DNA from: Gimesia algae
GTDB lineage: Bacteria; Planctomycetota; Planctomycetia; Planctomycetales; Planctomycetaceae
Length of the DNA: 64,000 nucleotides
Assembly: GCF_007746795.1 (NCBI RefSeq)
Contig: NZ_CP036343.1
Coordinates: forward strand, 6,710,357-6,774,356
Direction of reading: 5' to 3'
The position numbers and the translations under genes were made by a program. Of the stretch, positions 1-64,000 are shown one piece after another. Numbering within the stretch: position 1 is the stretch's first letter; the number at the start of each line of letters is the position of its first letter. Below the pieces are notes generated by a model that ran no database searches, was not told the origin of the DNA, and saw only the letters and a list, made by a program, of their open reading frames with translations.

Positions 1-90
1 TTGACCTGCATAAACGGCGTCTGCTCCGAATGCATACGCGTACTGCATGGCCTTACGGGTTCCCGCGGGTGAAAGAAGTTCCGGTTTCAT
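1..90 (-). CDS. trhP: U32-family peptidase / tRNA hydroxylation protein TrhP (YegQ-like), N-terminal fragment
   Basis: Thirty codons are visible, from an ATG at 90 reading leftward off the window edge. The N-terminus carries the LLSPAG motif (residues 5-10) followed by a GADAVYAG block (residues 22-29), which is how U32-family proteins such as E. coli YegQ/TrhP begin. The family has an [Fe-S]-linked TIM-barrel-like domain and TrhP takes part in prephenate-dependent hydroxylation of tRNA wobble uridine. Only the first strand-turn of the fold is present, so TrhP cannot be separated from other U32 members (for example the UbiU/UbiV type) on this evidence. Family call is firm; the exact orthology is an inference. 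Confidence 0.7.
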   Translation of the reverse strand, partial: MKPELLSPAGTRKAMQYAYAFGADAVYAGQ

Positions 91-161
91 TCTGATACCT
101 GTATTACTTTTCATCTTCAAAAACGTGGAATTGAAAGCACATCGCTCAAGGCAGGATAGTA

Positions 162-1091
162 TTAGTTCCGGGGAACTTTCCATAGGGCCTGGGCAAAATT
201 CCTGCCTAAATCCAGATAACCTTCTGAATTATAGTGCCAACGATCAGAATAACCATACTCATCCGTACTGGTAACAAGTGCAGCCCACTTGTCTTTCTCC
301 ACAAATGCCGCCTGAGCAGCCCGCACAATCTCACCATATTTCCAGACCTTTCCCTCCGGATTGTCACCCGAATCCGAAATGCGTCCGATCACCACAGGCA
401 GGTCATCTGCATAGAGCGTCGCGCGAATTAAGTCCATAAGACGCTTGAGGTTCGCTTCATAACTCTTTGCGATTTCTTCCGTATAAGCAGCATCACTTTC
501 CCCCTGCATCCAGACAATTCCCGCAGGAACCAGCGTATCCGCCTCTCCATCATGGTCGATATCAGTCGTCTGCAGTGCCCGTTTCATACCCGCCAGAAAA
601 TGATCATACTGATTGATCCCCTGCCCTTTTCCGGTCCCTTTTTCAAAATCAGGGTCCCAGCAGCCGAAGTTCCCGGCAGCATCAACGGCAATTGAGGTCC
701 CTCCCCGCGAAATCTTGATTAACGCAATGTTCGCTTCCGGGGCCAGTTCCTGCAATGTTTTCGCAAAAGACAACTCCACACCAAATCGGTTGGAATACGT
801 ATTCTCTTTCCCATCCGACTTGAACCCGGCTCCATGGCCTGGTTTTAACTCGGACCAGAGCCCTCGCCCGTCAACGGGTACGACATCGGGAGCAGGATTC
901 GCATGATAGATCATCACGCCCGGAACGGATTCCTTGAGATGATCGGGCAGGTCTTTCACATAGCCATACCCATCCATATTGGACTGACCACCCAGAAAGT
1001 AAACCTGATAGTTTTTGGCAAATGCAGAATCAGATTCTGCAAGCAGAGAAAATAAAACCAGCAGTATAACCAGACACAGAGAACGAATCAT
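162..1091 (-). CDS. Secreted sialate O-acetylesterase-like carbohydrate esterase (SASA/DUF303)
   Basis: Predicted 309-residue exported esterase that would remove acetyl groups from sugars. I chose the ATG at 1091 over an upstream ATG at 1157 because an AAAGGG Shine-Dalgarno precedes it and a clean signal peptide (residues 1 to about 25, ending AFA) then starts at residue 1. The SGNH-like nucleophile block GGQSNM lies at residues 34-39 (Ser37), and a DRWH motif near residue 283 supplies the Asp and His of the triad. Length suits a single-domain SASA protein. It reads in the same direction as the DUF1501/PSCyt1 pair, and such esterases often sit beside these families in planctomycetes, but a shared operon is not shown. 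Confidence 0.85.
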   Translation of the reverse strand: MIRSLCLVILLVLFSLLAESDSAFAKNYQVYFLGGQSNMDGYGYVKDLPDHLKESVPGVMIYHANPAPDVVPVDGRGLWSELKPGHGAGFKSDGKENTYSNRFGVELSFAKTLQELAPEANIALIKISRGGTSIAVDAAGNFGCWDPDFEKGTGKGQGINQYDHFLAGMKRALQTTDIDHDGEADTLVPAGIVWMQGESDAAYTEEIAKSYEANLKRLMDLIRATLYADDLPVVIGRISDSGDNPEGKVWKYGEIVRAAQAAFVEKDKWAALVTSTDEYGYSDRWHYNSEGYLDLGRNFAQALWKVPRN

Positions 1092-1199
1092 CGGGAACCC
1101 TTTCACTTTAATCGTCAGAGAAGACATCAGTGGCGAATCAAATTCGCAGGTCTGCATTATAGCGACGCAGCAGATCCCAGAAAATCGTAGCGGGGTAGA

Positions 1200-2648
1200 T
1201 CAGGCTATGATCTCGTCGATCGGCTGACCATAATCCATTTCCAGACGTTTATGCCCGGGCACTTCCAGACGTCGACTATTCAGTCCCAACTGCTGCATCA
1301 ACGTGGCGTGCACGTCGGTCACATAGTGTGGATTCTCTTCCGCATGGAAACCGAGTTCATCCGTTGTCCCATGCGCGACGCCCCCTTTAATCCCCCCGCC
1401 GGCCATCCAGATGGAAAACCCGTACGGATGATGATCGCGTCCATTACTACCCTGGGAACCGGGGGTCCGACCGAATTCGGTCGCGAAGACAACAATCGTA
1501 TCTTTCAACAGCCCGCGACGTTTTAAATCCTTCAACAATCCTGCAGCAGGCTGGTCAACCTGTTTTGCCAGTTTGGAGTGGCCCGACTTCAGATTCGAAT
1601 GCGAATCCCAGGCACCGGCTGCACCAGCGCCGTGCATGATCTGGATAAAGCGTACGCCCTTCTCAACAAACCGTCGGGCTGCCAGCAATTGCATCCCGAA
1701 TGCCTTGGTTTCGGGTTGATGCAATCCATAAAGTTCCTGGGTCTCTTTGGTTTCCTGATCGAAGTGAATGACTTCTGGAACTGCTTTCTGCATTCGAAAC
1801 GCCAGCTCATATGATTTAATGCGGGCCTGGAGGGTACTGTCGTTGGGAAACTTCTCAGCACTCAGTTGATTGAGTTGATTGATCAAGGAAAACTCAATCT
1901 TCTGTTCAGCACTTGAGAGATCCAATTCCGGTTTTGCATAGGGCAGTGGATTTTTGGGATCGACTTTGAGGGGAACGGAATCATAAGCCGGTCCGAGATA
2001 ATGACCGTCTCTGACATCAAAATACCGGGGCCCCATGTTAATGAACTGAGGCAGATTCTGATTGAGTGAGCCAAGCCCGTAGTTCACCCAGGCGCCGATC
2101 GTCGGCACTCGTTCATCCAACATGTGTCGACCGGAATGAAACTGAACCTGTGCGCCATGATTGTCATCGGTCGTCCACATAGATCGCACAATCGACAGAT
2201 CATCCACACATCCCCCCAGATGAGGGAACCAGTCACTGACCTCGATCCCGCTTTCGCCATACTTTTTATAACCGACCTGCAGCGGATACACTTTATTTCT
2301 TTGTTGCCCGTTGGCATCGTTAACGACAACCACGCGTACCCGCTTCAGCTTTTCAGATTGCTGCACTGATTTCCAGGGAGTTTCGCTGATCGATTTCCCC
2401 GAGTACTTGTTGAGCATCGGCTTGGGGTCAAAACTCTCCATATGGCTCACTCCGCCTCGCATGAACAGCCAGATCACACTTTTGGCTTTAGGAGTGAAAT
2501 GCGGTTGCCCATCCGGAGCCTGGTGCCCACCGGCAGCGCGGGCTTCATCCTGCAGAAGAGAGGCCAGCGAAATACCCGCCAGTCCGGAACTGAGGTTCGT
2601 CAAAAAGTTTCGACGGGGCAATGAAGTTTGTTGATTATGATTTGACAT
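1200..2648 (-). CDS. DUF1501 family Tat-exported protein (sulfatase-like fold)
   Basis: A 482-residue DUF1501 protein. A twin-arginine signal (PRRNFL, residues 11-16) and a hydrophobic stretch with an ALA-type end show export in folded form. The conserved body includes the [16 protein letters not shown] block near residue 62 and [13 protein letters not shown] near the end, both diagnostic of the family, whose fold belongs to the alkaline phosphatase/sulfatase superfamily. The exact reaction is not established for the family. Its stop-to-start spacing from the upstream PSCyt1 gene is about 9 bases, so the two are almost certainly co-transcribed, the standard arrangement in planctomycetes, and likely act together in the periplasm on polysaccharide-derived substrates. 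Confidence 0.93.
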
Positions 2649-2657
2649 GACACACCT

Positions 2658-5600
2658 TCAGCGGATCGTGATGAAATCGTTATGATTAAGTAAGGCGTGC
2701 ACCAGATTCTCACGTGATCGCCAGATTGGATTCTGATGTTTCGCTGCTTTTAAAGTGGCCTGCGTCTCGGATAACGCCTGACTACAGATTTCAAATTCCC
2801 GGGGCGTTGGTTCCTCACACAGAATTCGTGCATAGGCCAGTCTGATAAATTCCTGATCACTCAGCGAAGGCTGCTGCTCGCGAATGTTTTGAACCATTTT
2901 CCGTGCCATCTGTAGAGAGACTTTGCTGTTCGCCAGTGTGAGCGCCTGCTGAGGAACCACACTTTCATTGCGACGATAACAGGCAAAGATATCAGCCGCA
3001 TCAAACATGCCGATAAACTTCTCCTGCGAATCACGGGAGTACGTGAAATACAGGCTGCGGCGTCTACTATCCTTATTCTTGTCAGGATCAATCGTCGGGC
3101 CTCCCAAAGTCAGATCCAGTTCACCCGCCAGATGCAGCAGGCTGTCGCGAATGACTTCTGATTCCATCCGCACGGTATTCCGTTTCCAGTAGTACCGGTT
3201 CGTTTCATCTTTCGTCAGGTTCTCTGGATTGCTATTCAGGGTGGAACTACTGAGCTGATAGGCTTGCGAAGTTACCATCAGCGTATGCAGATGTTTCATG
3301 CTCCATTCATGTTCCATAAACTCGACCGCCAGCCAGTCCAGCAGATCCTGATGTACGGGGCGCTTCGCTCTCAATCCGAAATCTGTCACATCTTCGACCA
3401 GCGGTTCGCCAAAATGACGCAGCCAGATATGATTCACAGCCACTCGTGCCGTCAATGGATTTTTTTGATGTGTAATCCAGCGTGCCAGTGCCGAACGACG
3501 GCCGGTACTGGTTTCAGGATAGGGTTGATAACGGGAATCATTTTTTTCAGCTGGACCTTCTAAGGCTTTTCGTGAGGCGCGAATCCGCGTGTATTTTTCA
3601 CCGGGTTTACTGACCGACTCTTTTGCTGTCTTGACTGCTTTTTCCGCTGCGGCGATTTCTTTCGTGAGTTTCTGCTTCGCATCTCCGCTGGCTGTTTCTG
3701 CTTTCTCTCGGGCCTGCGCCAGATTCTCTTCTGCCACTGCCAGTTCATATTTTCGAGCTGCCAGTGCAGCAGCATGCGTCAATGCGGTCAGTTCATTTTC
3801 GGAAACACCATTCAGGCGAGCTTTCTCAACGGTGTAAGCAGTCTGTAATGTCTCCGGGTACAGACTTGCGACTTTCAACGTCGCCTGAGCCCGTGCCACC
3901 TTTGCCTGCGCGAGTGCCAGTGACATTTTCACAGGCTGCTTGCCTTCAATCATCGTTTCAGCGGATGCCAGAGTTTGAACATTGATCTGTTCGAATTCCG
4001 CTGCTGCGTCAAACGCCAACAGTTCCAGCTTACCGGTTTCGCGTGGGAGAGGCAGACGATAGGAAAGGGCATGCGCGCCATTGATGGCGATATTTACCAG
4101 TTGATCGCGAACTTTCAGTTCCAGTTCATAGGGTTGATTCAGTTTGACTTCGCAGGCGTGTCGCCCCTCGGCGGGATAAATGGATTTGCCATTCTCTTTA
4201 TAAGAGACCTGCAGTTTTGAGCCCGGCTGTACCGCACTCAGGTAGATCATCTTTTCCCGATCGCCGGTCACGTCAAACGCCAGACCGACAGAACGCCATT
4301 TATCACCACCCGTGGTCTTGAATTTGAAGCGGGCTTTGAAATCATGCGGATGGTTCTGTTTCGAACGTAAATACGCGCGACCATAACCCGTTTTTGTCTG
4401 AATCAGCTTACCATCCAGGTACGTCCATTCACCAGGGCCCAGCGCCCAGAACTCAGGATTCTCTTTTTGAAAATCATCTTCCAGAAATGTCACTGCCTGG
4501 TCAGATACGTTTGCAGCGACTTTAGTCTGTGCAGTCTGCTCCAGCTGAGCCAGTTGTGTCGTCGCCTGGTCAGACGCATTCTGCGCGGCCACCATTTTTT
4601 CTTTTGCGGCCTTCAGTTGATCCTGTAGAACAAACTCCTGTAAGGCAGGATAATGTGCTTTCGCCGGTAGAGTGACTGATGAAACCTTAAATTCATCGAA
4701 AGTGAAGATCTCCGGAGTCGCCGGTTGCATCTCCTGGCTTTTATCCGGATTTTTCTCATCGCCCCGGATGTGCAGATAAGTTTTGGTGTCTGCGTGGGCA
4801 TCAAAGATCCGCGGTAACCCATTCTGTTCCAGATCGATTTGACCCGGCAGTGGATCCAGACGGACCTGATATGGTTCGAAGATTGCCCGCATAGAATAAT
4901 AATCAACGTGGGTCAGTGGATCGTATTTATGATCGTGGCACTTGGCACAATTCATGGTCAGTCCCAGAAACGCTTTAGAAGTATGTTCCAGAGTGCTGTC
5001 CAGCCAGGTCGTGCGGTTAAACAGATAGTAATGCCGCGCCAGAAAACCGGTAGCACGCAGTGCCTCGTGGTCGGTTGGTTTCAGCTCATCCGCGGCAAGC
5101 ATATCCTGAACCATTTCTCCATAACTGCTGTCACGGTTCAAGGATTCAATAATCCAGTCGCGCCAATGCCAGATGTGCTTCTGACTGTTGCGTAATTGTT
5201 TGCCTAGACCGTACCAGTCGGTGTAGCGCCAGATATCCATCCAATGGCGTCCCCAGCGCTCGCCATATTGTGGGCTCGCCAGTAATTTTTGTACGACTTT
5301 CCCGTAAGCATCGTCATCGGTATCGTTCGCAAACTTCTCGATCTCCTCTTGTGACGGAGGCAGGCCGATCAGATCCAGATAGACACGACGGATTAAAACA
5401 CGACGCGATGCAGGTGCAACAGCCACCAGTCCCTGCTGCCGACGTTTTACTTCCAGAAAAGCGTCGATCGGATTTTTCAAACCGACATTGGGGACCTTTG
5501 CCTTCACAGGTGTCTGAAAAGCCCAGTGATCTTTGGGACTTCCCGGAATTTCTTCTTTGGGTGTGACGGCTCCCTGTTCGATCCAGGTTCTGATGAGAGC

Positions 5601-5945
5601 AATATCATGATCAGAAAGTCGCGACCCATCCTCAGGAGGCGGCATCTGCTCATCTTCTTTAGCCATAATGCGTTCCAGCAGCATGCTCTTGTCCGGCTTC
5701 CCCGGATGAATGACAGCTCCCGAGTAACTTCCTTTGAGCATCAGCTCCCGTGTCTCCAGACGTAACTCAGCCTCTTCTTTCAGAGCGCTGTGACAGGCAA
5801 AGCACTTCTCTGCAAAGAGGGGCTTGATCTCTTTCAGGTAATCTACTTTTTCAGCAGACTGGGCTGTTCGGGCAGATCCTGTCAGCAGAAACAGCAGCAT
5901 GAGGAAAGAAGCGGAATGAATTCGTCGAGGATTTCGTATGCTCAT
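2658..5945 (-). CDS. PSCyt1/DUF1549/DUF1553 planctomycete cytochrome protein
   Basis: A 1095-residue secreted protein. Residues 1-31 form a signal peptide. A c-type haem site CFACH is at residues 48-52 with a downstream Met in an MPPPEDG segment (about 101), typical of the planctomycete PSCyt1 domain. DUF1549 follows (about 150-340), then a second CxxCH motif (CAKCHDHKYDP, about 345). A central LamG-like/coiled-coil section rich in Ala, Lys and Glu separates this from the C-terminal DUF1553 domain (about 830-1090). Function is not known experimentally; the pairing with a DUF1501 gene immediately downstream suggests an oxidative step in complex carbohydrate use. First gene of the pair, so its promoter should lie in the AT-rich region above 5946. 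Confidence 0.93.
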   Translation of the reverse strand: MSIRNPRRIHSASFLMLLFLLTGSARTAQSAEKVDYLKEIKPLFAEKCFACHSALKEEAELRLETRELMLKGSYSGAVIHPGKPDKSMLLERIMAKEDEQMPPPEDGSRLSDHDIALIRTWIEQGAVTPKEEIPGSPKDHWAFQTPVKAKVPNVGLKNPIDAFLEVKRRQQGLVAVAPASRRVLIRRVYLDLIGLPPSQEEIEKFANDTDDDAYGKVVQKLLASPQYGERWGRHWMDIWRYTDWYGLGKQLRNSQKHIWHWRDWIIESLNRDSSYGEMVQDMLAADELKPTDHEALRATGFLARHYYLFNRTTWLDSTLEHTSKAFLGLTMNCAKCHDHKYDPLTHVDYYSMRAIFEPYQVRLDPLPGQIDLEQNGLPRIFDAHADTKTYLHIRGDEKNPDKSQEMQPATPEIFTFDEFKVSSVTLPAKAHYPALQEFVLQDQLKAAKEKMVAAQNASDQATTQLAQLEQTAQTKVAANVSDQAVTFLEDDFQKENPEFWALGPGEWTYLDGKLIQTKTGYGRAYLRSKQNHPHDFKARFKFKTTGGDKWRSVGLAFDVTGDREKMIYLSAVQPGSKLQVSYKENGKSIYPAEGRHACEVKLNQPYELELKVRDQLVNIAINGAHALSYRLPLPRETGKLELLAFDAAAEFEQINVQTLASAETMIEGKQPVKMSLALAQAKVARAQATLKVASLYPETLQTAYTVEKARLNGVSENELTALTHAAALAARKYELAVAEENLAQAREKAETASGDAKQKLTKEIAAAEKAVKTAKESVSKPGEKYTRIRASRKALEGPAEKNDSRYQPYPETSTGRRSALARWITHQKNPLTARVAVNHIWLRHFGEPLVEDVTDFGLRAKRPVHQDLLDWLAVEFMEHEWSMKHLHTLMVTSQAYQLSSSTLNSNPENLTKDETNRYYWKRNTVRMESEVIRDSLLHLAGELDLTLGGPTIDPDKNKDSRRRSLYFTYSRDSQEKFIGMFDAADIFACYRRNESVVPQQALTLANSKVSLQMARKMVQNIREQQPSLSDQEFIRLAYARILCEEPTPREFEICSQALSETQATLKAAKHQNPIWRSRENLVHALLNHNDFITIR

Positions 5946-6406
5946 ACATTAATATGTACCAAGGAACTCAAACCGTGATAAGAGCTTACTTTTGATTTTT
6001 ATATATTATATATATTTTTCTTTGTATATTTTATACAAAGTAGGTCAGGTTTCACGCATAATCAGCACAATACGAACAGTGGGACCAGCTTGACTGGAAA
6101 GCGATGAGTATCATCAGCCTCTGTTTCAGGCAATGCAACTTACCGCTTCTGATATTGATCAGCCTTGAAGTCCGAACATTTCGCGTCTACTATTGCTTCA
6201 CGGAAAACAGTAAGTTGAAACGTGGTAAACTCAATTCACTCCCGTATTTCTGAAGCAGGAAGTGGTTCACTCATTTCCAGGAAAATCAGAAAGTCGACTC
6301 CGGTTTTATGATCCGAACCCGGAATCGAAACGTTTACTGCTTCAAGACATAACACCGTTTCACATCCGCGTCATTCAACCAGCGATTACAGATAAGGGAT
6401 TTGACA
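5946..6406. other. AT-rich divergent intergenic region
   Basis: About 460 bases between the divergent PSCyt1 gene and the membrane protein gene. Bases 5990-6040 are very AT-rich and hold a short hairpin (CTTTGTAT at 6020-6027 pairing with ATACAAAG at 6033-6040). An 8-base inverted pair CAACTTAC / GTAAGTTG lies about 70 bases apart near 6135 and 6210. No convincing gene is visible; promoters for both neighbours are expected here. Confidence 0.5.
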
Positions 6407-7144
6407 ATGACTGATGATGCTAATTTGAGTAATGAACCAGGAACTCACAATGAGTTTTCTCAGGATAGTATCTACCTGATTTCCTATCCCAAAATTGTGT
6501 TTCTGTACCCTACACTGCTGGTTTCCATAGCCGCTGCGATTTACATGACCTTCGCTGGAGAGTCGGCCCACATTGGTGGCCCCAGCGAGCATATGGCGGA
6601 AGTCATGGCGTTGATCTTTCTCGGGGTCTTTGGTTTAAACCTGACGGTCCTGGCATTCGATTTTCCGCGTACGACATCCCTGACACTGTTCTTCCTGGGG
6701 GCTGCCTTATTTATGGGGGCCTGGATGATCCTGCGATTTAATCCGGGGATTATTCCTCCCCTGACCAACATGCTGAAAGGTTTACGCCCTTGGGCAAACT
6801 CTCAGATGTACTGGCTGTTTTCCAGCATTCTGGGGCTCATCTTTATCTGTGTGGCCATTTATGTCCGCTTTGATTACTGGGAAGTCAAAGGCAACGAACT
6901 CCTGCATCACCATGGATTTCTGAGCGATCTGGAACGATTTTCTGCACCAAACCTGAAGATCGATAAAGAAATCAGCGATATCTTTGAGTATATCCTGCTG
7001 CGTTCCGGGCGACTGGTGCTGCACCCGCGCAATGAACCCCGGGCGATCGTATTGGATAATGTGCCATTTATTTCCAAGAAGGAAAAACAGATTACCCGCA
7101 TGCTGGGTGCCCTGCAGGTCCAGGTTCGGACCGACAAAAACTAA
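6407..7144 (+). CDS. Four-helix membrane protein of unknown function
   Basis: A 245-residue protein that I do not recognise. The ATG at 6407 is preferred to a TTG at 6401 because an AAGGGA Shine-Dalgarno is at proper distance from it. Four hydrophobic segments are visible (around residues 30-50, 65-85, 92-110 and 135-155), followed by a soluble C-terminal part of about 90 residues that starts with WEVKGNELLHHHG, reminiscent of a PH-like membrane-associated domain (inference). It is followed by smpB about 135 bases downstream in the same direction. Confidence 0.75.
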   Translation: MTDDANLSNEPGTHNEFSQDSIYLISYPKIVFLYPTLLVSIAAAIYMTFAGESAHIGGPSEHMAEVMALIFLGVFGLNLTVLAFDFPRTTSLTLFFLGAALFMGAWMILRFNPGIIPPLTNMLKGLRPWANSQMYWLFSSILGLIFICVAIYVRFDYWEVKGNELLHHHGFLSDLERFSAPNLKIDKEISDIFEYILLRSGRLVLHPRNEPRAIVLDNVPFISKKEKQITRMLGALQVQVRTDKN

Positions 7145-7280
7145 TACTGATCACGCTGAACCACTTTCAAGGGACGCGTGTCGATCAGGAACGGGTTCAC
7201 CCGCTTCAAAGTAAGATTTAACATCAAGTAGTATTCTGTCGCTGAACCAGGCTGGTTTGCGGCAGTCGGAGATGCTGGCA

Positions 7281-7775
7281 ATGGGTAAAAAAGGAAAAAA
7301 GAAAGCTTCGAAAGAAGACCCGAATTCACGTACGATTTGCCAGAACCGTAAAGCCCGGCACAATTACGAAATTCTGGAGACACTGGACTGCGGAATTGTG
7401 CTGGCCGGCAGTGAAGTCAAAAGCATTCGCGCCAATAAGGTTTCGATCGAGGAAGGTTTTGCGCGGATGCAGAATGACGAGGTCTGGCTGTTCAATGTTG
7501 ATATCGCCCTGTATCCACAGGCCAATACCATGAACCACCAGACCCGCAGGCCACGGAAACTGCTGATGAAAAAAGCTGAGATCCGCAAATTCGCCGAACG
7601 ATCTGAAAACTCCAGCCTGACATTAGTCCCGCTCACCATGTACTTCACTCGAGGACTGGTGAAAGTCAAACTGGGAATCGCCAAAGGCCGCAAACTGCAC
7701 GATAAACGCGAAAAGCTCAAGAAAGACTCCGCCCGCATGGATATCCAGCGGGCAATGCGAGCCAGAAATAATTAA
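7281..7775 (+). CDS. smpB: SsrA-binding protein SmpB
   Basis: A 164-residue SmpB, the tmRNA partner that brings SsrA RNA to stalled ribosomes. The core is complete: CQNRKARHNYEI, the GIVLAGSEVKSIR segment, the LYFTRGLVKVKLGIAKG-type block, and the basic C-terminal tail (KLHDKREKLKKD...) that enters the mRNA channel. The lysine-rich N-terminal extension (MGKKGKKK) is short. The ATG at 7281 begins the family-like sequence; the open frame runs back to 7257 but those codons do not resemble SmpB. A terminator-like hairpin follows the stop. Confidence 0.97.
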   Translation: MGKKGKKKASKEDPNSRTICQNRKARHNYEILETLDCGIVLAGSEVKSIRANKVSIEEGFARMQNDEVWLFNVDIALYPQANTMNHQTRRPRKLLMKKAEIRKFAERSENSSLTLVPLTMYFTRGLVKVKLGIAKGRKLHDKREKLKKDSARMDIQRAMRARNN

Positions 7776-7803
7776 GGCCCCGGAGATTTCTCCTCGGGGC
7801 TTT
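7774..7803 (+). terminator. Rho-independent terminator after smpB
   Basis: A GC-rich stem formed by AGGCCCCGGAG and CTCCTCGGGGCT around a short ATTT loop, followed by TTTG. It lies directly after the smpB stop codon and also faces the end of the convergent gene at 7833. Confidence 0.7.
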
Positions 7804-7832
7804 GAATGATCTACCAGATTTTCTTCTCTGGA

Positions 7833-8975
7833 TTAATCCTTTGCTTTATTCGGATCGATATACAGTTTGAGATGAACTGTCTGACCCTTTTTAGCAGTAG
7901 CACCTGGTACGGGGACCTGCTGATAAACGTGATGGATCAGTCTGGGCTCATCCGCAGGATCACCGGGCCACACTTTAGTCTGGAAACCCATCTTTTGCAG
8001 CAAGGCTTCGGCGGATTGAAAATCGTGTCCGACCATGTTGGGAACTTTGAAAGTCGCTTGCTGGACAGGAACCTGTTGAACTGGACGTTGTATAGGTTGC
8101 TGCACCGGGCGTTCCACTTTTTTCTCCTCCGGTACTGCGGCCACTTTTCCTTCCAGTCGATACCCAGCCAGTTTAGGAGTAAATGGGTCGGTTCCCCAGA
8201 TTCTGTCGATGATCCGATTTTTATTGGCAACCACATCACTGAAAATATAAACGGTTGACTGCTTTCCGCTGGGATGAATCAACTGTACGGCTGCGGGTAA
8301 ATAGGTCTTCGGATCCAGCTTGATTTTTGCTTCACGGTAATTGGCAGCATCGGCCTTACGACGTGGTTTAGCGGCAATGATGATCTGCTCGGGCGTATTG
8401 ACCAGCAGCTTCAAAAAGTAACGCTCTTTGGCAACTTTCGCTGGCATACCAAACAGAAAAGGGAGTGGACCTTCCATGATATTGACGCCACGTCGCTCCA
8501 GAGGAATGGGATAGACTTCATATTTTTTTTCGTTTTCATCAATGGAAAAAATCCGTTTGCCGTCACAGATCCAGCGTTCATCCTGACCTGGTTTCAGCGC
8601 ATAAAAACCACCTTTATCATTGGGTTTATCGCTTTTCGCACCCTCTGGAATTTTCATTCCAGAGATATCGATACGCCCTTTATCAGGCTGCTCGTAATAG
8701 AATTTACCTTCCGATTTTTTTTCGACCTGGAATACATCGTCATACTCGCGGCGAAGATGGTTGCCTTCCAGCTTTTGAATTTTGGCTGATTCATTTTCCC
8801 AGTTTTTCAGGATCTGTTCCAGCGCAGCTGGTAATTGTTGCTCGACCTGGGGTACCTGATTGGCAGCGGGTTGTTGTCCCTGCGCTTGAGAAAGCTGATT
8901 GCACAGCAGCAGGCCCGCTGCAGTACAACAGGTGAAAACGAGTGCGCTTTGAAGTAAGACAGGTTTTAATTTCAT
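7833..8975 (-). CDS. TIGR03009-type secreted protein with C-terminal PASTA domain
   Basis: A 380-residue exported protein. A signal peptide covers about residues 1-32. The central part (about 50-270: KLEGNHLRREYDDVF, GKFYYEQPDKGRIDI, ERRGVNIMEGPLPFLFG) matches the planctomycete TIGR03009 family, which resembles the LolA-like lipoprotein-carrier fold. A Gln/Pro/Val-rich linker follows, then a PASTA domain (about 312-378: VPNMVGHDFQSAEALLQ ... VPVPGATAKKGQTVHL), usually a peptidoglycan- or ligand-sensing module. The fusion suggests a periplasmic carrier or sensor close to the cell wall. No catalytic motif is visible. Confidence 0.85.
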   Translation of the reverse strand: MKLKPVLLQSALVFTCCTAAGLLLCNQLSQAQGQQPAANQVPQVEQQLPAALEQILKNWENESAKIQKLEGNHLRREYDDVFQVEKKSEGKFYYEQPDKGRIDISGMKIPEGAKSDKPNDKGGFYALKPGQDERWICDGKRIFSIDENEKKYEVYPIPLERRGVNIMEGPLPFLFGMPAKVAKERYFLKLLVNTPEQIIIAAKPRRKADAANYREAKIKLDPKTYLPAAVQLIHPSGKQSTVYIFSDVVANKNRIIDRIWGTDPFTPKLAGYRLEGKVAAVPEEKKVERPVQQPIQRPVQQVPVQQATFKVPNMVGHDFQSAEALLQKMGFQTKVWPGDPADEPRLIHHVYQQVPVPGATAKKGQTVHLKLYIDPNKAKD

Positions 8976-9205
8976 TGTTTATCCAAATCCTTCCCTGAAT
9001 TGCAGGTCTGGCAGTTCTCTGTGCCAGTGAGACTGGCGTTGGCCCGATATGATAATGCAATCCGTGCTATTGAAGAAGACAGGTTCATCGAGTGAGGTGG
9101 GGAGTGAATTTCAGCTAGATTGATTGGAGATATGGTGTTCGGTCAAAAGCGACCAGATTTTAGCAGGTTCCGTAAATCGTGACTATCCAAATTTCGTGAT
9201 CTTGT

Positions 9206-9727
9206 TTACCAGGGTGATTCCATTAATTGAACAATCTGGTTCGCCAGACTGTCGGTCGCGGTATGGGTGGCGGTCGCCAGAGATTGCCCGACTTCGGGTG
9301 CAAACGCAGCCTGTGAAACCAGTTGCACCACATCCGCAGAGATTGGCACTTCCTGTTGTGACAGAATCCTCCCCGTCCGCATATCTTCCCAGGTCACCTC
9401 AACCACAAACCTCAGATTCAGGTTTCGCGGGTCGTTATTTTGTGTCGTTGCTAAAACACTTTTATCAATTTGTTTAATCGTTCCGGTTAAACGTGTATCA
9501 GCTGCCTCCCCTTTGGCCAGATGAAAGGGAGTGCGAGACTGAATTTTTTGCTGGACCGCTTCAGTCAGCTGATATTCAAAACCGCGTCGAAAAGTCTTGT
9601 TTTCAAAGATGGGTACATAAACGGTCTGCACATCTGTCTGATAGGAATTACCCACGGTGTAACCGCAGCCTGCCATATCAAAAGACAACAGAATCAGTAA
9701 TAACATTTTAACCAGGAAACGTTCCAT
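9206..9727 (-). CDS. lptE: LptE-family LPS-assembly lipoprotein
   Basis: A 173-residue lipoprotein counted from the ATG at 9727; a TTG at 9739 would add four residues and neither start has a strong Shine-Dalgarno. The signal peptide ends in a lipobox with Cys21 followed by GYTVG, and the sequence VYVPIFENKTFRRGFEYQLTEAV fits the LptE family, the outer-membrane plug that works with LptD in lipopolysaccharide insertion. It is the last gene of a leftward operon recO, BamD-like, lptE with about 48 bases after the BamD-like stop. The presence of lptE and BamD-like genes agrees with a diderm planctomycete envelope. Confidence 0.85.
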   Translation of the reverse strand: MERFLVKMLLLILLSFDMAGCGYTVGNSYQTDVQTVYVPIFENKTFRRGFEYQLTEAVQQKIQSRTPFHLAKGEAADTRLTGTIKQIDKSVLATTQNNDPRNLNLRFVVEVTWEDMRTGRILSQQEVPISADVVQLVSQAAFAPEVGQSLATATHTATDSLANQIVQLMESPW

Positions 9728-9774
9728 AAATTTATTCAACAGATCACTGAGAATCTGACCTGCAGGGACAGCTC

Positions 9775-11223
9775 TTACAGTTTAATTCGAGCTGGCTCTG
9801 CCTCTTCTTCCAGGGGTATCTTTCTGATCGGTTCACCAAAACCTTCCAGTTGCAAGCGTCCCGGCGGTTCCAGTTCGCGAGGTACCTCGGCTGCGTTGGC
9901 GGGTGCTTTCACAGGAGCTGGTTCGGATTTTCCAAATCCAGGCAGACCAGGCAGAAAAGATCTGGCTGGTTCAGGCTGTTCGGTGACCTGCTTTTTCGGT
10001 GTCGCATAATTCGCCCAGAGATGGCTGGTGTTTTCTCGCCCGAGTTCTGCCAGTAACTCTCGGGCCTGATTGGCAAACGGCGAAGTGGGGTAATGTTCAA
10101 TCAACAGGTTACAATAAATGGCTGCCGATTTGGGTTTACTGCGACGCATCCAGTATTGCACCGTTTCCCACTCTCGCTTCGCTTTAGCCTGTTCGATTTT
10201 TTTCAGCTCTTCCTTAAGACGGGCCTGCTGGGCTTCCGGGAAGAGTCTGAGTGTCGTCTCTTTCAGTTCTCCCGCATCTTTCAACACGGTGGCATCATAG
10301 GCGGGTCCCTGATACGACATCAGTTTCACATGTGTTCCGAGCATGAAGGCATCTTTCAGATGCGGACTTTTGGGATATTCTTCCCGCAGCAGGCTGAATG
10401 TCCGGTCGGCGTCCATGTAGCGACCTTTTTTCAGATAGTAACTGGCGGTCAGCATCAGGGAATCATCAGCAAGGGGGCCAGTCGGATCGTGCAACCAGAT
10501 CGATTTAAGCGCTTCCAGTGCCCTGTTTTCAGTATCAAACACAGGTCGGCTGCGGTCAAACAGATTCGGCAGTAATGCCCAGCGTGATTTTCGATCTTTG
10601 CCGTCAGAGGGAATCTCCGGAGTCTCAGAGCCGGGTTTTTCCAGATTGACCTGCTCGATTTCACTCCCTTTGACGATAGTCGGTTCCTGCAGCCAGTAAC
10701 GGGCTATCGTAAACATTCTTTTGGTTGTCTGATCCAGATGGCGCGTCGAGGGAAAATCGACCAGTAACTGATCATAGCTGTCTTGTGCCCAGGAATATTT
10801 TTTTTGTGCAAATTGAGATTCTGCCACCATGAACTGGGCATCTTCTTTGATAGGATCGTTCTTAAACCTTTTGACGATCGCCTTGAATTCTTTTTCAGCT
10901 GCTTTGTAATCCTGCGCTTTGAATGTTGCATTTGCCTTCTGATATTCGGCGGCACCGACTGAGGGCTCGAAGAAATTTGACTCTTTCTTTTTTTCCCACA
11001 TTGCGGTCTGCATGATTCGCTGCATCGGGCCCCGCACTCCCTCGATCGAAGGGTTATCGGTCTCGCTCTTTTTAGACCATGGCGGTTTCATCGCGGAAAA
11101 ATCCGAAGCGCGATCACCAAACATGGCGCAACCCGAAACCAGGCCACAGACCATCATTGCTGAAGTGAGCAAAATGAATCGAGGCAGGTTTGAAGTGTGA
11201 TATTGTATGTCTGAAGTGGACAT
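9775..11223 (-). CDS. BamD-like outer-membrane assembly TPR lipoprotein
   Basis: A 482-residue lipoprotein. I prefer the ATG at 11223 to that at 11229 because an AGGG element is six bases upstream of it. The signal sequence ends in a lipobox at Cys32. TPR-like repeats follow (YQKANATFKAQDYKAAEKEF, AESQFAQKKYSWAQDSYDQL, ASYYLKKGRYMDADRTF, KSAAIYCNLLIEHYPTSPFA), matching the BamD/YfiO layout but with long inserts, and the C-terminus is Pro/Glu-rich. BamD is a scaffold of the beta-barrel assembly machine. The gene is about twice the length of proteobacterial BamD, so the name is by domain, not proven orthology. Upstream is recO (about 38 bases) and downstream lptE. Confidence 0.82.
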   Translation of the reverse strand: MSTSDIQYHTSNLPRFILLTSAMMVCGLVSGCAMFGDRASDFSAMKPPWSKKSETDNPSIEGVRGPMQRIMQTAMWEKKKESNFFEPSVGAAEYQKANATFKAQDYKAAEKEFKAIVKRFKNDPIKEDAQFMVAESQFAQKKYSWAQDSYDQLLVDFPSTRHLDQTTKRMFTIARYWLQEPTIVKGSEIEQVNLEKPGSETPEIPSDGKDRKSRWALLPNLFDRSRPVFDTENRALEALKSIWLHDPTGPLADDSLMLTASYYLKKGRYMDADRTFSLLREEYPKSPHLKDAFMLGTHVKLMSYQGPAYDATVLKDAGELKETTLRLFPEAQQARLKEELKKIEQAKAKREWETVQYWMRRSKPKSAAIYCNLLIEHYPTSPFANQARELLAELGRENTSHLWANYATPKKQVTEQPEPARSFLPGLPGFGKSEPAPVKAPANAAEVPRELEPPGRLQLEGFGEPIRKIPLEEEAEPARIKL

Positions 11224-11260
11224 GGTCATCCCTGACTTCCACCCGGGGGAATTGATGTGA

Positions 11261-12007
11261 TTATAATTGAAGGTAGGGCGCCATTTTGGGGCGGCGTCCC
11301 AGGATATGAGACATGGTTGTTGACAGTAGTTGTCGAATTTCTCGTTGCTGCTGAAGGGATAGGTTTAATCGCTGGGAAAGTAAAGTATTCTCGTCGGACA
11401 GCTTCTGCAAGATTGTAATCGTGCCACGGGAAACGCGTACGTTGCCATGTCGCTGTTGTTCACAATCCTGACAATACAGCCCGCCATTACCGGCATCATA
11501 CAGATACGATTCCGACGGCCCGAGTTCTCGACTGCATCCTGCACAGTATTCGAACTGAGGTAACTGACCGATTTCTTCTAAAATGGTTAACTCGAATTTT
11601 ATCAACGATTTCTGAAAATCATCGTGTTCCTGTAAGTGTCGTAAAACTTCACAAGCCGCATCGTAGAGCTCCGGATGAGGATCATATTCCTCAGTCAAAG
11701 CATCCAGTAATTCGGCAATGTAATAGCCCACATACAGGTTGGATAGATTTCCAGGATAAGGGCGAAAACGATTTACCAGCTGAGCTTCGGTTAAAATATC
11801 AAGCCCGCCGGAAGATTTTCGGATGAAGACTATCCGACATGTGGCTAACAAGTCAATAGCAGCCTCAAACGAGCTTTTCAGCCTTTTTGCACCTTTCGCC
11901 AACGCTGCAGTCTTCCCAAAATCTCGGGTAAACCAGGTGATCACTTTACTGGATTCGCTGAAATCAGCCAGCCGAATCACAACACCTTCGGTTTTTTCAT
12001 TGGACAT
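11261..12007 (-). CDS. recO: DNA repair protein RecO
   Basis: A 248-residue RecO counted from the ATG at 12007, where the OB-fold sequence MSNEKTEGVVIRLADFSE begins; the open frame extends to 12160 but the extra 51 residues look unlike the family. The protein has the OB domain (about 1-80), the helical middle with NLYVGYYIAELLDALTEE, and a four-cysteine zinc site (CAGC ... CQDC, about residues 152-178). RecO loads RecA on SSB-coated DNA together with RecR. First visible gene of the leftward operon that continues with the BamD-like and lptE genes. No strong Shine-Dalgarno is seen before 12007. Confidence 0.93.
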   Translation of the reverse strand: MSNEKTEGVVIRLADFSESSKVITWFTRDFGKTAALAKGAKRLKSSFEAAIDLLATCRIVFIRKSSGGLDILTEAQLVNRFRPYPGNLSNLYVGYYIAELLDALTEEYDPHPELYDAACEVLRHLQEHDDFQKSLIKFELTILEEIGQLPQFEYCAGCSRELGPSESYLYDAGNGGLYCQDCEQQRHGNVRVSRGTITILQKLSDENTLLSQRLNLSLQQQREIRQLLSTTMSHILGRRPKMAPYLQL

Positions 12008-12179
12008 GGACGGAACCAGATTACACGGCGTGAGTCCAACTGGCTTGTCCTGTCCCGGTAGTGGAATCAGAAACCTGCCTGAAGTTGAATGTAGGGAAAG
12101 AATGAATTTTAGGAAGTGCCCCGGCGTTCTGAAAAGGAGAATCGGGAATATTTCCGGCAAGCAAAGGGGAAATAAAAAT

Positions 12180-12203
12180 AGCCTGCGAAATTATTCGCAG
12201 GCT
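12180..12203 (-). terminator. Rho-independent terminator of the 12345-12653 gene
   Basis: Perfect stem AGCCTGCGAA / TTCGCAGGCT around ATTA; on the minus strand it is followed by ATTTTTATTT. It lies downstream of the small secreted protein gene read leftward. Confidence 0.7.
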
Positions 12204-12344
12204 GAATTGTTGCACAAAGGCAACCAGCGCTCAATTGGAGACACACTTTTGAATACAAAGCGCGTAAACCTTCAGGAGGCCCGAAAGGATCCTATGCGAG
12301 ATCCTTTATTTCAGACAGACGCAGAATGAGCCTGCCGGTATTTC

Positions 12345-12653
12345 TTAAAAGACGTCCAGAAAGAAATGATTGCCTTTATGATAAGGACGATCACTGGGGT
12401 AGAAATTATGCCAGTCTTTGTTGTAGACAGGAATTCTTCTGTTTTCCGGATAGCGATAGTAGAGGTTATCGTAGCTACCCTGTGGTCTCTGGAAGTTCTG
12501 GGGATAATAAACATAAGGGTAGTGGTAAAAACGATTCCAGTCAGTAGGTTGTCCACGACCAGCCGCCAAAGCATCGGAAGGCGAAAAGGTAGACGTGGCC
12601 AACCCAACCACAAACAGGAACAACCCTGCGAGCATGAGACGCCGCACCATCAT
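12345..12653 (-). CDS. Small secreted Tyr/Pro-rich protein of unknown function
   Basis: A 102-residue protein with a clear signal peptide (residues 1 to about 31, ending ALA-A). The mature part is short and unusually rich in Tyr, Pro, Asn and Arg (NRFYHYPYVYYPQNFQRP), with no cysteines. I do not recognise a named family, though such small Tyr/Pro-rich secreted proteins are common in planctomycetes. A terminator lies 140 bases downstream and the start is followed upstream by a GGAGAG-type Shine-Dalgarno (near 12660), which supports a real, single-gene unit. Confidence 0.7.
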   Translation of the reverse strand: MMVRRLMLAGLFLFVVGLATSTFSPSDALAAGRGQPTDWNRFYHYPYVYYPQNFQRPQGSYDNLYYRYPENRRIPVYNKDWHNFYPSDRPYHKGNHFFLDVF

Positions 12654-12869
12654 AGTTCTCTCCTTGCCAGTCAGTAGAAAAAAGCGATCAGTCCAGTCTG
12701 GACTGCCCTTAGAATATCAACAGATGGAACTCCTGAAACAACAGGATTCCACTGTATTCATCGGCCCGGAGAGCGGCGGCACAACAGGAAACTTCTGCAT
12801 AAACGGATTAATCGTCGTAATTCAACCTGGTCACCTGTATTAGAACCGTGATTGGTCGCTGGCTCGGTC

Positions 12870-13637
12870 TTAAACAAGCCATGCTGTCGAGATGCCTTCC
12901 ATGATCCAGCGGTCCAGAATGCGGAACAACTCTGTATCTTGAGTGGTTTCCGTTTTCAGAGAATTAACAGTTTGGATATCTGCCCCTGTGGTCTCCCACA
13001 TGCGGCTCAACCACTGTGCAGAAAGTTTGCTGTCAGAATGATTTGTGGAACGGCGGTCGAGGAGCACCCGGTTTGCCTTCAGACTGGCACCGGATGTTTT
13101 CTGAAAATCTTTATCACTGAACCTTCCGTTCAACAGAGCGGCACCGGCAAAAAAGCGGGGGGCTTTCAGTAACAGCTTTGTAGCCATCGAACAGCCATTT
13201 ACAGTCCCTGCCAGATAGATTCGATCTTCATGGATATTCAGTACTTTACGCAGTTCCAGGACTGTTTTTTGAATGCTTTCCACGAACTGGGCGGCAAACA
13301 GATGACTGTCGGGCCAGTGATACCCGTTCTCCGGTGCTGCAGGATCGATGGCAGGCGCACGAAAGGAAAGCCCCAGATAATTTCGCAGGCTGATTTGAGG
13401 CATGATATGATGCAGATCATGCTCTGATCCCCCGTCCGGGTGCAGCCAGATCACCAGGGGATAGGCATAACCCGGCTCATAATGCTCGGGGCGAAACAGC
13501 GAAATATTTTTGAGAGGCAGTTGTAACGGTGTTTCCGTATCGCCCTGCATACCCAGGATTCTGTTTTCAGCCGGCGACTGCAATTGCTCGGCATTCATTA
13601 CCTGTTCAATCCATTTAAGACGCTGCGTAAAATCCAT
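12870..13637 (-). CDS. Alpha/beta-hydrolase-fold protein, probably a pseudo-esterase
   Basis: A 255-residue protein with the layout of phospholipase/carboxylesterase (Abhydrolase_2-like) enzymes: PLVIWLHPDGGSEHD (about 60-74, the oxyanion-hole region), a SIQKTVLELRKVLNIHEDRIYLAG helix-strand, then the nucleophile elbow. At the elbow, residues 144-148 read GTVNG, so Asn147 stands where the catalytic Ser is expected, and no candidate catalytic His is obvious near the C-terminus. I infer loss of hydrolase activity, possibly with retained binding. No signal peptide is seen. It is followed by the amidase gene in the same direction at 13700-14449, which would be upstream of it. Confidence 0.75.
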   Translation of the reverse strand: MDFTQRLKWIEQVMNAEQLQSPAENRILGMQGDTETPLQLPLKNISLFRPEHYEPGYAYPLVIWLHPDGGSEHDLHHIMPQISLRNYLGLSFRAPAIDPAAPENGYHWPDSHLFAAQFVESIQKTVLELRKVLNIHEDRIYLAGTVNGCSMATKLLLKAPRFFAGAALLNGRFSDKDFQKTSGASLKANRVLLDRRSTNHSDSKLSAQWLSRMWETTGADIQTVNSLKTETTQDTELFRILDRWIMEGISTAWLV

Positions 13638-13699
13638 TGTCAGTCTGCTTTCGAAGAGTAAATCAGGGGGTAGTCTTAAATGTGGGGGATGTTTCAGTT

Positions 13700-14449
13700 T
13701 TATTTCTGGTAAGCCAGTTCCATTTTTGAGGCAGGATTCGTCCCGGCAGGGCTGGTTGCACCATAAACGGGAAGATCAACGGCTGAAGCCACTTCGCTCA
13801 TCGGGAAGTATTTACCCGGGCAGGCAGTCGCTTTGACATCGCGGTGCCCCTGTACGTGATCACTGGTAATGTTGTATTCCGCTTTGAGAACACCCACCAG
13901 TTTTTTCACAGCAGCCAGCTGCGCATCGGTGGGGGGCTCATTTTCGAAGTTCCCAACCAGACAGATTCCAATTCCGTGCTGGTTATATTTGTTATTTCCG
14001 GCATGGGCACCATGCATCTGCTCGCGCCAGCGGAACGTAGATTCGATCGCGCCATCGGGCATTCCGTTGCCGTTACCAATCACAAAGTGATAACCAATGC
14101 CCAGCCAGGAATTACCCGATTTATCTTTTTTCTTGCTGTGCAAGTCATGGATACTTTCCACACTGCCGGTTGAGGACGCGGTATGATGAATCACAATGTA
14201 CTCCCAGTCGCGGACTTCCGCCTCTGGTTTCCAGGGATTTTGTGGCTCGATTGCCAGTGGTTCAACAGCAATTGTAGGAGGTGTGGTAAATAACGGCGCA
14301 CCGGGTACAGGTTTCGCGACCTGTGGTGAGTATTGGGGAGCCGGTGTTGGAGAATTGATCGCCACAGGAGGTAAGGAGTTCCGCTGAGCGCATCCTGAGA
14401 TTTCAAAGGCCGGCAGCATCGCGACACAACACATTATGATGCCCTTCAT
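13700..14449 (-). CDS. N-acetylmuramoyl-L-alanine amidase (Amidase_2/PGRP), lipoprotein
   Basis: A 249-residue amidase from the ATG at 14449, which has a GGGAGGG Shine-Dalgarno; the longer reading to 14485 lacks one. A lipobox (EISGC, Cys20) follows a short hydrophobic signal, then a Pro-rich linker, then the amidase domain (about 82-215). Zinc ligands are visible: His88/His89 in VIHHTASST, His in HVQGHRD, and Cys in ACPGKYFP, as in the Amidase_2/PGRP fold. It would cleave the MurNAc-L-Ala bond of peptidoglycan or its fragments in the periplasm, which fits the presence of peptidoglycan in planctomycetes. It is probably co-directional with the pseudo-hydrolase gene downstream. Confidence 0.9.
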   Translation of the reverse strand: MKGIIMCCVAMLPAFEISGCAQRNSLPPVAINSPTPAPQYSPQVAKPVPGAPLFTTPPTIAVEPLAIEPQNPWKPEAEVRDWEYIVIHHTASSTGSVESIHDLHSKKKDKSGNSWLGIGYHFVIGNGNGMPDGAIESTFRWREQMHGAHAGNNKYNQHGIGICLVGNFENEPPTDAQLAAVKKLVGVLKAEYNITSDHVQGHRDVKATACPGKYFPMSEVASAVDLPVYGATSPAGTNPASKMELAYQK

Positions 14450-14858
14450 ATTGCTGCCCTCCCTGACAGCGAACCTGCAGATCAACTCATTTGAAAAAGG
14501 AAACGAAAGAATTTGAATCTAGATGATAGATACTTTAAGTCGGGACTGTAATTCCGAGCCGTTTTTGTGTCAATGCGGGGAGTGCTGGTGCTTTGAGCGG
14601 TGCGACATCGGCGACAGAAAAACTTGAATCAGACGACTCAGAAATTAGAAAATACTCCTTATTTACCCTAAACCCGGGACGCAACCTCACCCTGTTTGAA
14701 CCAATTTATCCATTTTGCGCAACACACACGATTTTGAGCAAAAAAACGAGTTCCAAAATTTAGGACTCAACCTGGTCTCTCAATCAGCCGAAAGCGTGCG
14801 GCATTGGGCATGAAACTATCGCCGTAACTAACCGGAATGTCAGGCGTTACCGTGGATG
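14450..14858. other. Intergenic region without a recognisable gene
   Basis: About 410 bases between the amidase start and the end of the DUF2063 gene. Sequence near 14640-14760 is AT-rich. I see no open frame with coding character, no tRNA and no strong terminator. Confidence 0.4.
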
Positions 14859-15749
14859 TCAGTTCTTGGCTCGAATGACATCTGTGAAATAGGCTGACTC
14901 AGTCCATTGCTTGAACCAGACATGCAACTGTCCTGCCAACTGGTCTGCTTCCATGAGCCCGGCTTCAGCAAAGTCGTGGATTGCCTCACCGACTTTTTTA
15001 CCCTGCTGCAGACGGGAGAGCAGAAAAAATTCTGCTTCGGAAATCGCAGCGCGACGCACAATATAATCCCGGCGTGTGATCGCGAGACAGGTGGTCTTGG
15101 GATCCGGAATGGCAGGTGTCTCTCCACGTTTGGTGCTGGTGATGAATTCCTGAACTGGAAACTGCAACTTCAGTAACCGAAAACAGGGGGCCAACTGTAA
15201 GACCAGATCGGGCCACACCTCCGGAGTAACTGTATTCAAGGTCTCGGCTGTCAAAAGTGCCTGCTTTTCGATCCCGGGGCCGTCAAAAACTTCACTGTAA
15301 ACGCGTTCCAGCGTCGCCAGTTCGATCAGAAAATCAGTCCAGTCAGGTGTACCTGCATTCGACTGCGGTTCTGGTCGACTCTCCTCCATAAAGCGGGGAA
15401 ATCGTGCCCCCAGTTCCCCGAGTGTATAACTGGCAGGAGGATACTTCTGTAAATATTGCATGCTGAACGCACCAAAGGCTGCGGTCCCCATCGCAGCAAC
15501 CAGGGCTGCATATTCCTCACTGAGACATTCCAGCAGCCGCGCATAGTAGGCATTCGCATAAATACCGATGCGCTCCTGGCTCGTCTGTTGGCTGGATCGG
15601 GTAATCACCGATTCCAACTGGTCGTCTGTCAGCGGTATCTCGCGTTGTGCCTCTTCCGAAGCGATTCCCGCTTCAATGCCGCCGGGCGCGCTGATCACCG
15701 TCTGCATCCAACGCTGTATCTGATCCAGTTTACGTTCCTGTCGGTTCAT
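14859..15749 (-). CDS. bufC: DUF2063 (HvfC/BufC-type) partner protein of the bufferin operon
   Basis: A 296-residue protein. The N-terminal part (about 10-115) has the DUF2063 pattern: [12 protein letters not shown], then [29 protein letters not shown] and [26 protein letters not shown]. The C-terminal half carries the region found in BufC/MbnC-like partners ([17 protein letters not shown] ... [23 protein letters not shown]). In characterised systems such partners bind the precursor peptide and work with a DUF692 iron oxidase that changes cysteines into thiooxazole- or oxazolone-type groups. The start ATG overlaps the stop of the DUF692 gene by four bases, so translation is coupled and the two should form a complex. 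Confidence 0.85.
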
Positions 15750-16684
15750 TCGACTTCCGCTACGATAAATGATGCTGGATGCGGAATGGCCCGCGAATCA
15801 ACATGGATCGTCTCTGCTTCTGCTTTAGCTTCTTTCGGCTTCGGAAGATTTTCATCCATGTACTGACGGGCTTTTAATACTTCCTGATGTACCACCGGGA
15901 ACGGAGGAATCTCAGCATCCCATTCCAGGAGTGTTGCTACTCCCCCGGTGCGCTGGTGCAGTAAGCGAAACAGATTCCAGACCGGATCGACCACATGGCC
16001 GTCATGGGTATCAATCAGGTGAGTTCCACAGTTGGTATGTCCGGCCAGATGACACTGCACAACCCGTTCTGCAGGAATGGATTCCACATAAGCGACCGGA
16101 TCAAATTCATGATTCACACTGGAGACATAGACGTTATTCACATCCAGCAGTAAACCGCAGTCTGCTTCTTCAGCCATACGACAGACGAACTCTGACTCGC
16201 TCATTGTCGAATCCTGAAATTCGAGATAGCTGCTGGGGTTCTCCAGGACCAGTGGTCGTTCGAGGATGTCCTGCACAATTCGAATCCGTTCAACCAGATG
16301 GGAAAGTGTCGCTTCACTATAGGGAATGGGGAGTAGATCATGTGAATTGAGGCCGGCTACACCGGTCCAGCAGACATGATCGGAAATCCAGCGTGCATTG
16401 ATACCTTCCGCCAGCAGTTTCAGTTTTTTCAGATAGTCACGGTTCAACGGGTCAGTACTGCCGATTGACAGTGAGACGCCATGCATGACGATCGGATAAC
16501 GTTCCGCAATCTGTTCCAGCACGGCACGCGGGCGGCCGGCAGAGTCCATGAAGTTTTCGGAAATAATCTCGAACCAGTCTACTTCTGGCTGTTGTTCCAG
16601 AATATGGGAGAAGTGAACGGTCCGCAGACCAACTCCCAGCCCCAGATTCTCATGTCCCAGACGTGGATTCTGCATGGATCTCAA
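15746..16684 (-). CDS. bufB: DUF692 multinuclear iron oxidase (BufB/MbnB family)
   Basis: A 312-residue DUF692/UPF0276 protein with a TIM-barrel fold and a two- or three-iron site that oxidises cysteine residues in a RiPP precursor. Metal-ligand blocks are seen in order: [80 protein letters not shown] and [14 protein letters not shown]. All expected His, Asp, Glu and Asn positions of the family appear present. It sits between a Cys-rich Tat lipoprotein gene and the DUF2063 gene, the order of bufferin-type operons that bind copper. The start ATG follows the precursor by about 125 bases with a hairpin in between. Confidence 0.9.
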
Positions 16685-16749
16685 CTTTCGTTCCTTGAGA
16701 TGAAAAAGGACTTGCAGGAGTGTCGTTATTTCAGGTCATCACACAAAGC

Positions 16750-16782
16750 GGGCTCCTCATCAAACTGATTGAAAAGGAGCCC
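16750..16782 (-). terminator. Intercistronic hairpin between precursor gene and bufB
   Basis: GGGCTCCT (16750-16757) pairs with AGGAGCCC (16775-16782). On the minus strand it lies directly after the Cys-rich precursor gene and is followed by a weak T-containing stretch. In RiPP operons such hairpins often let the precursor be made in excess of its enzymes; whether this one ends transcription or protects mRNA is not decided by sequence. Confidence 0.55.
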
Positions 16783-16808
16783 GACTTCCCAGTCTCAAGA
16801 ATGACTCT

Positions 16809-17342
16809 TTAATTTTTTTTAGGTTCTGGTGCAGGACCGACTTTCTTACCCGCTTTTTCCATAGCTTTCTCGAATTCGGCTCGTGCGAGTTTCCAGGCCT
16901 CAGGCATCAGAGGTATGTGGCAGCCTCCTTTACCTTTACACGAATTCATGCCGGGATTGCTGCCACAGCCGCCCTGCCCTTTACATTCGTTTTCACCCGA
17001 GCAACTGTGTTCTGCAACGGAAGCACAAGCTCCGAGACCGGCACATTCATTTTCAGTACCGGCATGTTTGCCTTTGCAGGTATTCAAACCGCGGCAGACA
17101 TGTGGTTCTTTCATCAGCAGGCTGACATCTTTATCACTGGTCTCGGCTCCTCCTTCAGCAGCGTGATCATGATCGTCGTGTTCATCGGCAGCAGTGCTAC
17201 CGGCTTCTGCATCAGTGGCTGGTTTTGCAGGTGCAGGTGGTGCAGCAGGCTGGCAGCCCGTCATAGAACCTGCCACCACTCCCCCAAAAGCAGCAAAGGT
17301 CAGTCGATTAAAATCGCGTCGATTCATTTCTGGACGTTTCAT
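16809..17342 (-). CDS. Cys-rich Tat lipoprotein, putative bufferin-type RiPP precursor
   Basis: A 177-residue protein. The start ATG at 17342 has a GAGG Shine-Dalgarno at good distance. Residues 7-30 are a twin-arginine signal (NRRDFNRLTF) ending in a lipobox (MTGC), so it should be exported folded and lipid-anchored. An Ala/Pro linker and a His/Asp stretch (HDDHDH) follow. The core has nine more cysteines in repeated C-x-G or G-x-C settings (CRGLNTC, ECAGLGAC, SCSGENEC, GGCGS, SCKGKGGC). This resembles Cys-rich substrates of DUF692 oxidases, and it is the first gene of an operon with the DUF692 and DUF2063 genes. I infer a modified, probably copper-binding lipoprotein. The modification and the metal are not shown by sequence. 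Confidence 0.78.
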   Translation of the reverse strand: MKRPEMNRRDFNRLTFAAFGGVVAGSMTGCQPAAPPAPAKPATDAEAGSTAADEHDDHDHAAEGGAETSDKDVSLLMKEPHVCRGLNTCKGKHAGTENECAGLGACASVAEHSCSGENECKGQGGCGSNPGMNSCKGKGGCHIPLMPEAWKLARAEFEKAMEKAGKKVGPAPEPKKN

Positions 17343-17675
17343 GGAATACCTCGGAGTTTCTATATGGCTAAAAGATGTAACATCAAACTGTGAGTTAGTT
17401 CAGACTAATCAGAATTCATTACCCATTCTGTGAGTTATCTCACATTTCAACTCAGAATTAAACTGATGAGTCTGGTTTTCAATAATTATTTGAACTTCTT
17501 TTCCATGATCAGTTCCTGATTCTTCTACCTCATATCAATGGAATTTCATCAAGGATGTCCGTCTGAAACCAGCATGTTGTACGCTGGTGTAAGCCAGCTC
17601 ACAGATTCTATTCCTGAAAAGTTCGATACTCATTTCAGACAAATTGATCTACTCGGTTTCACGGAGGAAAAGACG
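17343..17675. promoter_or_regulatory. Divergent regulatory region with CRP/FNR-like box and repeated elements
   Basis: About 330 bases between the divergent precursor gene and the DUF547 gene. A perfect palindrome TGTGAG-TTAT-CTCACA is at 17429-17444, equal to the CRP/FNR-type pattern TGTGA-N6-TCACA. The decamer CTGTGAGTTA occurs twice (17388-17397 and 17428-17437), exactly 40 bases apart. ATTCATTACCCAT is at 17414-17426 and recurs near 20705. These suggest a regulated promoter for the bufferin operon. Confidence 0.55.
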
Positions 17676-18512
17676 ATGCTGCAAGCAACAAGACCCGCTC
17701 GGAGATTCTTTATACTTCTCATTTTATCATTCACGCTGACAGCACAACTGCAGCTTGACGCCGCTGAACCCTTGGAAAAACACTGGCCAGTCAATCAACA
17801 GATCCCGCTATCTCAAATTGATCATAGTGCACTGGATCGTCTGCTACGCAAATATGTTGATGTTCGGGGACTCGTCAATTACAAGGCGTGGAAAGCTACC
17901 CTGGAAGATCGGCAGGCGCTGCAGAATTATTTGAAACATTTGAGCCAGGCTGATCCCAACCAGCCAACGACTCAATCTGTGAAACTGGCATTCTGGATTA
18001 ATGCTTACACTGCAGTGACACTCGAAGGAATCCTGCAGGTCTATCCAACTTCGAGCATTCGCAATCATACTGCGGAGGTGTTTGGATATAATATCTGGGA
18101 TGATCTGCCTCTGATTGTGGGGCGAAAAAACTATCGTTTAAACCAAATAGAACACGAAATCTTACGTAAGAGTAATGAACCTTGAATCCATTTTGCGATC
18201 GTTTGTGCTTCGAAGAGTTGTCCCAGACTCCTCAACGAAGTCTCTACGGCAGATAAAGTAGGCTCTCAACTGACCGAAAATACAGTTGACTCCTTTAAAC
18301 AGCCAGACAATTTCCGTGTAAACCCTTCCACTAATACCATTTATCTCAATTCGATATTGAATTGGTTCGCAACCGATTTTAGACAAGAAAAATCTCACCA
18401 ACTCCTTTATATCTCCCGGTTTGTGACGGACGCCTCGCATGTCATGCTGATCACCTCTGAGGTCAGCGTGAAATATCTGGATTATAACTGGAACCTTAAC
18501 TCCCAGCCGTGA
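17676..18512 (+). pseudogene. DUF547 family protein interrupted by one in-frame TGA
   Basis: From the ATG at 17676 (GGAGG Shine-Dalgarno eight bases upstream) a signal-peptide-bearing DUF547 protein is encoded: residues 1-28 signal, then KLAFWINAYTAVTLEGIL, a WDDLPLIVGRKNYRLNQIEHEILR block, and a stop at codon 170 (TGA, 18183-18185). Reading on in the same frame gives the rest of the domain: IHFAIVCASKSCPRL, then YLNSILNWFATDF and SVKYLDYNWNLN, to a second stop at 18512. In the family the interrupted position is normally Arg before IHFA, so a CGA or AGA to TGA change explains it. No frameshift is needed. It is either a recent nonsense pseudogene, a sequencing error or a readthrough case. DUF547 function is unknown. 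Confidence 0.8.
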
Positions 18513-18742
18513 ATCAGTTAGCGCTGGGACGCTGAGGGATATACCCTACAGCCTGCTGTCAACTCAGAGAACTTAAACAGACTACAAAATATCCATCGGT
18601 AAATTGCGATCTCAATTCGTCATAAACCACATATCAATTACAAAAATCTGAACCAGAATAATCCTGCAAACTGAACAGACCATCAAATATTACCGATATG
18701 TAAAGCGTGTAGGACCTCTGGAATTTATCATAAGGAACAGTT

Positions 18743-19555
18743 ATGCGTGCCGGGCACTTTATCATTTTTTCACTGAGTTTAGTCACCCTTCCCTTATTCT
18801 CTGTCTCCTCATACGCAGATGAGATCAAATGGCAAACCAATTTGAAACAGGCCGCGACCCAGGCCCGTTCCGAAGACAAAGCCATGTTAATTCAGATCGG
18901 CGCCTCATGGTGTGGCTTCTGCCACAAAATGGATAGGGAAACATACAAAGACGCGAAAGTCATCAAACACGTCAACTCATGCTTTGTCCCCATTCGTGTG
19001 GATGCAGACGAAAACTCTGAACTGGTCGAAGCAATTGGTGTTGCCGGACTACCCACCACAGTCATTATCACACCCGAACTGAAAATAGTGAAAAAGATTT
19101 CCGGTTACGTGGCTGCCCCCGAAATGCAGGGGCATCTCAGCAAAATCTGTCTGGTGAATCACGACCAGGCAGCGCCGATCCCTAAACAGGAACCCATCCA
19201 GAAAATGAGCCAGAAGCAGGTTGCACCTGAGTTCGCCTTCAAAGGTATATGCCTGGTGAGTATGCTGGACGATCAGGAACTGACTGTCGGAAAAGCAGAA
19301 TTCACCTCCGAATATCGCGGCCAGACGGCCTGTTTCTCATCAAAAGAACATAAGCAGAAATTTGATGCAGAACCAGAACACTATTGGCCCGCCTTCGAAG
19401 GTAAGTGCCGCGTCTCGCAATTAGAACGCAACCAGTCTGTGGAAGGAGACCCGTTCGCCGGCGGCGTGTATCGCGAGCGGCTCGTATTCTTCACATCAGC
19501 AGCAGAACGTGACAAGTTTACTGCGAACCCGGGTTACTACCTGATCAGGAAGTAA
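18743..19555 (+). CDS. Secreted thioredoxin-like protein with C-terminal YHS-like repeats
   Basis: A 270-residue protein. A signal peptide (1-25, ending SYA) is followed by a thioredoxin-fold domain (about 28-138) with the active-site motif WCGFC (Cys57, Cys60) and cis-Pro in GLPTTVIIT. The C-terminal part (about 163-268) has two repeats of a roughly 55-residue unit: FKGICLVSMLDDQELTVGK, then a Tyr-rich strand, then FSSKEHKQKFDAEPEHYWPAF. These units match those of the convergent gene at 19701. I infer a periplasmic disulfide or metal-handling protein that keeps Cys-rich partners reduced; the bufferin operon nearby makes that attractive, but it is inference. Confidence 0.83.
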   Translation: MRAGHFIIFSLSLVTLPLFSVSSYADEIKWQTNLKQAATQARSEDKAMLIQIGASWCGFCHKMDRETYKDAKVIKHVNSCFVPIRVDADENSELVEAIGVAGLPTTVIITPELKIVKKISGYVAAPEMQGHLSKICLVNHDQAAPIPKQEPIQKMSQKQVAPEFAFKGICLVSMLDDQELTVGKAEFTSEYRGQTACFSSKEHKQKFDAEPEHYWPAFEGKCRVSQLERNQSVEGDPFAGGVYRERLVFFTSAAERDKFTANPGYYLIRK

Positions 19556-19640
19556 TGCCAAAACACCTGACAGCCATCCTCAACTCTGGTTGGAAGGGAG
19601 AGGAACAGATACGCTGCCAGGTGTCGTTTCAAATTCAATC

Positions 19641-19677
19641 AACAGCCTGTTACCGACTGCCGTGACAGGCTGTTTTT
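19641..19677 (+). terminator. Rho-independent terminator between convergent genes
   Basis: AACAGCCTGT (19641-19650) pairs with ACAGGCTGTT, with TTTTTC after it on the plus strand. It serves the thioredoxin-like gene and may slow transcription from the opposite side. Confidence 0.75.
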
Positions 19678-19700
19678 CTACTTACTGCATCTGTTACCGG

Positions 19701-20597
19701 TTACTTTTCGGTTTCAATCGACTGGGGTTCCAGCCAGACGAACTTACCTTTGTGGGCAATCTGCTTGCCTTTCACACTGACTTTCTGGCTCTGAAAACGC
19801 CCTTTATATAAATCAGGGTGTGAAGCATGTGCGCCCTCAATCACATAAATTTTTCCGTCGTCGCTTTTAACAGCCAGACCTAATTCATCCGGATCCTGCC
19901 TGGGATGGACTCCGTATTCACAGGCGGCGCAGCCCGTGGTCCCGCTGATTGAAACCAGCTCAGAAGCGGCTGGCGATCCGCTGGCAGCGGCCTGCTTTGC
20001 TGTTAAGCCGCTGACATACTTTGCAGGATCTTTCTGAAATTTCTGCATCACGGCCTGACTGGGGAACTGATACTTCAGTCCCTGGTAGATAGCCGTGAAC
20101 TCCGGTTTACCGGGCACGTCTTTACCGCCATCGACTTTACAGACAATACATTTCCCGTCAAAGGCCAGGTCAACATCTGCGTATTCTGTAGGTGATTTAT
20201 CAAAGACAGCTTTGATGCTCTCGTTCGGAAACAGGAATACACGTCCCTCGTAAAAACTGACATGATCAATCTTGCCCGGGTTCCGCAAGCCATCATGATG
20301 AGCAAAGCAGACAGTGCAATCTCCCTTTAACGCGGGAACATATTTTTCCGGTGCCGCTTCAAATTTCTGTTTTACTTCCTCTGAGGGAAACAGATAAGTC
20401 TGACCATCATAGACAACAGCAAACTCGGGCTTTCCGGCAACGACTTTCTTGCCATTCAACAGGCAGACGGCACAATTCCCATTCAGGGCGACCGGAGCCT
20501 GTTTTTTCTGACTGCTTTCTGCAGCATTCACAGCACCACTGAGACAGACTACGGATACCAGAACCGCTGCTGTCATTACAAATCGAAACAAATTCAT
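19701..20597 (-). CDS. Secreted protein with three YHS-like Cys repeats
   Basis: A 298-residue protein from the ATG at 20597, which has an AGGAG Shine-Dalgarno six bases upstream; two upstream ATGs would lengthen it by six residues without one. After a signal peptide (ending VNA) there are three units of about 60 residues, each opening with a G-x-C-x-V-C motif (NGNCAVC, KGDCTVC, DGKCIVC), then a V-x-GKPEF-like strand, a Y-x-G-x-x-Y-x-FPS strand, and an F-x-x-x-P-x-x-Y helix. This resembles YHS/TRASH-like metal-binding modules. The C-terminal part (GTTGCAACEYG ... HKGKFVWLEP) is a separate small domain. A role in metal binding is an inference. Confidence 0.83.
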   Translation of the reverse strand: MNLFRFVMTAAVLVSVVCLSGAVNAAESSQKKQAPVALNGNCAVCLLNGKKVVAGKPEFAVVYDGQTYLFPSEEVKQKFEAAPEKYVPALKGDCTVCFAHHDGLRNPGKIDHVSFYEGRVFLFPNESIKAVFDKSPTEYADVDLAFDGKCIVCKVDGGKDVPGKPEFTAIYQGLKYQFPSQAVMQKFQKDPAKYVSGLTAKQAAASGSPAASELVSISGTTGCAACEYGVHPRQDPDELGLAVKSDDGKIYVIEGAHASHPDLYKGRFQSQKVSVKGKQIAHKGKFVWLEPQSIETEK

Positions 20598-20944
20598 CTG
20601 CATCTCCTGAAACATTCACTCTGTTTTCTACGAAGGGAATTCGGGCTGCAAACTTCAGTTCGTCAACCTCGATCAATTTCCCTGACACACACTGATTCAT
20701 GGGTAATGAATCACAACAGTCACAGTATTGCTGCTGCCATTGGTGGAATCTGTGGTGTATCTCACAGTCACAAAATTTTATGAGAATTGAATCCGACAAG
20801 CTGATCTCTAAAGGGCATCAGATAAAACGGTATTGCATCAAATGGCCAAGTATTGATAATCAGGGTCTCTCTCCCAACTCAATGCAGACTCAGACATTTC
20901 TCAAGTCCTCTCTAATTCTTCAGTTATAACAAACCAGGTGCCTT
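20598..20944. promoter_or_regulatory. Divergent regulatory region sharing motifs with the bufferin promoter
   Basis: About 350 bases. A palindrome GATTCAT-GGGTA-ATGAATC is at 20694-20712; its reverse complement contains ATTCATTACCCAT, identical over 13 bases to 17414-17426. A CRP/FNR-like box, TGTGG-TGTATC-TCACA, lies at 20751-20766 with one mismatch from the palindrome at 17429. No gene is visible. Confidence 0.5.
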
Positions 20945-21781
20945 ATGTGGTGCACAAGTTGCCAGTCCGATGTGGCTGCCGAAGTTTCGTCAGATTCCAA
21001 ACGCGTGCAATGCGCAACGTGTGGAAGTGATCTGGGAACGACTGCTGCTGCGCGCATCAGTGACAAAACCAAAGAAGCCCGAGAACTATTGGCTCGCTGG
21101 TCGAATCGTGAAATCCTTGACCCGTATGGTCCCTTAACCCGATCCGAATCTCGCGCACAAAGTACCGCTTCGCTGTTTGAACAACCTGAACCACAGCGTG
21201 CAGAACCCTATTCACAACCCGCAAAGAAATCTGTACCGGAACCTGCACCTTCCCTGCAGACTGGTGATTCAAATCTGGATCCCGATATTACCATTGAACA
21301 GACTTATGCTTATGAAGAGCACGAACCGGAACATGTGGATGACTTTGAAGAAGCAATTGTCCCTCGATTGCATTCTGAGTATCGTGATATTCAGGATTTG
21401 ATCGAAGAAGACGATCAGAAACCCAACTGGCTGGGTCTGGTGGGACAGTTGATGGCGTATGGTGGCGTTGCCGTCTTGACAATCGGCACAACACTCGTCT
21501 TGTGGGGTTATTATGGCGGACCTGCTAACTATGCATCAACAGGCTGGCTCATCAGTACGGCAGGACAGATGCTGCTGTTCCTGGGAGTCATCACGCTCGT
21601 CTCTGCCGGCATGGAACAGACAACCAGTTCCGTCAGCCGCCGGATTGATCGTCTGGGCAAACGCATTTTTATGTTTGAACAGGCGATGCTGGAACAACAG
21701 CAGTCTCAAACACGCAGACGACGTACATCATCCACTGCGACTCACACTGCACCAGAACCAGCAACTCGCAAGTCGGCATAA
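20945..21781 (+). CDS. Zinc-ribbon membrane protein of unknown function
   Basis: A 278-residue protein I cannot place in a named family. It opens with two CxxC knuckles (Cys3/Cys6 and Cys23/Cys26), a zinc-ribbon layout. A long, charged, low-complexity linker (about 45-155) follows, then two hydrophobic segments (about 160-182 and 190-210) and a C-terminal tail that looks coiled-coil (RIDRLGKRIFMFEQAMLEQQQSQ) with a Thr/Ala-rich end. The start is preceded by an AGGTG element. Such zinc-ribbon plus two-helix proteins are common single genes in planctomycetes; function unknown. Confidence 0.8.
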   Translation: MWCTSCQSDVAAEVSSDSKRVQCATCGSDLGTTAAARISDKTKEARELLARWSNREILDPYGPLTRSESRAQSTASLFEQPEPQRAEPYSQPAKKSVPEPAPSLQTGDSNLDPDITIEQTYAYEEHEPEHVDDFEEAIVPRLHSEYRDIQDLIEEDDQKPNWLGLVGQLMAYGGVAVLTIGTTLVLWGYYGGPANYASTGWLISTAGQMLLFLGVITLVSAGMEQTTSSVSRRIDRLGKRIFMFEQAMLEQQQSQTRRRRTSSTATHTAPEPATRKSA

Positions 21782-21807
21782 GTGGTTTGGCTCTAAGCTG
21801 ACTGCCA

Positions 21808-22413
21808 TCAGAGCAACGCCCGCGTTTCCAGCATTAACAGATGTTCTTTGAGCGATGTCCCCTGTGGTGCTGAAAAGCCACCCAGCTTCCCTCCAGATGC
21901 GATCACACGATGACAGGGAATCAGAATTGGAATTCGATTCGAAGCCATCACGGTACCTACCGCACGCGCTGCACGCGGCGAACCGGCTTTCTCGGCCAGT
22001 TCTCCGTAAGAAATCTGTTCGCCATAACCAATCTCCTGCAGAGCATGAATCACGCGTGATTGAAACGGAGTCATCTTACTCAATTTCAGCTTCACATCCT
22101 GGAATTCCACATGTGCACCCTGAAAATAATCCTGCAACCGCTCCTGCAGTTCCGCATACCAGTTCGACTCGTTAACTATATTCGCAGAAGATGGTCCTTT
22201 TACAGCAGTCTCTGTATTGATAGCACGCATCAGATCATTGCGAGTAGGCAGGCCCATCAGAAATCGTTCTACAGTGTCCCCCTTCCCCTGCAGACCACAC
22301 CAGCCAATTTCCGTCTGAAACAGCGACCAGCTAGAAGGTATTTCGGAAGAAGAAGTGGTTAAATGTTCTGTTTCAGGAACAGCCCTGTTTACAGAAACAG
22401 TTCTTTGACCCAT
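21808..22413 (-). CDS. ogt: Methylated-DNA--protein-cysteine methyltransferase (Ogt/MGMT)
   Basis: A 201-residue O6-alkylguanine-DNA methyltransferase. The active-site motif IPCHRV is complete with Cys167 as the acceptor, preceded by the helix-turn-helix region FQSRVIHALQEIGYGEQISYGELAEKAGSPRAARAVGTVMASN, and the LGGFSAPQG and LLMLE tail that close the family domain. It transfers methyl groups from O6-methylguanine to itself. The ATG at 22413 has a GGAG element upstream; a longer reading to 22488 is unlikely. Its promoter region overlaps that of the divergent gene at 22510, less than 100 bases away. Confidence 0.93.
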   Translation of the reverse strand: MGQRTVSVNRAVPETEHLTTSSSEIPSSWSLFQTEIGWCGLQGKGDTVERFLMGLPTRNDLMRAINTETAVKGPSSANIVNESNWYAELQERLQDYFQGAHVEFQDVKLKLSKMTPFQSRVIHALQEIGYGEQISYGELAEKAGSPRAARAVGTVMASNRIPILIPCHRVIASGGKLGGFSAPQGTSLKEHLLMLETRALL

Positions 22414-22509
22414 CTCAATTTCTCCGATAGAATAAGTTTCACTAACGAGCCTCGACTGACAACTCCTGCCAGGAGTCATCAGTCTCAATTATATGACGAT
22501 CGAGCGATT

Positions 22510-23256
22510 ATGCACCCATACAGCATGCTGTCTGATGATTATTTCATCAACTTAAACCTGTGCACTGAAATGACACTGCCTTCCGCCCGGGATACAGTTC
22601 TGAATTTCTTTGAACGGGTCCAGAAATCATTTCCCAGCATGCGTAATTTCTACAATCGCGGCGAAAGCGGATTCATCCTGGAGGAAGATAAAGAAGAAGT
22701 TGGGCAGCAGCGCTGGATGTCACTGGAGACGCAGCGGATCTGCAGTGGCTATTTAAATCCCAAAGATCCCGAAGACTGTCTGGAACAGAACCGGCTGATG
22801 CTGGAACTGGTTCCCTATATGCTGTCAGTCAGCCCACTGGATTGCGAAGCCCTGGATTATATCGTCGGTTTTGATTTTTCTTATCGAGGCAATCACGATG
22901 CCCTGGTCGCGGAAGTGCTCGGTGCGAATCATGCGGTCGACAGCCTGCTGCAGATTCCCGGTTCACAGACTCTCAACTACGAACCTTCGATCACTCTGAG
23001 TCTGGATGATTCCTGTCGCTGCCAGGCACGACTGCTGATAGAAACCCGTACCAACGCGTACCAGGTCAAACGCGATGAGTACCCCGACGAGCAGATTACC
23101 GTCTTTTTTACGCTCAGACAGTATGGGAGTCAGTCTGCAGAGACCAGACTCGAAGACACGATGCTGGATCTGAAAGCCAAATCGGATCGTCTGCTGAACG
23201 AGTATGTGATTGATCAGGTGCTGCGTCCTCTGGCACAGGCCATTTCAACGAAATAA
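22510..23256 (+). CDS. Conserved protein of unknown function
   Basis: A 248-residue protein from the ATG at 22510. The frame stays open upstream to 22363, but that part overlaps the ogt 5' end and looks non-coding. I see no signal peptide, membrane segment or metal motif. Sequence has regular mixed secondary structure with repeated acidic patches (LEEDKEEVGQQRW, NPKDPEDCLEQN) and ends in a long helix. I do not recognise the family; it looks like a globular cytoplasmic protein, and its good codon character supports a real gene. Confidence 0.75.
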   Translation: MHPYSMLSDDYFINLNLCTEMTLPSARDTVLNFFERVQKSFPSMRNFYNRGESGFILEEDKEEVGQQRWMSLETQRICSGYLNPKDPEDCLEQNRLMLELVPYMLSVSPLDCEALDYIVGFDFSYRGNHDALVAEVLGANHAVDSLLQIPGSQTLNYEPSITLSLDDSCRCQARLLIETRTNAYQVKRDEYPDEQITVFFTLRQYGSQSAETRLEDTMLDLKAKSDRLLNEYVIDQVLRPLAQAISTK

Positions 23257-23480
23257 AGTGAGTTTTACAGAATCGGGGCCGGTCCAGTTTCAAAAACCAG
23301 TTTCCCGCTATAGAGTAAGGGTTGTCCATCAATTCTGAATTAACAGGTGATCAATGTCAGGCGAGCACGCCAACCAGCGTGCAGACCATTTCAGCCAACG
23401 TGTCAATCCAGGTCTGATAAGACAATAGTTCATATTGAGAATGCTTCTGGAATAACTTCAAACTCAAAGGGGATACCTTC

Positions 23481-24743
23481 GTGGCGCTAACATTAAGTGA
23501 TTTCGCTCAGTCTCTTACCGTAGAAACCGCGTTCAGCGTTCTGGCCGTTGCCAAACAGCTTAAAGCGGAAGGTAAAGATGTCGTCGAACTCGAAGTCGGC
23601 GACAGTCCGTTTGACAGTACTGCTTCTGCCAAATCCACCGGGATTGAAGCCATCCAGAACAACCAGTCACACTATTGTGCATCACCGGGTATTCCTGAGT
23701 TTCGCAAGGCTGCCGCAGATTTTGTCTCCCGGGAATTCAATGTCGACGCAAAACCGGAAAACATCGTAGTGGGTCCCGGAGCCAAAGTATTCGAGCAGTT
23801 CTTCTGTGAAGCATTCTTAAACCCCGGAGATGGCGTACTGGTTTTCAGCCCGTATTTCCCCACGTATCTGCCGAACATTCAACGCCGCGGCGCCCGCATG
23901 GTGCTGTCTGACCTGAAACAGTCAAATGAATTCCGACCTGATCTCGCCGACATCAAAAAGTTTCTGGCAGAGGACCCTTCTCCCAAAGCCATCTTCCTGA
24001 ACTCTCCCCATAATCCCACTGGTGGCGTCATTCCGGAAGAGGATCTGAAAGCGATTGCCGACCTGATTCGCGGAAAAAACATTGCTGTCTTCAGCGACGA
24101 ACCTTACTGCCACATGGTCTGGCAGGGTAAACATCATTCGATCCTCGCACAACCGGGTATGATGGATCAATGCGTTTCTGCATACACTTTCAGTAAATCC
24201 TACAGCATGAGTGGCTGGCGGCTGGGTTTCTGTGTGGCATCAGAAGCAGTCGCGACCTCAATCGGGAAAATGGTGAATACAACACTCTCCTGTACACCTC
24301 CGATCGTCCAGCTGGCTGGCGCTGCTGCACTCAACTGTGATTCAGTCGAGCGGGACGAAGTCATGCTGAAATTCCGTGAGAAAGTGGTACTGCTGACGAA
24401 CAAGCTGAACGCCATCGAAAACTTCCACGCGCTCGATCCACATGCCACGTTTTACGTTTTCGTGAATGTTGCTCCGGTCTGCAATCAACTCGGGATTACC
24501 AGTCATGGCCTGGCGTTATACCTGCTGGAAGGTGCCGACGATGATTTTGGAATTGCCTGCCTGGGTGGAGAATGTTTCGGAGAAGCCGGACAGGGATTTT
24601 TGCGGTTCAGCTGTGCCGAACCGAATGATCGACTGGAACAGGCGATCGATTTTATTCCTGAAGCACTCTCTCGAACGGACCGCATTGCCAGCTATCTGGA
24701 ATCACATCCGGCTGCCCGGCTGAAAGCACCATACCCGGTATAA
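23481..24743 (+). CDS. PLP-dependent class I/II aminotransferase
   Basis: A 420-residue fold-type I aminotransferase. It begins at a GTG (23481) with AAAGGGG upstream. Family landmarks: substrate/PLP loop YCASPGIPEFRKA, GPGAKVFEQF, the NSPHNPTGGVIPEEDL block that binds the PLP ring, SDEPY (Asp for the pyridine nitrogen), the Schiff-base lysine at Lys239 in FSKSYSMSGWRLGF, and the Arg of RFSCAEPNDR that grips the substrate carboxylate. It resembles aspartate/tyrosine-type aminotransferases, but substrate cannot be set from sequence alone. No signal peptide, so cytoplasmic. Confidence 0.92.
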   Translation: MALTLSDFAQSLTVETAFSVLAVAKQLKAEGKDVVELEVGDSPFDSTASAKSTGIEAIQNNQSHYCASPGIPEFRKAAADFVSREFNVDAKPENIVVGPGAKVFEQFFCEAFLNPGDGVLVFSPYFPTYLPNIQRRGARMVLSDLKQSNEFRPDLADIKKFLAEDPSPKAIFLNSPHNPTGGVIPEEDLKAIADLIRGKNIAVFSDEPYCHMVWQGKHHSILAQPGMMDQCVSAYTFSKSYSMSGWRLGFCVASEAVATSIGKMVNTTLSCTPPIVQLAGAAALNCDSVERDEVMLKFREKVVLLTNKLNAIENFHALDPHATFYVFVNVAPVCNQLGITSHGLALYLLEGADDDFGIACLGGECFGEAGQGFLRFSCAEPNDRLEQAIDFIPEALSRTDRIASYLESHPAARLKAPYPV

Positions 24744-24798
24744 ATCGAGATCATGACGCTTGGCATTACCGTAAGTCAGACCAGTTTTCAGGGATGTT

Positions 24799-25209
24799 AT
24801 GAATCGTTATCAACTACTGATACGCAGCGGACTGATTCTATACTGGATAACACTGTTCACAGCGACTCATGTTCCACTTAAGAAGGGAACCATCCCACAG
24901 GGGACCGATGTGCCTCTGCATTTTATTGCATATGCGGGGCTGGCGTTTCTACTGACTTGGTGGCTGTCACTGAAGTGGGACAGGCTGACAGTCAAACGTC
25001 TGTTAGTGATTTTTGTCGGGGTGAGCCTGTTTGGTGTGCTAGACGAACTCCTTCAGGGCATTCCCATTATACAACGCGAACCGAGTATCAAAGACTGGAT
25101 CGCTGATACGACAGGTGCGCTGTTGGGGATTTCCTTGTTTCTGATCGTAAGCAAGCCGCTGCTTTTAATCAGAAACCGCTTCCAGCAAAAACCAGATCAA
25201 TCAGATTGA
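24799..25209 (+). CDS. VanZ-like family membrane protein
   Basis: A 136-residue protein with four hydrophobic segments and the VanZ family pattern: KIxLxHFIAYAGLAFLL-like segment 2, then LDELLQGIPIIQREPSIKDWIADTTGALLG, which holds the conserved Asp-Glu and the R-x-x-S-x-x-D motif. VanZ proteins confer low-level teicoplanin resistance in enterococci, but in environmental bacteria the role is not known. About 55 bases after the aminotransferase stop in the same direction. Confidence 0.85.
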   Translation: MNRYQLLIRSGLILYWITLFTATHVPLKKGTIPQGTDVPLHFIAYAGLAFLLTWWLSLKWDRLTVKRLLVIFVGVSLFGVLDELLQGIPIIQREPSIKDWIADTTGALLGISLFLIVSKPLLLIRNRFQQKPDQSD

Positions 25210-25239
25210 ACAGTTATGTTAATGGCGTAACAAATCTGA

Positions 25240-26799
25240 TTACAGTTTTTTACTGGTGGAAGGAGTCCGCCAGCGCCGCTTCGATTTCTCCAATAGATTG
25301 ATCGCACCTGCGGGTCCCCAGGTTCCGGCGTAATATGGTTCTGGCGTATGCTCGGGCCGCTCCCATTGCTCCAGCACGGGAGTTACGAATTTCCAGGCGG
25401 CTTCCAGCTCGTCACTGCGGGTAAACAACGTCGAATCGCCGCGCAGAACATCCATCAGTAATCGTTCGTAGGCTTCAGGCAGACTCGTGTGATATGCGTC
25501 TTCAAACGCGAAATCCATCGTGACTGGCTGGATCTGATACTGCATTCCAGGTCGCTTCGTCGAAAATTTCATCGAGATTGATTCTTTAGGCTGGATGCGG
25601 AAGATCAACTCATTCGGTTTGCGTTCCACCATCGAACAGATATCGCCGTCGCATTCCACCGTCGTAAACAGATTCATCGGGGGATGTTTGAACTGAATCG
25701 CAATTTCACTCACACGCTCAGGCAGGCGTTTTCCCGTTCGCAGATAAAAGGGGACTCCTTCCCAGCGCCAGTTTTCCACCAGGACTTCCATCGCCACAAA
25801 TGTTTCACGATTTGAGTTAGCAGGCACCCGTTCTTCTTCCCGATAACCGGGAACTGCCTGATCATGCGACTGCCCTGCGGTATACTGACCGGCTACAGCC
25901 CAGTCCGAAATGGGTCCTTTTGAACCCGGAGTAAGCGTTTTGAGTACTTTGAGTTTTTCATCGCGGATTTCTTCGCCACTGAATAACGCCGGTGGTTCCA
26001 TGGCGATCAGACACAGCAACTGCAACACGTGATTCTGCAGCACATCCCGTAAGGCTCCGGAACGGTCATAATAACCGCCACGCCCGTGTTCGATCCCCTG
26101 AGATTCCGCTACGGTAATCTGCACATGATCAACATGGTTGCGATTCAACAGTGGCTCAAATATCGAGTTACTCAATCGGAATAACAGAATATTCTGAACG
26201 GTCTCTTTACCAAGATAATGATCGATGCGATAGATCTGATCTTCTGATAATAGTTCGCTCAACTCCTGGCTCAGTTTCTGTGCAGATGTCAGATCGTGGC
26301 CAAAAGGTTTTTCAATGACAACCCGCAACCATTGATCTTCTGAGTTGCGGGGAATCATTTTCGCGCGAGAGAGTGCCTGCACGGCGGGGTAAAAGAGCGA
26401 AGGTGCCGTCGCCAGGTAAGCGACGCGTTTGGAAATCACATCTCCCACCGTTTCACGTTCCACAGTTTCAATTGTTGATTTCAACGAAGCATGATCACTT
26501 TCGTCTGTGATATCGACTTCGCGATAATAGAGCCGTTTTGAAAAAGTCGCCCATTTTTCATCGGTCACTGTTCCAGTACGGGTAAACTGTGCCACTGATT
26601 CACGCTGTTCAGTGCGAAACTGCTCATCCGTTTTGGAGCGACGTGCCAACCCGATAATCGGCAGCTCTTCAGAGAGAAAACCTTCGCTCCAGAGGTCATA
26701 CAACGCAGGGATCAGTTTACGTGCCGTCAGATCGCCGGATGCACCAAAAATCAGGATGGTTGCTGTGGTCAGATCGACTGATGAACTTGAATTGGCCAT
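25240..26799 (-). CDS. zwf: Glucose-6-phosphate 1-dehydrogenase
   Basis: A 519-residue Zwf that oxidises glucose 6-phosphate to 6-phosphogluconolactone with NADP+ (or NAD+), the first step of the oxidative pentose phosphate pathway. The N-terminal Rossmann motif IFGASGDLTARKLIPAL (about 17-33) and the substrate-site motif RIDHYLGKETVQN (about 192-204) are intact, along with the VIEKPFGHD block (about 163) and the C-terminal dehydrogenase fold. Length matches bacterial Zwf. It precedes nothing obviously related: ispG lies upstream in the same direction across a gap of about 67 bases. Confidence 0.97.
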   Translation of the reverse strand: MANSSSSVDLTTATILIFGASGDLTARKLIPALYDLWSEGFLSEELPIIGLARRSKTDEQFRTEQRESVAQFTRTGTVTDEKWATFSKRLYYREVDITDESDHASLKSTIETVERETVGDVISKRVAYLATAPSLFYPAVQALSRAKMIPRNSEDQWLRVVIEKPFGHDLTSAQKLSQELSELLSEDQIYRIDHYLGKETVQNILLFRLSNSIFEPLLNRNHVDHVQITVAESQGIEHGRGGYYDRSGALRDVLQNHVLQLLCLIAMEPPALFSGEEIRDEKLKVLKTLTPGSKGPISDWAVAGQYTAGQSHDQAVPGYREEERVPANSNRETFVAMEVLVENWRWEGVPFYLRTGKRLPERVSEIAIQFKHPPMNLFTTVECDGDICSMVERKPNELIFRIQPKESISMKFSTKRPGMQYQIQPVTMDFAFEDAYHTSLPEAYERLLMDVLRGDSTLFTRSDELEAAWKFVTPVLEQWERPEHTPEPYYAGTWGPAGAINLLEKSKRRWRTPSTSKKL

Positions 26800-26865
26800 G
26801 ACTTACATCCGTGCCTTTTTGGAGAAGTGAATTCGGAAAATTGAAAGAGCGCCACAAACAGCTGA

Positions 26866-28011
26866 CTAAATCTTAGCCGACTGCTGTTCAATCAGAGCGT
26901 CCAGTTCGCCTTTGAGTCGAGGCAGTATATCATCATAAGAATAGCGGCCCAGAGATTCACTCCCCTTTTTCAGGTTCACGTAATTCGGCCCGCACCAGAG
27001 TCCGAGGTCGGCGTCATCTGTTTCACCAGGACCATTGACTCGGCACCCCATCACGGCAATTGTGATTTTATGATCTTTGGCATAAGCGGTCATCTGTTTA
27101 ACATCGCCCGCCAGATCCACAAAGACTTCATTCTCGACTCGAGAACAACTGGGACAGCTGATGATATTTAATCCCTTCTGGTCGAAATCGACAACGGATC
27201 GAACCCGACCGGCAGCGATATCATGCAGAATTGATTGACCGGCTGCAATCTCTTCTCCTTTGCGGTCATTGGGTACGGTCAGAGAAACGCGAATGGTATC
27301 ACCGATGCCTTTGCTGACCAGCTGCTCGAATGCAATCCGGGTTTTAATCACACCGTCAGGTGGCAGGCCCGCTTCCGTGACGCCCAGATGCAGCGGAATA
27401 TCAGGTCGTTTGGCAGCAAACCGGGTGTTGACTTCAATCACTTTCGCGGGATCAGAATCTTTCAGTGAAACACAGAACCGTGTGAAGTCTATGGATTCCA
27501 GAAATTCACAATGATCCAGTGCGCTTTCCAGCATCGGCGAAATGGAATCATGCGGATCATACTTTTCCAGCTTGGCTGGATCGACGGAACCGCAGTTCAC
27601 CCCCACACGCATTGCACAATCATTGTCTTTCGCAACTTCGGCGATGAAACGAACTTTTTCCTGCCAGGCTTTTTCCGGCTCATGGTGATACAGATGACCC
27701 GGGTTATATCGCAGCTTATTCACATATGGTGCAATCACTTCCGCCAGGCGATAATTTTCCTGCAGATCGACGGTCAGCGGAACGGTTGTCTGCTTGCGGA
27801 TTTCGATTAACGCAGCTGCTTCCCGCTTATTATCAACGGCAATCCGCACGATATCTGCCCCCGCCCGTTCGAGCGAGTGAATCTGGGCAACGGTCGCGTC
27901 GATATTACTGGTTTTGGTAGCAGTCATGCTTTGTACGGCGATCGGATGAGCATTTCCAATCGTGACTGTACCAATTCTCACTTCTCTGGTTGGATTACGT
28001 GGTAATTGCAA
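26866..28011 (-). CDS. ispG: 4-hydroxy-3-methylbut-2-enyl diphosphate synthase (IspG/GcpE)
   Basis: A 381-residue IspG of the MEP isoprenoid pathway, converting MEcPP to HMBPP with a [4Fe-4S] cluster. The open frame runs to 28119, but the sequence before [14 protein letters not shown] has no family likeness; a TTG at 28011 follows an AAGGA Shine-Dalgarno and starts just there, so I choose it. Hallmarks: [44 protein letters not shown], and the cluster cysteines in [10 protein letters not shown] and GCRVNGPGE. Short bacterial form without the plant-type insert domain. Confidence 0.95.
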
Positions 28012-28218
28012 GTTGTTTATTCCTTGTAAGATAAAACCGCTGATCGACCCGCTGTCGGGCTCCCGGATTGTAAAAGATCGCGGGCTCAACGTCCATTGAT
28101 GAAAAAAGTTAAAAATCAATTGGGATTGACAGATTTTGGATGTCGTTTTACAAGCCTTCGGTCAATTAATTGCATTTTATGCAAAGAGTGCGGATACACA
28201 AAGTAGGTGAAACAAAAA

Positions 28219-29676
28219 ATGAATCGTCAGATTGCAGGGATGCTAGTCGGTTTAATGCTTTTCAGCGGATGTGGTTCCGAGTCGCAACCAGCTTCACAGA
28301 AAGCAGTTAACACAGAGAACACTGCCAAAACAACAGTGCAGACTGCAGTGGGAAACAAACTGAAAAAAGCTGTACCTGAATCGGTTCCCCATCAGAAGCC
28401 GGACCCAGCAACGCCCGCCCATGCACAGACAACCATTGATGAAGCCTCCATTCAGAAAGCGGAAGAATTCTTCCTGCGTGGAATGGAATTCCAGAAACAG
28501 GGCAAGCTGGCAGAATCGACGCAGGAACTAACCATGGCGATCAAATTGAATCCCCGGGTTTCCCGATACTACTTTCATCGGGGCAGTGCCTGGGCAGATT
28601 TAAAACAGGACGCCAGTGCCATCGTCGACCTGACTAAAGCGATTGAGATGAGCCCGAAAAACGCACAGTATTACTACACACGCGCCCTGTTTTTCATGAC
28701 ACGTGGCGGTACGGAACTCGCTGTAAAAGATTTTACCAAAGTTATCGAGTGCAAGCCCGACAGCCAGCAGGCGTTAAACAATCGGGGTCTCCTGTTTGCT
28801 ACGACAGGCAAACTTAAAGAAGCCCGCGCAGATTTTGAACGGGTTCTGGAAATCAAACCTGATAGTATTGATGCGATGAATAACCTCGGATTCGCATTAA
28901 TGAATTTGAATGAAATGGACAAAGCAATAGAGGTTTTGAACAAAGTACTGCAGAAAAACCCCAAATATCTGAATGCCTATGATAACCGGGGACTGGTCTG
29001 GCAGAAACGCAAAGAGTATGACAAAGCCATTGCTGATTTTACCAAAGCCATCGAACTCAGTCCGGGCAGTCTGAAATTTTACCGGCAGCGAATGGTCGTC
29101 TATCAGCTGGCTGAACAGCCTGAAAAACAGAAAGCGGATGAAGAAAAAATCATCTGGCTGCAAAAGCTGGCCGGCCTGAATGAACGACTTGCCAAAACAC
29201 CCGATGATACCGAGTTGATCCTGGAACGTGCTCAGTTTTATCTGGCATCTGAAATGCGTGAAATGGCGATGAAGGATTATGCAAAAATCGTCGAACTCAC
29301 ACAGGACACTGGCCGCGGTTATTATATTCGCGGCGCGCTGTATTTAGAGGAAAACAAGCTGGATCGCTGCATCCAGGAGTGTTCCCGGGCCATCAAAATC
29401 CAACCTCAACCGGAAGCGTATTCTGTCCGCGGCGATGCCTTCATGAAACAGGGTGATGTGGAACACGCACTGCGGGACTTCGAACGTGCAAAGCGGATTG
29501 ATGAAATCGTTGCCAAAGCCTATCTGATGCGTTCCAAATCATTCAAAGAACGTGGCGAACACAAAAAAGCAGCGGAAGACTATGAACGCGCTGTTGCGAT
29601 CGACCCCTCACTCGGACCTGGAAAACTGGACGAAGAAAAAACAGCCGGTAAACCTGTGATTCGGCCTATTAAATAA
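28219..29676 (+). CDS. TPR-repeat lipoprotein
   Basis: A 485-residue lipoprotein. The ATG at 28219 has an AGGTGA Shine-Dalgarno about eight bases upstream; a GTG at 28207 would overlap that element. A lipobox is at Cys18 (LFSGC). After a low-complexity linker come about ten TPR units (for example AEEFFLRGMEFQKQGKLAES, YYFHRGSAWADLKQDASAI, ALNNRGLLFATTGKLKEA, AYDNRGLVWQKRKEYDKAI, AYSVRGDAFMKQGDVEHAL). It is probably a periplasmic or outer-membrane scaffold. No partner can be named from context. Confidence 0.88.
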   Translation: MNRQIAGMLVGLMLFSGCGSESQPASQKAVNTENTAKTTVQTAVGNKLKKAVPESVPHQKPDPATPAHAQTTIDEASIQKAEEFFLRGMEFQKQGKLAESTQELTMAIKLNPRVSRYYFHRGSAWADLKQDASAIVDLTKAIEMSPKNAQYYYTRALFFMTRGGTELAVKDFTKVIECKPDSQQALNNRGLLFATTGKLKEARADFERVLEIKPDSIDAMNNLGFALMNLNEMDKAIEVLNKVLQKNPKYLNAYDNRGLVWQKRKEYDKAIADFTKAIELSPGSLKFYRQRMVVYQLAEQPEKQKADEEKIIWLQKLAGLNERLAKTPDDTELILERAQFYLASEMREMAMKDYAKIVELTQDTGRGYYIRGALYLEENKLDRCIQECSRAIKIQPQPEAYSVRGDAFMKQGDVEHALRDFERAKRIDEIVAKAYLMRSKSFKERGEHKKAAEDYERAVAIDPSLGPGKLDEEKTAGKPVIRPIK

Positions 29677-29759
29677 GGCTCATAACCCTGCCTGCTGCCG
29701 CGTAGTGTTGCCACAGGCACCTTCCATTTTACACTAAAGTCCAAACCAGGCGGTTACTC

Positions 29760-30155
29760 ATGAGCGGCGGTTTCCTGGATGAAAATGAGTATGTTGAGCG
29801 TTCAGCTCAGCCAGCGAACGAACTGGACATCACGGACCTGTTATTCGTCAGTTTCAATTCGAGAGTCGTCGCGCTCAACCGTGATACAGGTACCCTGCTC
29901 TGGTCCTGGAAATCCCCTAAAGGTCGTTCCAATTATCTCGCGATTCTCGTGGATGAAGAACAGCTCTTCGTCTCAATCGATGGATATACCTACTGCCTGG
30001 ATCCCATTACCGGACGTGAAATCTGGTTTAATCCCCTTAAAGGGCACGGGTATGGAATTCCCAGCCTTGCAACCGCGAATTTCAATACCGGATCTGCGGC
30101 GGCGGCAGAGTTAATTGCCCGAGAACTGCATCGGCAACAGCGTGATGCACACTAA
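29760..30155 (+). CDS. Short PQQ-like beta-propeller repeat protein
   Basis: A 131-residue protein with two repeats of the PQQ/quinoprotein type: VVALNRDTGTLLWSWKSP (about 37-54) and YTYCLDPITGREIWFNPL (about 75-92). A whole propeller needs six to eight blades, so this could be a truncated or oligomerising protein. No signal peptide is seen and the C-terminus is Ala-rich and helical. It starts after an AGGCGG-like element. Just downstream is a run of ten G (30161-30170). Confidence 0.72.
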   Translation: MSGGFLDENEYVERSAQPANELDITDLLFVSFNSRVVALNRDTGTLLWSWKSPKGRSNYLAILVDEEQLFVSIDGYTYCLDPITGREIWFNPLKGHGYGIPSLATANFNTGSAAAAELIARELHRQQRDAH

Positions 30156-30191
30156 CCGCTGGGGGGGGGGAACCTCAGGCATACGGCCTGT

Positions 30192-31301
30192 TCAGGAAAG
30201 CAGCTCGGCATTCGTCAAATGCCAGCGATTAGGATCGAGGAGGGGCTGGAGTGGGAAATCCTGACATTCCGGATTGGCATACACAAACACATTCGTTTGT
30301 GAGTGCCTCTGAAAAAATCCAAAGCGGGCCAGCAGCTTCGATACTTCCTGGCGACCAAAGTAGTTCACCACGATCGTTTCCATACCTATCTGACGGCAAT
30401 AACCACTAAAGGCGGTCATCATTAGTCGAAATGATTTCAAATCACGATAGAAAATATCCTGAATGCCCGCAGCATAATCGCCACTGCGTCCCGTCTCTCC
30501 CAGCACAAACACCATATACCCCAGCAGTCGCTGGTTGCGATCTTCCAGCGTCATGATCTGGAAACGGGTACTCGGTTCCTGTCGAAAACGCCATTCCAGA
30601 AATTCACGCGTCCGCTCGACCATCACCAGGCCTCCAGAATGCTCTCGAAACAGAGCTTCAAAGCGTTCGTCAATCGGGGCATCATAATTGATTTTGTTTT
30701 GATGAGGTAAAAACGTTCGCGTCTCCTGTGAAAAGAGACGCAAGCCCAGATCGGCCAGACCGGCAACGCCCTTTCTGACTAGTGGCGATGAGATTCGGTC
30801 TTTGAATTTGTATTCCGTCTGCAGGGGTTTGACCCAGTGCTGGAATGTTCCCACCTGTTGATAGCGACAGCGTTTGAATACGGCAGTCGCGGTATCGGTC
30901 ATGCCATACACAAAACTGAAATCGGTATTAGGCAGGTGGGCGATGAGGGCCCGTTGTAATTTTAAAGCAGCCTGAGCTGACCGGTGTTCTTCGTCGATAT
31001 TTATCGATTCTGCCTGACCTACAGCAAATGGTTTCCCGTCACAACACATTCGACGTGTTAATAAACCTGTCGAACCAATCAGCTTTCCCTCTGATGCTTC
31101 ATGCGCGAGCCAGCAATAGTTCTCACCGAATGGGTTTTGATGATGAGACCAGTTAAACCATTGGGTATTGGTTTTATTAAAATTCCGATTAATCAGAGAA
31201 ATCAGTTCTCCCTGATCGTCACTCGGGGTCGCCTGAGTGATTGAATAGCCCATGCCCTGAAAACCTGTTAATGCATTCTGTTGAGATGTGGAAACAGTCA
31301 C
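30192..31301 (-). CDS. GNAT-family N-acetyltransferase
   Basis: A 369-residue protein with a GNAT-like N-terminal half: QATPSDDQGELISLINRNF, then LAHEASEGKLIGSTGLLTRRM (beta-strand with the acetyl-CoA region) and GQAESINIDEEHRSAQAALKLQRALIAHL, which resembles the pyrophosphate-binding Q/R-x-x-G/A loop. The C-terminal half (RTREFLEWRFRQEPSTRFQIMTLEDRNQRLLGYMVF) repeats a similar strand order, so a tandem GNAT fold is possible. Substrate unknown. No signal peptide. Confidence 0.75.
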   Translation of the reverse strand: MTVSTSQQNALTGFQGMGYSITQATPSDDQGELISLINRNFNKTNTQWFNWSHHQNPFGENYCWLAHEASEGKLIGSTGLLTRRMCCDGKPFAVGQAESINIDEEHRSAQAALKLQRALIAHLPNTDFSFVYGMTDTATAVFKRCRYQQVGTFQHWVKPLQTEYKFKDRISSPLVRKGVAGLADLGLRLFSQETRTFLPHQNKINYDAPIDERFEALFREHSGGLVMVERTREFLEWRFRQEPSTRFQIMTLEDRNQRLLGYMVFVLGETGRSGDYAAGIQDIFYRDLKSFRLMMTAFSGYCRQIGMETIVVNYFGRQEVSKLLARFGFFQRHSQTNVFVYANPECQDFPLQPLLDPNRWHLTNAELLS

Positions 31302-31427
31302 GCGATATGTTGGTGAAGTCTAGGTCACGCCGGAAGAAAGTCAAATCACATCAAAATCAATTGATGTATTTTCCCGCGTGCCGGCATCTACAGTTTCTAT
31401 ATAGAAAAGCATCTCTCAAACGCAGGT

Positions 31428-31841
31428 TTATTCGGAAGCATATTGTTTTACCAGCAGCTCAACAATTGCGGAGTTCGCCGCTGGAAAACTCAACTCAGGC
31501 AGTTCCGCGGCTGGTATCCAGTGAAATCCATGCAGCGTCTGTTTGAATAGCTCATCCGAAGCATCTGCGGGCCGACAGAGCCAGAAATCCAGATCCAATT
31601 CTGCATGGTCGTAACTATGCTGAACCGAAAGCAGGTTATGGACCGGTATTACTTCCAGACCGGCCTCTTCCCTGCATTCTCTGGCGGCGCAGGCAGATGA
31701 TGGCTCCCCCGTATGGCATTTTCCACCAGGAAACTCATGATAGCCTGCCAGAGGCGAATCTCCATTTCGAATTCCCACGAGGAATCGCCGCTGATATTCC
31801 ACAACGGCAACTCCAATATGACTTACTTTCCGGTTACTCAT
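31428..31841 (-). CDS. Nudix hydrolase, MutT/8-oxo-dGTPase-like
   Basis: A 137-residue Nudix protein. The signature G-x5-E-x7-REUXEEXGU is intact: it starts at the second Gly of FPGGKCHTGEP and runs through AARECREEAGLEV. Length and the QxRFLVGIRNGDSP opening fit MutT-like pyrophosphohydrolases that clean oxidised nucleotides, though other Nudix substrates are possible. The PIN-TRAM gene stops 40 bases upstream, so the two likely form a transcription unit. Confidence 0.88.
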   Translation of the reverse strand: MSNRKVSHIGVAVVEYQRRFLVGIRNGDSPLAGYHEFPGGKCHTGEPSSACAARECREEAGLEVIPVHNLLSVQHSYDHAELDLDFWLCRPADASDELFKQTLHGFHWIPAAELPELSFPAANSAIVELLVKQYASE

Positions 31842-31880
31842 GATCGCGCTCCATTTTCCGCCGGAAGAGACATGCCTGTC

Positions 31881-32894
31881 TCAACGATTTTCAGTCACCC
31901 GACCGAATATCATGCGACCTGCACTACTCTGTAGAACACTGGTAACTACAGCATCCACATCACGTCCGACAAGATGATTGGCCTGTTCACAAACCACCAT
32001 TGTACCATCATCCAGGTATCCCACTCCCTGGGCCTGCGATTCTCCTTCTTTGATGATCTTTAACTGGATGTGTTCACCAGGCAGGTAGCGTGGTTTTAAT
32101 GAATTGGCGACATCGTTCAGGTTGATCACATCGACCCCCTGCACGCTGGCAACCTTATTCAGATTAAAGTCGTTAGTAACGACCTTACCACCCAGTTTTT
32201 TTGCGGCAACCACCAGACGCTGATCGACTGTTAATCCTTTTTCCTTGTCGGTCTCTTTGGCTTCGTACATAGAGATATCAACGGTCGGATTATTCTGCAG
32301 AGTCGAGAGAATATCCAGTCCACGACGGCCTCGCACACGACGAACTTTATCACTGCTGTCGGCGATATCCTGAACCTCTTTGAGAATAAAATCGGGAACC
32401 ACCATTTCGGAATCCAGAATTTTCGTCTCGACGACATCCGCAATTCGTCCATCTATCAAAGCGCTGCTGTCCAGCACCAGGGGACGTCCCCCCTTCAGCT
32501 CTCGTGAGAACTCAACGTAAGGAACAATAAACCGAAAGTCATCTTTGGTCTGCAACAGAAAAGATATACAAAGATAAGGCAAGGTCAGGGTCGTGATCAT
32601 GACCACTCCCTCACCCCAAGGTGTCTTGGAAATCACTGGATTTAAGGCTTGTTTCAGCAAAAAACTCAGCAACACACCAACCAGCAGGCCAAAATAAATG
32701 GCCGAGATTACTTCGATCCGTTTGCGACCGATGAGCAGGTCCAGGCAGGTGACTGCCTGTGTCAGAATCATCAGCAGAACAAACGCGAGCAGTGGAGACT
32801 GATCGACGGGGCTGGGCGGGTTAGAACTGACAAAGGTGGCGATGGCACCAGCGCAAACAAATGCGTAGAGCACACGAATACTGATTAACAACAT
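31881..32894 (-). CDS. Membrane PIN-TRAM domain protein (YacL-like)
   Basis: A 337-residue protein. Four hydrophobic segments occupy about residues 1-115. A PIN nuclease domain follows (about 138-255) with its acidic residues in [34 protein letters not shown] and [13 protein letters not shown]. The C-terminal TRAM domain (about 265-335: [32 protein letters not shown]) would bind RNA. This is the YacL/PilT N-term-TRAM family of membrane-bound putative RNases. It is upstream of and probably co-transcribed with the Nudix gene. Confidence 0.92.
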
Positions 32895-33637
32895 TACAAA
32901 TGAGTCACTTTAAGTCTAAGGCAAGATTCTAGTTACTTGTTCCCATCGATTCTCGCATGCTGAAACTCATCGTAAAAACAGGTGATTCAGGTCGATTTCA
33001 ATCGCTTGAATCTGATCCAGTAATATCCCTGTTCTCCGGAAATTAAGTCTCAGACATCCAGAGAGATTGGGAATGATTTTGATTTTTGCTCAATCAGCTA
33101 CTCTGCAAAACGGGCTATTCCCGCGCTGCATTCAGCCTTGTGAACAGTCCTGATCCAGAGTGATTCATCTCTCCAGACAGCACTTCGTTCTCTCTATAAA
33201 TATTATCAAGTGTGACAGACAGCCAGATTTCAATTCGGGACCTCGTCTGCTCCTTCACTGAATCTTTATTATAATGACCGACTTTCACTCCTGCTGATTT
33301 ATAGAGTGTGAGGAAACAAAATCATTGTGTGATCTCCCAAACACACAACAGACATCAGCTGTTGTTTTCGGTCTGATAAACCGTGAAATACAAAGCTGTT
33401 ATTAAAAACCTTGATACCCTCATCAGGCAAAGGATCATCGTACACTATAGCCGAACAAATATGCGGTTGCTACTGAAAAGGAAACCAGAACCATTGATTC
33501 TGACATGAATTTCACAAACATTCAGCAGGCATCTGAACGCGAGATCTGTCAATATTTTTACTTGATTTACGAAACGAAAACAGCCCACAGACAGGACTAT
33601 CTGTGAGCTGTTCGAATGTCTTCTTCTTATTTAACCA
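32895..33637. other. Long intergenic region
   Basis: About 740 bases between the start of the PIN-TRAM gene and the end of the ExbD gene. It contains a short hairpin near 33345-33370 (AACAG / CTGTT core) and the ExbD terminator at 33579. No open frame has coding character and I recognise no structured RNA. Confidence 0.45.
33579..33612 (-). terminator. Terminator of the ExbB-ExbD-ExbD operon
   Basis: AACAG-CCCACAGA pairs with TCTGTGAG-CTGTT around a short loop (33579-33612); on the minus strand it is followed by TTTTCGTTTC. It lies about 25 bases past the stop of the second ExbD gene. Confidence 0.65.
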
Positions 33638-34168
33638 TTAACCGCCCGCATTTGGGCCACCCACCGGTGGTGCAAACTTGATCTTTTCAATGTAACGTAC
33701 GATATGTTTCCCGGAAGGATCCAGGCGTCCGGTACAGGCACTCACTGCTTTCAGGGTATACTCGTAATGCAAGTTGTAATCGGCTTCCAGCTCGACTTCC
33801 ATATCTTTGGAAATCGCGCTCCCCGGTTTAATGATAGCTAACAGAATCTCATTATTCAGGCCGGCGAATACATTGGGACCGTTACCCAGATTGTTTTGAC
33901 CCACCCGAATCGTATTCAGGGATCCATCTTCATTCGCCACCAGCCTGACTTTAATATCAGTCTGCAGGACAGGTTCCTCCGCAGCTTCTTTGCTGTCCGT
34001 AATTGGCATGTTGACATTAAAGTCGCCTTCCGGCTCCACGATATTCAGCGTTAACATAAAGAAGATCAGAAGCTGAAACACCACATCGATCATCGGCGCC
34101 ATCTGGGGCTCGATCTTTTCTGCTTCTCGACCTGAACTGCGTAACTTCATAGGAATTGATCCTGACAA
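33638..34168 (-). CDS. ExbD/TolR-family biopolymer transport protein
   Basis: A 176-residue ExbD/TolR-like protein. It has the short cytoplasmic N-terminus, one transmembrane helix with its key acidic residue (MAPMIDVVFQLLIFFMLTL; the Asp is the proton-relay residue), and a periplasmic domain that ends in Gly-rich tail. The family couples proton flow through ExbB/TolQ to periplasmic work. It follows another ExbD gene by about 40 bases in the same direction. Two different ExbD copies beside one ExbB are common in planctomycetes. Confidence 0.93.
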   Translation of the reverse strand: MSGSIPMKLRSSGREAEKIEPQMAPMIDVVFQLLIFFMLTLNIVEPEGDFNVNMPITDSKEAAEEPVLQTDIKVRLVANEDGSLNTIRVGQNNLGNGPNVFAGLNNEILLAIIKPGSAISKDMEVELEADYNLHYEYTLKAVSACTGRLDPSGKHIVRYIEKIKFAPPVGGPNAGG

Positions 34169-34208
34169 ATTAAAAACTGTTTAGTAAACAGTAATTCTCT
34201 CTGGGTTG

Positions 34209-34679
34209 TCATTCGATTTTTTGAGTTGCTTTGAAGGCAAACTTGGTGAAGCCGTTTTCCTGCGCCAGTTTAATCAGGTCCTGAATCAGACCTGTCGCAA
34301 CCAGCGCATCGGCTCTCAGAATCACAGGCACATCTTTGGGATCCTGATTTTTCTGCTTATAAATACGAGCTTCCTGCTCAAACTTAGGTCCGAACTTCAG
34401 CACGGGAATCTGCTCACCATTATAAAATATATACGCCTGGGGATCCGTAATCTCTCCCTCAGTATTTCGATCGAAACCGATGTTTAATACCAACTCGTCC
34501 GCGGCTTTGACCTCTGGAGGTTTTGCCAGAGAATCCGAAGGCAGCTTCACTCGTTCATCTGCCTGAATCTGCTCGAAGTTGGTAATCACCATGAAAAACG
34601 CGATCAGCTGGAAAACGATGTCGATCATCGGCGTCATATCAACGTCAGCCACTGCCGGCTTTTTGGTTTTAATTTTCAT
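34209..34679 (-). CDS. ExbD/TolR-family biopolymer transport protein
   Basis: A 156-residue ExbD/TolR-like protein. The N-terminal helix has DMTPMIDIVFQLIAFFMVITNF with the conserved Asp in the membrane segment; the periplasmic domain ends in FAFKATQKIE. It sits between the MotA/ExbB gene (about 70 bases upstream) and the second ExbD. The two ExbD proteins differ clearly in the periplasmic part, so they may recognise different partners or form a heteromer. Confidence 0.93.
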   Translation of the reverse strand: MKIKTKKPAVADVDMTPMIDIVFQLIAFFMVITNFEQIQADERVKLPSDSLAKPPEVKAADELVLNIGFDRNTEGEITDPQAYIFYNGEQIPVLKFGPKFEQEARIYKQKNQDPKDVPVILRADALVATGLIQDLIKLAQENGFTKFAFKATQKIE

Positions 34680-34750
34680 TGAATCACTCTTTACTCAATC
34701 AGGGTTTGACAGGATGCAAACGCATCCTGTCTGTTTGATCGACGTCACCA

Positions 34751-35641
34751 TTATTTACTGCTGGAGGAGAAGCGGTTCATCAGGCTTTCGCTGATCATGC
34801 CCACTTCCAGTGAAAAACGGGCGACCCGGTTTCGCAGCAGGCTGTAGAAAATCATCGCGGGAATCGCCACGGTCAAACCTTCGAGAGTCGTAAACAACGC
34901 AGTGGAAATACCATCTGCCAGCTCAGATGGCTTAGGCGAAGTCGCTGAGTTGGCAATCGTCTGGAAACTCAAAATCATACCATAAACAGTCCCCATCAGC
35001 CCGATCATCGGAGCAATCGCACCAATTAGAGCCAGGTAACTCAATTTGTGTTCCATGGCCATGTTTTCGTCTTCACCGACTTCCTGCATGCCTTCAACTG
35101 CCTCAGAATAACCCTGGTTCAGCTTACTCAGGCCCGCAGCCAGAACTCGCGCGGCAAAAGAATCATCACTTTTTGCCAGCTCATAGGCACCCTGGTAATC
35201 CTTGTTATTTATTTTTTCTTCGAAGGCACCAATCAATTCTGGGGGCATGAGGTTGTCCCGTCGGATGGAAAGCACATTCGCCATGATCAAGGCTACCATC
35301 AGGAAGGATAGCAGCAGCAGGATAAAACCAAAAAATCCTGATGCCCGAATCATCCAGGACAGGAAACTTTCCTGCGTAGCCGGTGCCGCATTTCCGGCAG
35401 GGGCGGCTGCAGGAGCTTCATTGCCACCGGCAGCAGGTGCCTCAGCCGCTGGTTCAGCAGCCGGAGCCGCTTCACTTGCAGCTGGTGCTTCTCCCGCAGC
35501 AGGTGCCGCTTCATCCTGAAAGGCCCAACTGTTCGCTGTCAGACCAAACGGTGTCAGAACGACACCCAGAAGTAATAATATGCTCAGGCTACGAAAAGCC
35601 AGTGAAGTCTGATTCCGTTCCAAGGAATTCCCCGTCATCAT
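34751..35641 (-). CDS. MotA/TolQ/ExbB proton channel family protein
   Basis: A 296-residue protein from the ATG at 35641, nine bases after a GGAG element; the longer reading to 35719 lacks one. A signal-like N-terminal segment is followed by a long Ala/Pro/Glu-rich, low-complexity section (about 50-100), then the MotA/TolQ/ExbB core with three membrane segments: FFGFILLLLSFLMVALIMA, a second near YLALIGAIAPMIGLMGTVYGMI, and a third near LEGLTVAIPAMIFYSLL. The GTVYGMI and TSPKPSELADGIS motifs are typical. It forms the inner-membrane proton channel for the ExbD partners downstream. Confidence 0.93.
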   Translation of the reverse strand: MMTGNSLERNQTSLAFRSLSILLLLGVVLTPFGLTANSWAFQDEAAPAAGEAPAASEAAPAAEPAAEAPAAGGNEAPAAAPAGNAAPATQESFLSWMIRASGFFGFILLLLSFLMVALIMANVLSIRRDNLMPPELIGAFEEKINNKDYQGAYELAKSDDSFAARVLAAGLSKLNQGYSEAVEGMQEVGEDENMAMEHKLSYLALIGAIAPMIGLMGTVYGMILSFQTIANSATSPKPSELADGISTALFTTLEGLTVAIPAMIFYSLLRNRVARFSLEVGMISESLMNRFSSSSK

Positions 35642-35805
35642 CGTTGTGTTCTCCGGTCTACTGAAAGGAGTGTTAATCGTGGATATCTTGCTATAGGACT
35701 GAAAGTGTCTTAAATACAAGTGTGCTATTATTTATAGGCAGAAATTGCATTGTAAAGGGAAGACCTGACGAATCTTGCCAGCAATCTGACTTTCACGTCA
35801 ATTTA

Positions 35806-36852
35806 TCAGCTTTTAGTGGCTTTTTGCGTCCATTCACTGTCAGGATACTGCTGCTGCAATACGGCTCGGGCCTCGGCACCCCGCTCTGGTTGCTGAACTT
35901 TTCCCCAAAGTGTCGAAAGGTGATATAAAGCCTCAGCATGCACAGCGGGTTCTGTAGGAAACAGAACATCAACATGCAGATAGGCAATCAGAGCCTCTTT
36001 CGATTCACCTAATGCCTGGTAGCAGTCCCCTTTTTTCAAATACGCTTCCGCCAGCAGACTGCTCTGCTGGGAACTCACATTTTTGATAATCTCATCCAGA
36101 ACTTTGACGGCATCCTGAGGTTTACCATCTTTCTCCAGACAGATGGCACTTCCCAACTGGGCAGCATGTTTACTGGTCAGTTCGGCTGGTGTCTTGCCTT
36201 CCATCTTGGCAACGGTTTCGAAAGCTGCCAGAGCTCCTTTCGTATTTCCCTGGGCCAGTAAGACCCGGGCTTTCATATTCTTGGCGTCCATCTGGTAATC
36301 CTTCCAGGGTGATCGCTCAACCGTGCCAAACGCCGAATTCGCGGACGCATAGTCTTTTTTCGCCAGATAGGATTCCCCCAGCAGTTTCATCGCCGGGTAA
36401 TAACTGAAGTGATCTCCGTTCGCTTTGACAAAATCATCCAGCAGCTTAATGGCATTATCCAGAGCAGCAGGATTCGATTTTGCACTGCGGGCGGTGGTAC
36501 GGGCAATCATGTACTGCAGACTCTTTTTCAGGTTCGGGCTCGCTGAACCTTCAGCTTTTTTATATTCTTCCAGAGCGGCTGCATAATTACCGTTCTGTTC
36601 CTGATTGCGGGCAATATTCAACTGAGGAGGCTCACCCTCCCAGCGAACGCGTTCAATTTCATTGGCCGGTATTTTGACCTCGGTTGCTCCGCGTTTTAAA
36701 GTCAGTTCAGTCTTCGTGTAACCGCTGACATCTCCCACCAACGGGCTACTGCCATTATATTGATAAATCGTATCTGCAGCACTAGCATCGGACACCGTCA
36801 GAATTGACATTCCTGCCAGCAGAATCAAACTTGACCAGATCGAACGTTTCAT
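35806..36852 (-). CDS. Periplasmic TPR protein of the Tol-like cluster
   Basis: A 348-residue protein. The ATG at 36852 begins a signal peptide (about 1-25, ASA-A); a GAGGAG element lies ten bases upstream. The first part (QYNGSSPLVGDVSGYTKTELTLKRGATEVKIPANEIERVRW) is a small beta-domain, followed by TPR-like repeats (NIARNQEQNGNYAAALEEYKKAEG, GESYLAKKDYASANSAFG, LLAQGNTKGALAAFE, KKGDCYQALGESKEALIAYL). It is transcribed in the same direction as, and between, the giant TPR gene and the ExbB/ExbD genes, so it probably works with the proton-driven complex, filling a role like YbgF/CpoB (inference). Confidence 0.85.
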   Translation of the reverse strand: MKRSIWSSLILLAGMSILTVSDASAADTIYQYNGSSPLVGDVSGYTKTELTLKRGATEVKIPANEIERVRWEGEPPQLNIARNQEQNGNYAAALEEYKKAEGSASPNLKKSLQYMIARTTARSAKSNPAALDNAIKLLDDFVKANGDHFSYYPAMKLLGESYLAKKDYASANSAFGTVERSPWKDYQMDAKNMKARVLLAQGNTKGALAAFETVAKMEGKTPAELTSKHAAQLGSAICLEKDGKPQDAVKVLDEIIKNVSSQQSSLLAEAYLKKGDCYQALGESKEALIAYLHVDVLFPTEPAVHAEALYHLSTLWGKVQQPERGAEARAVLQQQYPDSEWTQKATKS

Positions 36853-36929
36853 GAGTTCATTGCTCCTCAACGATAATTGATGTCTCATCACGGGTAGATA
36901 TCTCTGCAGTAATCGAGCCAGCTAAAAAT

Positions 36930-39900
36930 TCAGCTGTCCTGAGATTCACTTTCGGGACGAGGTCGTGACTGTTTCTGTTGTTTTGCCTGAGCCGCCTTTT
37001 TCTTGGCAATAGCCGCTTTCCGGGCTGCAATTTCTTCAGGCGACATTTGTGCCAGCTTTGCTTTGCGGGCAGCAATTTGTTCCGGTGTCAGCTTACGTTT
37101 TTCATTATCAGAATCACTCTTAGTGGAATCAGTTTTCTCAGTCGGCTGTCTGGTTTTGGATTTATCAGGTTCTGCCTTGCTGCGTGGTTTCCCGACAGAA
37201 ACGTCAGGCTGAGATGACTTTGACTGTGCAGCTCGACTTGCTTTAGGGCTCGGGGGAGCAGGAGCGGGAATATCGGAAGGCATTGTCACATTCGTCGCTA
37301 ACTGATATGAGGGTCGTGTCGCCTTCTTGCCGGGCTTTAATCCAAAGAAGTAGAACGCGACGGCGCCGCCAACTCCCACCAGCAGAACCAATACGATGAT
37401 CATCGTATTGGATCCCCCTGCAGCCTGTTCTGTCGACTGCTGTGCAACCTTCTGTCGAGTATCCGTCGGTGTTTCCGTCTTAAGTGAAGTTGAATCATTC
37501 GCTGCCATCGAATCACTACTACTGACGCGTCGCGCCAGGTCCTGTGGATCTTCTCCCAAATCAATCTGAGTCTGTCGATACAGCTGGTTAAACCGCTCCC
37601 AGACATCATCTGGCAGGTCTACATTGAGCTGACCGAATACATTAATCTCGGATTTAGCGCGTTCCAGCTTATCGGCATCGTTGACGGCGATCGCATAGTT
37701 TCGGAATGATTCTACTTTATTGTACTGAGCATCATGATACATTTTCTTCAGGTCTTCACGCCCCGTCGATACCATCGAATTCTGTAGAATTCGAGCCAGA
37801 TAATTCCAGCCACGAATCACAGCCCCGTTCTCCAGCTCCAGCCCATTGATGGCATCCAGGTATTTTTCATTATTATCGCCTTGACCGCTTGAGGCCCAGG
37901 TCTGCAGGAGACTAGCAGCTTCAAACTGCACTTCAGGTGATTTATCTTTTTCCTTCAGTACCGGGGCGAGCAGTTTTAAAGCAGCTTCGAATTCCCCCTG
38001 TTCCCGCTTACAGTTCACCAGACGCAGGGTAATCCCTACTTGAAAATTGCCTGGGATAAAATCGCCGGTCGCCGCCTGACGTTTCAGGATTTCTTCGAAA
38101 GCGGCAGCAGCTTTATCATAATAGCCACGGGCCACAGTCGGGTCTTCACTGGCCCCCTGCCCCATGCCGTAATAAGTTTCACCAATCCAGACGAGTGATC
38201 CATAAGTCTGATCTTTACGTTTAAAGATATCTGTCAGGAATGTTTCCAGCGATTTTCGGACATCGTTAATTCGCTGGGTGTCACCGGCTGCTTTCAGACG
38301 TTCGATCTCTTCGGTAATTTTCTCACCCAGCTGACGGTACATTTCCGTGATCGATTCGCCACCAGATCCTGAGGCGGATTCTTCCAGTTCTTTCATTGCT
38401 TTGCGCGCCAGATCAATTTGCTGCAGACCAATATAGCCACGGAGTTGCAACTGGTAGACCAGATTCGCAAACTCGCTGCTTTGCACGCCTTTCGCAGGCC
38501 GTTTTGTCCCTTTCGCGACATGAATGGCTTTCAGAACCGAGTGTGGTTCTTTCGCCAGGATATCAATCGCTTCCTGGTATTTACCGTTATTCAAAGCAAT
38601 CTGTGCCAGTGATGTTTTTGCGGCGGTTAAATTTGCAGGAGTCTTTGCTTCCGGAGGGAGTGACTTCAATGTCGCCGCAATTCCAGTGCGAAGATGCTTC
38701 TCGGCTAATTCTGACCACTGCTTTGCATTCTCCGGTTTCGTTTCGGAACGACGCGACATCGCAGTCAGATAGCTGTTCCAGTATGCCTGTCCCGCGCTGA
38801 TCTGGGCTTCCGTGTATTGCGGCGCGGCGGGGGGAACCTGTGAAAACCATTTCGCCGCTTCGGCTGGCCGTTCGGTTGAACTGTAAATATTACCCAGCTG
38901 GATTCGGGCATCATTTGCACGGCTACTTTCTGGCCATCTACTGGTAATCAGGTTACAAATCGCCTCCATATGTTGATTGTCTACGTAACGCAGATTCTTG
39001 GGGGAATCGTTATAAGCCTGCAGATAACCAGCCAAAGCCAGGTAAGCTGCATCCAGTGACATACCGCCATTGACTTTATCATCACTCTTCGCAACAAACT
39101 CTGCCAGAATTGCACATTCATAACTGCGTCTGAGATTGTAATAGGTATAACTCAACAGAAAACGGGCATGATCCAGTTCTTTAGGATCAGTTTTATTATC
39201 CGCCAGTTTCAAGGCAATTCTCAGAATACGAGCTGTCTCTTCCATGTACTGAGTCAGTTCGACCTGTGCTTTCTTTTTATCCGCTGCCGACTTGGCTGCT
39301 GCCAGTTTGTCTTTTAAGGTTTTGACCTGCTTATTGCGGTCCTGACCCAAGCCATATGCAGTCGCAAAATCCTCAGGATCTCCGCCGGTATTCCCTTGTA
39401 TCTTTGCAGTGATTCGACCCACCATCAGCCGGGAAACATCTCGATATTTACCCCGGAACGCATTCACAAACCGGGCACTCGCCAGGGCCTGCCTGAGAAT
39501 CCGATCCTGATCTCCTTTCTTCGTACCTTCCTGATTTGCCAGTGCTTCCTGAGCACGCGCCAGCTCCCAGGTAATCCCCTGTCCAATAGCAGTGCGACTG
39601 CGGGAGCGATTTTCTTTCAGCCATTGTTCGGCTTCTTTAATGACCAGCTGATAATCTTTTCTCTTATCGTCATTCAGGCAGATCAATCGAAACTGCAGAC
39701 AGTTATCTTTCAAACCTTTCATGGCCGGAGACTTACCGGGGTGCCCCAATAATTCATCGTAGATCCCCACAGCTTTTCCCAGTTCACCCTGTTCTTCAAA
39801 ACATTTCCCCTGCCACATACGGGCATACAACCCCCCCACCTGGCTGCGATAGCGTTCATGAATTTTGGCATACTCTTCCGAAGCTTTGTTCAGAAGCCGA

Positions 39901-40568
39901 TTAAAATCAGCACTGCCGGGATCGTAGGTCTGTGCCTCTGCATAAGTACATTGCGCCAGATCCAGCTGGGCACTCATGTATTGGATTTCAGCTTTAGCCC
40001 GGGCTGCATATTTTTCCGGTTCTTTCTGTTTGTCGATGAAAGTTGCGGGAAATGATTTCCAGGTCTTTTCGTGCAGATTATAGGCCTTCTGAAATATATC
40101 TCTGGCCTGTGCAACCAGCTTTCGTGCTGCTTCCTGGTGGGCTTTTTTATTATTCTGATCTGAAGGCGACTGTGCTATGCGGCCTTCCACTTCTGCTTTT
40201 TCCAGAATAATTTTCCCGCGTTCCGTATTCGCAGTCCCCGCCATGGGATGATTTGGGTACTGCTTTGTGAACAACGCCAACTGTGCCAGAGCCAGATTTA
40301 ATGTTTCTTCCTGCTCCTCTGGGAGCTTTTGAGTCCGCGAGAACATCATCAGTGTCATCGCACGCTCAAAGGGAATCAGTTCCTGAATCTCCTTTGGCGT
40401 CGATTTGTCAGCAGCAATTTTATCGAGATACTGCAATGCCGTATCGTGATAGTTTTTATCCCGCAATCCCTGAAGAAATTCGAGATATTGTTCTTCTGCG
40501 GAAACGGAAGAAACCAATGTCAAAATCGTAAATAGACTCACGATCGAAACAAAATGGAATAGACGCAT
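36930..40568 (-). CDS. Very large TPR protein with C-terminal membrane anchor
   Basis: A 1212-residue protein from the ATG at 40568, which starts a signal peptide (ending VSA); no strong Shine-Dalgarno is seen for this or the ATG at 40601. Most of it is TPR-like helical repeats. Near the C-terminus a single transmembrane helix (TMIIVLVLLVGVGGAVAFYF) separates the long periplasmic part from a short cytoplasmic tail of low complexity, Pro/Lys-rich, ending in two imperfect copies of a repeat (QIAARKAKLAQMSPEEIAARKA...). It is the first gene of the cluster with the TPR, ExbB and two ExbD genes, and I infer a scaffold for that proton-driven machine. Membrane topology is predicted only. Confidence 0.85.
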   Translation of the reverse strand: MRLFHFVSIVSLFTILTLVSSVSAEEQYLEFLQGLRDKNYHDTALQYLDKIAADKSTPKEIQELIPFERAMTLMMFSRTQKLPEEQEETLNLALAQLALFTKQYPNHPMAGTANTERGKIILEKAEVEGRIAQSPSDQNNKKAHQEAARKLVAQARDIFQKAYNLHEKTWKSFPATFIDKQKEPEKYAARAKAEIQYMSAQLDLAQCTYAEAQTYDPGSADFNRLLNKASEEYAKIHERYRSQVGGLYARMWQGKCFEEQGELGKAVGIYDELLGHPGKSPAMKGLKDNCLQFRLICLNDDKRKDYQLVIKEAEQWLKENRSRSRTAIGQGITWELARAQEALANQEGTKKGDQDRILRQALASARFVNAFRGKYRDVSRLMVGRITAKIQGNTGGDPEDFATAYGLGQDRNKQVKTLKDKLAAAKSAADKKKAQVELTQYMEETARILRIALKLADNKTDPKELDHARFLLSYTYYNLRRSYECAILAEFVAKSDDKVNGGMSLDAAYLALAGYLQAYNDSPKNLRYVDNQHMEAICNLITSRWPESSRANDARIQLGNIYSSTERPAEAAKWFSQVPPAAPQYTEAQISAGQAYWNSYLTAMSRRSETKPENAKQWSELAEKHLRTGIAATLKSLPPEAKTPANLTAAKTSLAQIALNNGKYQEAIDILAKEPHSVLKAIHVAKGTKRPAKGVQSSEFANLVYQLQLRGYIGLQQIDLARKAMKELEESASGSGGESITEMYRQLGEKITEEIERLKAAGDTQRINDVRKSLETFLTDIFKRKDQTYGSLVWIGETYYGMGQGASEDPTVARGYYDKAAAAFEEILKRQAATGDFIPGNFQVGITLRLVNCKREQGEFEAALKLLAPVLKEKDKSPEVQFEAASLLQTWASSGQGDNNEKYLDAINGLELENGAVIRGWNYLARILQNSMVSTGREDLKKMYHDAQYNKVESFRNYAIAVNDADKLERAKSEINVFGQLNVDLPDDVWERFNQLYRQTQIDLGEDPQDLARRVSSSDSMAANDSTSLKTETPTDTRQKVAQQSTEQAAGGSNTMIIVLVLLVGVGGAVAFYFFGLKPGKKATRPSYQLATNVTMPSDIPAPAPPSPKASRAAQSKSSQPDVSVGKPRSKAEPDKSKTRQPTEKTDSTKSDSDNEKRKLTPEQIAARKAKLAQMSPEEIAARKAAIAKKKAAQAKQQKQSRPRPESESQDS

Positions 40569-41076
40569 ATTATAAATTCCATCGCTAATGAACGGATGCA
40601 CCGAGGCCGTGAAAGAGAGGACTTTAGACCTGTGAAATCACGAGTTTATAGGCAGCCACACAGAACATGGACATACCTCGGCTCACATTATACCTACTTC
40701 ATCTACTAAATGTTCGCTGTCAGATAGCTAATTTCTGTGAGAGTTGTTTTTCCAAAGTTGATAGCGAACCATCCTTTACAGAAAATATCTATAAATAACA
40801 GCATATCCCGACGACAGAGAGTCTGCAAGAAAGATGCAGGGAATCGTTTATATTTCGAGCCCTTCAACTGGTTCTGACTGTATAACGGGATCCAGCGACG
40901 ATGACACACTGAAATTCTTACGACAAAACAGCAAAGAATGTGGGCAGCGGAACCTGACATTCCTAATACGACAGGTAGGAAGTTCTGCCTGTTCGAATTT
41001 GACGCTGGACAGTGATCTGACTATGCTGTCATTTCATTCACAACACAGAGTGATCTCCAGTCGGGATCAGTCGATC
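40569..41076. other. Intergenic region upstream of tRNA-Ser
   Basis: About 500 bases. The left part should hold the promoter for the leftward TPR gene. The only further element I can support is the tRNA promoter at 40999-41027. No coding frame of note. Confidence 0.5.
40999..41027 (+). promoter_or_regulatory. Promoter of tRNA-Ser
   Basis: TTGACG (40999-41004) and TATGCT (41022-41027) are separated by exactly 17 bases, a strong sigma70-like promoter. The tRNA begins 50 bases downstream. Confidence 0.65.
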
Positions 41077-41164
<88 letters not shown>

Positions 41165-41172
41165 ATTTGATT

Positions 41173-41204
41173 GCCGTTGAGTTGTAAGCCTATAACTCAG
41201 CGGC
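41173..41204 (+). terminator. tRNA-Ser terminator hairpin
   Basis: GCCGTTGAGTT (41173-41183) pairs with AACTCAGCGGC (41194-41204, one G-T), followed by ATTTGCTTT. Confidence 0.55.
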
Positions 41205-41238
41205 ATTTGCTTTATCTGGACCGCTCCAGAGCTTCCCA

Positions 41239-41268
41239 TTTGTGGCACATTTTGTGGCGTTTTGTGGC
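41239..41268 (+). repeat. Three direct TTTGTGGC repeats before the integrase
   Basis: TTTGTGGC occurs at 41239-41246, 41251-41258 and 41261-41268, spaced 12 and 10 bases apart, just before the integrase start. Evenly spaced short repeats at this place are typical of arm-type integrase/excisionase binding sites; they could also serve as the integrase promoter operator. Confidence 0.6.
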
Positions 41269-41295
41269 ACGGGGGTTCTCTGAAAGGCTCTGTTG

Positions 41296-42690
41296 ATGAA
41301 GCAATCATCAAAACAAATTCGGAAGACATCGTTCCGTATCGGTAAAGTCCGCGGTGATTTACGAGGTAAAATCTGGTACCTCACTTACCATGAAAATGGA
41401 AAGCGATTGCGACCCAAACTTGGTCCCGACAAAGAACAAGCCCGGCAGATGGCTGCGCGTATCAATTCCCAGCTGGAGTCTCATACTCACTCAGTCTTTA
41501 ATTTCGAGCCTGTAAGTATTGATGACTTACAACAGCGCTGGCTCAACCATCATGAACAGGTATTGCGGTCTTCATTGCAAACCATCCGCCGCTACCGGGC
41601 TGCGACAACCCACCTCATTAATTTCATCGGACAAAAAGGTGTCGCTTCTAAAACATCTCTGTTTCAGGTCGGACATGCTGAGGAGTTTGTGCATTACTTG
41701 CGTACGATCAAAGTAGCACCCAATGGCCATGTAAATTCCCAGAAACGTCCTCTGCTGGACAAGGGAATTAAATACATCCTGCAATGTTGCCGAAGTATGT
41801 TCGGTTATGCGATAAAACGACGGCACCTTTCTCCCTATGCCGAAAACCCGTTCTCCTCTCTCGATTTGGACCGCATCCCAATCGAAAACGCTAAAGTCAT
41901 TTCCATTTTCAGTCCAGATCAGGAAAAGGCATTTCTAGAAGCCTGCGATGATTGGCAGTTCCCGGTTTTTCTCACTCTCATGCTGACGGGGCTCCGTCCA
42001 GGAGAACTTATCCACCTGTTGCTTCCAGATGATATTGATCTGAAAAAAGGAATGCTCTACGTCCGAAATAAACCTCGGTTAGGGTGGCAGGTTAAGACAC
42101 GCAACGAACGTGAAATTCCACTGATTAATGAACTGAGGGATGTTTTGAAAATCATCATCGGCGATCGCGTCACAGGCCCAGTCTTTTTACAACGCCGTTT
42201 TGCCTCAAGCTCCGTACTTCCAGAGTTGACTGGTTATACTGAAAAACAACTCGAAAACTTACTTCAGAAACGCGTAATTAAGGCAGAAGATAGCTCTGAT
42301 AAGTCATTAGACAGAAATCAGTGGACGCAACAATCGCGAACGATTTGGCGGGATTGTGGTACGCTGAAAACTGACCGAATACGAACGGAATTCATCAAAC
42401 TGACAAAGCAAATTGAACTACCAGAATTCACAGCCCCCAAATCGCTGCGACATCTCTTTGCCACATGTTTACAGGACGGGAATGTAGACCCGTTGATTCG
42501 AAGTGAATTGATGGGGCACTCTACTTCTGCAACGAATGGGGCGAGTCACGGTTTAGGTATGACTGCAACTTATACTCACTCACGTCCTGAAACTAAACGC
42601 AGACAATTACAAAATGCATTGTTGATTCGGCCATCAATAATAATAGCTCGTAAGCGTTTTTTAGAGATAATGAAGTCTGGACTTCCCTAG
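41296..42690 (+). CDS. Tyrosine recombinase (site-specific integrase)
   Basis: A 464-residue tyrosine integrase; ATG at 41296 with an AAGG element. An N-terminal SAM-like/core-binding region (about 60-170) precedes the catalytic domain. Catalytic residues seen: first Arg in LMLTGLRPGELIHL, second Arg in APKSLRHLFATCL, the following His in ELMGHST, and the nucleophile Tyr in TATYTHS. The His before the second Arg is replaced by Lys (K-S-L-R). The gene lies 134 bases past tRNA-Ser(CGA), so it probably integrated the region at the 3' end of that tRNA. It belongs to the same subfamily as the integrase at 58147. Confidence 0.92.
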   Translation: MKQSSKQIRKTSFRIGKVRGDLRGKIWYLTYHENGKRLRPKLGPDKEQARQMAARINSQLESHTHSVFNFEPVSIDDLQQRWLNHHEQVLRSSLQTIRRYRAATTHLINFIGQKGVASKTSLFQVGHAEEFVHYLRTIKVAPNGHVNSQKRPLLDKGIKYILQCCRSMFGYAIKRRHLSPYAENPFSSLDLDRIPIENAKVISIFSPDQEKAFLEACDDWQFPVFLTLMLTGLRPGELIHLLLPDDIDLKKGMLYVRNKPRLGWQVKTRNEREIPLINELRDVLKIIIGDRVTGPVFLQRRFASSSVLPELTGYTEKQLENLLQKRVIKAEDSSDKSLDRNQWTQQSRTIWRDCGTLKTDRIRTEFIKLTKQIELPEFTAPKSLRHLFATCLQDGNVDPLIRSELMGHSTSATNGASHGLGMTATYTHSRPETKRRQLQNALLIRPSIIIARKRFLEIMKSGLP

Positions 42691-42721
42691 AAATAGTGGG
42701 CGCTGTGTTAAAGTTAGGTAG

Positions 42722-42832
42722 CCTATTCAAATTGTTCGGGGCTTTTATGGCCCAGACCGTGTGGGGCATTTAGCCGGGCGAGTGAAGCCAAGAGCCAACA
42801 AACGTCGGACAAAAGCGCTGGGCCTGGCATAA
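42722..42832 (+). pseudogene. Remnant of an IS4-family transposase (3' end)
   Basis: About 36 codons, open only after a TAG and ended by a TAA at 42832, translate to a sequence with DRVGHLAGRVKPRANKRRTK. The R-V-x-PRA-x-KRR-x-K pattern closely matches the C-terminal end of IS4-type transposases (usually GRxEPRAxKRRPK). The rest of the gene and the inverted repeats are not found, so the insertion has been largely deleted. Confidence 0.6.
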
Positions 42833-43154
42833 TAATGCCAGTCTTCGTCACGGTGAAGGCCGGAAAATCGGTAATGAAAATACCACCTTCCACCTACTGC
42901 TTAGGGATAGTAGGTCGGTCCATAATAGTTCTACATGGTCCTGGGAGACACCAGATTATCCTAAACGATCGTAACGTCCTTCCTTGATAACAACTCGCGT
43001 GTGACCCGGTTCAGGGAATCGTAAAACCAACCTTTTCCTGAACACTGGCAAAGCCACCGAAGCCAGTACCGCTCCACCGTTTAAATGTTTAATTCTGACA
43101 TAGCCTGATTTTGGCACACACATGCTTAATTTTATTATTGCATTTAAATAGAGC
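42833..43154. other. Intergenic region of the accessory segment
   Basis: About 320 bases after the transposase remnant. No gene on the plus strand. A minus-strand frame runs here but it also runs antisense through the RHH gene, so I do not accept it. The sequence GGTGGAGCGGT occurs here in reverse complement (near 43070) and again at 47621-47631. Confidence 0.4.
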
Positions 43155-43529
43155 ATGAAATATACTACGAAGATGAAAGCTATTTTAGGTGACAAAATTC
43201 GCGTGAAAGCCGACATGCAACGCGGAGTTGTTGAGCGAATTACAGGTAAGTCATTAACAATTCGACTAGACAACGGCAAAACTACGAAATTGACGGAGAC
43301 TGAACTCACCAATTTCAGTCTTGCAGCTCGCAAAGCATGGGAAAGCAGGCCGGACAGACGCGTTGGACGACCCAAAGGAACATCCAAGACTGATCGTGTT
43401 TCGGTCACACTTCGAATTGACCGAGAGCTTTGGATACAATTTCAAACTGCCGAAAAAAAAGGGCTCATCGTTGACCGCACGTCAACCGTGAACAAATGGA
43501 TTGCGGAGAAACTTGATGAGTTTGAATAG
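43155..43529 (+). CDS. Ribbon-helix-helix-like DNA-binding protein
   Basis: A 124-residue basic protein. The N-terminal half (KAILGDKIRVKADMQRGVVERITGKSLTIRLDNGKTTKLTE) looks like a small beta-barrel. The C-terminal part (RVSVTLRIDRELWIQFQTAEKKG ... TVNKWIAEKLDEF) has the strand-helix-helix pattern of RHH/CopG-type domains. It lies 35 bases before the DUF5131 gene in the same direction, so it may be the regulator of, or a component in, the DUF5131-TcmP unit. Codon use is like the two downstream genes. Confidence 0.65.
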   Translation: MKYTTKMKAILGDKIRVKADMQRGVVERITGKSLTIRLDNGKTTKLTETELTNFSLAARKAWESRPDRRVGRPKGTSKTDRVSVTLRIDRELWIQFQTAEKKGLIVDRTSTVNKWIAEKLDEFE

Positions 43530-43564
43530 TAACACTTTAACTCCGCCACTCGAAAGGAATTGAG

Positions 43565-44296
43565 ATGGCACAAAACTCAGCGATTGAATGGACAGAAGCT
43601 ACATGGAATCCAACCACCGGTTGTACGAAGGTCAGTCCGGGGTGCGCTAACTGCTACGCAGAACGAATGGCATTTCGACTGCAAGCAATGGAACAACCTC
43701 GATACGACAACGGATTCAAACTTACTCTTCAGGAAGATATCGTCAATCTACCACTGCAATGGAAAAAACCTCGCATCATTTTTGTAAACTCCATGAGCGA
43801 TCTCTTTCACAAGGATATTCCTAGTGAATTTATTAAGCGTTGTTTCAAAGTCATGACAGATGCCTCTCATCACAAATTTCAAGTGCTGACGAAACGACCT
43901 GACCGAGTCGTCGAAATGGCGTCTGAGATCGAGTGGAGCGAGAACATTTGGATGGGAACAAGCGTCGAGAATTCAAAGTATATAAACCGTATTCGAATTC
44001 TTCAGAAGGTGCCGGCTCAGATCCGCTTCCTCTCAGTTGAACCTTTGCTTGGCACGATTCCACGAATGCCTCTTAAAGGAATCCACTGGGTAATCGTCGG
44101 CGGCGAATCTGGCCCACAATCGCGTCCGATGAATATCGCGTGGGTTCGTAAAATTCGAGACCAGTGCAACACGGCTGGTGTGCCGTTTTTCTTTAAGCAA
44201 TGGGGTGCGTTCGGGGCCGACGGAATTCGACGTTCGAAGAAAGCAAACGGACGTGAGCTAGACGGGGAAATATGGAGCGAAATGCCTTATGAATAA
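43565..44296 (+). CDS. DUF5131 (phage Gp37/Gp68-type) three-Cys-motif protein
   Basis: A 243-residue protein of the DUF5131/Gp37-Gp68 family. The N-terminus has the diagnostic [18 protein letters not shown] followed by PGCANCYAE, three cysteines that give the three-Cys motif its name and that resemble a radical-SAM cluster site. Further blocks [16 protein letters not shown] and [10 protein letters not shown] and [11 protein letters not shown] follow in the family order; the ending [10 protein letters not shown] also matches. The molecular role is not established. The stop overlaps the start of the TcmP gene by 8 bases, so the two are translated together. Confidence 0.92.
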
Positions 44297-45629
44297 TGAT
44301 GGATACTTACCTGGTCTCAAATCATTCGTCGATGCCAAACCAAAAAATCATGTAGCACAACTGGATAAGAAAGGGCGGCTTTATCGTTGGGACCCCAAAG
44401 AAGAACCGCCAATCCTCGGTAGTCATAGCTTGACAAAGCACAAGATTATTAGAGCCTATCTGGAAAAGTACGTCGCAATCCTTGCCGCGAAGCCATTTCA
44501 GGAAGAGTTTAGGATTTCTCTTGTCGATGGTTTTTCTGGGGGAGGGGTTTATCGGCATCCGCTAACAAAAGAAATTATTTCTGGTTCGCCGCTGCTGATG
44601 CTCGAAGCAATGAACGCTGCAGAGATCAGTGCGAATGAGTGGCGTAACAAGAATTTTTCTTTAAAGGCCGATTTTTACTTCATTGAAAAAGACAAGGTAA
44701 CGTTTGCTTACTTATCCAAGCAACTGAAACAGAATCGAGATGCTTACGAACGAAAAGACAACATTAACACTTTGAATGGAGGGTTTTCGAAGGAGCTTGA
44801 TCGAGTCATATCAAGCATCAAAGCTTCTGGTCGGGCCAACCGAGCAATATTCCTGTTAGATCAATACGGCTATAAAGATGTCACGCTGGCAAACATGCGA
44901 AAGATCTTCAAGCAACTACCGAATGCTGAAATAATCTTAACATTTGCAATTGATTGGTTTGCCGATTTTATTAATGAAACAGATAAGTTTAAATCGGCGT
45001 TGCGAAACCTCGAACTGTTGGATCAGAAGGAAGTTCTCCTGAGTCTTCGAAAGCAGCATGCCGATGATTGGCGTCCGGCAGTACAGCATGTGCTTCATCA
45101 TCACTTTTTTGCTCGAAGCGGAGCTGCATATTATACACCATTTTTCATTCATTCAGTAGATTCTCATAGAGCATATTGGTTACTCCATTTCTCTCGGCAC
45201 TCAAAAGCACGTGACGTGATGATGCAACTTCATTGGGAAATGGAGAATCACTTTCAGCACTTTGGCGGTTCTGGACTGAGTATGCTTGGACACGATCCGC
45301 GCAAGATTAACGAAACGAAGCTGCTTCCCTTTGAGTTTGACTCCGCTGCAGCTGAGCAAACAAACACATCGCTACTCGAATCACTTCCGAGGCGATTCTC
45401 GGAATTCAAGAATGGTATTTCGTTCGATCAGTTTTGCGATATTGTCGCAAACGAAACTCCCGCCACTAAAGCAATGCTTGGCAAAAACATCAGCGATTTG
45501 TCGCGAGAAAAAGAGTTGGCAATTTTTACATCAGATGGCCGTAAACGTCGTAATGGTGTCAAGATTGCAGATGACGACGTCATTGTTGTGCCACGCCAGA
45601 AACTGTTGCTACCAACATCATGCCAGTAA
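44289..45629 (+). CDS. tcmP: Three-Cys-motif partner protein TcmP
   Basis: A 446-residue TcmP protein. It begins after the DUF5131 gene with an 8-base overlap. Conserved parts: [35 protein letters not shown] (like a SAM-methyltransferase motif I), [34 protein letters not shown] (a DPPY/F-like region), [12 protein letters not shown]. The layout suggests a Rossmann-type methyltransferase-like core. TcmP is named as the regular neighbour of DUF5131 proteins. The pair is sporadic and often mobile, and I infer an anti-phage or nucleic-acid modification role, which is not proven. Confidence 0.92.
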
Positions 45630-46079
45630 CTTGCCTCGAAAACTTGGGAGCCATCTATGACAAGTTTTCACGAGCGAAATTCGACAAGTTAATATTGTTA
45701 CCGTTAATTTGCCAGACAACGGTTGGCACTGAACCTACACTGAGCTTGTAAACTCCAATTGGCATAAAGTCGGATGTCAGTAGGTCTTCTTTTTTGCGCA
45801 GTGTCAAAAAACTCAGCTGACTCGTATTTGCATGACTATTCAAAATTTGTGAAGTCCGTCTAATTTACAAACCTCGACTGCTTAATGTTCCACGAACCCA
45901 TACCTATTCTTGGAAACCGTTTAACGACCTAATTCGAAGACATAGGACAGATAATGGAGCCAAACTTCACAACGAAATCAGGTCATATCAATCAAAGTTA
46001 GAATAATGGCATTTGAAATGAGTTATACTCTTATGATATTAGGAGTTACTGAGATCTATGATTTATGAAACTGATCTAA
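45630..46079. other. Intergenic region of the accessory segment
   Basis: About 450 AT-rich bases between convergent tcmP and the XRE gene. Only a weak 62-codon minus-strand frame (45655-45843) is open and it lacks family likeness. No terminator with a clear T-run was found. Confidence 0.4.
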
Positions 46080-46337
46080 CTAATCATTTTTTTTCTTCTT
46101 TAGCAATGATTCAAGTGTGCAAATAAAATTACTCAATGTTATTCCCAAAACTTCACAGACATCATAAAGCTCCAGAATGTCCAGTCGGCGTTCGCCAGAT
46201 TCATATTTGCTGACGAATGATTGGGGGCGTCCCAGGCGTTCCGCCACATCATCTTGCCGCAGGTCTGCTTCTTCCCTGGTTTTCCGCAACAAATCGAGCA
46301 GAATGCGCTGCCGTTGTGTATATAGATTCTTTTTCAA
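46080..46337 (-). CDS. XRE-family helix-turn-helix regulator
   Basis: An 85-residue XRE/Cro-type regulator. The HTH is clear: RKTREEADLRQDDVAERLG ... SFVSKYESGERRLDILEL. A TTG at 46337 after a GGAGG element (46348-46352 on the minus strand) begins it; an open frame to 46421 would include sequence of the divergent promoter. It diverges from the DUF5685 gene and faces a palindrome lying on that gene's promoter, so it probably represses it and perhaps itself. Confidence 0.8.
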   Translation of the reverse strand: MKKNLYTQRQRILLDLLRKTREEADLRQDDVAERLGRPQSFVSKYESGERRLDILELYDVCEVLGITLSNFICTLESLLKKKKND

Positions 46338-46382
46338 GCTCCCGGTACCTCCTAAAAAAAGTACGAGGAGATTACATCCCAC

Positions 46383-46413
46383 TTGAGGATATCCCATTAC
46401 AGGATATAATGGG
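46383..46413 (+). promoter_or_regulatory. Promoter with overlapping palindromic operator
   Basis: TTGAGG (46383-46388) and TATAAT (46405-46410), 16 bases apart, form a strong promoter for the DUF5685 gene. The palindrome CCCATTA-N7-TAATGGG (46393-46399 and 46407-46413) covers the spacer and the -10 box, the position of a repressor operator. The divergent XRE gene is the natural candidate repressor. Confidence 0.65.
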
Positions 46414-46447
46414 CCGGTCAAAGTAACCTATTACTCAAGGGGAATTT

Positions 46448-47440
46448 ATGTTTGGAGTACTGAAACCACAACGAAAACTATTGAGTTCGACTGAAAGTAG
46501 ACGCCACATGTCGTCGTACTGCAGTCTTTGTGGGCTTTTGCGCAGCCAATATGGGCTGAAATCACGCATGCTGGTTGTACATGACATTGCCACCCTGTGG
46601 TGGTTACTGGAAGCACCTTCCAGTGAAAACGAGCAAAAGCTGACCATCGGGAATTGCGTACGAGGTGGAACTGGCCAGTTAAGAAAGAGAGGACTTTCTG
46701 AACTACAGAAATTTTTGGCTGCAATGAGTACTTACACCATCGGTATAAAGGTTAAGGATGACATCCAGGATGGTAGTAGTTGGAAAACACGGCTGGCAAA
46801 TCGCATGTACTCAGCTCAATTTGAGAAAGCGCGGACTGATCTGGTAACACTGGGATTCGATGTCGAGCATTTGGAGCAGATTCTGAGTACTCAGTTTGAT
46901 TTGGAAAGAAAAGGAGAAAAAGATTTCCAGATCGCATCAGCGCCTACTTCTCAAGCCTATGGTTTAGTAACCAGAGAAATCGCAAAAAGATGCCATTCTC
47001 ATTTTACCAAAGAGCAGGCACAGCAGGTCGGAGAATCTCTGGGCCGTGCTGTTTACTTAACGGATGCGATTAGAGATTTCTCTCAAGACCAGGAAATATC
47101 GTTTAATCCTCTTTGTATCGAGGCAGGTCCGAAGGTCCATACGTTGCCACCTGATCTAAAAGACAAGGTTTTGACCTATGTCGGTTCGCACTTGAGTGAA
47201 GCTGGTATCTTTGTAGCCCAGGTTGGTGAAGAACTGAAGCGATCCTGGCATGCTGTAGAACGTTCACTCTTGGCAGCTGCTGGTATCAATGACCAGAAGA
47301 GTATAACACTCTATTCCAGTTGTTGTATTCCATGTGGTGATGGCGCCATTCTTGTTGATGGTGATGAATGTGGTAAAGCGATTTCTGGTTGTTTTTGCGG
47401 CAGTATTTGCTGCTGCTTCGCTTGTAACTATATGTGTTGA
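46448..47440 (+). CDS. DUF5685 family protein with Cys-rich C-terminal tail
   Basis: A 330-residue protein of the DUF5685 type. The N-terminus MFGVLKPQRK and the YCSLCGLL motif (a CxxC that likely binds metal) fit the family; helical middle region (about 95-290) includes a LAFLxDAIRDFSQD-like acidic segment. The C-terminus is unusual: after SCCIPCGDGA, the last 17 residues contain seven cysteines (GCFCGSICCCFACNYMC). Such tails occur in this family, and suggest a metal- or membrane-binding peptide. The gene is single, with a strong promoter, a divergent XRE regulator and its own terminator. Function unknown. Confidence 0.8.
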   Translation: MFGVLKPQRKLLSSTESRRHMSSYCSLCGLLRSQYGLKSRMLVVHDIATLWWLLEAPSSENEQKLTIGNCVRGGTGQLRKRGLSELQKFLAAMSTYTIGIKVKDDIQDGSSWKTRLANRMYSAQFEKARTDLVTLGFDVEHLEQILSTQFDLERKGEKDFQIASAPTSQAYGLVTREIAKRCHSHFTKEQAQQVGESLGRAVYLTDAIRDFSQDQEISFNPLCIEAGPKVHTLPPDLKDKVLTYVGSHLSEAGIFVAQVGEELKRSWHAVERSLLAAAGINDQKSITLYSSCCIPCGDGAILVDGDECGKAISGCFCGSICCCFACNYMC

Positions 47441-47470
47441 TATTGTAGGCCAATTGATGAAGTTCCTCAG

Positions 47471-47504
47471 AATCGTTTGCACTCTTTTAAGAGCGCAAAC
47501 GATT
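47471..47504 (+). terminator. Terminator hairpin after the DUF5685 gene
   Basis: AATCGTTTGC-ACTC pairs with GAGC-GCAAACGATT around TTTTAA, a long stem 30 bases past the stop. No clear T-run follows, so the function as terminator is likely but not certain. Confidence 0.55.
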
Positions 47505-47659
47505 CCTGGGGAAGTCCAAATAATAGCTTCATTTCAGTATTGTGTTACCATCCGGTACCTAAATTTTGGCGAAAATCGTGTCATAATAAATAGGATTATA
47601 TGCAGCGTGTTAGCATTCAGGTGGAGCGGTTTTTCGGGGTACTCAACACGCGGCATATG

Positions 47660-47678
47660 ATCTATTGGACTGAACCGC
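47660..47678. repeat. Left terminal inverted repeat of the IS91-type element
   Basis: Nineteen-base end, 17 of 19 matches to the inverted copy at 50224-50242. Confidence 0.7.
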
Positions 47679-47931
47679 AGGGGCGTTTTCGACTATGGGG
47701 ATTGAATGACCGCAGGGTGAAAACAGCGTTCTGTTTTTTCTGTGATTGCGGACGTTTTTTCCCGACGAACTCGTTCGCTCGTGTTTCGTGACAAGTAGCC
47801 AGGACAGGTTGTAGTTGCGAGGACGGTTGTGCGGGGACTCCCGGAGGCGGTGCCCGCTACCGGCGCAGACCTCGACCGAAACACTCCGCGAAAAGAGATC
47901 GAAACAACGAACAGATTCTCTTCCTGAGAGT

Positions 47932-49155
47932 TCATGATGTGTCACAGACCTCCCAGAGTTCGGAAGCCGGCAGCGAGGCACGTACCGCAATGGGAGCAGG
48001 AAGTCGCTCCCAGCGGGAGGGCAGTTCCTGCGACCTGTGGAGCGCGGCCTGGCCACAGGATGGACAGATTGCAGGCAACTCCCCCGCCACCGGGGAATCT
48101 TCAAGGGAATGTTTTTCGGTCGGAGACGCCGCTCCTTCCAGCAGTTCGCGGCACAGCGCGGTCTTTTCTGTCCGGAAGCGGTTGGCCAGAAAACCGTAAT
48201 GCCGAATCCGCATCAGTCCGTCCGGAAGCACGTGCTGCAGGAACCGGCGGAGAAACTCTGTGGCGGCGAGCGTCATGGTCCGCTTCCGACTGCCTTGGGC
48301 ATAGTCTTTATAGCGAAACGTGACCTGGCCGTCTGCGACGTTCAACAGCCGGCTGTTCGAGATCGCCACGCGGTGCGTGTAACGTGCCAGGTATTTGAGT
48401 ACCGACTCGGGGCCGCCGAACGGCGGCCGGGCATACACGACCCATTCGGTCTGCACGGACCGGTTGAGAAGACGCTTGAAGTCCGCAGAATCGGCGGCGG
48501 AAGCCAGCCGCCCGGGGAATTCCAGTTTCCCCGCAGCAAATGCCTGCTTGAGCAGATCCAGAAACTTGCCGCGAAACAGCCGACTGAGTACGCGCACGGG
48601 CAGGAAGAAATCGGCCCGTCCCGCGACCCAGCGTGTGCGGTCGGGCGCCAGTCCGCCGGAAGGGACCACGCAATGCAGATGGGGATGCGGCATCAGGGTT
48701 TGTCCCCAGGTATGCAACACGGCCAGGAACCCGATCTCCGCCCCCAGGTGCCTGGGATCGGCGGCGACTTCCAGTAACGTCTGGCTGGCCGCGCGGAACA
48801 GCATCCCGTACATCAGCCGCGGGTTGGCAAGCGTCAGGTCCACCAGCAGGTTCGGCAGCGTGAACACCACGTGGAAGTAGGGCACGGGCAGTAGTTCGGT
48901 TGCCCTCCGCTGCATCCACTGTGCACAGGCAGAACCCTGGCACTTGGGGCAGTGGCGATTCCGGCAGGAATTGTAACTGATCTGTCGATGGTCGCAGGAG
49001 CGGCACGTTTCCACATGCCCGCCCAGAACCGCAGTCCGGCAGTTCTGCAGCGCCCGCATGACGCGGCGCTGGGCGACGGACGTGGTGTATCGCTTCAGAT
49101 ACTCCATTCCGTACTGCCGCACGACGTCAGCGAGTTCCCACCGGGGACGCGTCAT
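47932..49155 (-). CDS. IS91-family HUH transposase
   Basis: A 407-residue IS91-type transposase that cuts single-stranded DNA. The N-terminal zinc-finger region reads HVETCRSCDHRQISYNSC...CPKC (about 48-70). The HUH motif PHPHLHCVVPSGG (about 154-166) and the tyrosine region LKYLARYTHRVAISNSRLL (about 255-273) are intact, and length matches the family. The start ATG (49155) overlaps the stop of the upstream recombinase gene by four bases, so both are made from one mRNA. GC-rich, unlike the neighbouring genes, which fits recent arrival. Confidence 0.93.
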   Translation of the reverse strand: MTRPRWELADVVRQYGMEYLKRYTTSVAQRRVMRALQNCRTAVLGGHVETCRSCDHRQISYNSCRNRHCPKCQGSACAQWMQRRATELLPVPYFHVVFTLPNLLVDLTLANPRLMYGMLFRAASQTLLEVAADPRHLGAEIGFLAVLHTWGQTLMPHPHLHCVVPSGGLAPDRTRWVAGRADFFLPVRVLSRLFRGKFLDLLKQAFAAGKLEFPGRLASAADSADFKRLLNRSVQTEWVVYARPPFGGPESVLKYLARYTHRVAISNSRLLNVADGQVTFRYKDYAQGSRKRTMTLAATEFLRRFLQHVLPDGLMRIRHYGFLANRFRTEKTALCRELLEGAASPTEKHSLEDSPVAGELPAICPSCGQAALHRSQELPSRWERLPAPIAVRASLPASELWEVCDTS

Positions 49156-50024
49156 GAGTCCTCCTGTAGCGTGTCTGTCTGGTCCTGCTCGTGGAGCAGT
49201 TCCAGTGGACTGCGGGTGCGGCCGATCAGGTGCGTGGAAACGTGCGTGTAGATCGCGGTGGTCCGCAGGCTGGCATGGCCCAGAAGTTCCTGGATGACCC
49301 GCAGTTCCGTGCCGGCTTCCAGCAGATGCGTGGCGAAACTATGGCGGAGTATGTGTGGCGTGACGGCTTTGTCCAGGCCGGCTTCACTGCGTGCGTCCCG
49401 GCAGACCCGTTGTACCGTTCCCACAGTGATCGGTTTGATCCGTGAAGGACCGAGAAACAGCCAGTCGACCGGACGGGCGGCCCACCAGTAGTACCGCAGC
49501 ATTTGCAGTAACAGAGGTGAGAGCAGCGTATAACGATCTTTTTTTCCCTTCCCCTGCACGATGCGGATCACCATCCGCTGGCTGTCGATGTCACAGATCC
49601 GTAAACGCACTGCCTCGGAAATCCGCAATCCTGACGCATAGGCCGTCATCAGGATGGTGCGGTGCTTGAAGGAGTGCACCGCCTGAAAGAAACGGCGCAC
49701 CTCGTCAAAACTCAGCACCTCCGGTAAATGCCGCTCGGGCCGGGGGCAGCGAATGTCGTGCACGATCTCTCCGCGATGGAGCGTGTTCCGATACAGGAAC
49801 CGCAGCGAGGCCAGCACCTGCTTGTAGGTTCCCCAGGCGACTTGCCGGTCCTGGACCAGGTACAGCAGGTAAGTTCGGATGGCCTCCGGTCCCAGGGCTT
49901 CCGGGCTTTTACCGAAGTGCCGGGCAAAACGGGACACGTTGTCGACATAAAGAATGATCGTTTTCGGGGACAGGTTCCGTAGTTCCATATCCTCGATCAT
50001 GCGCTGCCGGAGTGGAGTCATCAC
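49152..50024 (-). CDS. Tyrosine recombinase associated with IS91-type element
   Basis: A 290-residue XerC/D-like integrase. Core-binding domain: RMIEDMELRNLSPKTIILYVDNVSRFARHFGKSPEAL. Catalytic residues: Arg in ASGLRISEAVRL, Lys in GKGKKDRY, His-x-x-Arg in TPHILRHSFATHLLEAG, His in LLGHASLRTT and Tyr in AIYTHV. All are intact. It is the first gene of the element. A recombinase paired with an IS91-type HUH transposase is frequent in this group; its part in transposition is not established. Confidence 0.93.
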   Translation of the reverse strand: MMTPLRQRMIEDMELRNLSPKTIILYVDNVSRFARHFGKSPEALGPEAIRTYLLYLVQDRQVAWGTYKQVLASLRFLYRNTLHRGEIVHDIRCPRPERHLPEVLSFDEVRRFFQAVHSFKHRTILMTAYASGLRISEAVRLRICDIDSQRMVIRIVQGKGKKDRYTLLSPLLLQMLRYYWWAARPVDWLFLGPSRIKPITVGTVQRVCRDARSEAGLDKAVTPHILRHSFATHLLEAGTELRVIQELLGHASLRTTAIYTHVSTHLIGRTRSPLELLHEQDQTDTLQEDS

Positions 50025-50223
50025 TGGACCTTTCGTGAAACAGAGATTTCAGAGACCGGGAAGGTACTGAAACTATGCCTCACAAAAGGCGGAAGCGCAA
50101 ATCGGAATATTCGGAACAGGCCGTACAGACGGACCGGGGTGCCTACCTGTACTTTGCAGTCCGGGGGTACGAGCCCTCAGCGGAGCGATCAATCACGGCT
50201 GCCGGTCCCAAGCCTACCGCGAA

Positions 50224-50242
50224 GCGGTTTAGTTCAATAGAT
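50224..50242. repeat. Right terminal inverted repeat of the IS91-type element
   Basis: Reverse complement differs from the left end at two of 19 positions. A small hairpin (CCGC/GCGG around GAA) lies directly inside, near 50217-50227. Confidence 0.7.
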
Positions 50243-50302
50243 AGGGGAAGGATTAGCTATCGTCGATCGTAGTCAATTCCATTTTCAAATTTATCATCAG
50301 TA

Positions 50303-50339
50303 AAAACGCCCCGCATTACACGGGAATGCGGGGCGTTTT
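50303..50339 (+). terminator. Terminator-like hairpin before the Ubl operon
   Basis: AAAACGCCCCGCATT (50303-50317) pairs perfectly with AATGCGGGGCGTTTT (50325-50339). The run of Ts makes it a terminator in both directions. The first gene of the operon starts 29 bases downstream, so either it ends transcription from the IS91 element and the operon promoter lies over it, or it is an attenuator. Confidence 0.65.
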
Positions 50340-50368
50340 GCATATCCACTATCAGAAAGGAGCATTTC

Positions 50369-50560
50369 TTGGAAATTATTGTTTTAACGTTCGTCTCTGT
50401 CGCGCTATTGCTGGCTGTCATCGCTTTTATCAAGGAGCGAAGTCTGCGGCTGGCGCTACAGGGTATTCTCAGACACCTGATTCATCGCTGGAGGGCAAAT
50501 GGAAAAACAGACGCTTCGACTCACACTGACGCTGATTCTACTGACCGGAGTCAGCTGTAG
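50369..50560 (+). CDS. Small membrane protein
   Basis: A 63-residue protein with one transmembrane segment near the N-terminus (residues 3-21, IIVLTFVSVALLLAVIAFI) and a basic, then acidic, cytoplasmic tail. It starts at a TTG (50369), seven bases after an AAAGGAG element. It overlaps the next gene by 62 bases. First gene of the run leading to the Ubl/E1 genes. No family known to me; a membrane anchor or accessory subunit is the simplest guess. Confidence 0.6.
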   Translation: MEIIVLTFVSVALLLAVIAFIKERSLRLALQGILRHLIHRWRANGKTDASTHTDADSTDRSQL

Positions 50561-51068
50561 TTCCGACGAAAACAGTCGTGTGGCCGAACTGGCCACGCAA
50601 CAACTGGAACGTCAGTCGAATCAAAACCGTCGGATGGTCGAACTGCAACAGGAAGTCGCCTCGGGTTCACGCGAGCTGGTGGAAGCTGATGCCAGAGCCC
50701 GGCAGGAAATGGTCGTTCTGCAGCGCGAAATCCAAGCAGGGCAAAATGAAATCGGCCACCAGCGCGATCAGCTGGAAGCAGAACGTCGTGAAATCGCTGA
50801 CAGCCGAAATCGAGATCCGATTATTGCGGCTGCGATCACCAGAGTGGCCTTTGTGGTGGCCAGTCTGCTTCCCCTGCTGATCTGCTGGCTGTTGCTGCAG
50901 CAGAAGGTAGAACCTGTGAGCAAGAATGAGATCGCAGAATTACTGCTGGACGATTTGGTCTCATCTGACCCACGGCTGATGCCACCTGCGAAAACAGATC
51001 CTGACAAACTCCGGTTAACGGATTTACTACAATCTCCTGATAACTCATCTACAGAAAGGGAAAACTGA
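50499..51068 (+). CDS. Coiled-coil membrane lipoprotein
   Basis: A 189-residue protein. Start ATG at 50499 with GGAGG five bases upstream. A lipobox-like end of the signal (TGVSC, Cys20) suggests lipid anchoring. Residues 25-105 form a long coiled coil rich in Gln, Glu and Arg, followed by a membrane segment (about 112-133: FVVASLLPLLICWLLLQ) and a C-terminal tail of about 55 residues with several acidic and Leu residues. I infer a scaffold that holds the operon's soluble partners at the membrane. Unknown family. Confidence 0.7.
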   Translation: MEKQTLRLTLTLILLTGVSCSSDENSRVAELATQQLERQSNQNRRMVELQQEVASGSRELVEADARARQEMVVLQREIQAGQNEIGHQRDQLEAERREIADSRNRDPIIAAAITRVAFVVASLLPLLICWLLLQQKVEPVSKNEIAELLLDDLVSSDPRLMPPAKTDPDKLRLTDLLQSPDNSSTEREN

Positions 51069-51069
51069 A

Positions 51070-51447
51070 ATGTCACATATTGTTACCATCCAAACGGAAG
51101 TTCGCGATGCCGAGGCACTGGGCCTGGCCTGTCGCCGCCTCGATTTAGGAGAACCCGTTCACGAAAGCGTTCCCCTGTTTAGCGGAGAAGCGACCGGTTA
51201 CTGTGTCCGTCTACCGGACTGGCGGTATCCTGTTGTGTTCGACGTCGATCAAGGCCAGGTTCGCTACGACAACTTTGAGGGCCGCTGGGGCGAACCGGGT
51301 CAGCTCAACAGACTACTGCAATTTTACGGCGTAGAAAAATGCCGCCTGGAAGCGCGCCGTAAGGGACATTCCGTCCTGGAGAACCAGCTCAGCGACGGTT
51401 CCATCAAACTTACCATTCAGCTCGGAGAGGGTCATGCAAACAATTGA
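51070..51447 (+). CDS. DUF1257 (Ycf35-like) protein
   Basis: A 125-residue DUF1257 protein: MSHIVTIQTEVRDAEALGLACRRLDLGEP opening, then the region LPDWRYPVVFDVDQGQVRYDNFEGRWGE and RLLQFYGVEKCRLEARRKGHSV. DUF1257 is the Ycf35 family of plastids and cyanobacteria, whose function is unknown. It starts 2 bases after the lipoprotein gene stop and overlaps the DUF2997 gene by 14 bases. That pairing with DUF2997 and a Ycf46-type ATPase is typical, so the three probably form one complex. Confidence 0.88.
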   Translation: MSHIVTIQTEVRDAEALGLACRRLDLGEPVHESVPLFSGEATGYCVRLPDWRYPVVFDVDQGQVRYDNFEGRWGEPGQLNRLLQFYGVEKCRLEARRKGHSVLENQLSDGSIKLTIQLGEGHANN

Positions 51448-51628
51448 AATCATCATTTCAACCGATGGTCAGTCCCGGATCGAAACCCGCGGCTTTACCG
51501 GTTCCCGGTGCAAGGACGCTAGCCGGTTTCTGGAAACGGCGCTGGGGAAAGTCTCCTCGGAAAAACTGACCGCCGAATATCATCAAACCGTCCAACATCA
51601 ACCCAACCATCTGACACAGGAGAATTAG
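51434..51628 (+). CDS. DUF2997 protein
   Basis: A 64-residue protein matching DUF2997: TIEIIISTDGQSRIETRGFTGSRCKDASRFLETALGK, a small beta-rich domain with the G-F-x-G-x-x-C-x-D motif. The Cys (Cys26) may bind metal or be modified. It is regularly found next to DUF1257 proteins. The ATG overlaps the end of the DUF1257 gene. Confidence 0.88.
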   Translation: MQTIEIIISTDGQSRIETRGFTGSRCKDASRFLETALGKVSSEKLTAEYHQTVQHQPNHLTQEN

Positions 51629-51687
51629 CTTTCGCAAATCAACACATTCAGGTCTTACCGGACCCGATTCCCGAAGATTCGCCACTG

Positions 51688-52293
51688 GTGCGTGTGCTGG
51701 TGGTTGTTGAAGGGACGCATGACATCAAGTTCCTGAGACGGATCTCCACTCTTCTGCACACCGATGATCCTACACTGCCTGATCTGGCCAGCATGGAACG
51801 CAACAGGGAACTCATTTTTCTGCCGATCAGCGGTCATCCTCAGGCCTGGATCAGGAGACTGGCTCCTCTCAACCTGCCAGAGTTTCATCTGTATGATCGC
51901 GAGCAGTCACCGGTCACAGAACAGCGTCAGCAAACAGTCGACACGATCAATCAACGCTATCGCTGCCGCGCCATGTTGACCAAAAAGCGAAGTCTGGAGA
52001 ACTATCTGCACCCCAGTGCCATTCTGGCCGTTGCCAGTGTGGAACTGAATTATGGCGATCATGACTGTGTGGCAACCGTTGCGGCGCAACAGATATTCGA
52101 AAGCAGTCATGGCAACCCCAACTGGAAACAGATCACCAAGCGTGCCCGGGTGCGACTGACAAATCGCGTTAAGCACTGGCTCAACACCAGCGCCGTCGAA
52201 CAGATGACGGTTTCATTGCTACAGGAACGCGATCCTGAAGGAGAAGTCATCTCGTGGCTGGAGTCAATCAGCCAACTGGCTGAAACCACTTAA
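51688..52293 (+). CDS. TOPRIM-like protein (putative nuclease or primase domain)
   Basis: A 201-residue protein whose N-terminal sequence LVVVEGTHDIKFLRRIS has the TOPRIM strand and conserved Glu, with an acidic pair later in FHLYDREQ that could be the D-x-D/E metal site. The middle part KKRSLENYLHPSAILAV resembles the region seen in OLD-type TOPRIM nucleases. The start is a GTG at 51688 with no clear Shine-Dalgarno; upstream codons are open to the previous gene without a good start, so the N-terminus is uncertain. Role probably in nucleic-acid cleavage or binding. The rest of the protein is unknown. Confidence 0.68.
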   Translation: MRVLVVVEGTHDIKFLRRISTLLHTDDPTLPDLASMERNRELIFLPISGHPQAWIRRLAPLNLPEFHLYDREQSPVTEQRQQTVDTINQRYRCRAMLTKKRSLENYLHPSAILAVASVELNYGDHDCVATVAAQQIFESSHGNPNWKQITKRARVRLTNRVKHWLNTSAVEQMTVSLLQERDPEGEVISWLESISQLAETT

Positions 52294-52340
52294 GCACATT
52301 TCACACTTTCTTTTTTCTTCAAACCATCAAGGAAATTTCT

Positions 52341-53837
52341 ATGTTACTATCAGAACGTCTGGCGGAGAACGTACGCGCCTGCTTTACTGGAATCTGGATT
52401 CAGAGCCATGAACACGATGAGGCATTGTTGGAGATGGCCCGGCTCTGCCACACTGAAGACTGGCGGTTACTCTCCTGGGACATTGACCGGGGCCTGCAAG
52501 GGACGGAACTCGCTGAGGACGGCGACACATCGCTCCCCGATCCTCTGGCGGCCATTCACAGTTTAAGTAGTCAGGCCGATCCGGACCGTCCCACACTGCT
52601 GGTTCTGAAAAACTTCCATCGCTTCATCGATTCGCCTGAGATCATTCAGGCGCTGACACAACAGATCAACTTGGGGAAACAGGCACGGACATTTATTGTC
52701 GTGCTTTCCAGTCTGGTACAGATTCCGACGGAGTTGGAAAAACTGTTTGTTTGCCTGGAGCATGATCTTCCTGATCGGGATCAGCTGCTGGAAATTGCCC
52801 GCAGTATCGCCACGGAAACGGGAGAATTACCGGAGGGTCCAGAACTGGAGCGTGTCCTGGATGCCGCTTCGGGTCTGACCCGTTATGAAGCGGAAGGGGC
52901 CTTCAGTCTCTCGCTGGTACGTCATAGCCGCATTGAAGCCTCAGTCGTACTGGAGCTAAAATCTCAAACGTTATTGAAAAGCGGTATGCTATCACTGCAT
53001 CAAGGATCGGAATCGTTCGATGGATTGGGAGGTTTGGAAGCACTCAAAGCCTTTTGCCGGTGTGCGCTCCGTCCCCGGCCACAGGATGCAACGGTCGTTC
53101 GTCCAAGAGGCGTCTTGCTGCTGGGAGTTCCGGGAACCGGTAAGAGTGCGTTTGCTAAAGCACTGGGAAAAGAGACCGGGCGTCCCACACTGACCCTCGA
53201 CGTCGGGGCTCTGATGGGTTCGCTTTTAGGCCAAACAGAAGAGCGAACTCGAAGGGCACTCCAGATCGTCGATGCGATGCAACCGGCCATCCTGTTTATT
53301 GACGAAGTCGAAAAAGGGCTGAGTGGCTCTGCCTCTTCCGGACAGTCTGACAGTGGCGTGTCGACCCGCATGCTGGGAACACTGCTCAGCTGGCTGAACG
53401 ACCACACCTCAGACGTGTTTGTGGTCTGTACCGCCAACGACATTTCCAAACTGCCGCCGGAGTTTGTACGCGCCGAACGCTTTGATGCGCTGTTCTTTCT
53501 GGATTTACCGGGAGATGACCAGAAACAGGCCATCTGGCGTCTGTACCGTGATCTGTTTGGTCTTACGTCCGATCAACGTTTGCCAGACGACCGGCACTGG
53601 ACCGGTTCGGAAATCCGGGCCTGCTGTCGTCTGGCGGCTCTACTGGACGTGCCCTTAATCAAGGCTGCAGAAAACGTGGTTCCTGTGGCTGTCACAGCCG
53701 CCGAATCGGTGGCCCGTTTACGACGCTGGGCCAGCAAACGCTGTCTGTCTGCAGAACAGCCTGGCGTTTTTAGTAACGACGAACGTTCCGGTTCGCGTTC
53801 ACGTGGGAATCTTTCGCACGATCCCCACAGAAATTAA
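52341..53837 (+). CDS. AAA+ ATPase, Ycf46-like
   Basis: A 498-residue AAA+ protein of the Ycf46 type. The N-terminal domain (about 1-210: LLSERLAENVRACFTGIWIQSHEHDEALLEMARLC) fits Ycf46. Walker A GVPGTGKS at about 259-266, Walker B AILFIDEVEK at about 316-325, sensor region VVCTANDISKLP, and arginine-finger region RAERFDALFFLDLP follow in FtsH-like order. The enzyme would use ATP to remodel a partner. It is the only obvious motor of the operon. ATG with AAGGA element upstream. In cyanobacteria Ycf46 has been linked to regulation of CO2 uptake, which may not apply here. Confidence 0.92.
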   Translation: MLLSERLAENVRACFTGIWIQSHEHDEALLEMARLCHTEDWRLLSWDIDRGLQGTELAEDGDTSLPDPLAAIHSLSSQADPDRPTLLVLKNFHRFIDSPEIIQALTQQINLGKQARTFIVVLSSLVQIPTELEKLFVCLEHDLPDRDQLLEIARSIATETGELPEGPELERVLDAASGLTRYEAEGAFSLSLVRHSRIEASVVLELKSQTLLKSGMLSLHQGSESFDGLGGLEALKAFCRCALRPRPQDATVVRPRGVLLLGVPGTGKSAFAKALGKETGRPTLTLDVGALMGSLLGQTEERTRRALQIVDAMQPAILFIDEVEKGLSGSASSGQSDSGVSTRMLGTLLSWLNDHTSDVFVVCTANDISKLPPEFVRAERFDALFFLDLPGDDQKQAIWRLYRDLFGLTSDQRLPDDRHWTGSEIRACCRLAALLDVPLIKAAENVVPVAVTAAESVARLRRWASKRCLSAEQPGVFSNDERSGSRSRGNLSHDPHRN

Positions 53838-53863
53838 ACCAAACTCTATTTAAAGGAGACAAT

Positions 53864-54805
53864 ATGACTACGACTGCTATTGATGAAGTAAATACCCGCA
53901 CCGATCCCATCAATCGGCTGCGATCAACGATGTGTGCCACACGCATCAGTTTTGAATGGTTTGGCACACGCAAATCCCTAACACGCGACCAGAAGACTCA
54001 GGCTGCCGAATCGTTTGGGGCGGAAGGGACTTTCCTGAGTGCCGGCAAGAAACTGCTGGATACCGGTCATCCCCGCTTCCGCGCCGTGAATGCGGTCCGG
54101 CAGCGAGTGCGATCGTACTGGACTTCGATCAGTCTGCCTTTTCCGGAACCCGGGATACGGTTACTGCGGCAGGATACCCTGACTACTTTTCAGGAACAGA
54201 TGCACCAATTTACGGTAGAACTCAACGAAGCTGTTTCAAACCTGGATGAACAATATTTGTCTCTGAAGTCTGCAGCCCAGGAGCGTCTGGGAAGTCTGTA
54301 CAATGACGACGATTATCCCGTGAGCATGATCGGTTTGTTCGAGGTTTCCTGGGACTTTCCCAGTGTAGAACCGCCGGATTATTTAAGGCAACTCAATCCT
54401 GAACTGTACGAGCAGGAATGTCAGAGGGTGAAGTCGCGGTTCGAAGAAGCGGTTAGGCTGGCGGAAGACGCCTTTCTGGGTGAACTGTCACAGTTGGTGT
54501 CGCATCTGACTGACCGTCTCAGTGGTCAAGCCGACGGCCGGCCCAAAGTCTTTCGTGATTCCGCCATAGGTAACCTGCACGAGTTCTTTGAACGCTTCCG
54601 CTCTCTGAATGTGCGATCGAATGAGCAGCTGGATACTCTGGTAGCCCAGTGTCAGGGAATCGTACAAGGCATCCAGCCTCAGGAATTGCGAAAACGCGGT
54701 GAACTCCGTCAGCAGGTGGCTTCAGAGTTGTCTGGAGTCCAGGCAGCCCTGGATGGTCTGTTGATTGATCGACCGCGGCGACAAATTATCCGAACCCCCA
54801 AATGA
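53864..54805 (+). CDS. Protein of unknown function, DUF3150-like layout
   Basis: A 313-residue helical protein. ATG at 53864 with AAAGGAG upstream. Features: an N-terminal RISFEWFGTRKSLT segment, a long helical part (EQMHQFTVELNEAVSNLDEQYLSLKSAAQERLGSLYN), then YPVSMIGLFEVSWDFPSVEPPDYLRQL, and coiled regions to the end. The FDxxDYP/ x-V-x-x-x-F-x-PVP-like pattern in the middle reminds me of the DUF3150 family of phage and mobile elements, but this is a tentative likeness. Directly after the AAA+ gene by 26 bases, it may be the ATPase partner or substrate. Confidence 0.65.
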   Translation: MTTTAIDEVNTRTDPINRLRSTMCATRISFEWFGTRKSLTRDQKTQAAESFGAEGTFLSAGKKLLDTGHPRFRAVNAVRQRVRSYWTSISLPFPEPGIRLLRQDTLTTFQEQMHQFTVELNEAVSNLDEQYLSLKSAAQERLGSLYNDDDYPVSMIGLFEVSWDFPSVEPPDYLRQLNPELYEQECQRVKSRFEEAVRLAEDAFLGELSQLVSHLTDRLSGQADGRPKVFRDSAIGNLHEFFERFRSLNVRSNEQLDTLVAQCQGIVQGIQPQELRKRGELRQQVASELSGVQAALDGLLIDRPRRQIIRTPK

Positions 54806-54815
54806 GGTGATCCAC

Positions 54816-55067
54816 ATGAAACTTTTAATCTCACCACAGGGGACGGTGCACTGCGTTTACTCCGAGGAAATTGATCTGGCAACCTTCGGTCGACTGGCCA
54901 TCTCACGTGGCTCATATGTCGAACCGAATGCAGACGGTCAATGGAATGTGGATCTGTCTCCCGTGGACGGGCCACAGTTGGGACCTTTCGCGCACCGAAG
55001 TGCAGCCCTGAAATCAGAAACGGACTGGTTGGAGCAGCATTGGTTGCCGACAGACATCAGTCCCTGA
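54816..55067 (+). CDS. Small protein of unknown function
   Basis: An 83-residue protein from the ATG at 54816, which has GAGGTG upstream and lies 10 bases after the previous stop. Mixed strand/helix sequence (MKLLISPQGTVHCVYSEEID ... VDLSPVDGPQLGPFAHRSAAL), with a Trp-rich end (TDWLEQHWLP). No family recognised. Confidence 0.65.
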   Translation: MKLLISPQGTVHCVYSEEIDLATFGRLAISRGSYVEPNADGQWNVDLSPVDGPQLGPFAHRSAALKSETDWLEQHWLPTDISP

Positions 55068-55098
55068 GAATTGACGACATAATTTTGACTACTGGTTT

Positions 55099-55142
55099 GC
55101 CCCGGTCTCGCAAGTTTGTTGCCTGCAGGACCGGGGCTTTTA
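55099..55142 (+). terminator. Internal terminator-like hairpin (Ubl operon)
   Basis: GCCCCGGTC (55099-55107) pairs perfectly with GACCGGGGC (55129-55137), followed by TTTTAT. The next gene starts 35 bases after the T-run, so read-through or a second promoter must serve it. Confidence 0.65.
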
Positions 55143-55176
55143 TATTTGAACGCTTACATTTTCAAGGAGACGACTG

Positions 55177-55392
55177 ATGAAACAAGTAGATTTAAATCGG
55201 GCCGTTGCCCTGGCAACCGGCGAAAGTATTTCGACCGTGAAACGCCTGGGCTTTTTACTGGCAGAGCCAGATGAGCACATTGATCCTGCAGCAGAAGAGT
55301 CAGGGCCGTATGTGATCGACTGGGATGAGTTGGAAACCAATCGACTCAACTCTTTAAGACTAGGGGCACGCCATGAACCAGTGGTGGCCTGA
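55177..55392 (+). CDS. Small HTH-like protein
   Basis: A 71-residue protein with VDLNRAVALATGESISTVKRLGFLL, a short motif that I have seen often in small planctomycete proteins and which looks helix-turn-helix-like. ATG at 55177 with AAGGAG upstream. It overlaps the next gene by 20 bases. Function unknown. Confidence 0.6.
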   Translation: MKQVDLNRAVALATGESISTVKRLGFLLAEPDEHIDPAAEESGPYVIDWDELETNRLNSLRLGARHEPVVA

Positions 55393-55564
55393 TCTTCAAA
55401 CGAGTGAAAGCTGTCGAACTATCCCAGAGGATCTCAGTGCACGGTCGAATGCACTGTCGGCCCTACGACAAATCATGCACGCCGGTCGCATCAAGGGACG
55501 ACGTTGTGTGAAAAGTAATACACGCCGTAGGAAACGACGTCGCAAACGACAGACGCTCACATAA
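55373..55564 (+). CDS. Small basic protein
   Basis: A 63-residue, strongly basic protein (C-terminal TRRRKRRRKRQTLT), starting at an ATG (55373) that overlaps the previous gene by 20 bases and has AGGGG upstream. It may bind nucleic acid. No family is recognised and a spurious frame is not excluded, though a stop-start overlap of this kind is typical of real operon genes. Confidence 0.45.
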   Translation: MNQWWPDLQTSESCRTIPEDLSARSNALSALRQIMHAGRIKGRRCVKSNTRRRKRRRKRQTLT

Positions 55565-55615
55565 ACAACCAATGTCAATTTTTATCGAAATTCAATCAGG
55601 AACGGAAAGACTTTT

Positions 55616-55840
55616 ATGAAACTTTTATTGATCAACAATGATGGCGGTGGTTTCGCTGATTATATCGACGTCCCCGCTGGAACGACGGTGGCACAACTCT
55701 TTGAACAGAAGATGGGGGATGCTGTGGCCCGCGATTACCTGATTCGCGTGAACCGCCAGCCCTGTCCTCCAAATCAGTGTTTACAGGACGGGGATCGGAT
55801 TTCGATTACTCCCACAAAGATTGAGGGGGCGTGGTCCTAG
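55616..55840 (+). CDS. Ubiquitin-like beta-grasp protein (ThiS/MoaD-like)
   Basis: A 74-residue protein with the beta-grasp layout: [34 protein letters not shown], then [25 protein letters not shown], similar to ThiS/MoaD and bacterial Ubl proteins. The C-terminus is KIEGAWS, so it has a single Gly with a three-residue tail rather than the usual terminal di-Gly; a JAMM peptidase that removes the tail (the operon has one) would expose an EG end. It is followed by the Cys-rich, JAMM and E1 genes. I infer the modifier of a Ubl conjugation or sulfur-transfer system. Confidence 0.8.
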
Positions 55841-55853
55841 GTTTGTATTTCCT

Positions 55854-55889
55854 CAGGCTGTCGGGGCTTCGTTCCCGGCAGCCTGTTTT
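55854..55889 (+). terminator. Second internal terminator-like hairpin (Ubl operon)
   Basis: CAGGCTGTCGGG (55854-55865) pairs with CCCGGCAGCCTG (55874-55885, one G-T), followed by TTTT. The next gene begins 31 bases later. Confidence 0.65.
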
Positions 55890-55916
55890 GAGATCACTTT
55901 TTTAAAAGAGGAGACT

Positions 55917-56966
55917 ATGAAATATTCAAAAAAACAATTCTGGCGGGCTGCCAGTCATATTTTTCACTGTCTGGTATCAGAAGAATCTCCGACACAATTA
56001 AAACAGCCTTTCGAAGTCTGGTGGCACTGTGATCGATTGATTCAGAAATGTCAGCAGGCACAACGTAGAGGTTGGAATCTGGCTGCTTTAAAACTGGAAC
56101 GAGAACTGAAAACTAGTCTTGCTCAGCTGATCCAGCAACTAACAACTCTGCACGGCAAATTGTCGTCGGATTCACCACAGCAGATTTCCTCTATTGGGGA
56201 GCTCTACGCAGAACTGCTGGCTTTAGAAGAAGAATTTGGTGAGGTGAATCTGGATCTCCGAACGCAGAGCATTTCAGTCATCACAGAACGAATTGAACTG
56301 GAGGCCATCTATCTGGGCCCCTTTGAGATTTGCCTTGACTATGGAAACCAAAACACCAATGGATCTCTCCATTACCGGGTGATCGCTAGAGACCCCAATC
56401 CGGCAATTACCAATGACGGTGTCACACATCCCCACGTTCAGTCAGAAGTCGTCTGTGAAGGAGAGGGACGATTGGCGATACGCCGTTCACTGGAACAAGG
56501 AAGGCTGTTTGATTTTTTCACGATGGTGGCCAGCCTGTTACGAACTTATAACTCCGACAGCCCCTATGTAGCGCTCAGTGACTGGGACAGCGTTGAATGT
56601 ACCGAGTGCGCTGATGTGATTGCGGCCAACTCACAGACACGCTGTGAAAACTGTGAAATCACACTCTGCACGGGATGTGCTAAAGACTGTTCGGACTGCG
56701 ATTGTCCGTTTTGCCATGAATGTTTGTCGTACTGTGACAGCTGTCACGGCCAATGCTGTTCGTCCTGTCTGCGACAGTGCATTCAGTGTCATGCCGACTG
56801 TTGTCAACGTTGTTTACTTGAAAATGAAAGGTGCTCTGATTGCGATGCACAAGAAATCGAAGAAACGAATGAAGAAAAACAGGAAACCCATACAGCAGAA
56901 GCAAAACCAGTTACCGCAACTGCGGTTCAGCCCGACAGCTTGGGCGAAACTGTTGTACCTGCGTAA
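55917..56966 (+). CDS. Cysteine-rich zinc-type protein of the Ubl operon
   Basis: A 349-residue protein; ATG at 55917 with GAGGAG upstream. The N-terminal two thirds (about 1-225) are mixed alpha/beta and unknown to me. Residues about 228-312 contain 23 cysteines in a run of CxxC and CxC pairs (ECTECAD, RCENCEI, LCTGCAK, CPFCHEC, YCDSCHG and so on), typical of RING, B-box or treble-clef zinc modules. It lies between the Ubl and JAMM genes, so an E3- or E2-like adapter is possible, but no E2 active-site Cys pattern can be assigned. The last 122 bases overlap the JAMM gene. Confidence 0.75.
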
Positions 56967-57516
56967 TTATGGAGACACCGAAGTGGGAGGCTTCGGTATC
57001 TCTTCAGAGGTCGATCTATTGCTGGTGCAGGATCTGCAACTAGTGGAGCAAACCTGCTCGTTGGCTCATGTGGCCTTCGACGATGAGGCAGTCGCCAACT
57101 TCTTTGACGATCAGGTGGATGCAGGTCTGCGTCCTGAGCAGTTTGGTCGGATCTGGATTCACACGCATCCCGGCGATTGTCCCTTACCCAGCCTAACGGA
57201 TGAAAAAACCTTTGCTCGCGTCTTTGGTCGATCTGACTGGGCTGTGATGTTTATCTTGGCGCGGACAGGGCAAAAATATGCGCGGTTAAAATTTAATGTG
57301 GGTCCCACGGCCGAATACGAAATTCCCGTGAAACAGGATTACGCTCACACATTTGCCGGATGCGATCCAGAAAGTTGGGAGGACGAATATTTAAGTCACG
57401 TGCATCCGCAACATAATCGTCGTCTACTCCAGTCTGCTTTTGATCAGACCGCAGATTTTGACTGGGAAGAGGACTGGCTCTTTGCTGAAAACGAATTGAA
57501 AGGAGAACAAATTTGA
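56845..57516 (+). CDS. JAB/JAMM metallopeptidase (deubiquitinase-like)
   Basis: A 223-residue JAMM protein. The zinc motif is complete: Glu46 in the TEVGGFG stretch, then His106-Thr-His108 and Ser116 and Asp119 in [17 protein letters not shown] (H-x-H-x7-S-x2-D). Such enzymes cut Ubl chains or trim Ubl tails. The most likely start is the ATG at 56845 with AAAGGTG some distance upstream; 56869 is an alternative and an open frame runs further up inside the previous gene. With 56845 it overlaps the Cys-rich gene by 122 bases in a different frame. Stop overlaps the E1 gene start. Confidence 0.9.
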
Positions 57517-58202
57517 ATACATTAAATGTGACTACGGATCGTTTCAAAAGACAGAGTGACCTGATCCCAGCAGCACGACTTTCCCATATTACGGCAACCG
57601 TCATCGGCGTGGGAGCCATTGGTCGTCAGGTCGCACTGCAACTGGCGGCCATTGGGACACGACAGATTCAGCTGATCGACTTTGACACGGTGGAATCAAC
57701 TAATATCACGACTCAGGGATATCGAGACCAAGATCTGGGACAGTCTAAAGTAGACGCAACGGCCAGAGCCATTCAGGAGCTTGATGATTCGATTCAAGTA
57801 ACGGTGACTCCAGATCGTTATCGAGTATCAGTTCCTGTGGGAGAGGCTGTCTTTTGCTGTGTCGATTCTATCTCTGCGCGGGCGGCGATCTGGCGTTCTG
57901 TATCCTCTCACTGCCAGCTATTTGTAGATGGCCGTATGCTGGGTGAAGTAATCCGTGTCCTCTCAGTGGCTGCTCCCCACAACGACAACAATTACTATGA
58001 ATCGACTTTGTTTCACCAGTCCGAAGCCCAAACTGGTCGCTGCACAGCACAAAGTACAATCTACACCGCTAACATCGCTGCAGGCTTAATTCTGCACCAG
58101 TTCACACGCTGGCGACGCATGTTACCTTTGGATCGTGACATCACCCTCAGCCTACTCGCAAGCGAGTTGATTCTGGGGCCTGATCCATCTCGGGAAATTT
58201 AG
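57513..58202 (+). CDS. E1-like/ThiF Ubl-activating protein
   Basis: A 229-residue ThiF-fold protein; TTG start (57513) seven bases after AGGAG, overlapping the JAMM stop. The nucleotide motif GVGAIG (residues 32-37) and the downstream acidic [27 protein letters not shown] region that places ATP/Mg are intact, as is the Cys177 in GRCTAQ, the position of the catalytic Cys in ThiF/MoeB-like and PRTRC-type proteins. It should adenylate the Ubl C-terminus. Short: no extra UFD domain. The last 56 bases overlap, tail to tail, the integrase gene on the other strand. Confidence 0.92.
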
Positions 58203-59694
58203 AACGTACTAAGACTTCGGCCGCTGACTTCAGTTCAACATTACGATTTGTTACCGCAGCTATAATTGGCTGGAACTGTCTTTGGCTGGCTTCCAGATAA
58301 CGTTCCCGTAACTGGTCGAGATGGGTGTAATTGGTAATGGCTGCCTTGCTGACAGCATGTCCCATCAAGTACTTCCGATAATATTCTGGCATCCCGGCAT
58401 TCATCATGGCGGTGCTGAATAGATGACGGAAATCTTTGAGAGTTGCCTTGGCTGGCCAGGATAGCTGGCCAGCCAGGCGATGAAACTCATGCTCAATATG
58501 GTCGTATTTAATTCCACCTGCATCGTGGAGTAACTGATCCCGTATCTGCATTCCTTGTTCTGCAGTGAAATTAGCAGTCATCTGACAACGGCGCGAATAT
58601 TCTTTTGTTAGCTGCTCCAGTGACTGATCTAATAAAGGCGGCTGTTCTGAACCTTCAAAAACAGCACGACGCCGAATCAACAATCCTGTTCCTATATTTT
58701 CAGAGCCACCCTCCAGGATCTCCCGGATCGGTTCCAGCAAAGGTAACCTCTTATCACGCCTGCCTTTGGTCGTATAACTGATTTGTGGCAGGCAAATCAC
58801 CTTTAACCATCCATCTGAAGTCAGGTTTTCCCGGAAAAGAAAGCAAGGTTCCGCAGCCCTCAGACCATAAAAAATCAATAACACAAACAGGTGAAGTTGG
58901 TAACTGTCGCACTTTTTCAAAAAATCAACGACCATTGGGATTGTAATATCGGGCTCCCCGAATAGATCTGGGGCAACCGAGGCGGACTGACGAACTTTTC
59001 CCTGAAAGGGATTTCGGAAGCCTGATGGCATCAGATTTCCACGATCCGGGTCGGCCGCCCAGATATACATTCCCCGGACCACGTCCTGTACGTAATCAGT
59101 CGAAGACATTGTCTTTTTCCGCGTATGGGGGTGCCCATTAGAAGAAACCTGCAGATTCTTTAAGTATGCTTGAAACTGTAAAACTAGATCAGGATTGACA
59201 TTAGTGATAGATGGGTACGCCGTCGTTATCAATGGCTGTTGGATAAAAGTATGATAATGCTCTAATGCTGAAGCATATCGCCTGACCGTTTTGGGAGCGA
59301 TTTCACCGGCATCGGCTCGACGTTGTAAGTGATTTTGATAGAGGTCGAGTAGACTCTGGTGCTTTAGTTTTCCTCTCCCCAAACCGGATGAGCGAAAGTG
59401 TTTAAGACGCTCCTCGATTTCCCGGGCACGAAATATAGCACTTACCAGATCACCGTCGATCCGTTCTGTGAGATTCTTTTTTGCAGCAGGGTCCCAGAAT
59501 TGAAGCCGAAAGTAGTCGTTTTGTCTATATATACGTACTTTTTTGGGTGACTCAATTCCGTCCGGGAAATTCTCGATGCGAATCCAGCGATGCTTGGTTT
59601 TATATTTCTCACACCAGGTCGAACTTTTCGCATCAGGTTCTACCTGTTTCTGGGAAAAGTCTCCTGGTTGGATGTCGTCTCTTTTGCGAACCAT
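58147..59694 (-). CDS. Tyrosine recombinase (integrase) related to that at 41296
   Basis: A 515-residue tyrosine integrase counted from the ATG at 59694 (the frame is open to 59748). The catalytic region has [12 protein letters not shown] (first Arg), [19 protein letters not shown] (Arg with Lys in place of the usual His), [11 protein letters not shown] (His) and NYTHL (Tyr). Order and spacing, including the Lys, match the integrase at 41296, so the two are homologues of a subfamily. It is convergent with the Ubl operon and its end overlaps the E1 gene by 56 bases. It diverges from the gene at 59883, with a palindromic site in between. Confidence 0.92.
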
Positions 59695-59796
59695 CTTACG
59701 TGTCTTTAAACTGCCCTTGAATTTTGATATCGAACAGGTTTCTACCAAGGAAACCCATCAGTTGGGATCAGCTTAAAAATTGGCGTTCACAACTCG

Positions 59797-59823
59797 CTTA
59801 CAAAACGCCATAATATTTGTAAG
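59797..59823. repeat. Palindromic site CTTACAAA-N11-TTTGTAAG, copy 1
   Basis: CTTACAAA (59797-59804) and TTTGTAAG (59816-59823) with an 11-base spacer. A second copy with the same arms and spacer length is at 61598-61624. Copy 1 lies between the divergent integrase and the 59883 gene. Candidates are an integrase core site or an operator. Confidence 0.7.
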
Positions 59824-59882
59824 AGTCTGGAAACAGATTAAATAAATTTAAAGATCAGCCTGCGGAGTATCAGAACAATACT

Positions 59883-61211
59883 ATGGACTCTTGGAAACTG
59901 GCAGTACGAAGATATCAGGATATAGTTCCGGAAGCGGATATACCGAGGATTAACTTTCCCAGGGAAAAACTTCTGGCCTGGCTCAGGAATGAGGCCTGCC
60001 CTGCTGTTGAAGAATATAGCCAGCGTCTAAGGTTTCAAGAATATGCAAACTGGCCACTAATTGCGTTGAATCCCGGAGCAGACACACCGGAACGTCAACT
60101 GATCGATTCGCTGGAGCAGGGCATCCTGAAATGCGCCAAAACCCTATCACAGTTAACAAAGGAAGAACTGATTGGTAAAAATCTGGAAGACCAGAATCAG
60201 CCTCAATCATACGTCAGAGAAGAAACTGTCGAGATAACTGCTGAAAGAACGACTTGTGTGAAAAGAATAATTGGTAAATCCAATGAGTTAGAAATTGTCC
60301 TGTCCCAAGTTGAATATCTGTCTCTAATCAGCGACTTGTCATTAGTAAACAGTTCAGATTATTTTGCCCCAGTACAGGAAATTCCTAAGGATGTTGATGG
60401 AAAGAAAGTCCAACGTGGTGAGCTTATAATTGCATTTAATTATGAGTTGGACCCTGTGGGAAATTATATGATCCGTTGTTTGCTGGAACGAGCCCGGCAA
60501 TGGTATGAACTTTTGTCTAAAACAAGATGCATGATAAAAAAAGCCATCGAAGCAACAGGACGCCCCTATCAACAGTTAGTCGATCAACTTGAAAACGAGT
60601 GGAAGAACCTGGAGGCCGACTGGTCGGAATGTCAACATTTGTTAAAAAGCGGTAAAAAGAATCGTTTAATCAACTCAGCAGTCATACTCACCCAGATCTA
60701 TGCCGCATTTGGACTGAAACCTGAACTGCACTGGCTATCTCTCCCTGATAAATTTCTGAACCACGAAATTGAGTCTATCAGAAACAGGCTGACTGCATTC
60801 CTGAATAAAGAGACAACAGACCGGATTGCACATGCTTTGGGAGATTTAAAAAATCTTTATGGCAAAGATGAACAGCAAACCGATGTAGTTGAAGAAGCGA
60901 TTGCGAACGGCGACTTAGTGTTGATCTCGAAGTCTAAAAAAGCATACTGGGAAAAAAAGAAAATATCTGATCAGATTAGTGGCAGACGATGGGACTTGTT
61001 ACTTTTATTGGCAAAAAAAGCAAAACGTAGAGCCTGTGTTAGAGAACATGATCTATTTCCAGAAGGCTCAAGCTCGTTATCTGCCATGGCAACATCCTGG
61101 AGCCGTTTGAATGAGCGTCTGCCTGAATCGCTCTGGACACTGGTTAAAAACGGAGTTGAGCCACGATCCTACATACTCCGTCTGGATTCGGCCCAAATAC
61201 ACATTTTTTAA
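59883..61211 (+). CDS. Orphan accessory protein with possible C-terminal winged helix
   Basis: A 442-residue protein I do not recognise. It is helical through most of its length (LAWLRNEACPAVEEYSQRLRFQEYANW, IRCLLERARQWYELLSKTRCMIKKAIEATGRPYQQLVDQLENEWKNLEADW). The last 70 residues (ISGRRWDLLLLLAKKAKRRACVREHDLFP ... PESLWTLVKNGVEPRSYILRL) have a shape like a winged-helix DNA-binding domain. No signal peptide or membrane segment. It lies between an integrase and a serine recombinase, with the palindromic site 60 bases before its start; it may be a regulator or recombination factor (inference). Confidence 0.65.
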   Translation: MDSWKLAVRRYQDIVPEADIPRINFPREKLLAWLRNEACPAVEEYSQRLRFQEYANWPLIALNPGADTPERQLIDSLEQGILKCAKTLSQLTKEELIGKNLEDQNQPQSYVREETVEITAERTTCVKRIIGKSNELEIVLSQVEYLSLISDLSLVNSSDYFAPVQEIPKDVDGKKVQRGELIIAFNYELDPVGNYMIRCLLERARQWYELLSKTRCMIKKAIEATGRPYQQLVDQLENEWKNLEADWSECQHLLKSGKKNRLINSAVILTQIYAAFGLKPELHWLSLPDKFLNHEIESIRNRLTAFLNKETTDRIAHALGDLKNLYGKDEQQTDVVEEAIANGDLVLISKSKKAYWEKKKISDQISGRRWDLLLLLAKKAKRRACVREHDLFPEGSSSLSAMATSWSRLNERLPESLWTLVKNGVEPRSYILRLDSAQIHIF

Positions 61212-61597
61212 AGTCATAGTCCTGTTTTATGTAAAAAACACCGTCGTAATCAATTGTATTCGCCATAGTTGATACTTCAGTTTGCAATTTCAACAAATCC
61301 CCTTAAATCAATCTTGCTGTGTCATCTAACTTCTCTGTTTTTATTGACTAATTAACCGCTGAAAGGTGGGTAGTCAGAGAAGAATTTCGGCCAGTATTCT
61401 GCGCATCGTAGAATAATTCTTTCATCTCTTCCCTCACTCTAAGTGATGACCTGCAAGGCTGTTGTTGCATTGCCGCCACCAACTCATCTGCCCGTTAAAT
61501 GTTGCTCGGCTGACTTCTAGATCCTCTTCCTATTCGGAATTAGTATCACTTACTGACCCCGTTCAAAAGATCCATTTTCTGAATCCGACTCCTAACT

Positions 61598-61624
61598 CTT
61601 ACAAAATTCTTGCAGCTTTGTAAG
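61598..61624. repeat. Palindromic site CTTACAAA-N11-TTTGTAAG, copy 2
   Basis: CTTACAAA (61598-61605) and TTTGTAAG (61617-61624), again with an 11-base spacer; the flanking AG after the right arm is also the same as in copy 1. The centre is 89 bases before the start at 61700, close to the 73 bases seen for copy 1 and the gene at 59883. Confidence 0.7.
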
Positions 61625-61653
61625 AGGTTTGTGAATACAAGTTTCTATCGTTT

Positions 61654-61678
61654 GAGTCTGGAGAGGCATTCCAGACTC
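61654..61678 (+). other. Leader hairpin before the 61700 gene
   Basis: GAGTCTGG (61654-61661) pairs with CCAGACTC (61671-61678). An AAGGAG Shine-Dalgarno and the ATG at 61700 follow within 22 bases. Without a clear T-run it may act on translation or mRNA stability rather than as terminator. Confidence 0.5.
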
Positions 61679-61699
61679 CTTACTTTCAAGGAGCAGTCT

Positions 61700-61942
61700 A
61701 TGAATGACACTAAAAACGAACCGACTAACCCAAATGCTGATCTACTCTCAACTCCAGAAAAACTGGACAGAGTGGCAAACCTGATCGCTGAAGGAGAGTT
61801 TCCTTTTCCGACTGGTCTTTCACCTGACCAGCAGTTCTTATTAGCGACAGAGGTAAGAAAAAGACGGCATCAAAGGTTGGTCAAATTTATCGCCAGATCA
61901 ATTGCCAGAGATTTATGGCAAAACATCGAACGACATAATTAA
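61700..61942 (+). CDS. Small protein preceding the serine recombinase
   Basis: An 80-residue protein from the ATG at 61700 (AAGGAG upstream; the open frame to 61610 runs through the palindrome and hairpin and is rejected). It has a helical, basic C-terminal half (EVRKRRHQRLVKFIARSIARDLWQNIERH). It lies 12 bases before the recombinase gene, so it is a likely accessory or control factor of it. No family recognised. Confidence 0.65.
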   Translation: MNDTKNEPTNPNADLLSTPEKLDRVANLIAEGEFPFPTGLSPDQQFLLATEVRKRRHQRLVKFIARSIARDLWQNIERHN

Positions 61943-61954
61943 AAGGCAAAGATT

Positions 61955-63187
61955 ATGATTAGACCACAGTACGATCTCAAGAAACTGATCAACTACATTC
62001 GCTACGGTCGTATGAGCGACCCTAACCAGAACCCTTCAAGTCCGGATCAGCAATATGATACAATTGATCTTGTATTAAGGAGGTGCGGGTCCGACCATTG
62101 GAAACATTTAGCTGACTATCGTGATGATGGTATTTCAGGGCGGTTATTAAGGAAACGACGTGGTTTCCAGAAAATGCTGTTTGATATCAAATCAGGCGTT
62201 ATCAGTCCTGATGTCATCCTGGTTGATGATATTGACCGGTTTGGAAGAGTGGACGATCTTAAAGAGATCCGTCGTGATTTGTATAACAAGTATGGGGTTC
62301 TGATCTTGGATGCAAAATCTAATTTCGAAGATCCCCACACTCCCCAAGGACGTATTTACAACTCAATTGAAGAAATACGCGCTGTTGAAGAGGGGAAAAC
62401 AAAAGCCCATCGTGTTCTTAGAGGCAAACGGGATGCTATTTCACGCGGTCGATGGTCAGGTGGCAAACCGCCATTTGGTTATCAACTGGAAACTCGTCAA
62501 GAAGATACCAATGGCCGTTCTCGTTCTTATAGTATTATTGTTCCTGATCCTGAAACGGCAAGGATTATAGTATTACTATTCCGGAAGGCTGATGAGACCG
62601 GTTGGGGACAAGACCGTTTAAGCAAATTTCTCAATAATCATGAAGATGTACCAGAGCATCAAAAACCGTTTCATGGTTCCACTGTTGGATCATGGCTTGA
62701 TAATGAAATTTATACCGGAAAAATGGTTTGGCCTAAAGTTACTACAGACATCATCAGTGATTGCCGAGTCATTGAAAAAATCCCTGCTGAAGAACAGATG
62801 CACGTTGATGACTATTGCACACCAATAGTGGAATACGATGTATTTGATCGAGTCAGGCGAATAAGAAAAGCTCGAGGACAATTACGGAAAGCTGCACTGG
62901 CTGAAACCACACCGCAATCAGACAAGCAAATCAAAGCGCCTGCTCCCGGCATGACAATTCGCTATTTATTGACAGGCCTTGTTCGCTGTGGCCATTGTAA
63001 TAGATCTATGGTTCCAAATCGGGGGGGGAGTTATGTCACGAAAAACAATGAAACTCGCGAATATACGGCTTACACATGCCCAGGACATAGAACTGGGATT
63101 TGTTCCAACAATAAAACGATTCCGGAGAAATGGCTTCGTCAAATGGTAATAGATGCCATCAAAATCCGTCTGTTCCCATCATCCTGA
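61955..63187 (+). CDS. Serine recombinase (resolvase/invertase type) with zinc ribbon
   Basis: A 410-residue serine recombinase. The resolvase domain starts with INYIRYGRMSDPNQNPSSPDQQ; the Ser after RM is the likely nucleophile, and the Arg pair follows in DGISGRLLRKRRGFQKML, VLVDDIDRFGRV. The Recombinase domain (about 165-260, GKPPFGYQL) and a zinc-ribbon (LVRCGHCNRSMVPN, then TCPGHRTGICSNN, about 335-390) complete it. The long coiled-coil C-terminus common in large serine integrases is missing and appears as a separate frame after a terminator. It probably acts on the island or its parts. Confidence 0.92.
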   Translation: MIRPQYDLKKLINYIRYGRMSDPNQNPSSPDQQYDTIDLVLRRCGSDHWKHLADYRDDGISGRLLRKRRGFQKMLFDIKSGVISPDVILVDDIDRFGRVDDLKEIRRDLYNKYGVLILDAKSNFEDPHTPQGRIYNSIEEIRAVEEGKTKAHRVLRGKRDAISRGRWSGGKPPFGYQLETRQEDTNGRSRSYSIIVPDPETARIIVLLFRKADETGWGQDRLSKFLNNHEDVPEHQKPFHGSTVGSWLDNEIYTGKMVWPKVTTDIISDCRVIEKIPAEEQMHVDDYCTPIVEYDVFDRVRRIRKARGQLRKAALAETTPQSDKQIKAPAPGMTIRYLLTGLVRCGHCNRSMVPNRGGSYVTKNNETREYTAYTCPGHRTGICSNNKTIPEKWLRQMVIDAIKIRLFPSS

Positions 63188-63201
63188 GATCTTTGATTCT
63201 G

Positions 63202-63238
63202 GCTACGATGGGATGGTAATTCCATCGTAGCTTCTTTT
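63202..63238 (+). terminator. Terminator after the serine recombinase
   Basis: GCTACGATGG (63202-63211) pairs perfectly with CCATCGTAGC (63222-63231), followed by TTCTTTTTTT, a classic intrinsic terminator. The next gene nevertheless starts 41 bases after the stem. Confidence 0.8.
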
Positions 63239-63271
63239 TTTGAAATGATTCATGTATTAAGGAGAATCGCA

Positions 63272-64000
63272 ATGAATATCGATAGTTTAATCAATTCACA
63301 ATGGTACCCAGTAATTAAAGATGAAATCCAACAAGAGCTGGAAAATAAATTCAAGAATGATTCGGGCCGTGTGGATTCTCTGTCACACGAACTTGAACGC
63401 ATATCTAATCAGAAAAAGGGTTGGAAAATTTCTTTATCCGATCCCAACCTTCCACAATCTATTCGTGATGAAATTCATATTGATTATCAGCGGATAGAAA
63501 ACAGAGAGCGTGATATCCAGCTACAAATTGAACGGCGACAGAAACGAGTAGAGTACATGGCAGAGTTGCTCAATCCCGATCTTGTTGTCGAAAGCCTGAA
63601 CCGTTTAGACGAAGTGTTGGCTGGTGAAAATGCCACTCGGGGTAATTTGGAATTATCACTACACATTGACCGGATCGAATGTTTCAGAGATGGACATGTT
63701 AAAATGAAGATGTGTCGACTGGGATCTCTACCACAATGTCTAGAATTTATGAAGTATAATTCCATTGATTCAGAAGGCGGAGTGGACTCAGCTGCGATCA
63801 ACCGGCAGGAACATCAGGCAACCCCTCGACGCCGCGCGAAACTACGGGTAGAGTCAATCGGGTCCGAAGGGAAAGAACTGGATACTGCGGCGGCATTTGC
63901 CGCAGATCCTGAACGTTTTACCGGTTTAGGTCCAGAATGGTTTGAAGAAATCGAATTTGATGTCCCCCGTGAAAAACACTGGTATCAGATTCACGCTCCT
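63272..64000 (+). CDS. Coiled-coil protein similar to the C-terminal part of serine recombinases (runs off the window)
   Basis: From the ATG at 63272 (AAGGAG upstream) 243 codons are open to the window end. Residues about 20-100 are coiled-coil (DEIQQELENKFKNDSGRVDSLSHELER), followed by ELLNPDLVVESLNRLDEVLAGE and LSLHIDRIECFRDGHVKMKM, a strand pair like the region after the coiled coil in large serine recombinases (L-I-x-R-I-x-V-x-x-D-G-x-V-x-I). The remaining part (RRRAKLRVESIGSEG ... AADPERFTGLGPEWFEEIEFDV) is unknown. The terminator at 63202 separates it from the recombinase gene, so it is likely an independent subunit. Right end unknown. Confidence 0.7.
   Translation, partial: MNIDSLINSQWYPVIKDEIQQELENKFKNDSGRVDSLSHELERISNQKKGWKISLSDPNLPQSIRDEIHIDYQRIENRERDIQLQIERRQKRVEYMAELLNPDLVVESLNRLDEVLAGENATRGNLELSLHIDRIECFRDGHVKMKMCRLGSLPQCLEFMKYNSIDSEGGVDSAAINRQEHQATPRRRAKLRVESIGSEGKELDTAAAFAADPERFTGLGPEWFEEIEFDVPREKHWYQIHAP

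What the first reader, a model, noticed from the sequence alone, without database searches (positions are those of the whole stretch)
50369..58202. Mobile 14-gene run joining a Ubl/E1/JAMM system with a Ycf46-type AAA+, DUF1257, DUF2997 and TOPRIM genes
Seen: co-directional genes, mostly with overlaps or gaps under 60 bases, for a small membrane protein, coiled-coil lipoprotein, DUF1257, DUF2997, TOPRIM-like, AAA+ (Ycf46-type), a DUF3150-like protein, three small proteins, a Ubl, a 23-Cys zinc-type protein, a JAMM peptidase with complete motif, and an E1/ThiF with GVGAIG and Cys177. Known: bacterial Ubl-E1-JAMM sets occur in PRTRC and BIL-type operons; DUF1257, DUF2997 and Ycf46 are often neighbours. 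I do not recall a characterised system combining all of these. Inference: a protein-modifying device with an AAA+ remodeller, kept at the membrane, on an island between an IS91 element and an integrase.
Basis: partly seen in the sequence, partly recalled or inferred. Interest (0 to 1): 0.92.

Follow-up and report, generated by a model that had tools for sequence, protein, structure and literature searches.

The report
Mobile bacterial ubiquitin-like tagging cassette
A movable gene cassette in a planctomycete bacterium carries what looks like a complete miniature ubiquitin system (a tag, the two enzymes that attach it and one that removes it) next to a protein-unfolding motor, built from interchangeable modules; it may tag and dismantle proteins during phage attack or stress, but that function is untested.

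Summary
In detail: 14 co-directional genes at 50369-58202, with the stated motifs. The main correction is the '23-Cys zinc protein': its middle domain reads as an E2 (ubiquitin-conjugating) domain with an invariant HxH...Cys, followed by a zinc array. The set is therefore Ubl, E2-zinc, JAMM and E1, with conserved catalytic residues.

The 'single device' view is only partly right. The AAA+ core (DUF1257, DUF2997, Cdc48/AFG2-like AAA+, DUF3150-like, 83-aa protein) and the Ubl module are separable. Of 55 E2-zinc loci, 36 have core AAA+ 2.0-6.3 kb upstream, 2 have cut core remnants, 14 show upstream sequence without core AAA+, 3 cannot be judged. Of 40 AAA+ regions read, 16 carry the Ubl module and 10 a putative sliding-clamp gene instead. 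Core relatives occur on plasmids of other phyla and in one phage; the Ubl module was seen only in planctomycete sequences plus one Emcibacter-labelled contig, within the collections searched.

Also new: terminator-like hairpins at module junctions, bistable and covarying in some loci; a Ubl ending Gly-Ala before a variable tail; a tRNA-Ser island with a predicted defence pair. Defence is the likeliest role, but untested.

The parts
50304..50339 (+). leader terminator-like hairpin, 29 nt before the first gene
   Evidence: sequence and fold; a similar hairpin in 11 of 14 loci that have the first gene, shuffle control 0.4%
50369..50560 (+). small membrane-like protein (63 aa)
   Evidence: ORF; found in 14 loci, window included, and in more loci; membrane nature read from sequence
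50499..51068 (+). coiled-coil lipoprotein-like protein (189 aa)
   Evidence: ORF; found in 16 loci, window included; lipoprotein label from sequence only
51070..51447 (+). DUF1257 protein (Ycf35 equivalence recalled)
   Evidence: 8 of 8 family members match PF06868, best 2.1e-15; window protein alone E 0.036
51434..51628 (+). DUF2997 protein
   Evidence: PF11211 E 6.9e-17
51688..52293 (+). TOPRIM-like protein, optional gene
   Evidence: motif conservation only; no credible Pfam or PDB hit
   Evidence: Pfam AAA 3e-27; best PDB AFG2/VCP/Cdc48, 1e-33; Walker A K268, Walker B D321/E322, N366, R377, R380 each 46/46
53864..54805 (+). DUF3150-like protein
   Evidence: homologous to an annotated DUF3150 plasmid protein
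54816..55067 (+). 83-aa core protein
   Evidence: found in 39 of the 40 fetched AAA+ regions
55099..55141 (+). terminator-like hairpin between the core and the effector slot; in some other loci an alternative (bistable) pairing
   Evidence: 26 of 34 loci, control 0.4%; bistable form in 13 loci picked by eye, covariation
55177..55392 (+). 71-aa protein that heads or follows the effector slot
55373..55564 (+). 63-aa basic protein (found only in Gimesia-type copies, 12 loci)
55616..55840 (+). Ubl (ThiS/MoaD-like beta-grasp), tail ...TPTKIEGA then variable extension
   Evidence: ThiS 3.4e-4; G71 and A72 37/37; IEGA in 37 of 39
55854..55889 (+). terminator-like hairpin between Ubl and the enzymes
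   Evidence: 18 of 23 loci, control 0.4%
55917..56966 (+). E2-like conjugating domain (res 85-225; H171, H173, C180) fused to a 23-Cys zinc array (res 228-309)
   Evidence: the 50 listed PDB matches are UBC-like by title, none at E<=1e-3; H171 and C180 39/39
56845..57516 (+). JAMM/JAB metallopeptidase
   Evidence: Prok-JAB 0.0028, CBASS JAB 3.6e-5; E46 41/41, H106 41/42, H108 41/42, S116 41/41, D119 41/41
57513..58202 (+). E1/ThiF-type adenylating enzyme, single domain, candidate catalytic Cys177
   Evidence: ThiF 1.6e-24; C177 40/40
58147..59748 (-). tyrosine integrase overlapping the 3' end of E1
   Evidence: Phage_integrase 1.2e-8; linked to an E1 3'-end allele
47932..50024 (-). IS91-type transposase plus Xer/integron-type recombinase directly upstream
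   Evidence: Y2_Tnp 1e-66; Phage_integrase 2.8e-40
41077..42690 (+). tRNA-Ser(CGA) followed by a tyrosine integrase: likely left edge of the island
   Evidence: Phage_integrase 1.7e-13; same tRNA region beside cassettes in two other genomes
61955..63187 (+). serine recombinase downstream
   Evidence: Resolvase 3.7e-18

Best explanation
A mobile, modular protein-tagging cassette, most likely anti-phage or stress-related. E1 adenylates the Ubl C-terminus and passes it through Cys177 to Cys180 of the E2 domain, whose zinc array recruits targets or acts as a built-in E3. JAMM trims the variable Ubl tail at the invariant Gly-Ala and/or removes the tag. The adjacent Cdc48/AFG2-like AAA+ with its DUF1257, DUF2997 and DUF3150-like partners is a separate unfoldase platform that, when linked, remodels or extracts tagged assemblies. 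Conserved hairpins at the junctions attenuate transcription and so set Ubl:enzyme dosage or hold the effector module off until read-through. SHOWN (computation): gene content, motifs, E2-like fold preference, linkage and separability, hairpins and covariation, mobile context. INFERRED: every catalytic step, AAA+ acting on tagged targets, regulated antitermination, defence.
For: Catalytic residues conserved in 37 to 47 distinct sequences per family. The E2-domain model (pTM 0.69) retrieves UBC-like chains in all 50 listed PDB places (of 586 at E<=10). In 37 of 39 Ubls an IEGA is followed by 0 to 35 further residues, as expected of a precursor that a peptidase trims. AAA+ closest to AFG2/VCP/Cdc48. 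36 of 55 E2-zinc loci lie 2.0-6.3 kb behind core AAA+; AAA+ and E2-zinc divergence correlate (Mantel r 0.96, p 0.0015 in 10 Gimesia-type copies; r 0.47, p 0.0235 in 8 others). Hairpins 26/34 and 18/23 against 0.4% in shuffles. Island context: tRNA-Ser plus integrase and neighbours matching PADLOC candidates PDC-M41B (1e-114) and PDC-M30A (7e-28).
Against: 14 of 55 E2-zinc loci lack core AAA+ with upstream sequence in view, so AAA+ is not needed for the Ubl module. No PDB hit of the E2 domain reaches E<=1e-3, a sequence-profile search of PDB with it is empty, and Pfam finds no E2 family. Ubl ends in Gly-Ala, not Gly-Gly. Some core-module correlations are weak: DUF3150-like against E1 r 0.42, p 0.08, and Ubl against AAA+ r 0.21 in the 8 diverse loci; E1 against other genes only about 0.5 or less in the Gimesia-type copies. 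No toxin or CD-NTase was recognised among the proteins scanned. AAA+ matches the defence ATPase IetA only over the AAA domain. The scan tool's own terminator definition finds no excess (10 against 8.0 +/- 3.2), and my first, laxer hairpin score had a high shuffle background (11 of 34 and 11 of 23).
Confidence: 0.55

Rival explanations
1. Two unrelated passengers: the AAA+/DUF1257 core is a maintenance or DNA-processing cassette of mobile elements, and the Ubl module merely shares the same landing slot; they do not cooperate.
For: Modules separate both ways. In the same slot other loci carry a putative sliding-clamp protein (8 of 10 PDB hits are beta clamps, E 0.24-0.6) and in 4 loci a PD-(D/E)XK nuclease (4e-31). 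Core relatives sit on plasmids and in a phage, and the five such regions read show no Ubl module. Some core-module distance correlations are weak.
Against: Linkage is the majority state (36 of 55, 16 of these 36 at 2.0-2.1 kb), and AAA+ divergence correlates with that of E2-zinc and E1 in both locus sets.
Confidence: 0.3
2. Sulfur-carrier chemistry: Ubl, E1 and JAMM form a thiocarboxylate pathway (as in ThiS/MoaD systems) and the E2-like protein has another role.
For: NCBIfam's best E1 matches are ThiF and MoeB (1.3e-17, 7.3e-15), below cut-offs; Ubl is ThiS-like.
Against: No rhodanese, cysteine synthase or sulfur-metabolism family among the 14 genes by Pfam; an E2-like domain with an invariant HxH...Cys is present; the E1 Cys177-Thr motif resembles ubiquitin E1s (motif comparison recalled); Ubl lacks a C-terminal Gly-Gly.
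Confidence: 0.1
3. A stress or protein-quality-control operon of the host that has become mobile, unrelated to phages.
For: Ycf46 and Ycf35 (DUF1257) are also plastid genes (seen in a search listing; the DUF1257 equivalence is recalled); no phage phenotype is known to me.
Against: AAA+ matches are multi-copy and patchy (99 of 149 relatives at E<=1e-30, up to 9 per genome), beside integrases and serine recombinases and, in the window, defence candidates.
Confidence: 0.25

Closest known systems
BilABCD (bacterial ISG15-like system; passages of PMC11354881 seen)
   Same: Four functions Ubl, E2, JAMM/JAB peptidase and E1 in one cluster; precursor Ubl processed by the peptidase
   Different: BilA has two Ubl domains; BilD has inactive plus active adenylation domains; BilB uses a CEHH motif. 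Here one Ubl, a 229-aa single-domain E1, and an HxH-type E2 fused to a zinc array, often beside an AAA+ core
Caldiarchaeum-type Ub/E1/E2/RING/Rpn11 operon (abstract and outline of PMC5654768 seen) and the bacterial relatives in Actinobacteria, Planctomycetes and Acidobacteria reported by Burroughs et al. 2011 (seen only as cited in passages of PMC4197634; paper not held)
   Same: Separate E1, E2 function, zinc-binding candidate E3, JAMM and a single Ubl; a relative already noted in Planctomycetes
   Different: E2 and zinc part are one protein; ThiS-like Ubl with Gly-Ala end; AAA+/DUF1257/DUF2997/DUF3150-like neighbours. Whether the 2011 paper covers exactly this cluster could not be checked
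FtsH ternary conflict systems (Kaur et al. 2020, PMC7159879, section 21 and passages seen)
   Same: AAA+ next to a full Ubl conjugation set with JAB, E1, E2, RING, in planctomycetes among others
   Different: Those have MoxR, vWA, a Ubl-E2 fusion with EAD1 and a caspase-like effector; none of these was recognised here
E1/E2/JAB/Ubl operon types 6a-6e (Iyer et al. 2006, PMC1779556, section 14 and passages seen)
   Same: Ubl, E2, JAB and E1 in mobile-element contexts; 6d has a single Ubl and a separate E2
   Different: No 'AAA', 'DUF1257' or 'planctomycete' in that text (0 occurrences); no zinc array on the E2 described in section 14
Type II CBASS (Cap2/Cap3)
   Same: E1 and JAMM best matches in the defence library are of this system (E1-E2 1.3e-14; JAB 3.6e-5)
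   Different: No CD-NTase recognised; E1 and E2 not fused; a Ubl gene is present
Ycf46/Ycf35(DUF1257)/DUF2997 set
   Same: AAA+, DUF1257 and DUF2997 near each other, also on plasmids of Paenibacillus, Thermovibrio and Geminocystis
   Different: Planctomycete version adds DUF3150-like, 83-aa and 71-aa genes and an exchangeable effector module; in Thermovibrio and Geminocystis the order or strand also differs

Membership tests
E2/UBC fold | UBC-like fold | tested here: inconclusive
   AF2 domain model pTM 0.69, pLDDT 69; all 50 listed PDB chains UBC-like by title, but best E 0.063 and none <=1e-3
E2/UBC fold | Active-site His and Cys in HP(x)...C arrangement | tested here: met
   H171 39/39, H173 39/39, C180 39/39; one residue shorter than the eukaryotic spacing (recalled)
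JAMM/JAB peptidase | E...HxH...S...D metal site | tested here: met
   E46 41/41, H106 41/42, H108 41/42, S116 41/41, D119 41/41
E1/ThiF superfamily | ThiF domain with GxGxxG and catalytic Cys | tested here: met
   PF00899 1.6e-24; G32 39/40, G34 39/40, G37 39/40, C177 40/40
BilABCD | Four components Ubl, E2, JAB, E1 | tested here: met
   (E2 on the evidence above)
BilABCD | E1 with inactive plus active adenylation domains | tested here: not met
   E1 is 229 aa with one ThiF domain; definition from passages of PMC11354881
BilABCD | Tandem-Ubl BilA | tested here: not met
   single 74-aa Ubl
PRTRC | PRTRC ThiF above curated cut-off | tested here: not met
   TIGR03736 33.4 bits against 144.75
PRTRC | ParB-related gene in the cluster | tested here: not met
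   no ParB family among the 14 genes by Pfam at E<=1
Type II CBASS | CD-NTase and E1-E2 fusion | tested here: not met
   no CD-NTase among the 10 window proteins scanned with PADLOC; E1 and E2 are separate genes
FtsH ternary conflict system | MoxR AAA+ and vWA protein | tested here: not met
   no vWA family among 14 cassette genes and 4 flanking genes by Pfam at E<=1; a very divergent vWA could escape
FtsH ternary conflict system | AAA+ with inactive N-terminal AAA copy | tested here: inconclusive
   N-terminal 245 residues give no AAA hit in PDB, though AAA chains matched the full protein in two stretches
Caldiarchaeum-type RING operon | RING-type E3 | tested here: inconclusive
   zinc array hits RING/B-box/ZZ chains weakly (best 0.0017, Cys-rich); 34 of 41 proteins fit a W-x4-CxxC-x9-13-CxxC-x4-CxxC-x3-CxxC-x4-CxxC pattern
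Ycf46/DUF1257/DUF2997 set | AAA+ near DUF1257 and DUF2997 | tested here: met
   both genes with AAA+ in 38 of the 40 fetched AAA+ regions
Any of these | Covalent Ubl conjugation | not testable with these tools
   needs biochemistry

The most novel reading that the evidence does not exclude
A plug-in platform: a mobile Cdc48-like AAA+ unit with one exchangeable effector slot, filled in some islands by a complete Ubl cascade (E1, E2 with built-in zinc E3, JAMM, and a Ubl that conjugates through Gly-Ala) and in others by a sliding-clamp/nuclease set, with a bistable attenuator RNA at the slot that releases the effector only on antitermination, for example by an infecting phage. This would be a bacterial tag-and-extract machine whose output is swapped by recombination.
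Probability: 0.22. Interest if true: 0.88.

Novelty: new variant of a known kind. Interest (0 to 1): 0.72.

Why it matters
Bacterial ubiquitin-like systems are a live question in immunity and in the origin of eukaryotic ubiquitin signalling. This one joins features that I have not seen described together: a single-Ubl E1-E2-JAMM cascade, an E2 fused to a zinc array, a Cdc48-like unfoldase next door, and a modular layout punctuated by RNA hairpins. It occurs in several natural variants (linked, unlinked, other effector), some in single-contig genomes, so cooperation between a bacterial Ubl cascade and an AAA+ unfoldase becomes directly testable by comparing natural module combinations.

Tried and rejected
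Considered and rejected: filing under BilABCD, PRTRC, type II CBASS or FtsH ternary systems (see membership rows). Treating the zinc protein as a plain zinc finger: rejected after the E2-domain model search. Sulfur-carrier pathway: no sulfur genes recognised in the cassette. A single uninterrupted operon: hairpins at three junctions argue against it, but promoters were not mapped and one promoter-like site overlaps the second hairpin.

Led nowhere: PDB profile searches with the E2 domain, TOPRIM-like, DUF1257 and AAA+ N-terminal families (the last gave one lectin hit at 3e-4 that I take as chance, 72 only anoctamin chains at 0.66-0.72); Pfam on the E2-zinc family (only incidental matches); Prok-E2_D in 59 relatives, where the control also found nothing, so it shows no absence; viral contigs with E2-zinc and AAA+; phages and plasmids with E2-zinc; plasmids with E1 at 1e-8 (none) and at E 5 (distant ThiF proteins; a CBASS-like cluster among the two regions read); plasmids with Ubl (one irrelevant hit); Rfam on 41000-64000, tRNA plus two sub-threshold hits at the tRNA.

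Dropped rows and choices: weak clamp 'hits' of 28-43% identity (for example L067, L085) overlap the 83-aa gene or lie on the other strand; I did not count them and used only the 10 loci with a clamp-like ORF of its own (283-758 aa). Counts use only the AAA+ places that one search listed (its list was truncated), leaving out the 30-38% identity clade; the 113 full-length AAA+ places there include some near contig ends where a Ubl module could not be seen, and one of the 36 linked AAA+ places is a fragment. Nine shorter E2-zinc fragments (62-136 residues) were left out of the 55. The Mantel test used only 18 loci with all ten genes, one near-duplicate dropped. The hairpin score threshold was set, and its dinucleotide shuffle can fall back to a plain shuffle. 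The 13 bistable loci were picked by eye from 37. The alignment misplaces one helix strand by a column in L061, L068, L069 and L071, which lowers the terminator-helix count.

Full report
OBSERVATION. The 14 genes are there, co-directional, with 11 of 13 gaps under 60 bases. Pfam gives DUF2997, AAA and ThiF clearly; ThiS and Prok-JAB sit under their cut-offs. DUF1257 is weak for the window protein, but all 8 aligned relatives match the family. DUF3150 is indirect, and TOPRIM is motif-level only. The window lies in one 7.93-Mb contig, which carries a second copy with AAA+ 93% identical; that locus has hits for all 14 genes, the TOPRIM-like one in two pieces.

THE ZINC PROTEIN IS E2-LIKE. An 8-row alignment shows a variable N-terminal part, a middle with HPHV...(V/L)C(E/V)G(E/D)G in most rows, and CxxC pairs. 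Pfam recognises no E2. The full-length AF2 model is poor (pLDDT 62, pTM 0.39), yet 42 of its 50 listed PDB matches are E2 enzymes by title, none at E<=1e-3. The domain alone (residues 85-225, 7 sequences) gives pTM 0.69, and all 50 listed PDB chains (586 matched at E<=10, of 350,542 searched) are UBC-like by title: E2s including Atg10 and UFC1, plus an RWD domain and VPS37A (its UEV-type fold recalled). The best E is 0.063 and the best probability 0.90; none reaches 1e-3. A sequence-profile search of PDB finds nothing. H171 and C180 are invariant in 39 of 39 sequences with letters there. I read this as a divergent E2 on consistency of fold, motif and operon partners, not on a single significant score. 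The zinc array has 23 Cys in the window, and 34 of 41 proteins of 200 aa or more share its first ten-Cys spacing. RING, B-box and ZZ chains are weak hits (best 0.0017), so an E3 role is open.

THE OTHER ENZYMES. Among distinct sequences, E1 Cys177 is 40/40; the JAMM metal residues are 41/41 or 41/42; AAA+ Walker A Lys, Walker B Asp/Glu and two arginines are 46/46. E1's nearest PDB entries include PaaA, UBA7 and Citrobacter BubCD. The AAA+ is a classical AAA ATPase closest to AFG2, VCP and Cdc48. IEGA ends the Ubl core in 37 of 39 copies (IHGA and VQGA in L132 and L133), followed by 0 to 35 variable residues. Two copies stop exactly at Ala (L007, L138), which suggests that the mature end may be Ala; Gly after removal of Ala is not excluded.

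MODULES. 99 of 149 relatives have the AAA+ at E<=1e-30. I fetched 40 regions chosen from its hits. 38 of 40 hold all five core genes (DUF1257, DUF2997, AAA+, DUF3150-like, 83-aa); the exceptions are L054 and L087, the latter from a distant clade. 16 of 40 have all four Ubl-module genes. Ten of the 40 have a clamp-like ORF instead and four of these a PD-(D/E)XK nuclease; none of the ten has the Ubl module. The remaining regions have neither. Searching from the other side, 31 of 149 relatives and 14 of 392 phylum-wide genomes have the E2-zinc protein at E<=1e-10. Of the 55 longer places in relatives, 36 have core AAA+ 2.0-6.3 kb upstream on the same strand. Two more (L134, L137) have core remnants cut by the contig start. 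Three begin at a contig edge (G033, G027, G064). 14 show upstream sequence without core AAA+; a few of these keep an 83-aa-like gene nearby. The same listing has 113 full-length core AAA+ places; 36 AAA+ places, one a fragment, are linked. Where linked, AAA+ distances correlate with those of E2-zinc and E1 in both locus sets, but other pairs are weak: DUF3150-like against E1 r 0.42, p 0.08, and Ubl against AAA+ r 0.21 in the 8 diverse loci; E1 against the rest about 0.5 or less in the Gimesia-type copies. Outside planctomycetes, AAA+, DUF1257 and DUF2997 were found together on plasmids of Nitrospirota (with DUF3150-like and 83-aa genes), Aquificota, Bacillota and Cyanobacteria, and AAA+, DUF2997 and DUF3150-like genes in an Acidobacteria phage. 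E2-zinc was not found in the plasmid, phage or viral collections, nor the Ubl in plasmids, at the thresholds used. The genome-contig scan, which reaches close relatives only, gave 9 loci: 8 planctomycete MAG contigs and one labelled Emcibacter with 94% identical AAA+, probably misbinned. Metagenome contigs were not searched.

HAIRPINS. Three terminator-like hairpins lie at 50304-50339, 55099-55141 and 55854-55889, 27 to 35 nt before start codons. With a fixed score, such hairpins occur in 26 of 34 loci between the 83- and 71-aa genes, 18 of 23 between Ubl and E2-zinc, 11 of 14 before the first small gene, and 10 of 28 before DUF1257 where that is the first gene, against 0.4-0.9% of shuffles; none in 28, 9 and 17 loci at three other junctions, and 7 of 30 between AAA+ and DUF3150-like. 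The threshold was set after a laxer first pass whose shuffle background was high. Related copies are not independent, but the distant loci differ in sequence. The simple scan tool, with its own definition, sees no excess. In 13 non-Gimesia loci picked by eye from 37, the middle strand can pair upstream or downstream with energies 0 to 5.5 kcal/mol apart. The upstream helix is 98.5% paired with double-sided changes at 6 of 11 pairs, reached in 0 of 500 shuffles; the terminator helix is 83% paired with 3 such pairs (12 of 500 shuffles reach that; its covariation score is reached by 38 of 500), partly because four rows are misaligned. This is the anatomy of an attenuator. The window itself shows only the simple hairpin. 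Rfam has no match to it; the other loci were not searched in Rfam.

MOBILITY. The island starts at tRNA-Ser(CGA) with a tyrosine integrase. Homologous tRNA-Ser flanks lie beside cassettes in two other genomes of the genus (L054, L064). Two neighbours match PADLOC candidates. Downstream lie an integrase, a 442-aa gene and a serine recombinase, shared with L048 and L125. The E1 3' end has two forms: the four compared copies with the integrase share one, the six without share the other, so the E1 3' end may be its attachment site.

LITERATURE. Seen: section 14 and passages of Iyer 2006 (PMC1779556); section 21 and passages of Kaur 2020 (PMC7159879); passages only of PMC11354881 and PMC4197634; abstract and outline of PMC5654768. 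PMC4197634 cites Burroughs 2011 for related operons in Planctomycetes; that paper is not held. Searches for DUF1257 (3 papers), DUF1257 with DUF2997 (2 papers) and planctomycete Ubl operons (15 of 50 and 11 of 11 listed) showed no description of this combination in the listings.

VERDICT. The Ubl module is a variant of a known kind of bacterial ubiquitin-like operon. The exchangeable coupling to a Cdc48-like core and the junction attenuators are what I would follow up.

Noticed in passing
43565-45629: Two genes matching PADLOC candidate defence families PDC-M41B (1e-114) and PDC-M30A (7e-28); the first is DUF5131, the second TcmP (TIGR04474).
   Followed up: partly
41077-42690: tRNA-Ser(CGA) followed by a tyrosine integrase; the same tRNA region flanks cassettes in L054 and L064.
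   Followed up: partly
57885-58202 with 58147-59748: E1 3' end occurs in two allelic forms that track presence of the overlapping integrase in the 10 copies compared: possible attachment site.
   Followed up: partly
47932-50260: IS91-type element ends inside the conserved upstream stretch of the cassette; a like junction is seen in L055, and IS91 genes lie about 0.35 kb upstream in L052 and 2.6 kb upstream in L056.
   Followed up: partly
L059:9846-12609 (also L060, L061, L072): Clamp-like protein, a small coiled protein and a PD-(D/E)XK nuclease occupy the slot that holds the Ubl module here.
   Followed up: partly
L044, L059-L064, L068, L069, L071, L072, L074, L076, gap before the 71-aa gene: Covarying mutually exclusive hairpins, a candidate new attenuator RNA; these loci were not run against Rfam.
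   Followed up: partly
56845-56966: E2-zinc and JAMM genes overlap by 122 bases; conservation of the E2-zinc C-terminus may be partly explained by the overlapping JAMM frame.
   Followed up: no
L128-L130 (G029): A genome with three Ubl modules and no AAA+ match at 1e-30.
   Followed up: no
L041: Cassette with 94% identical AAA+ on a contig labelled Emcibacter: misbinning or recent transfer.
   Followed up: no
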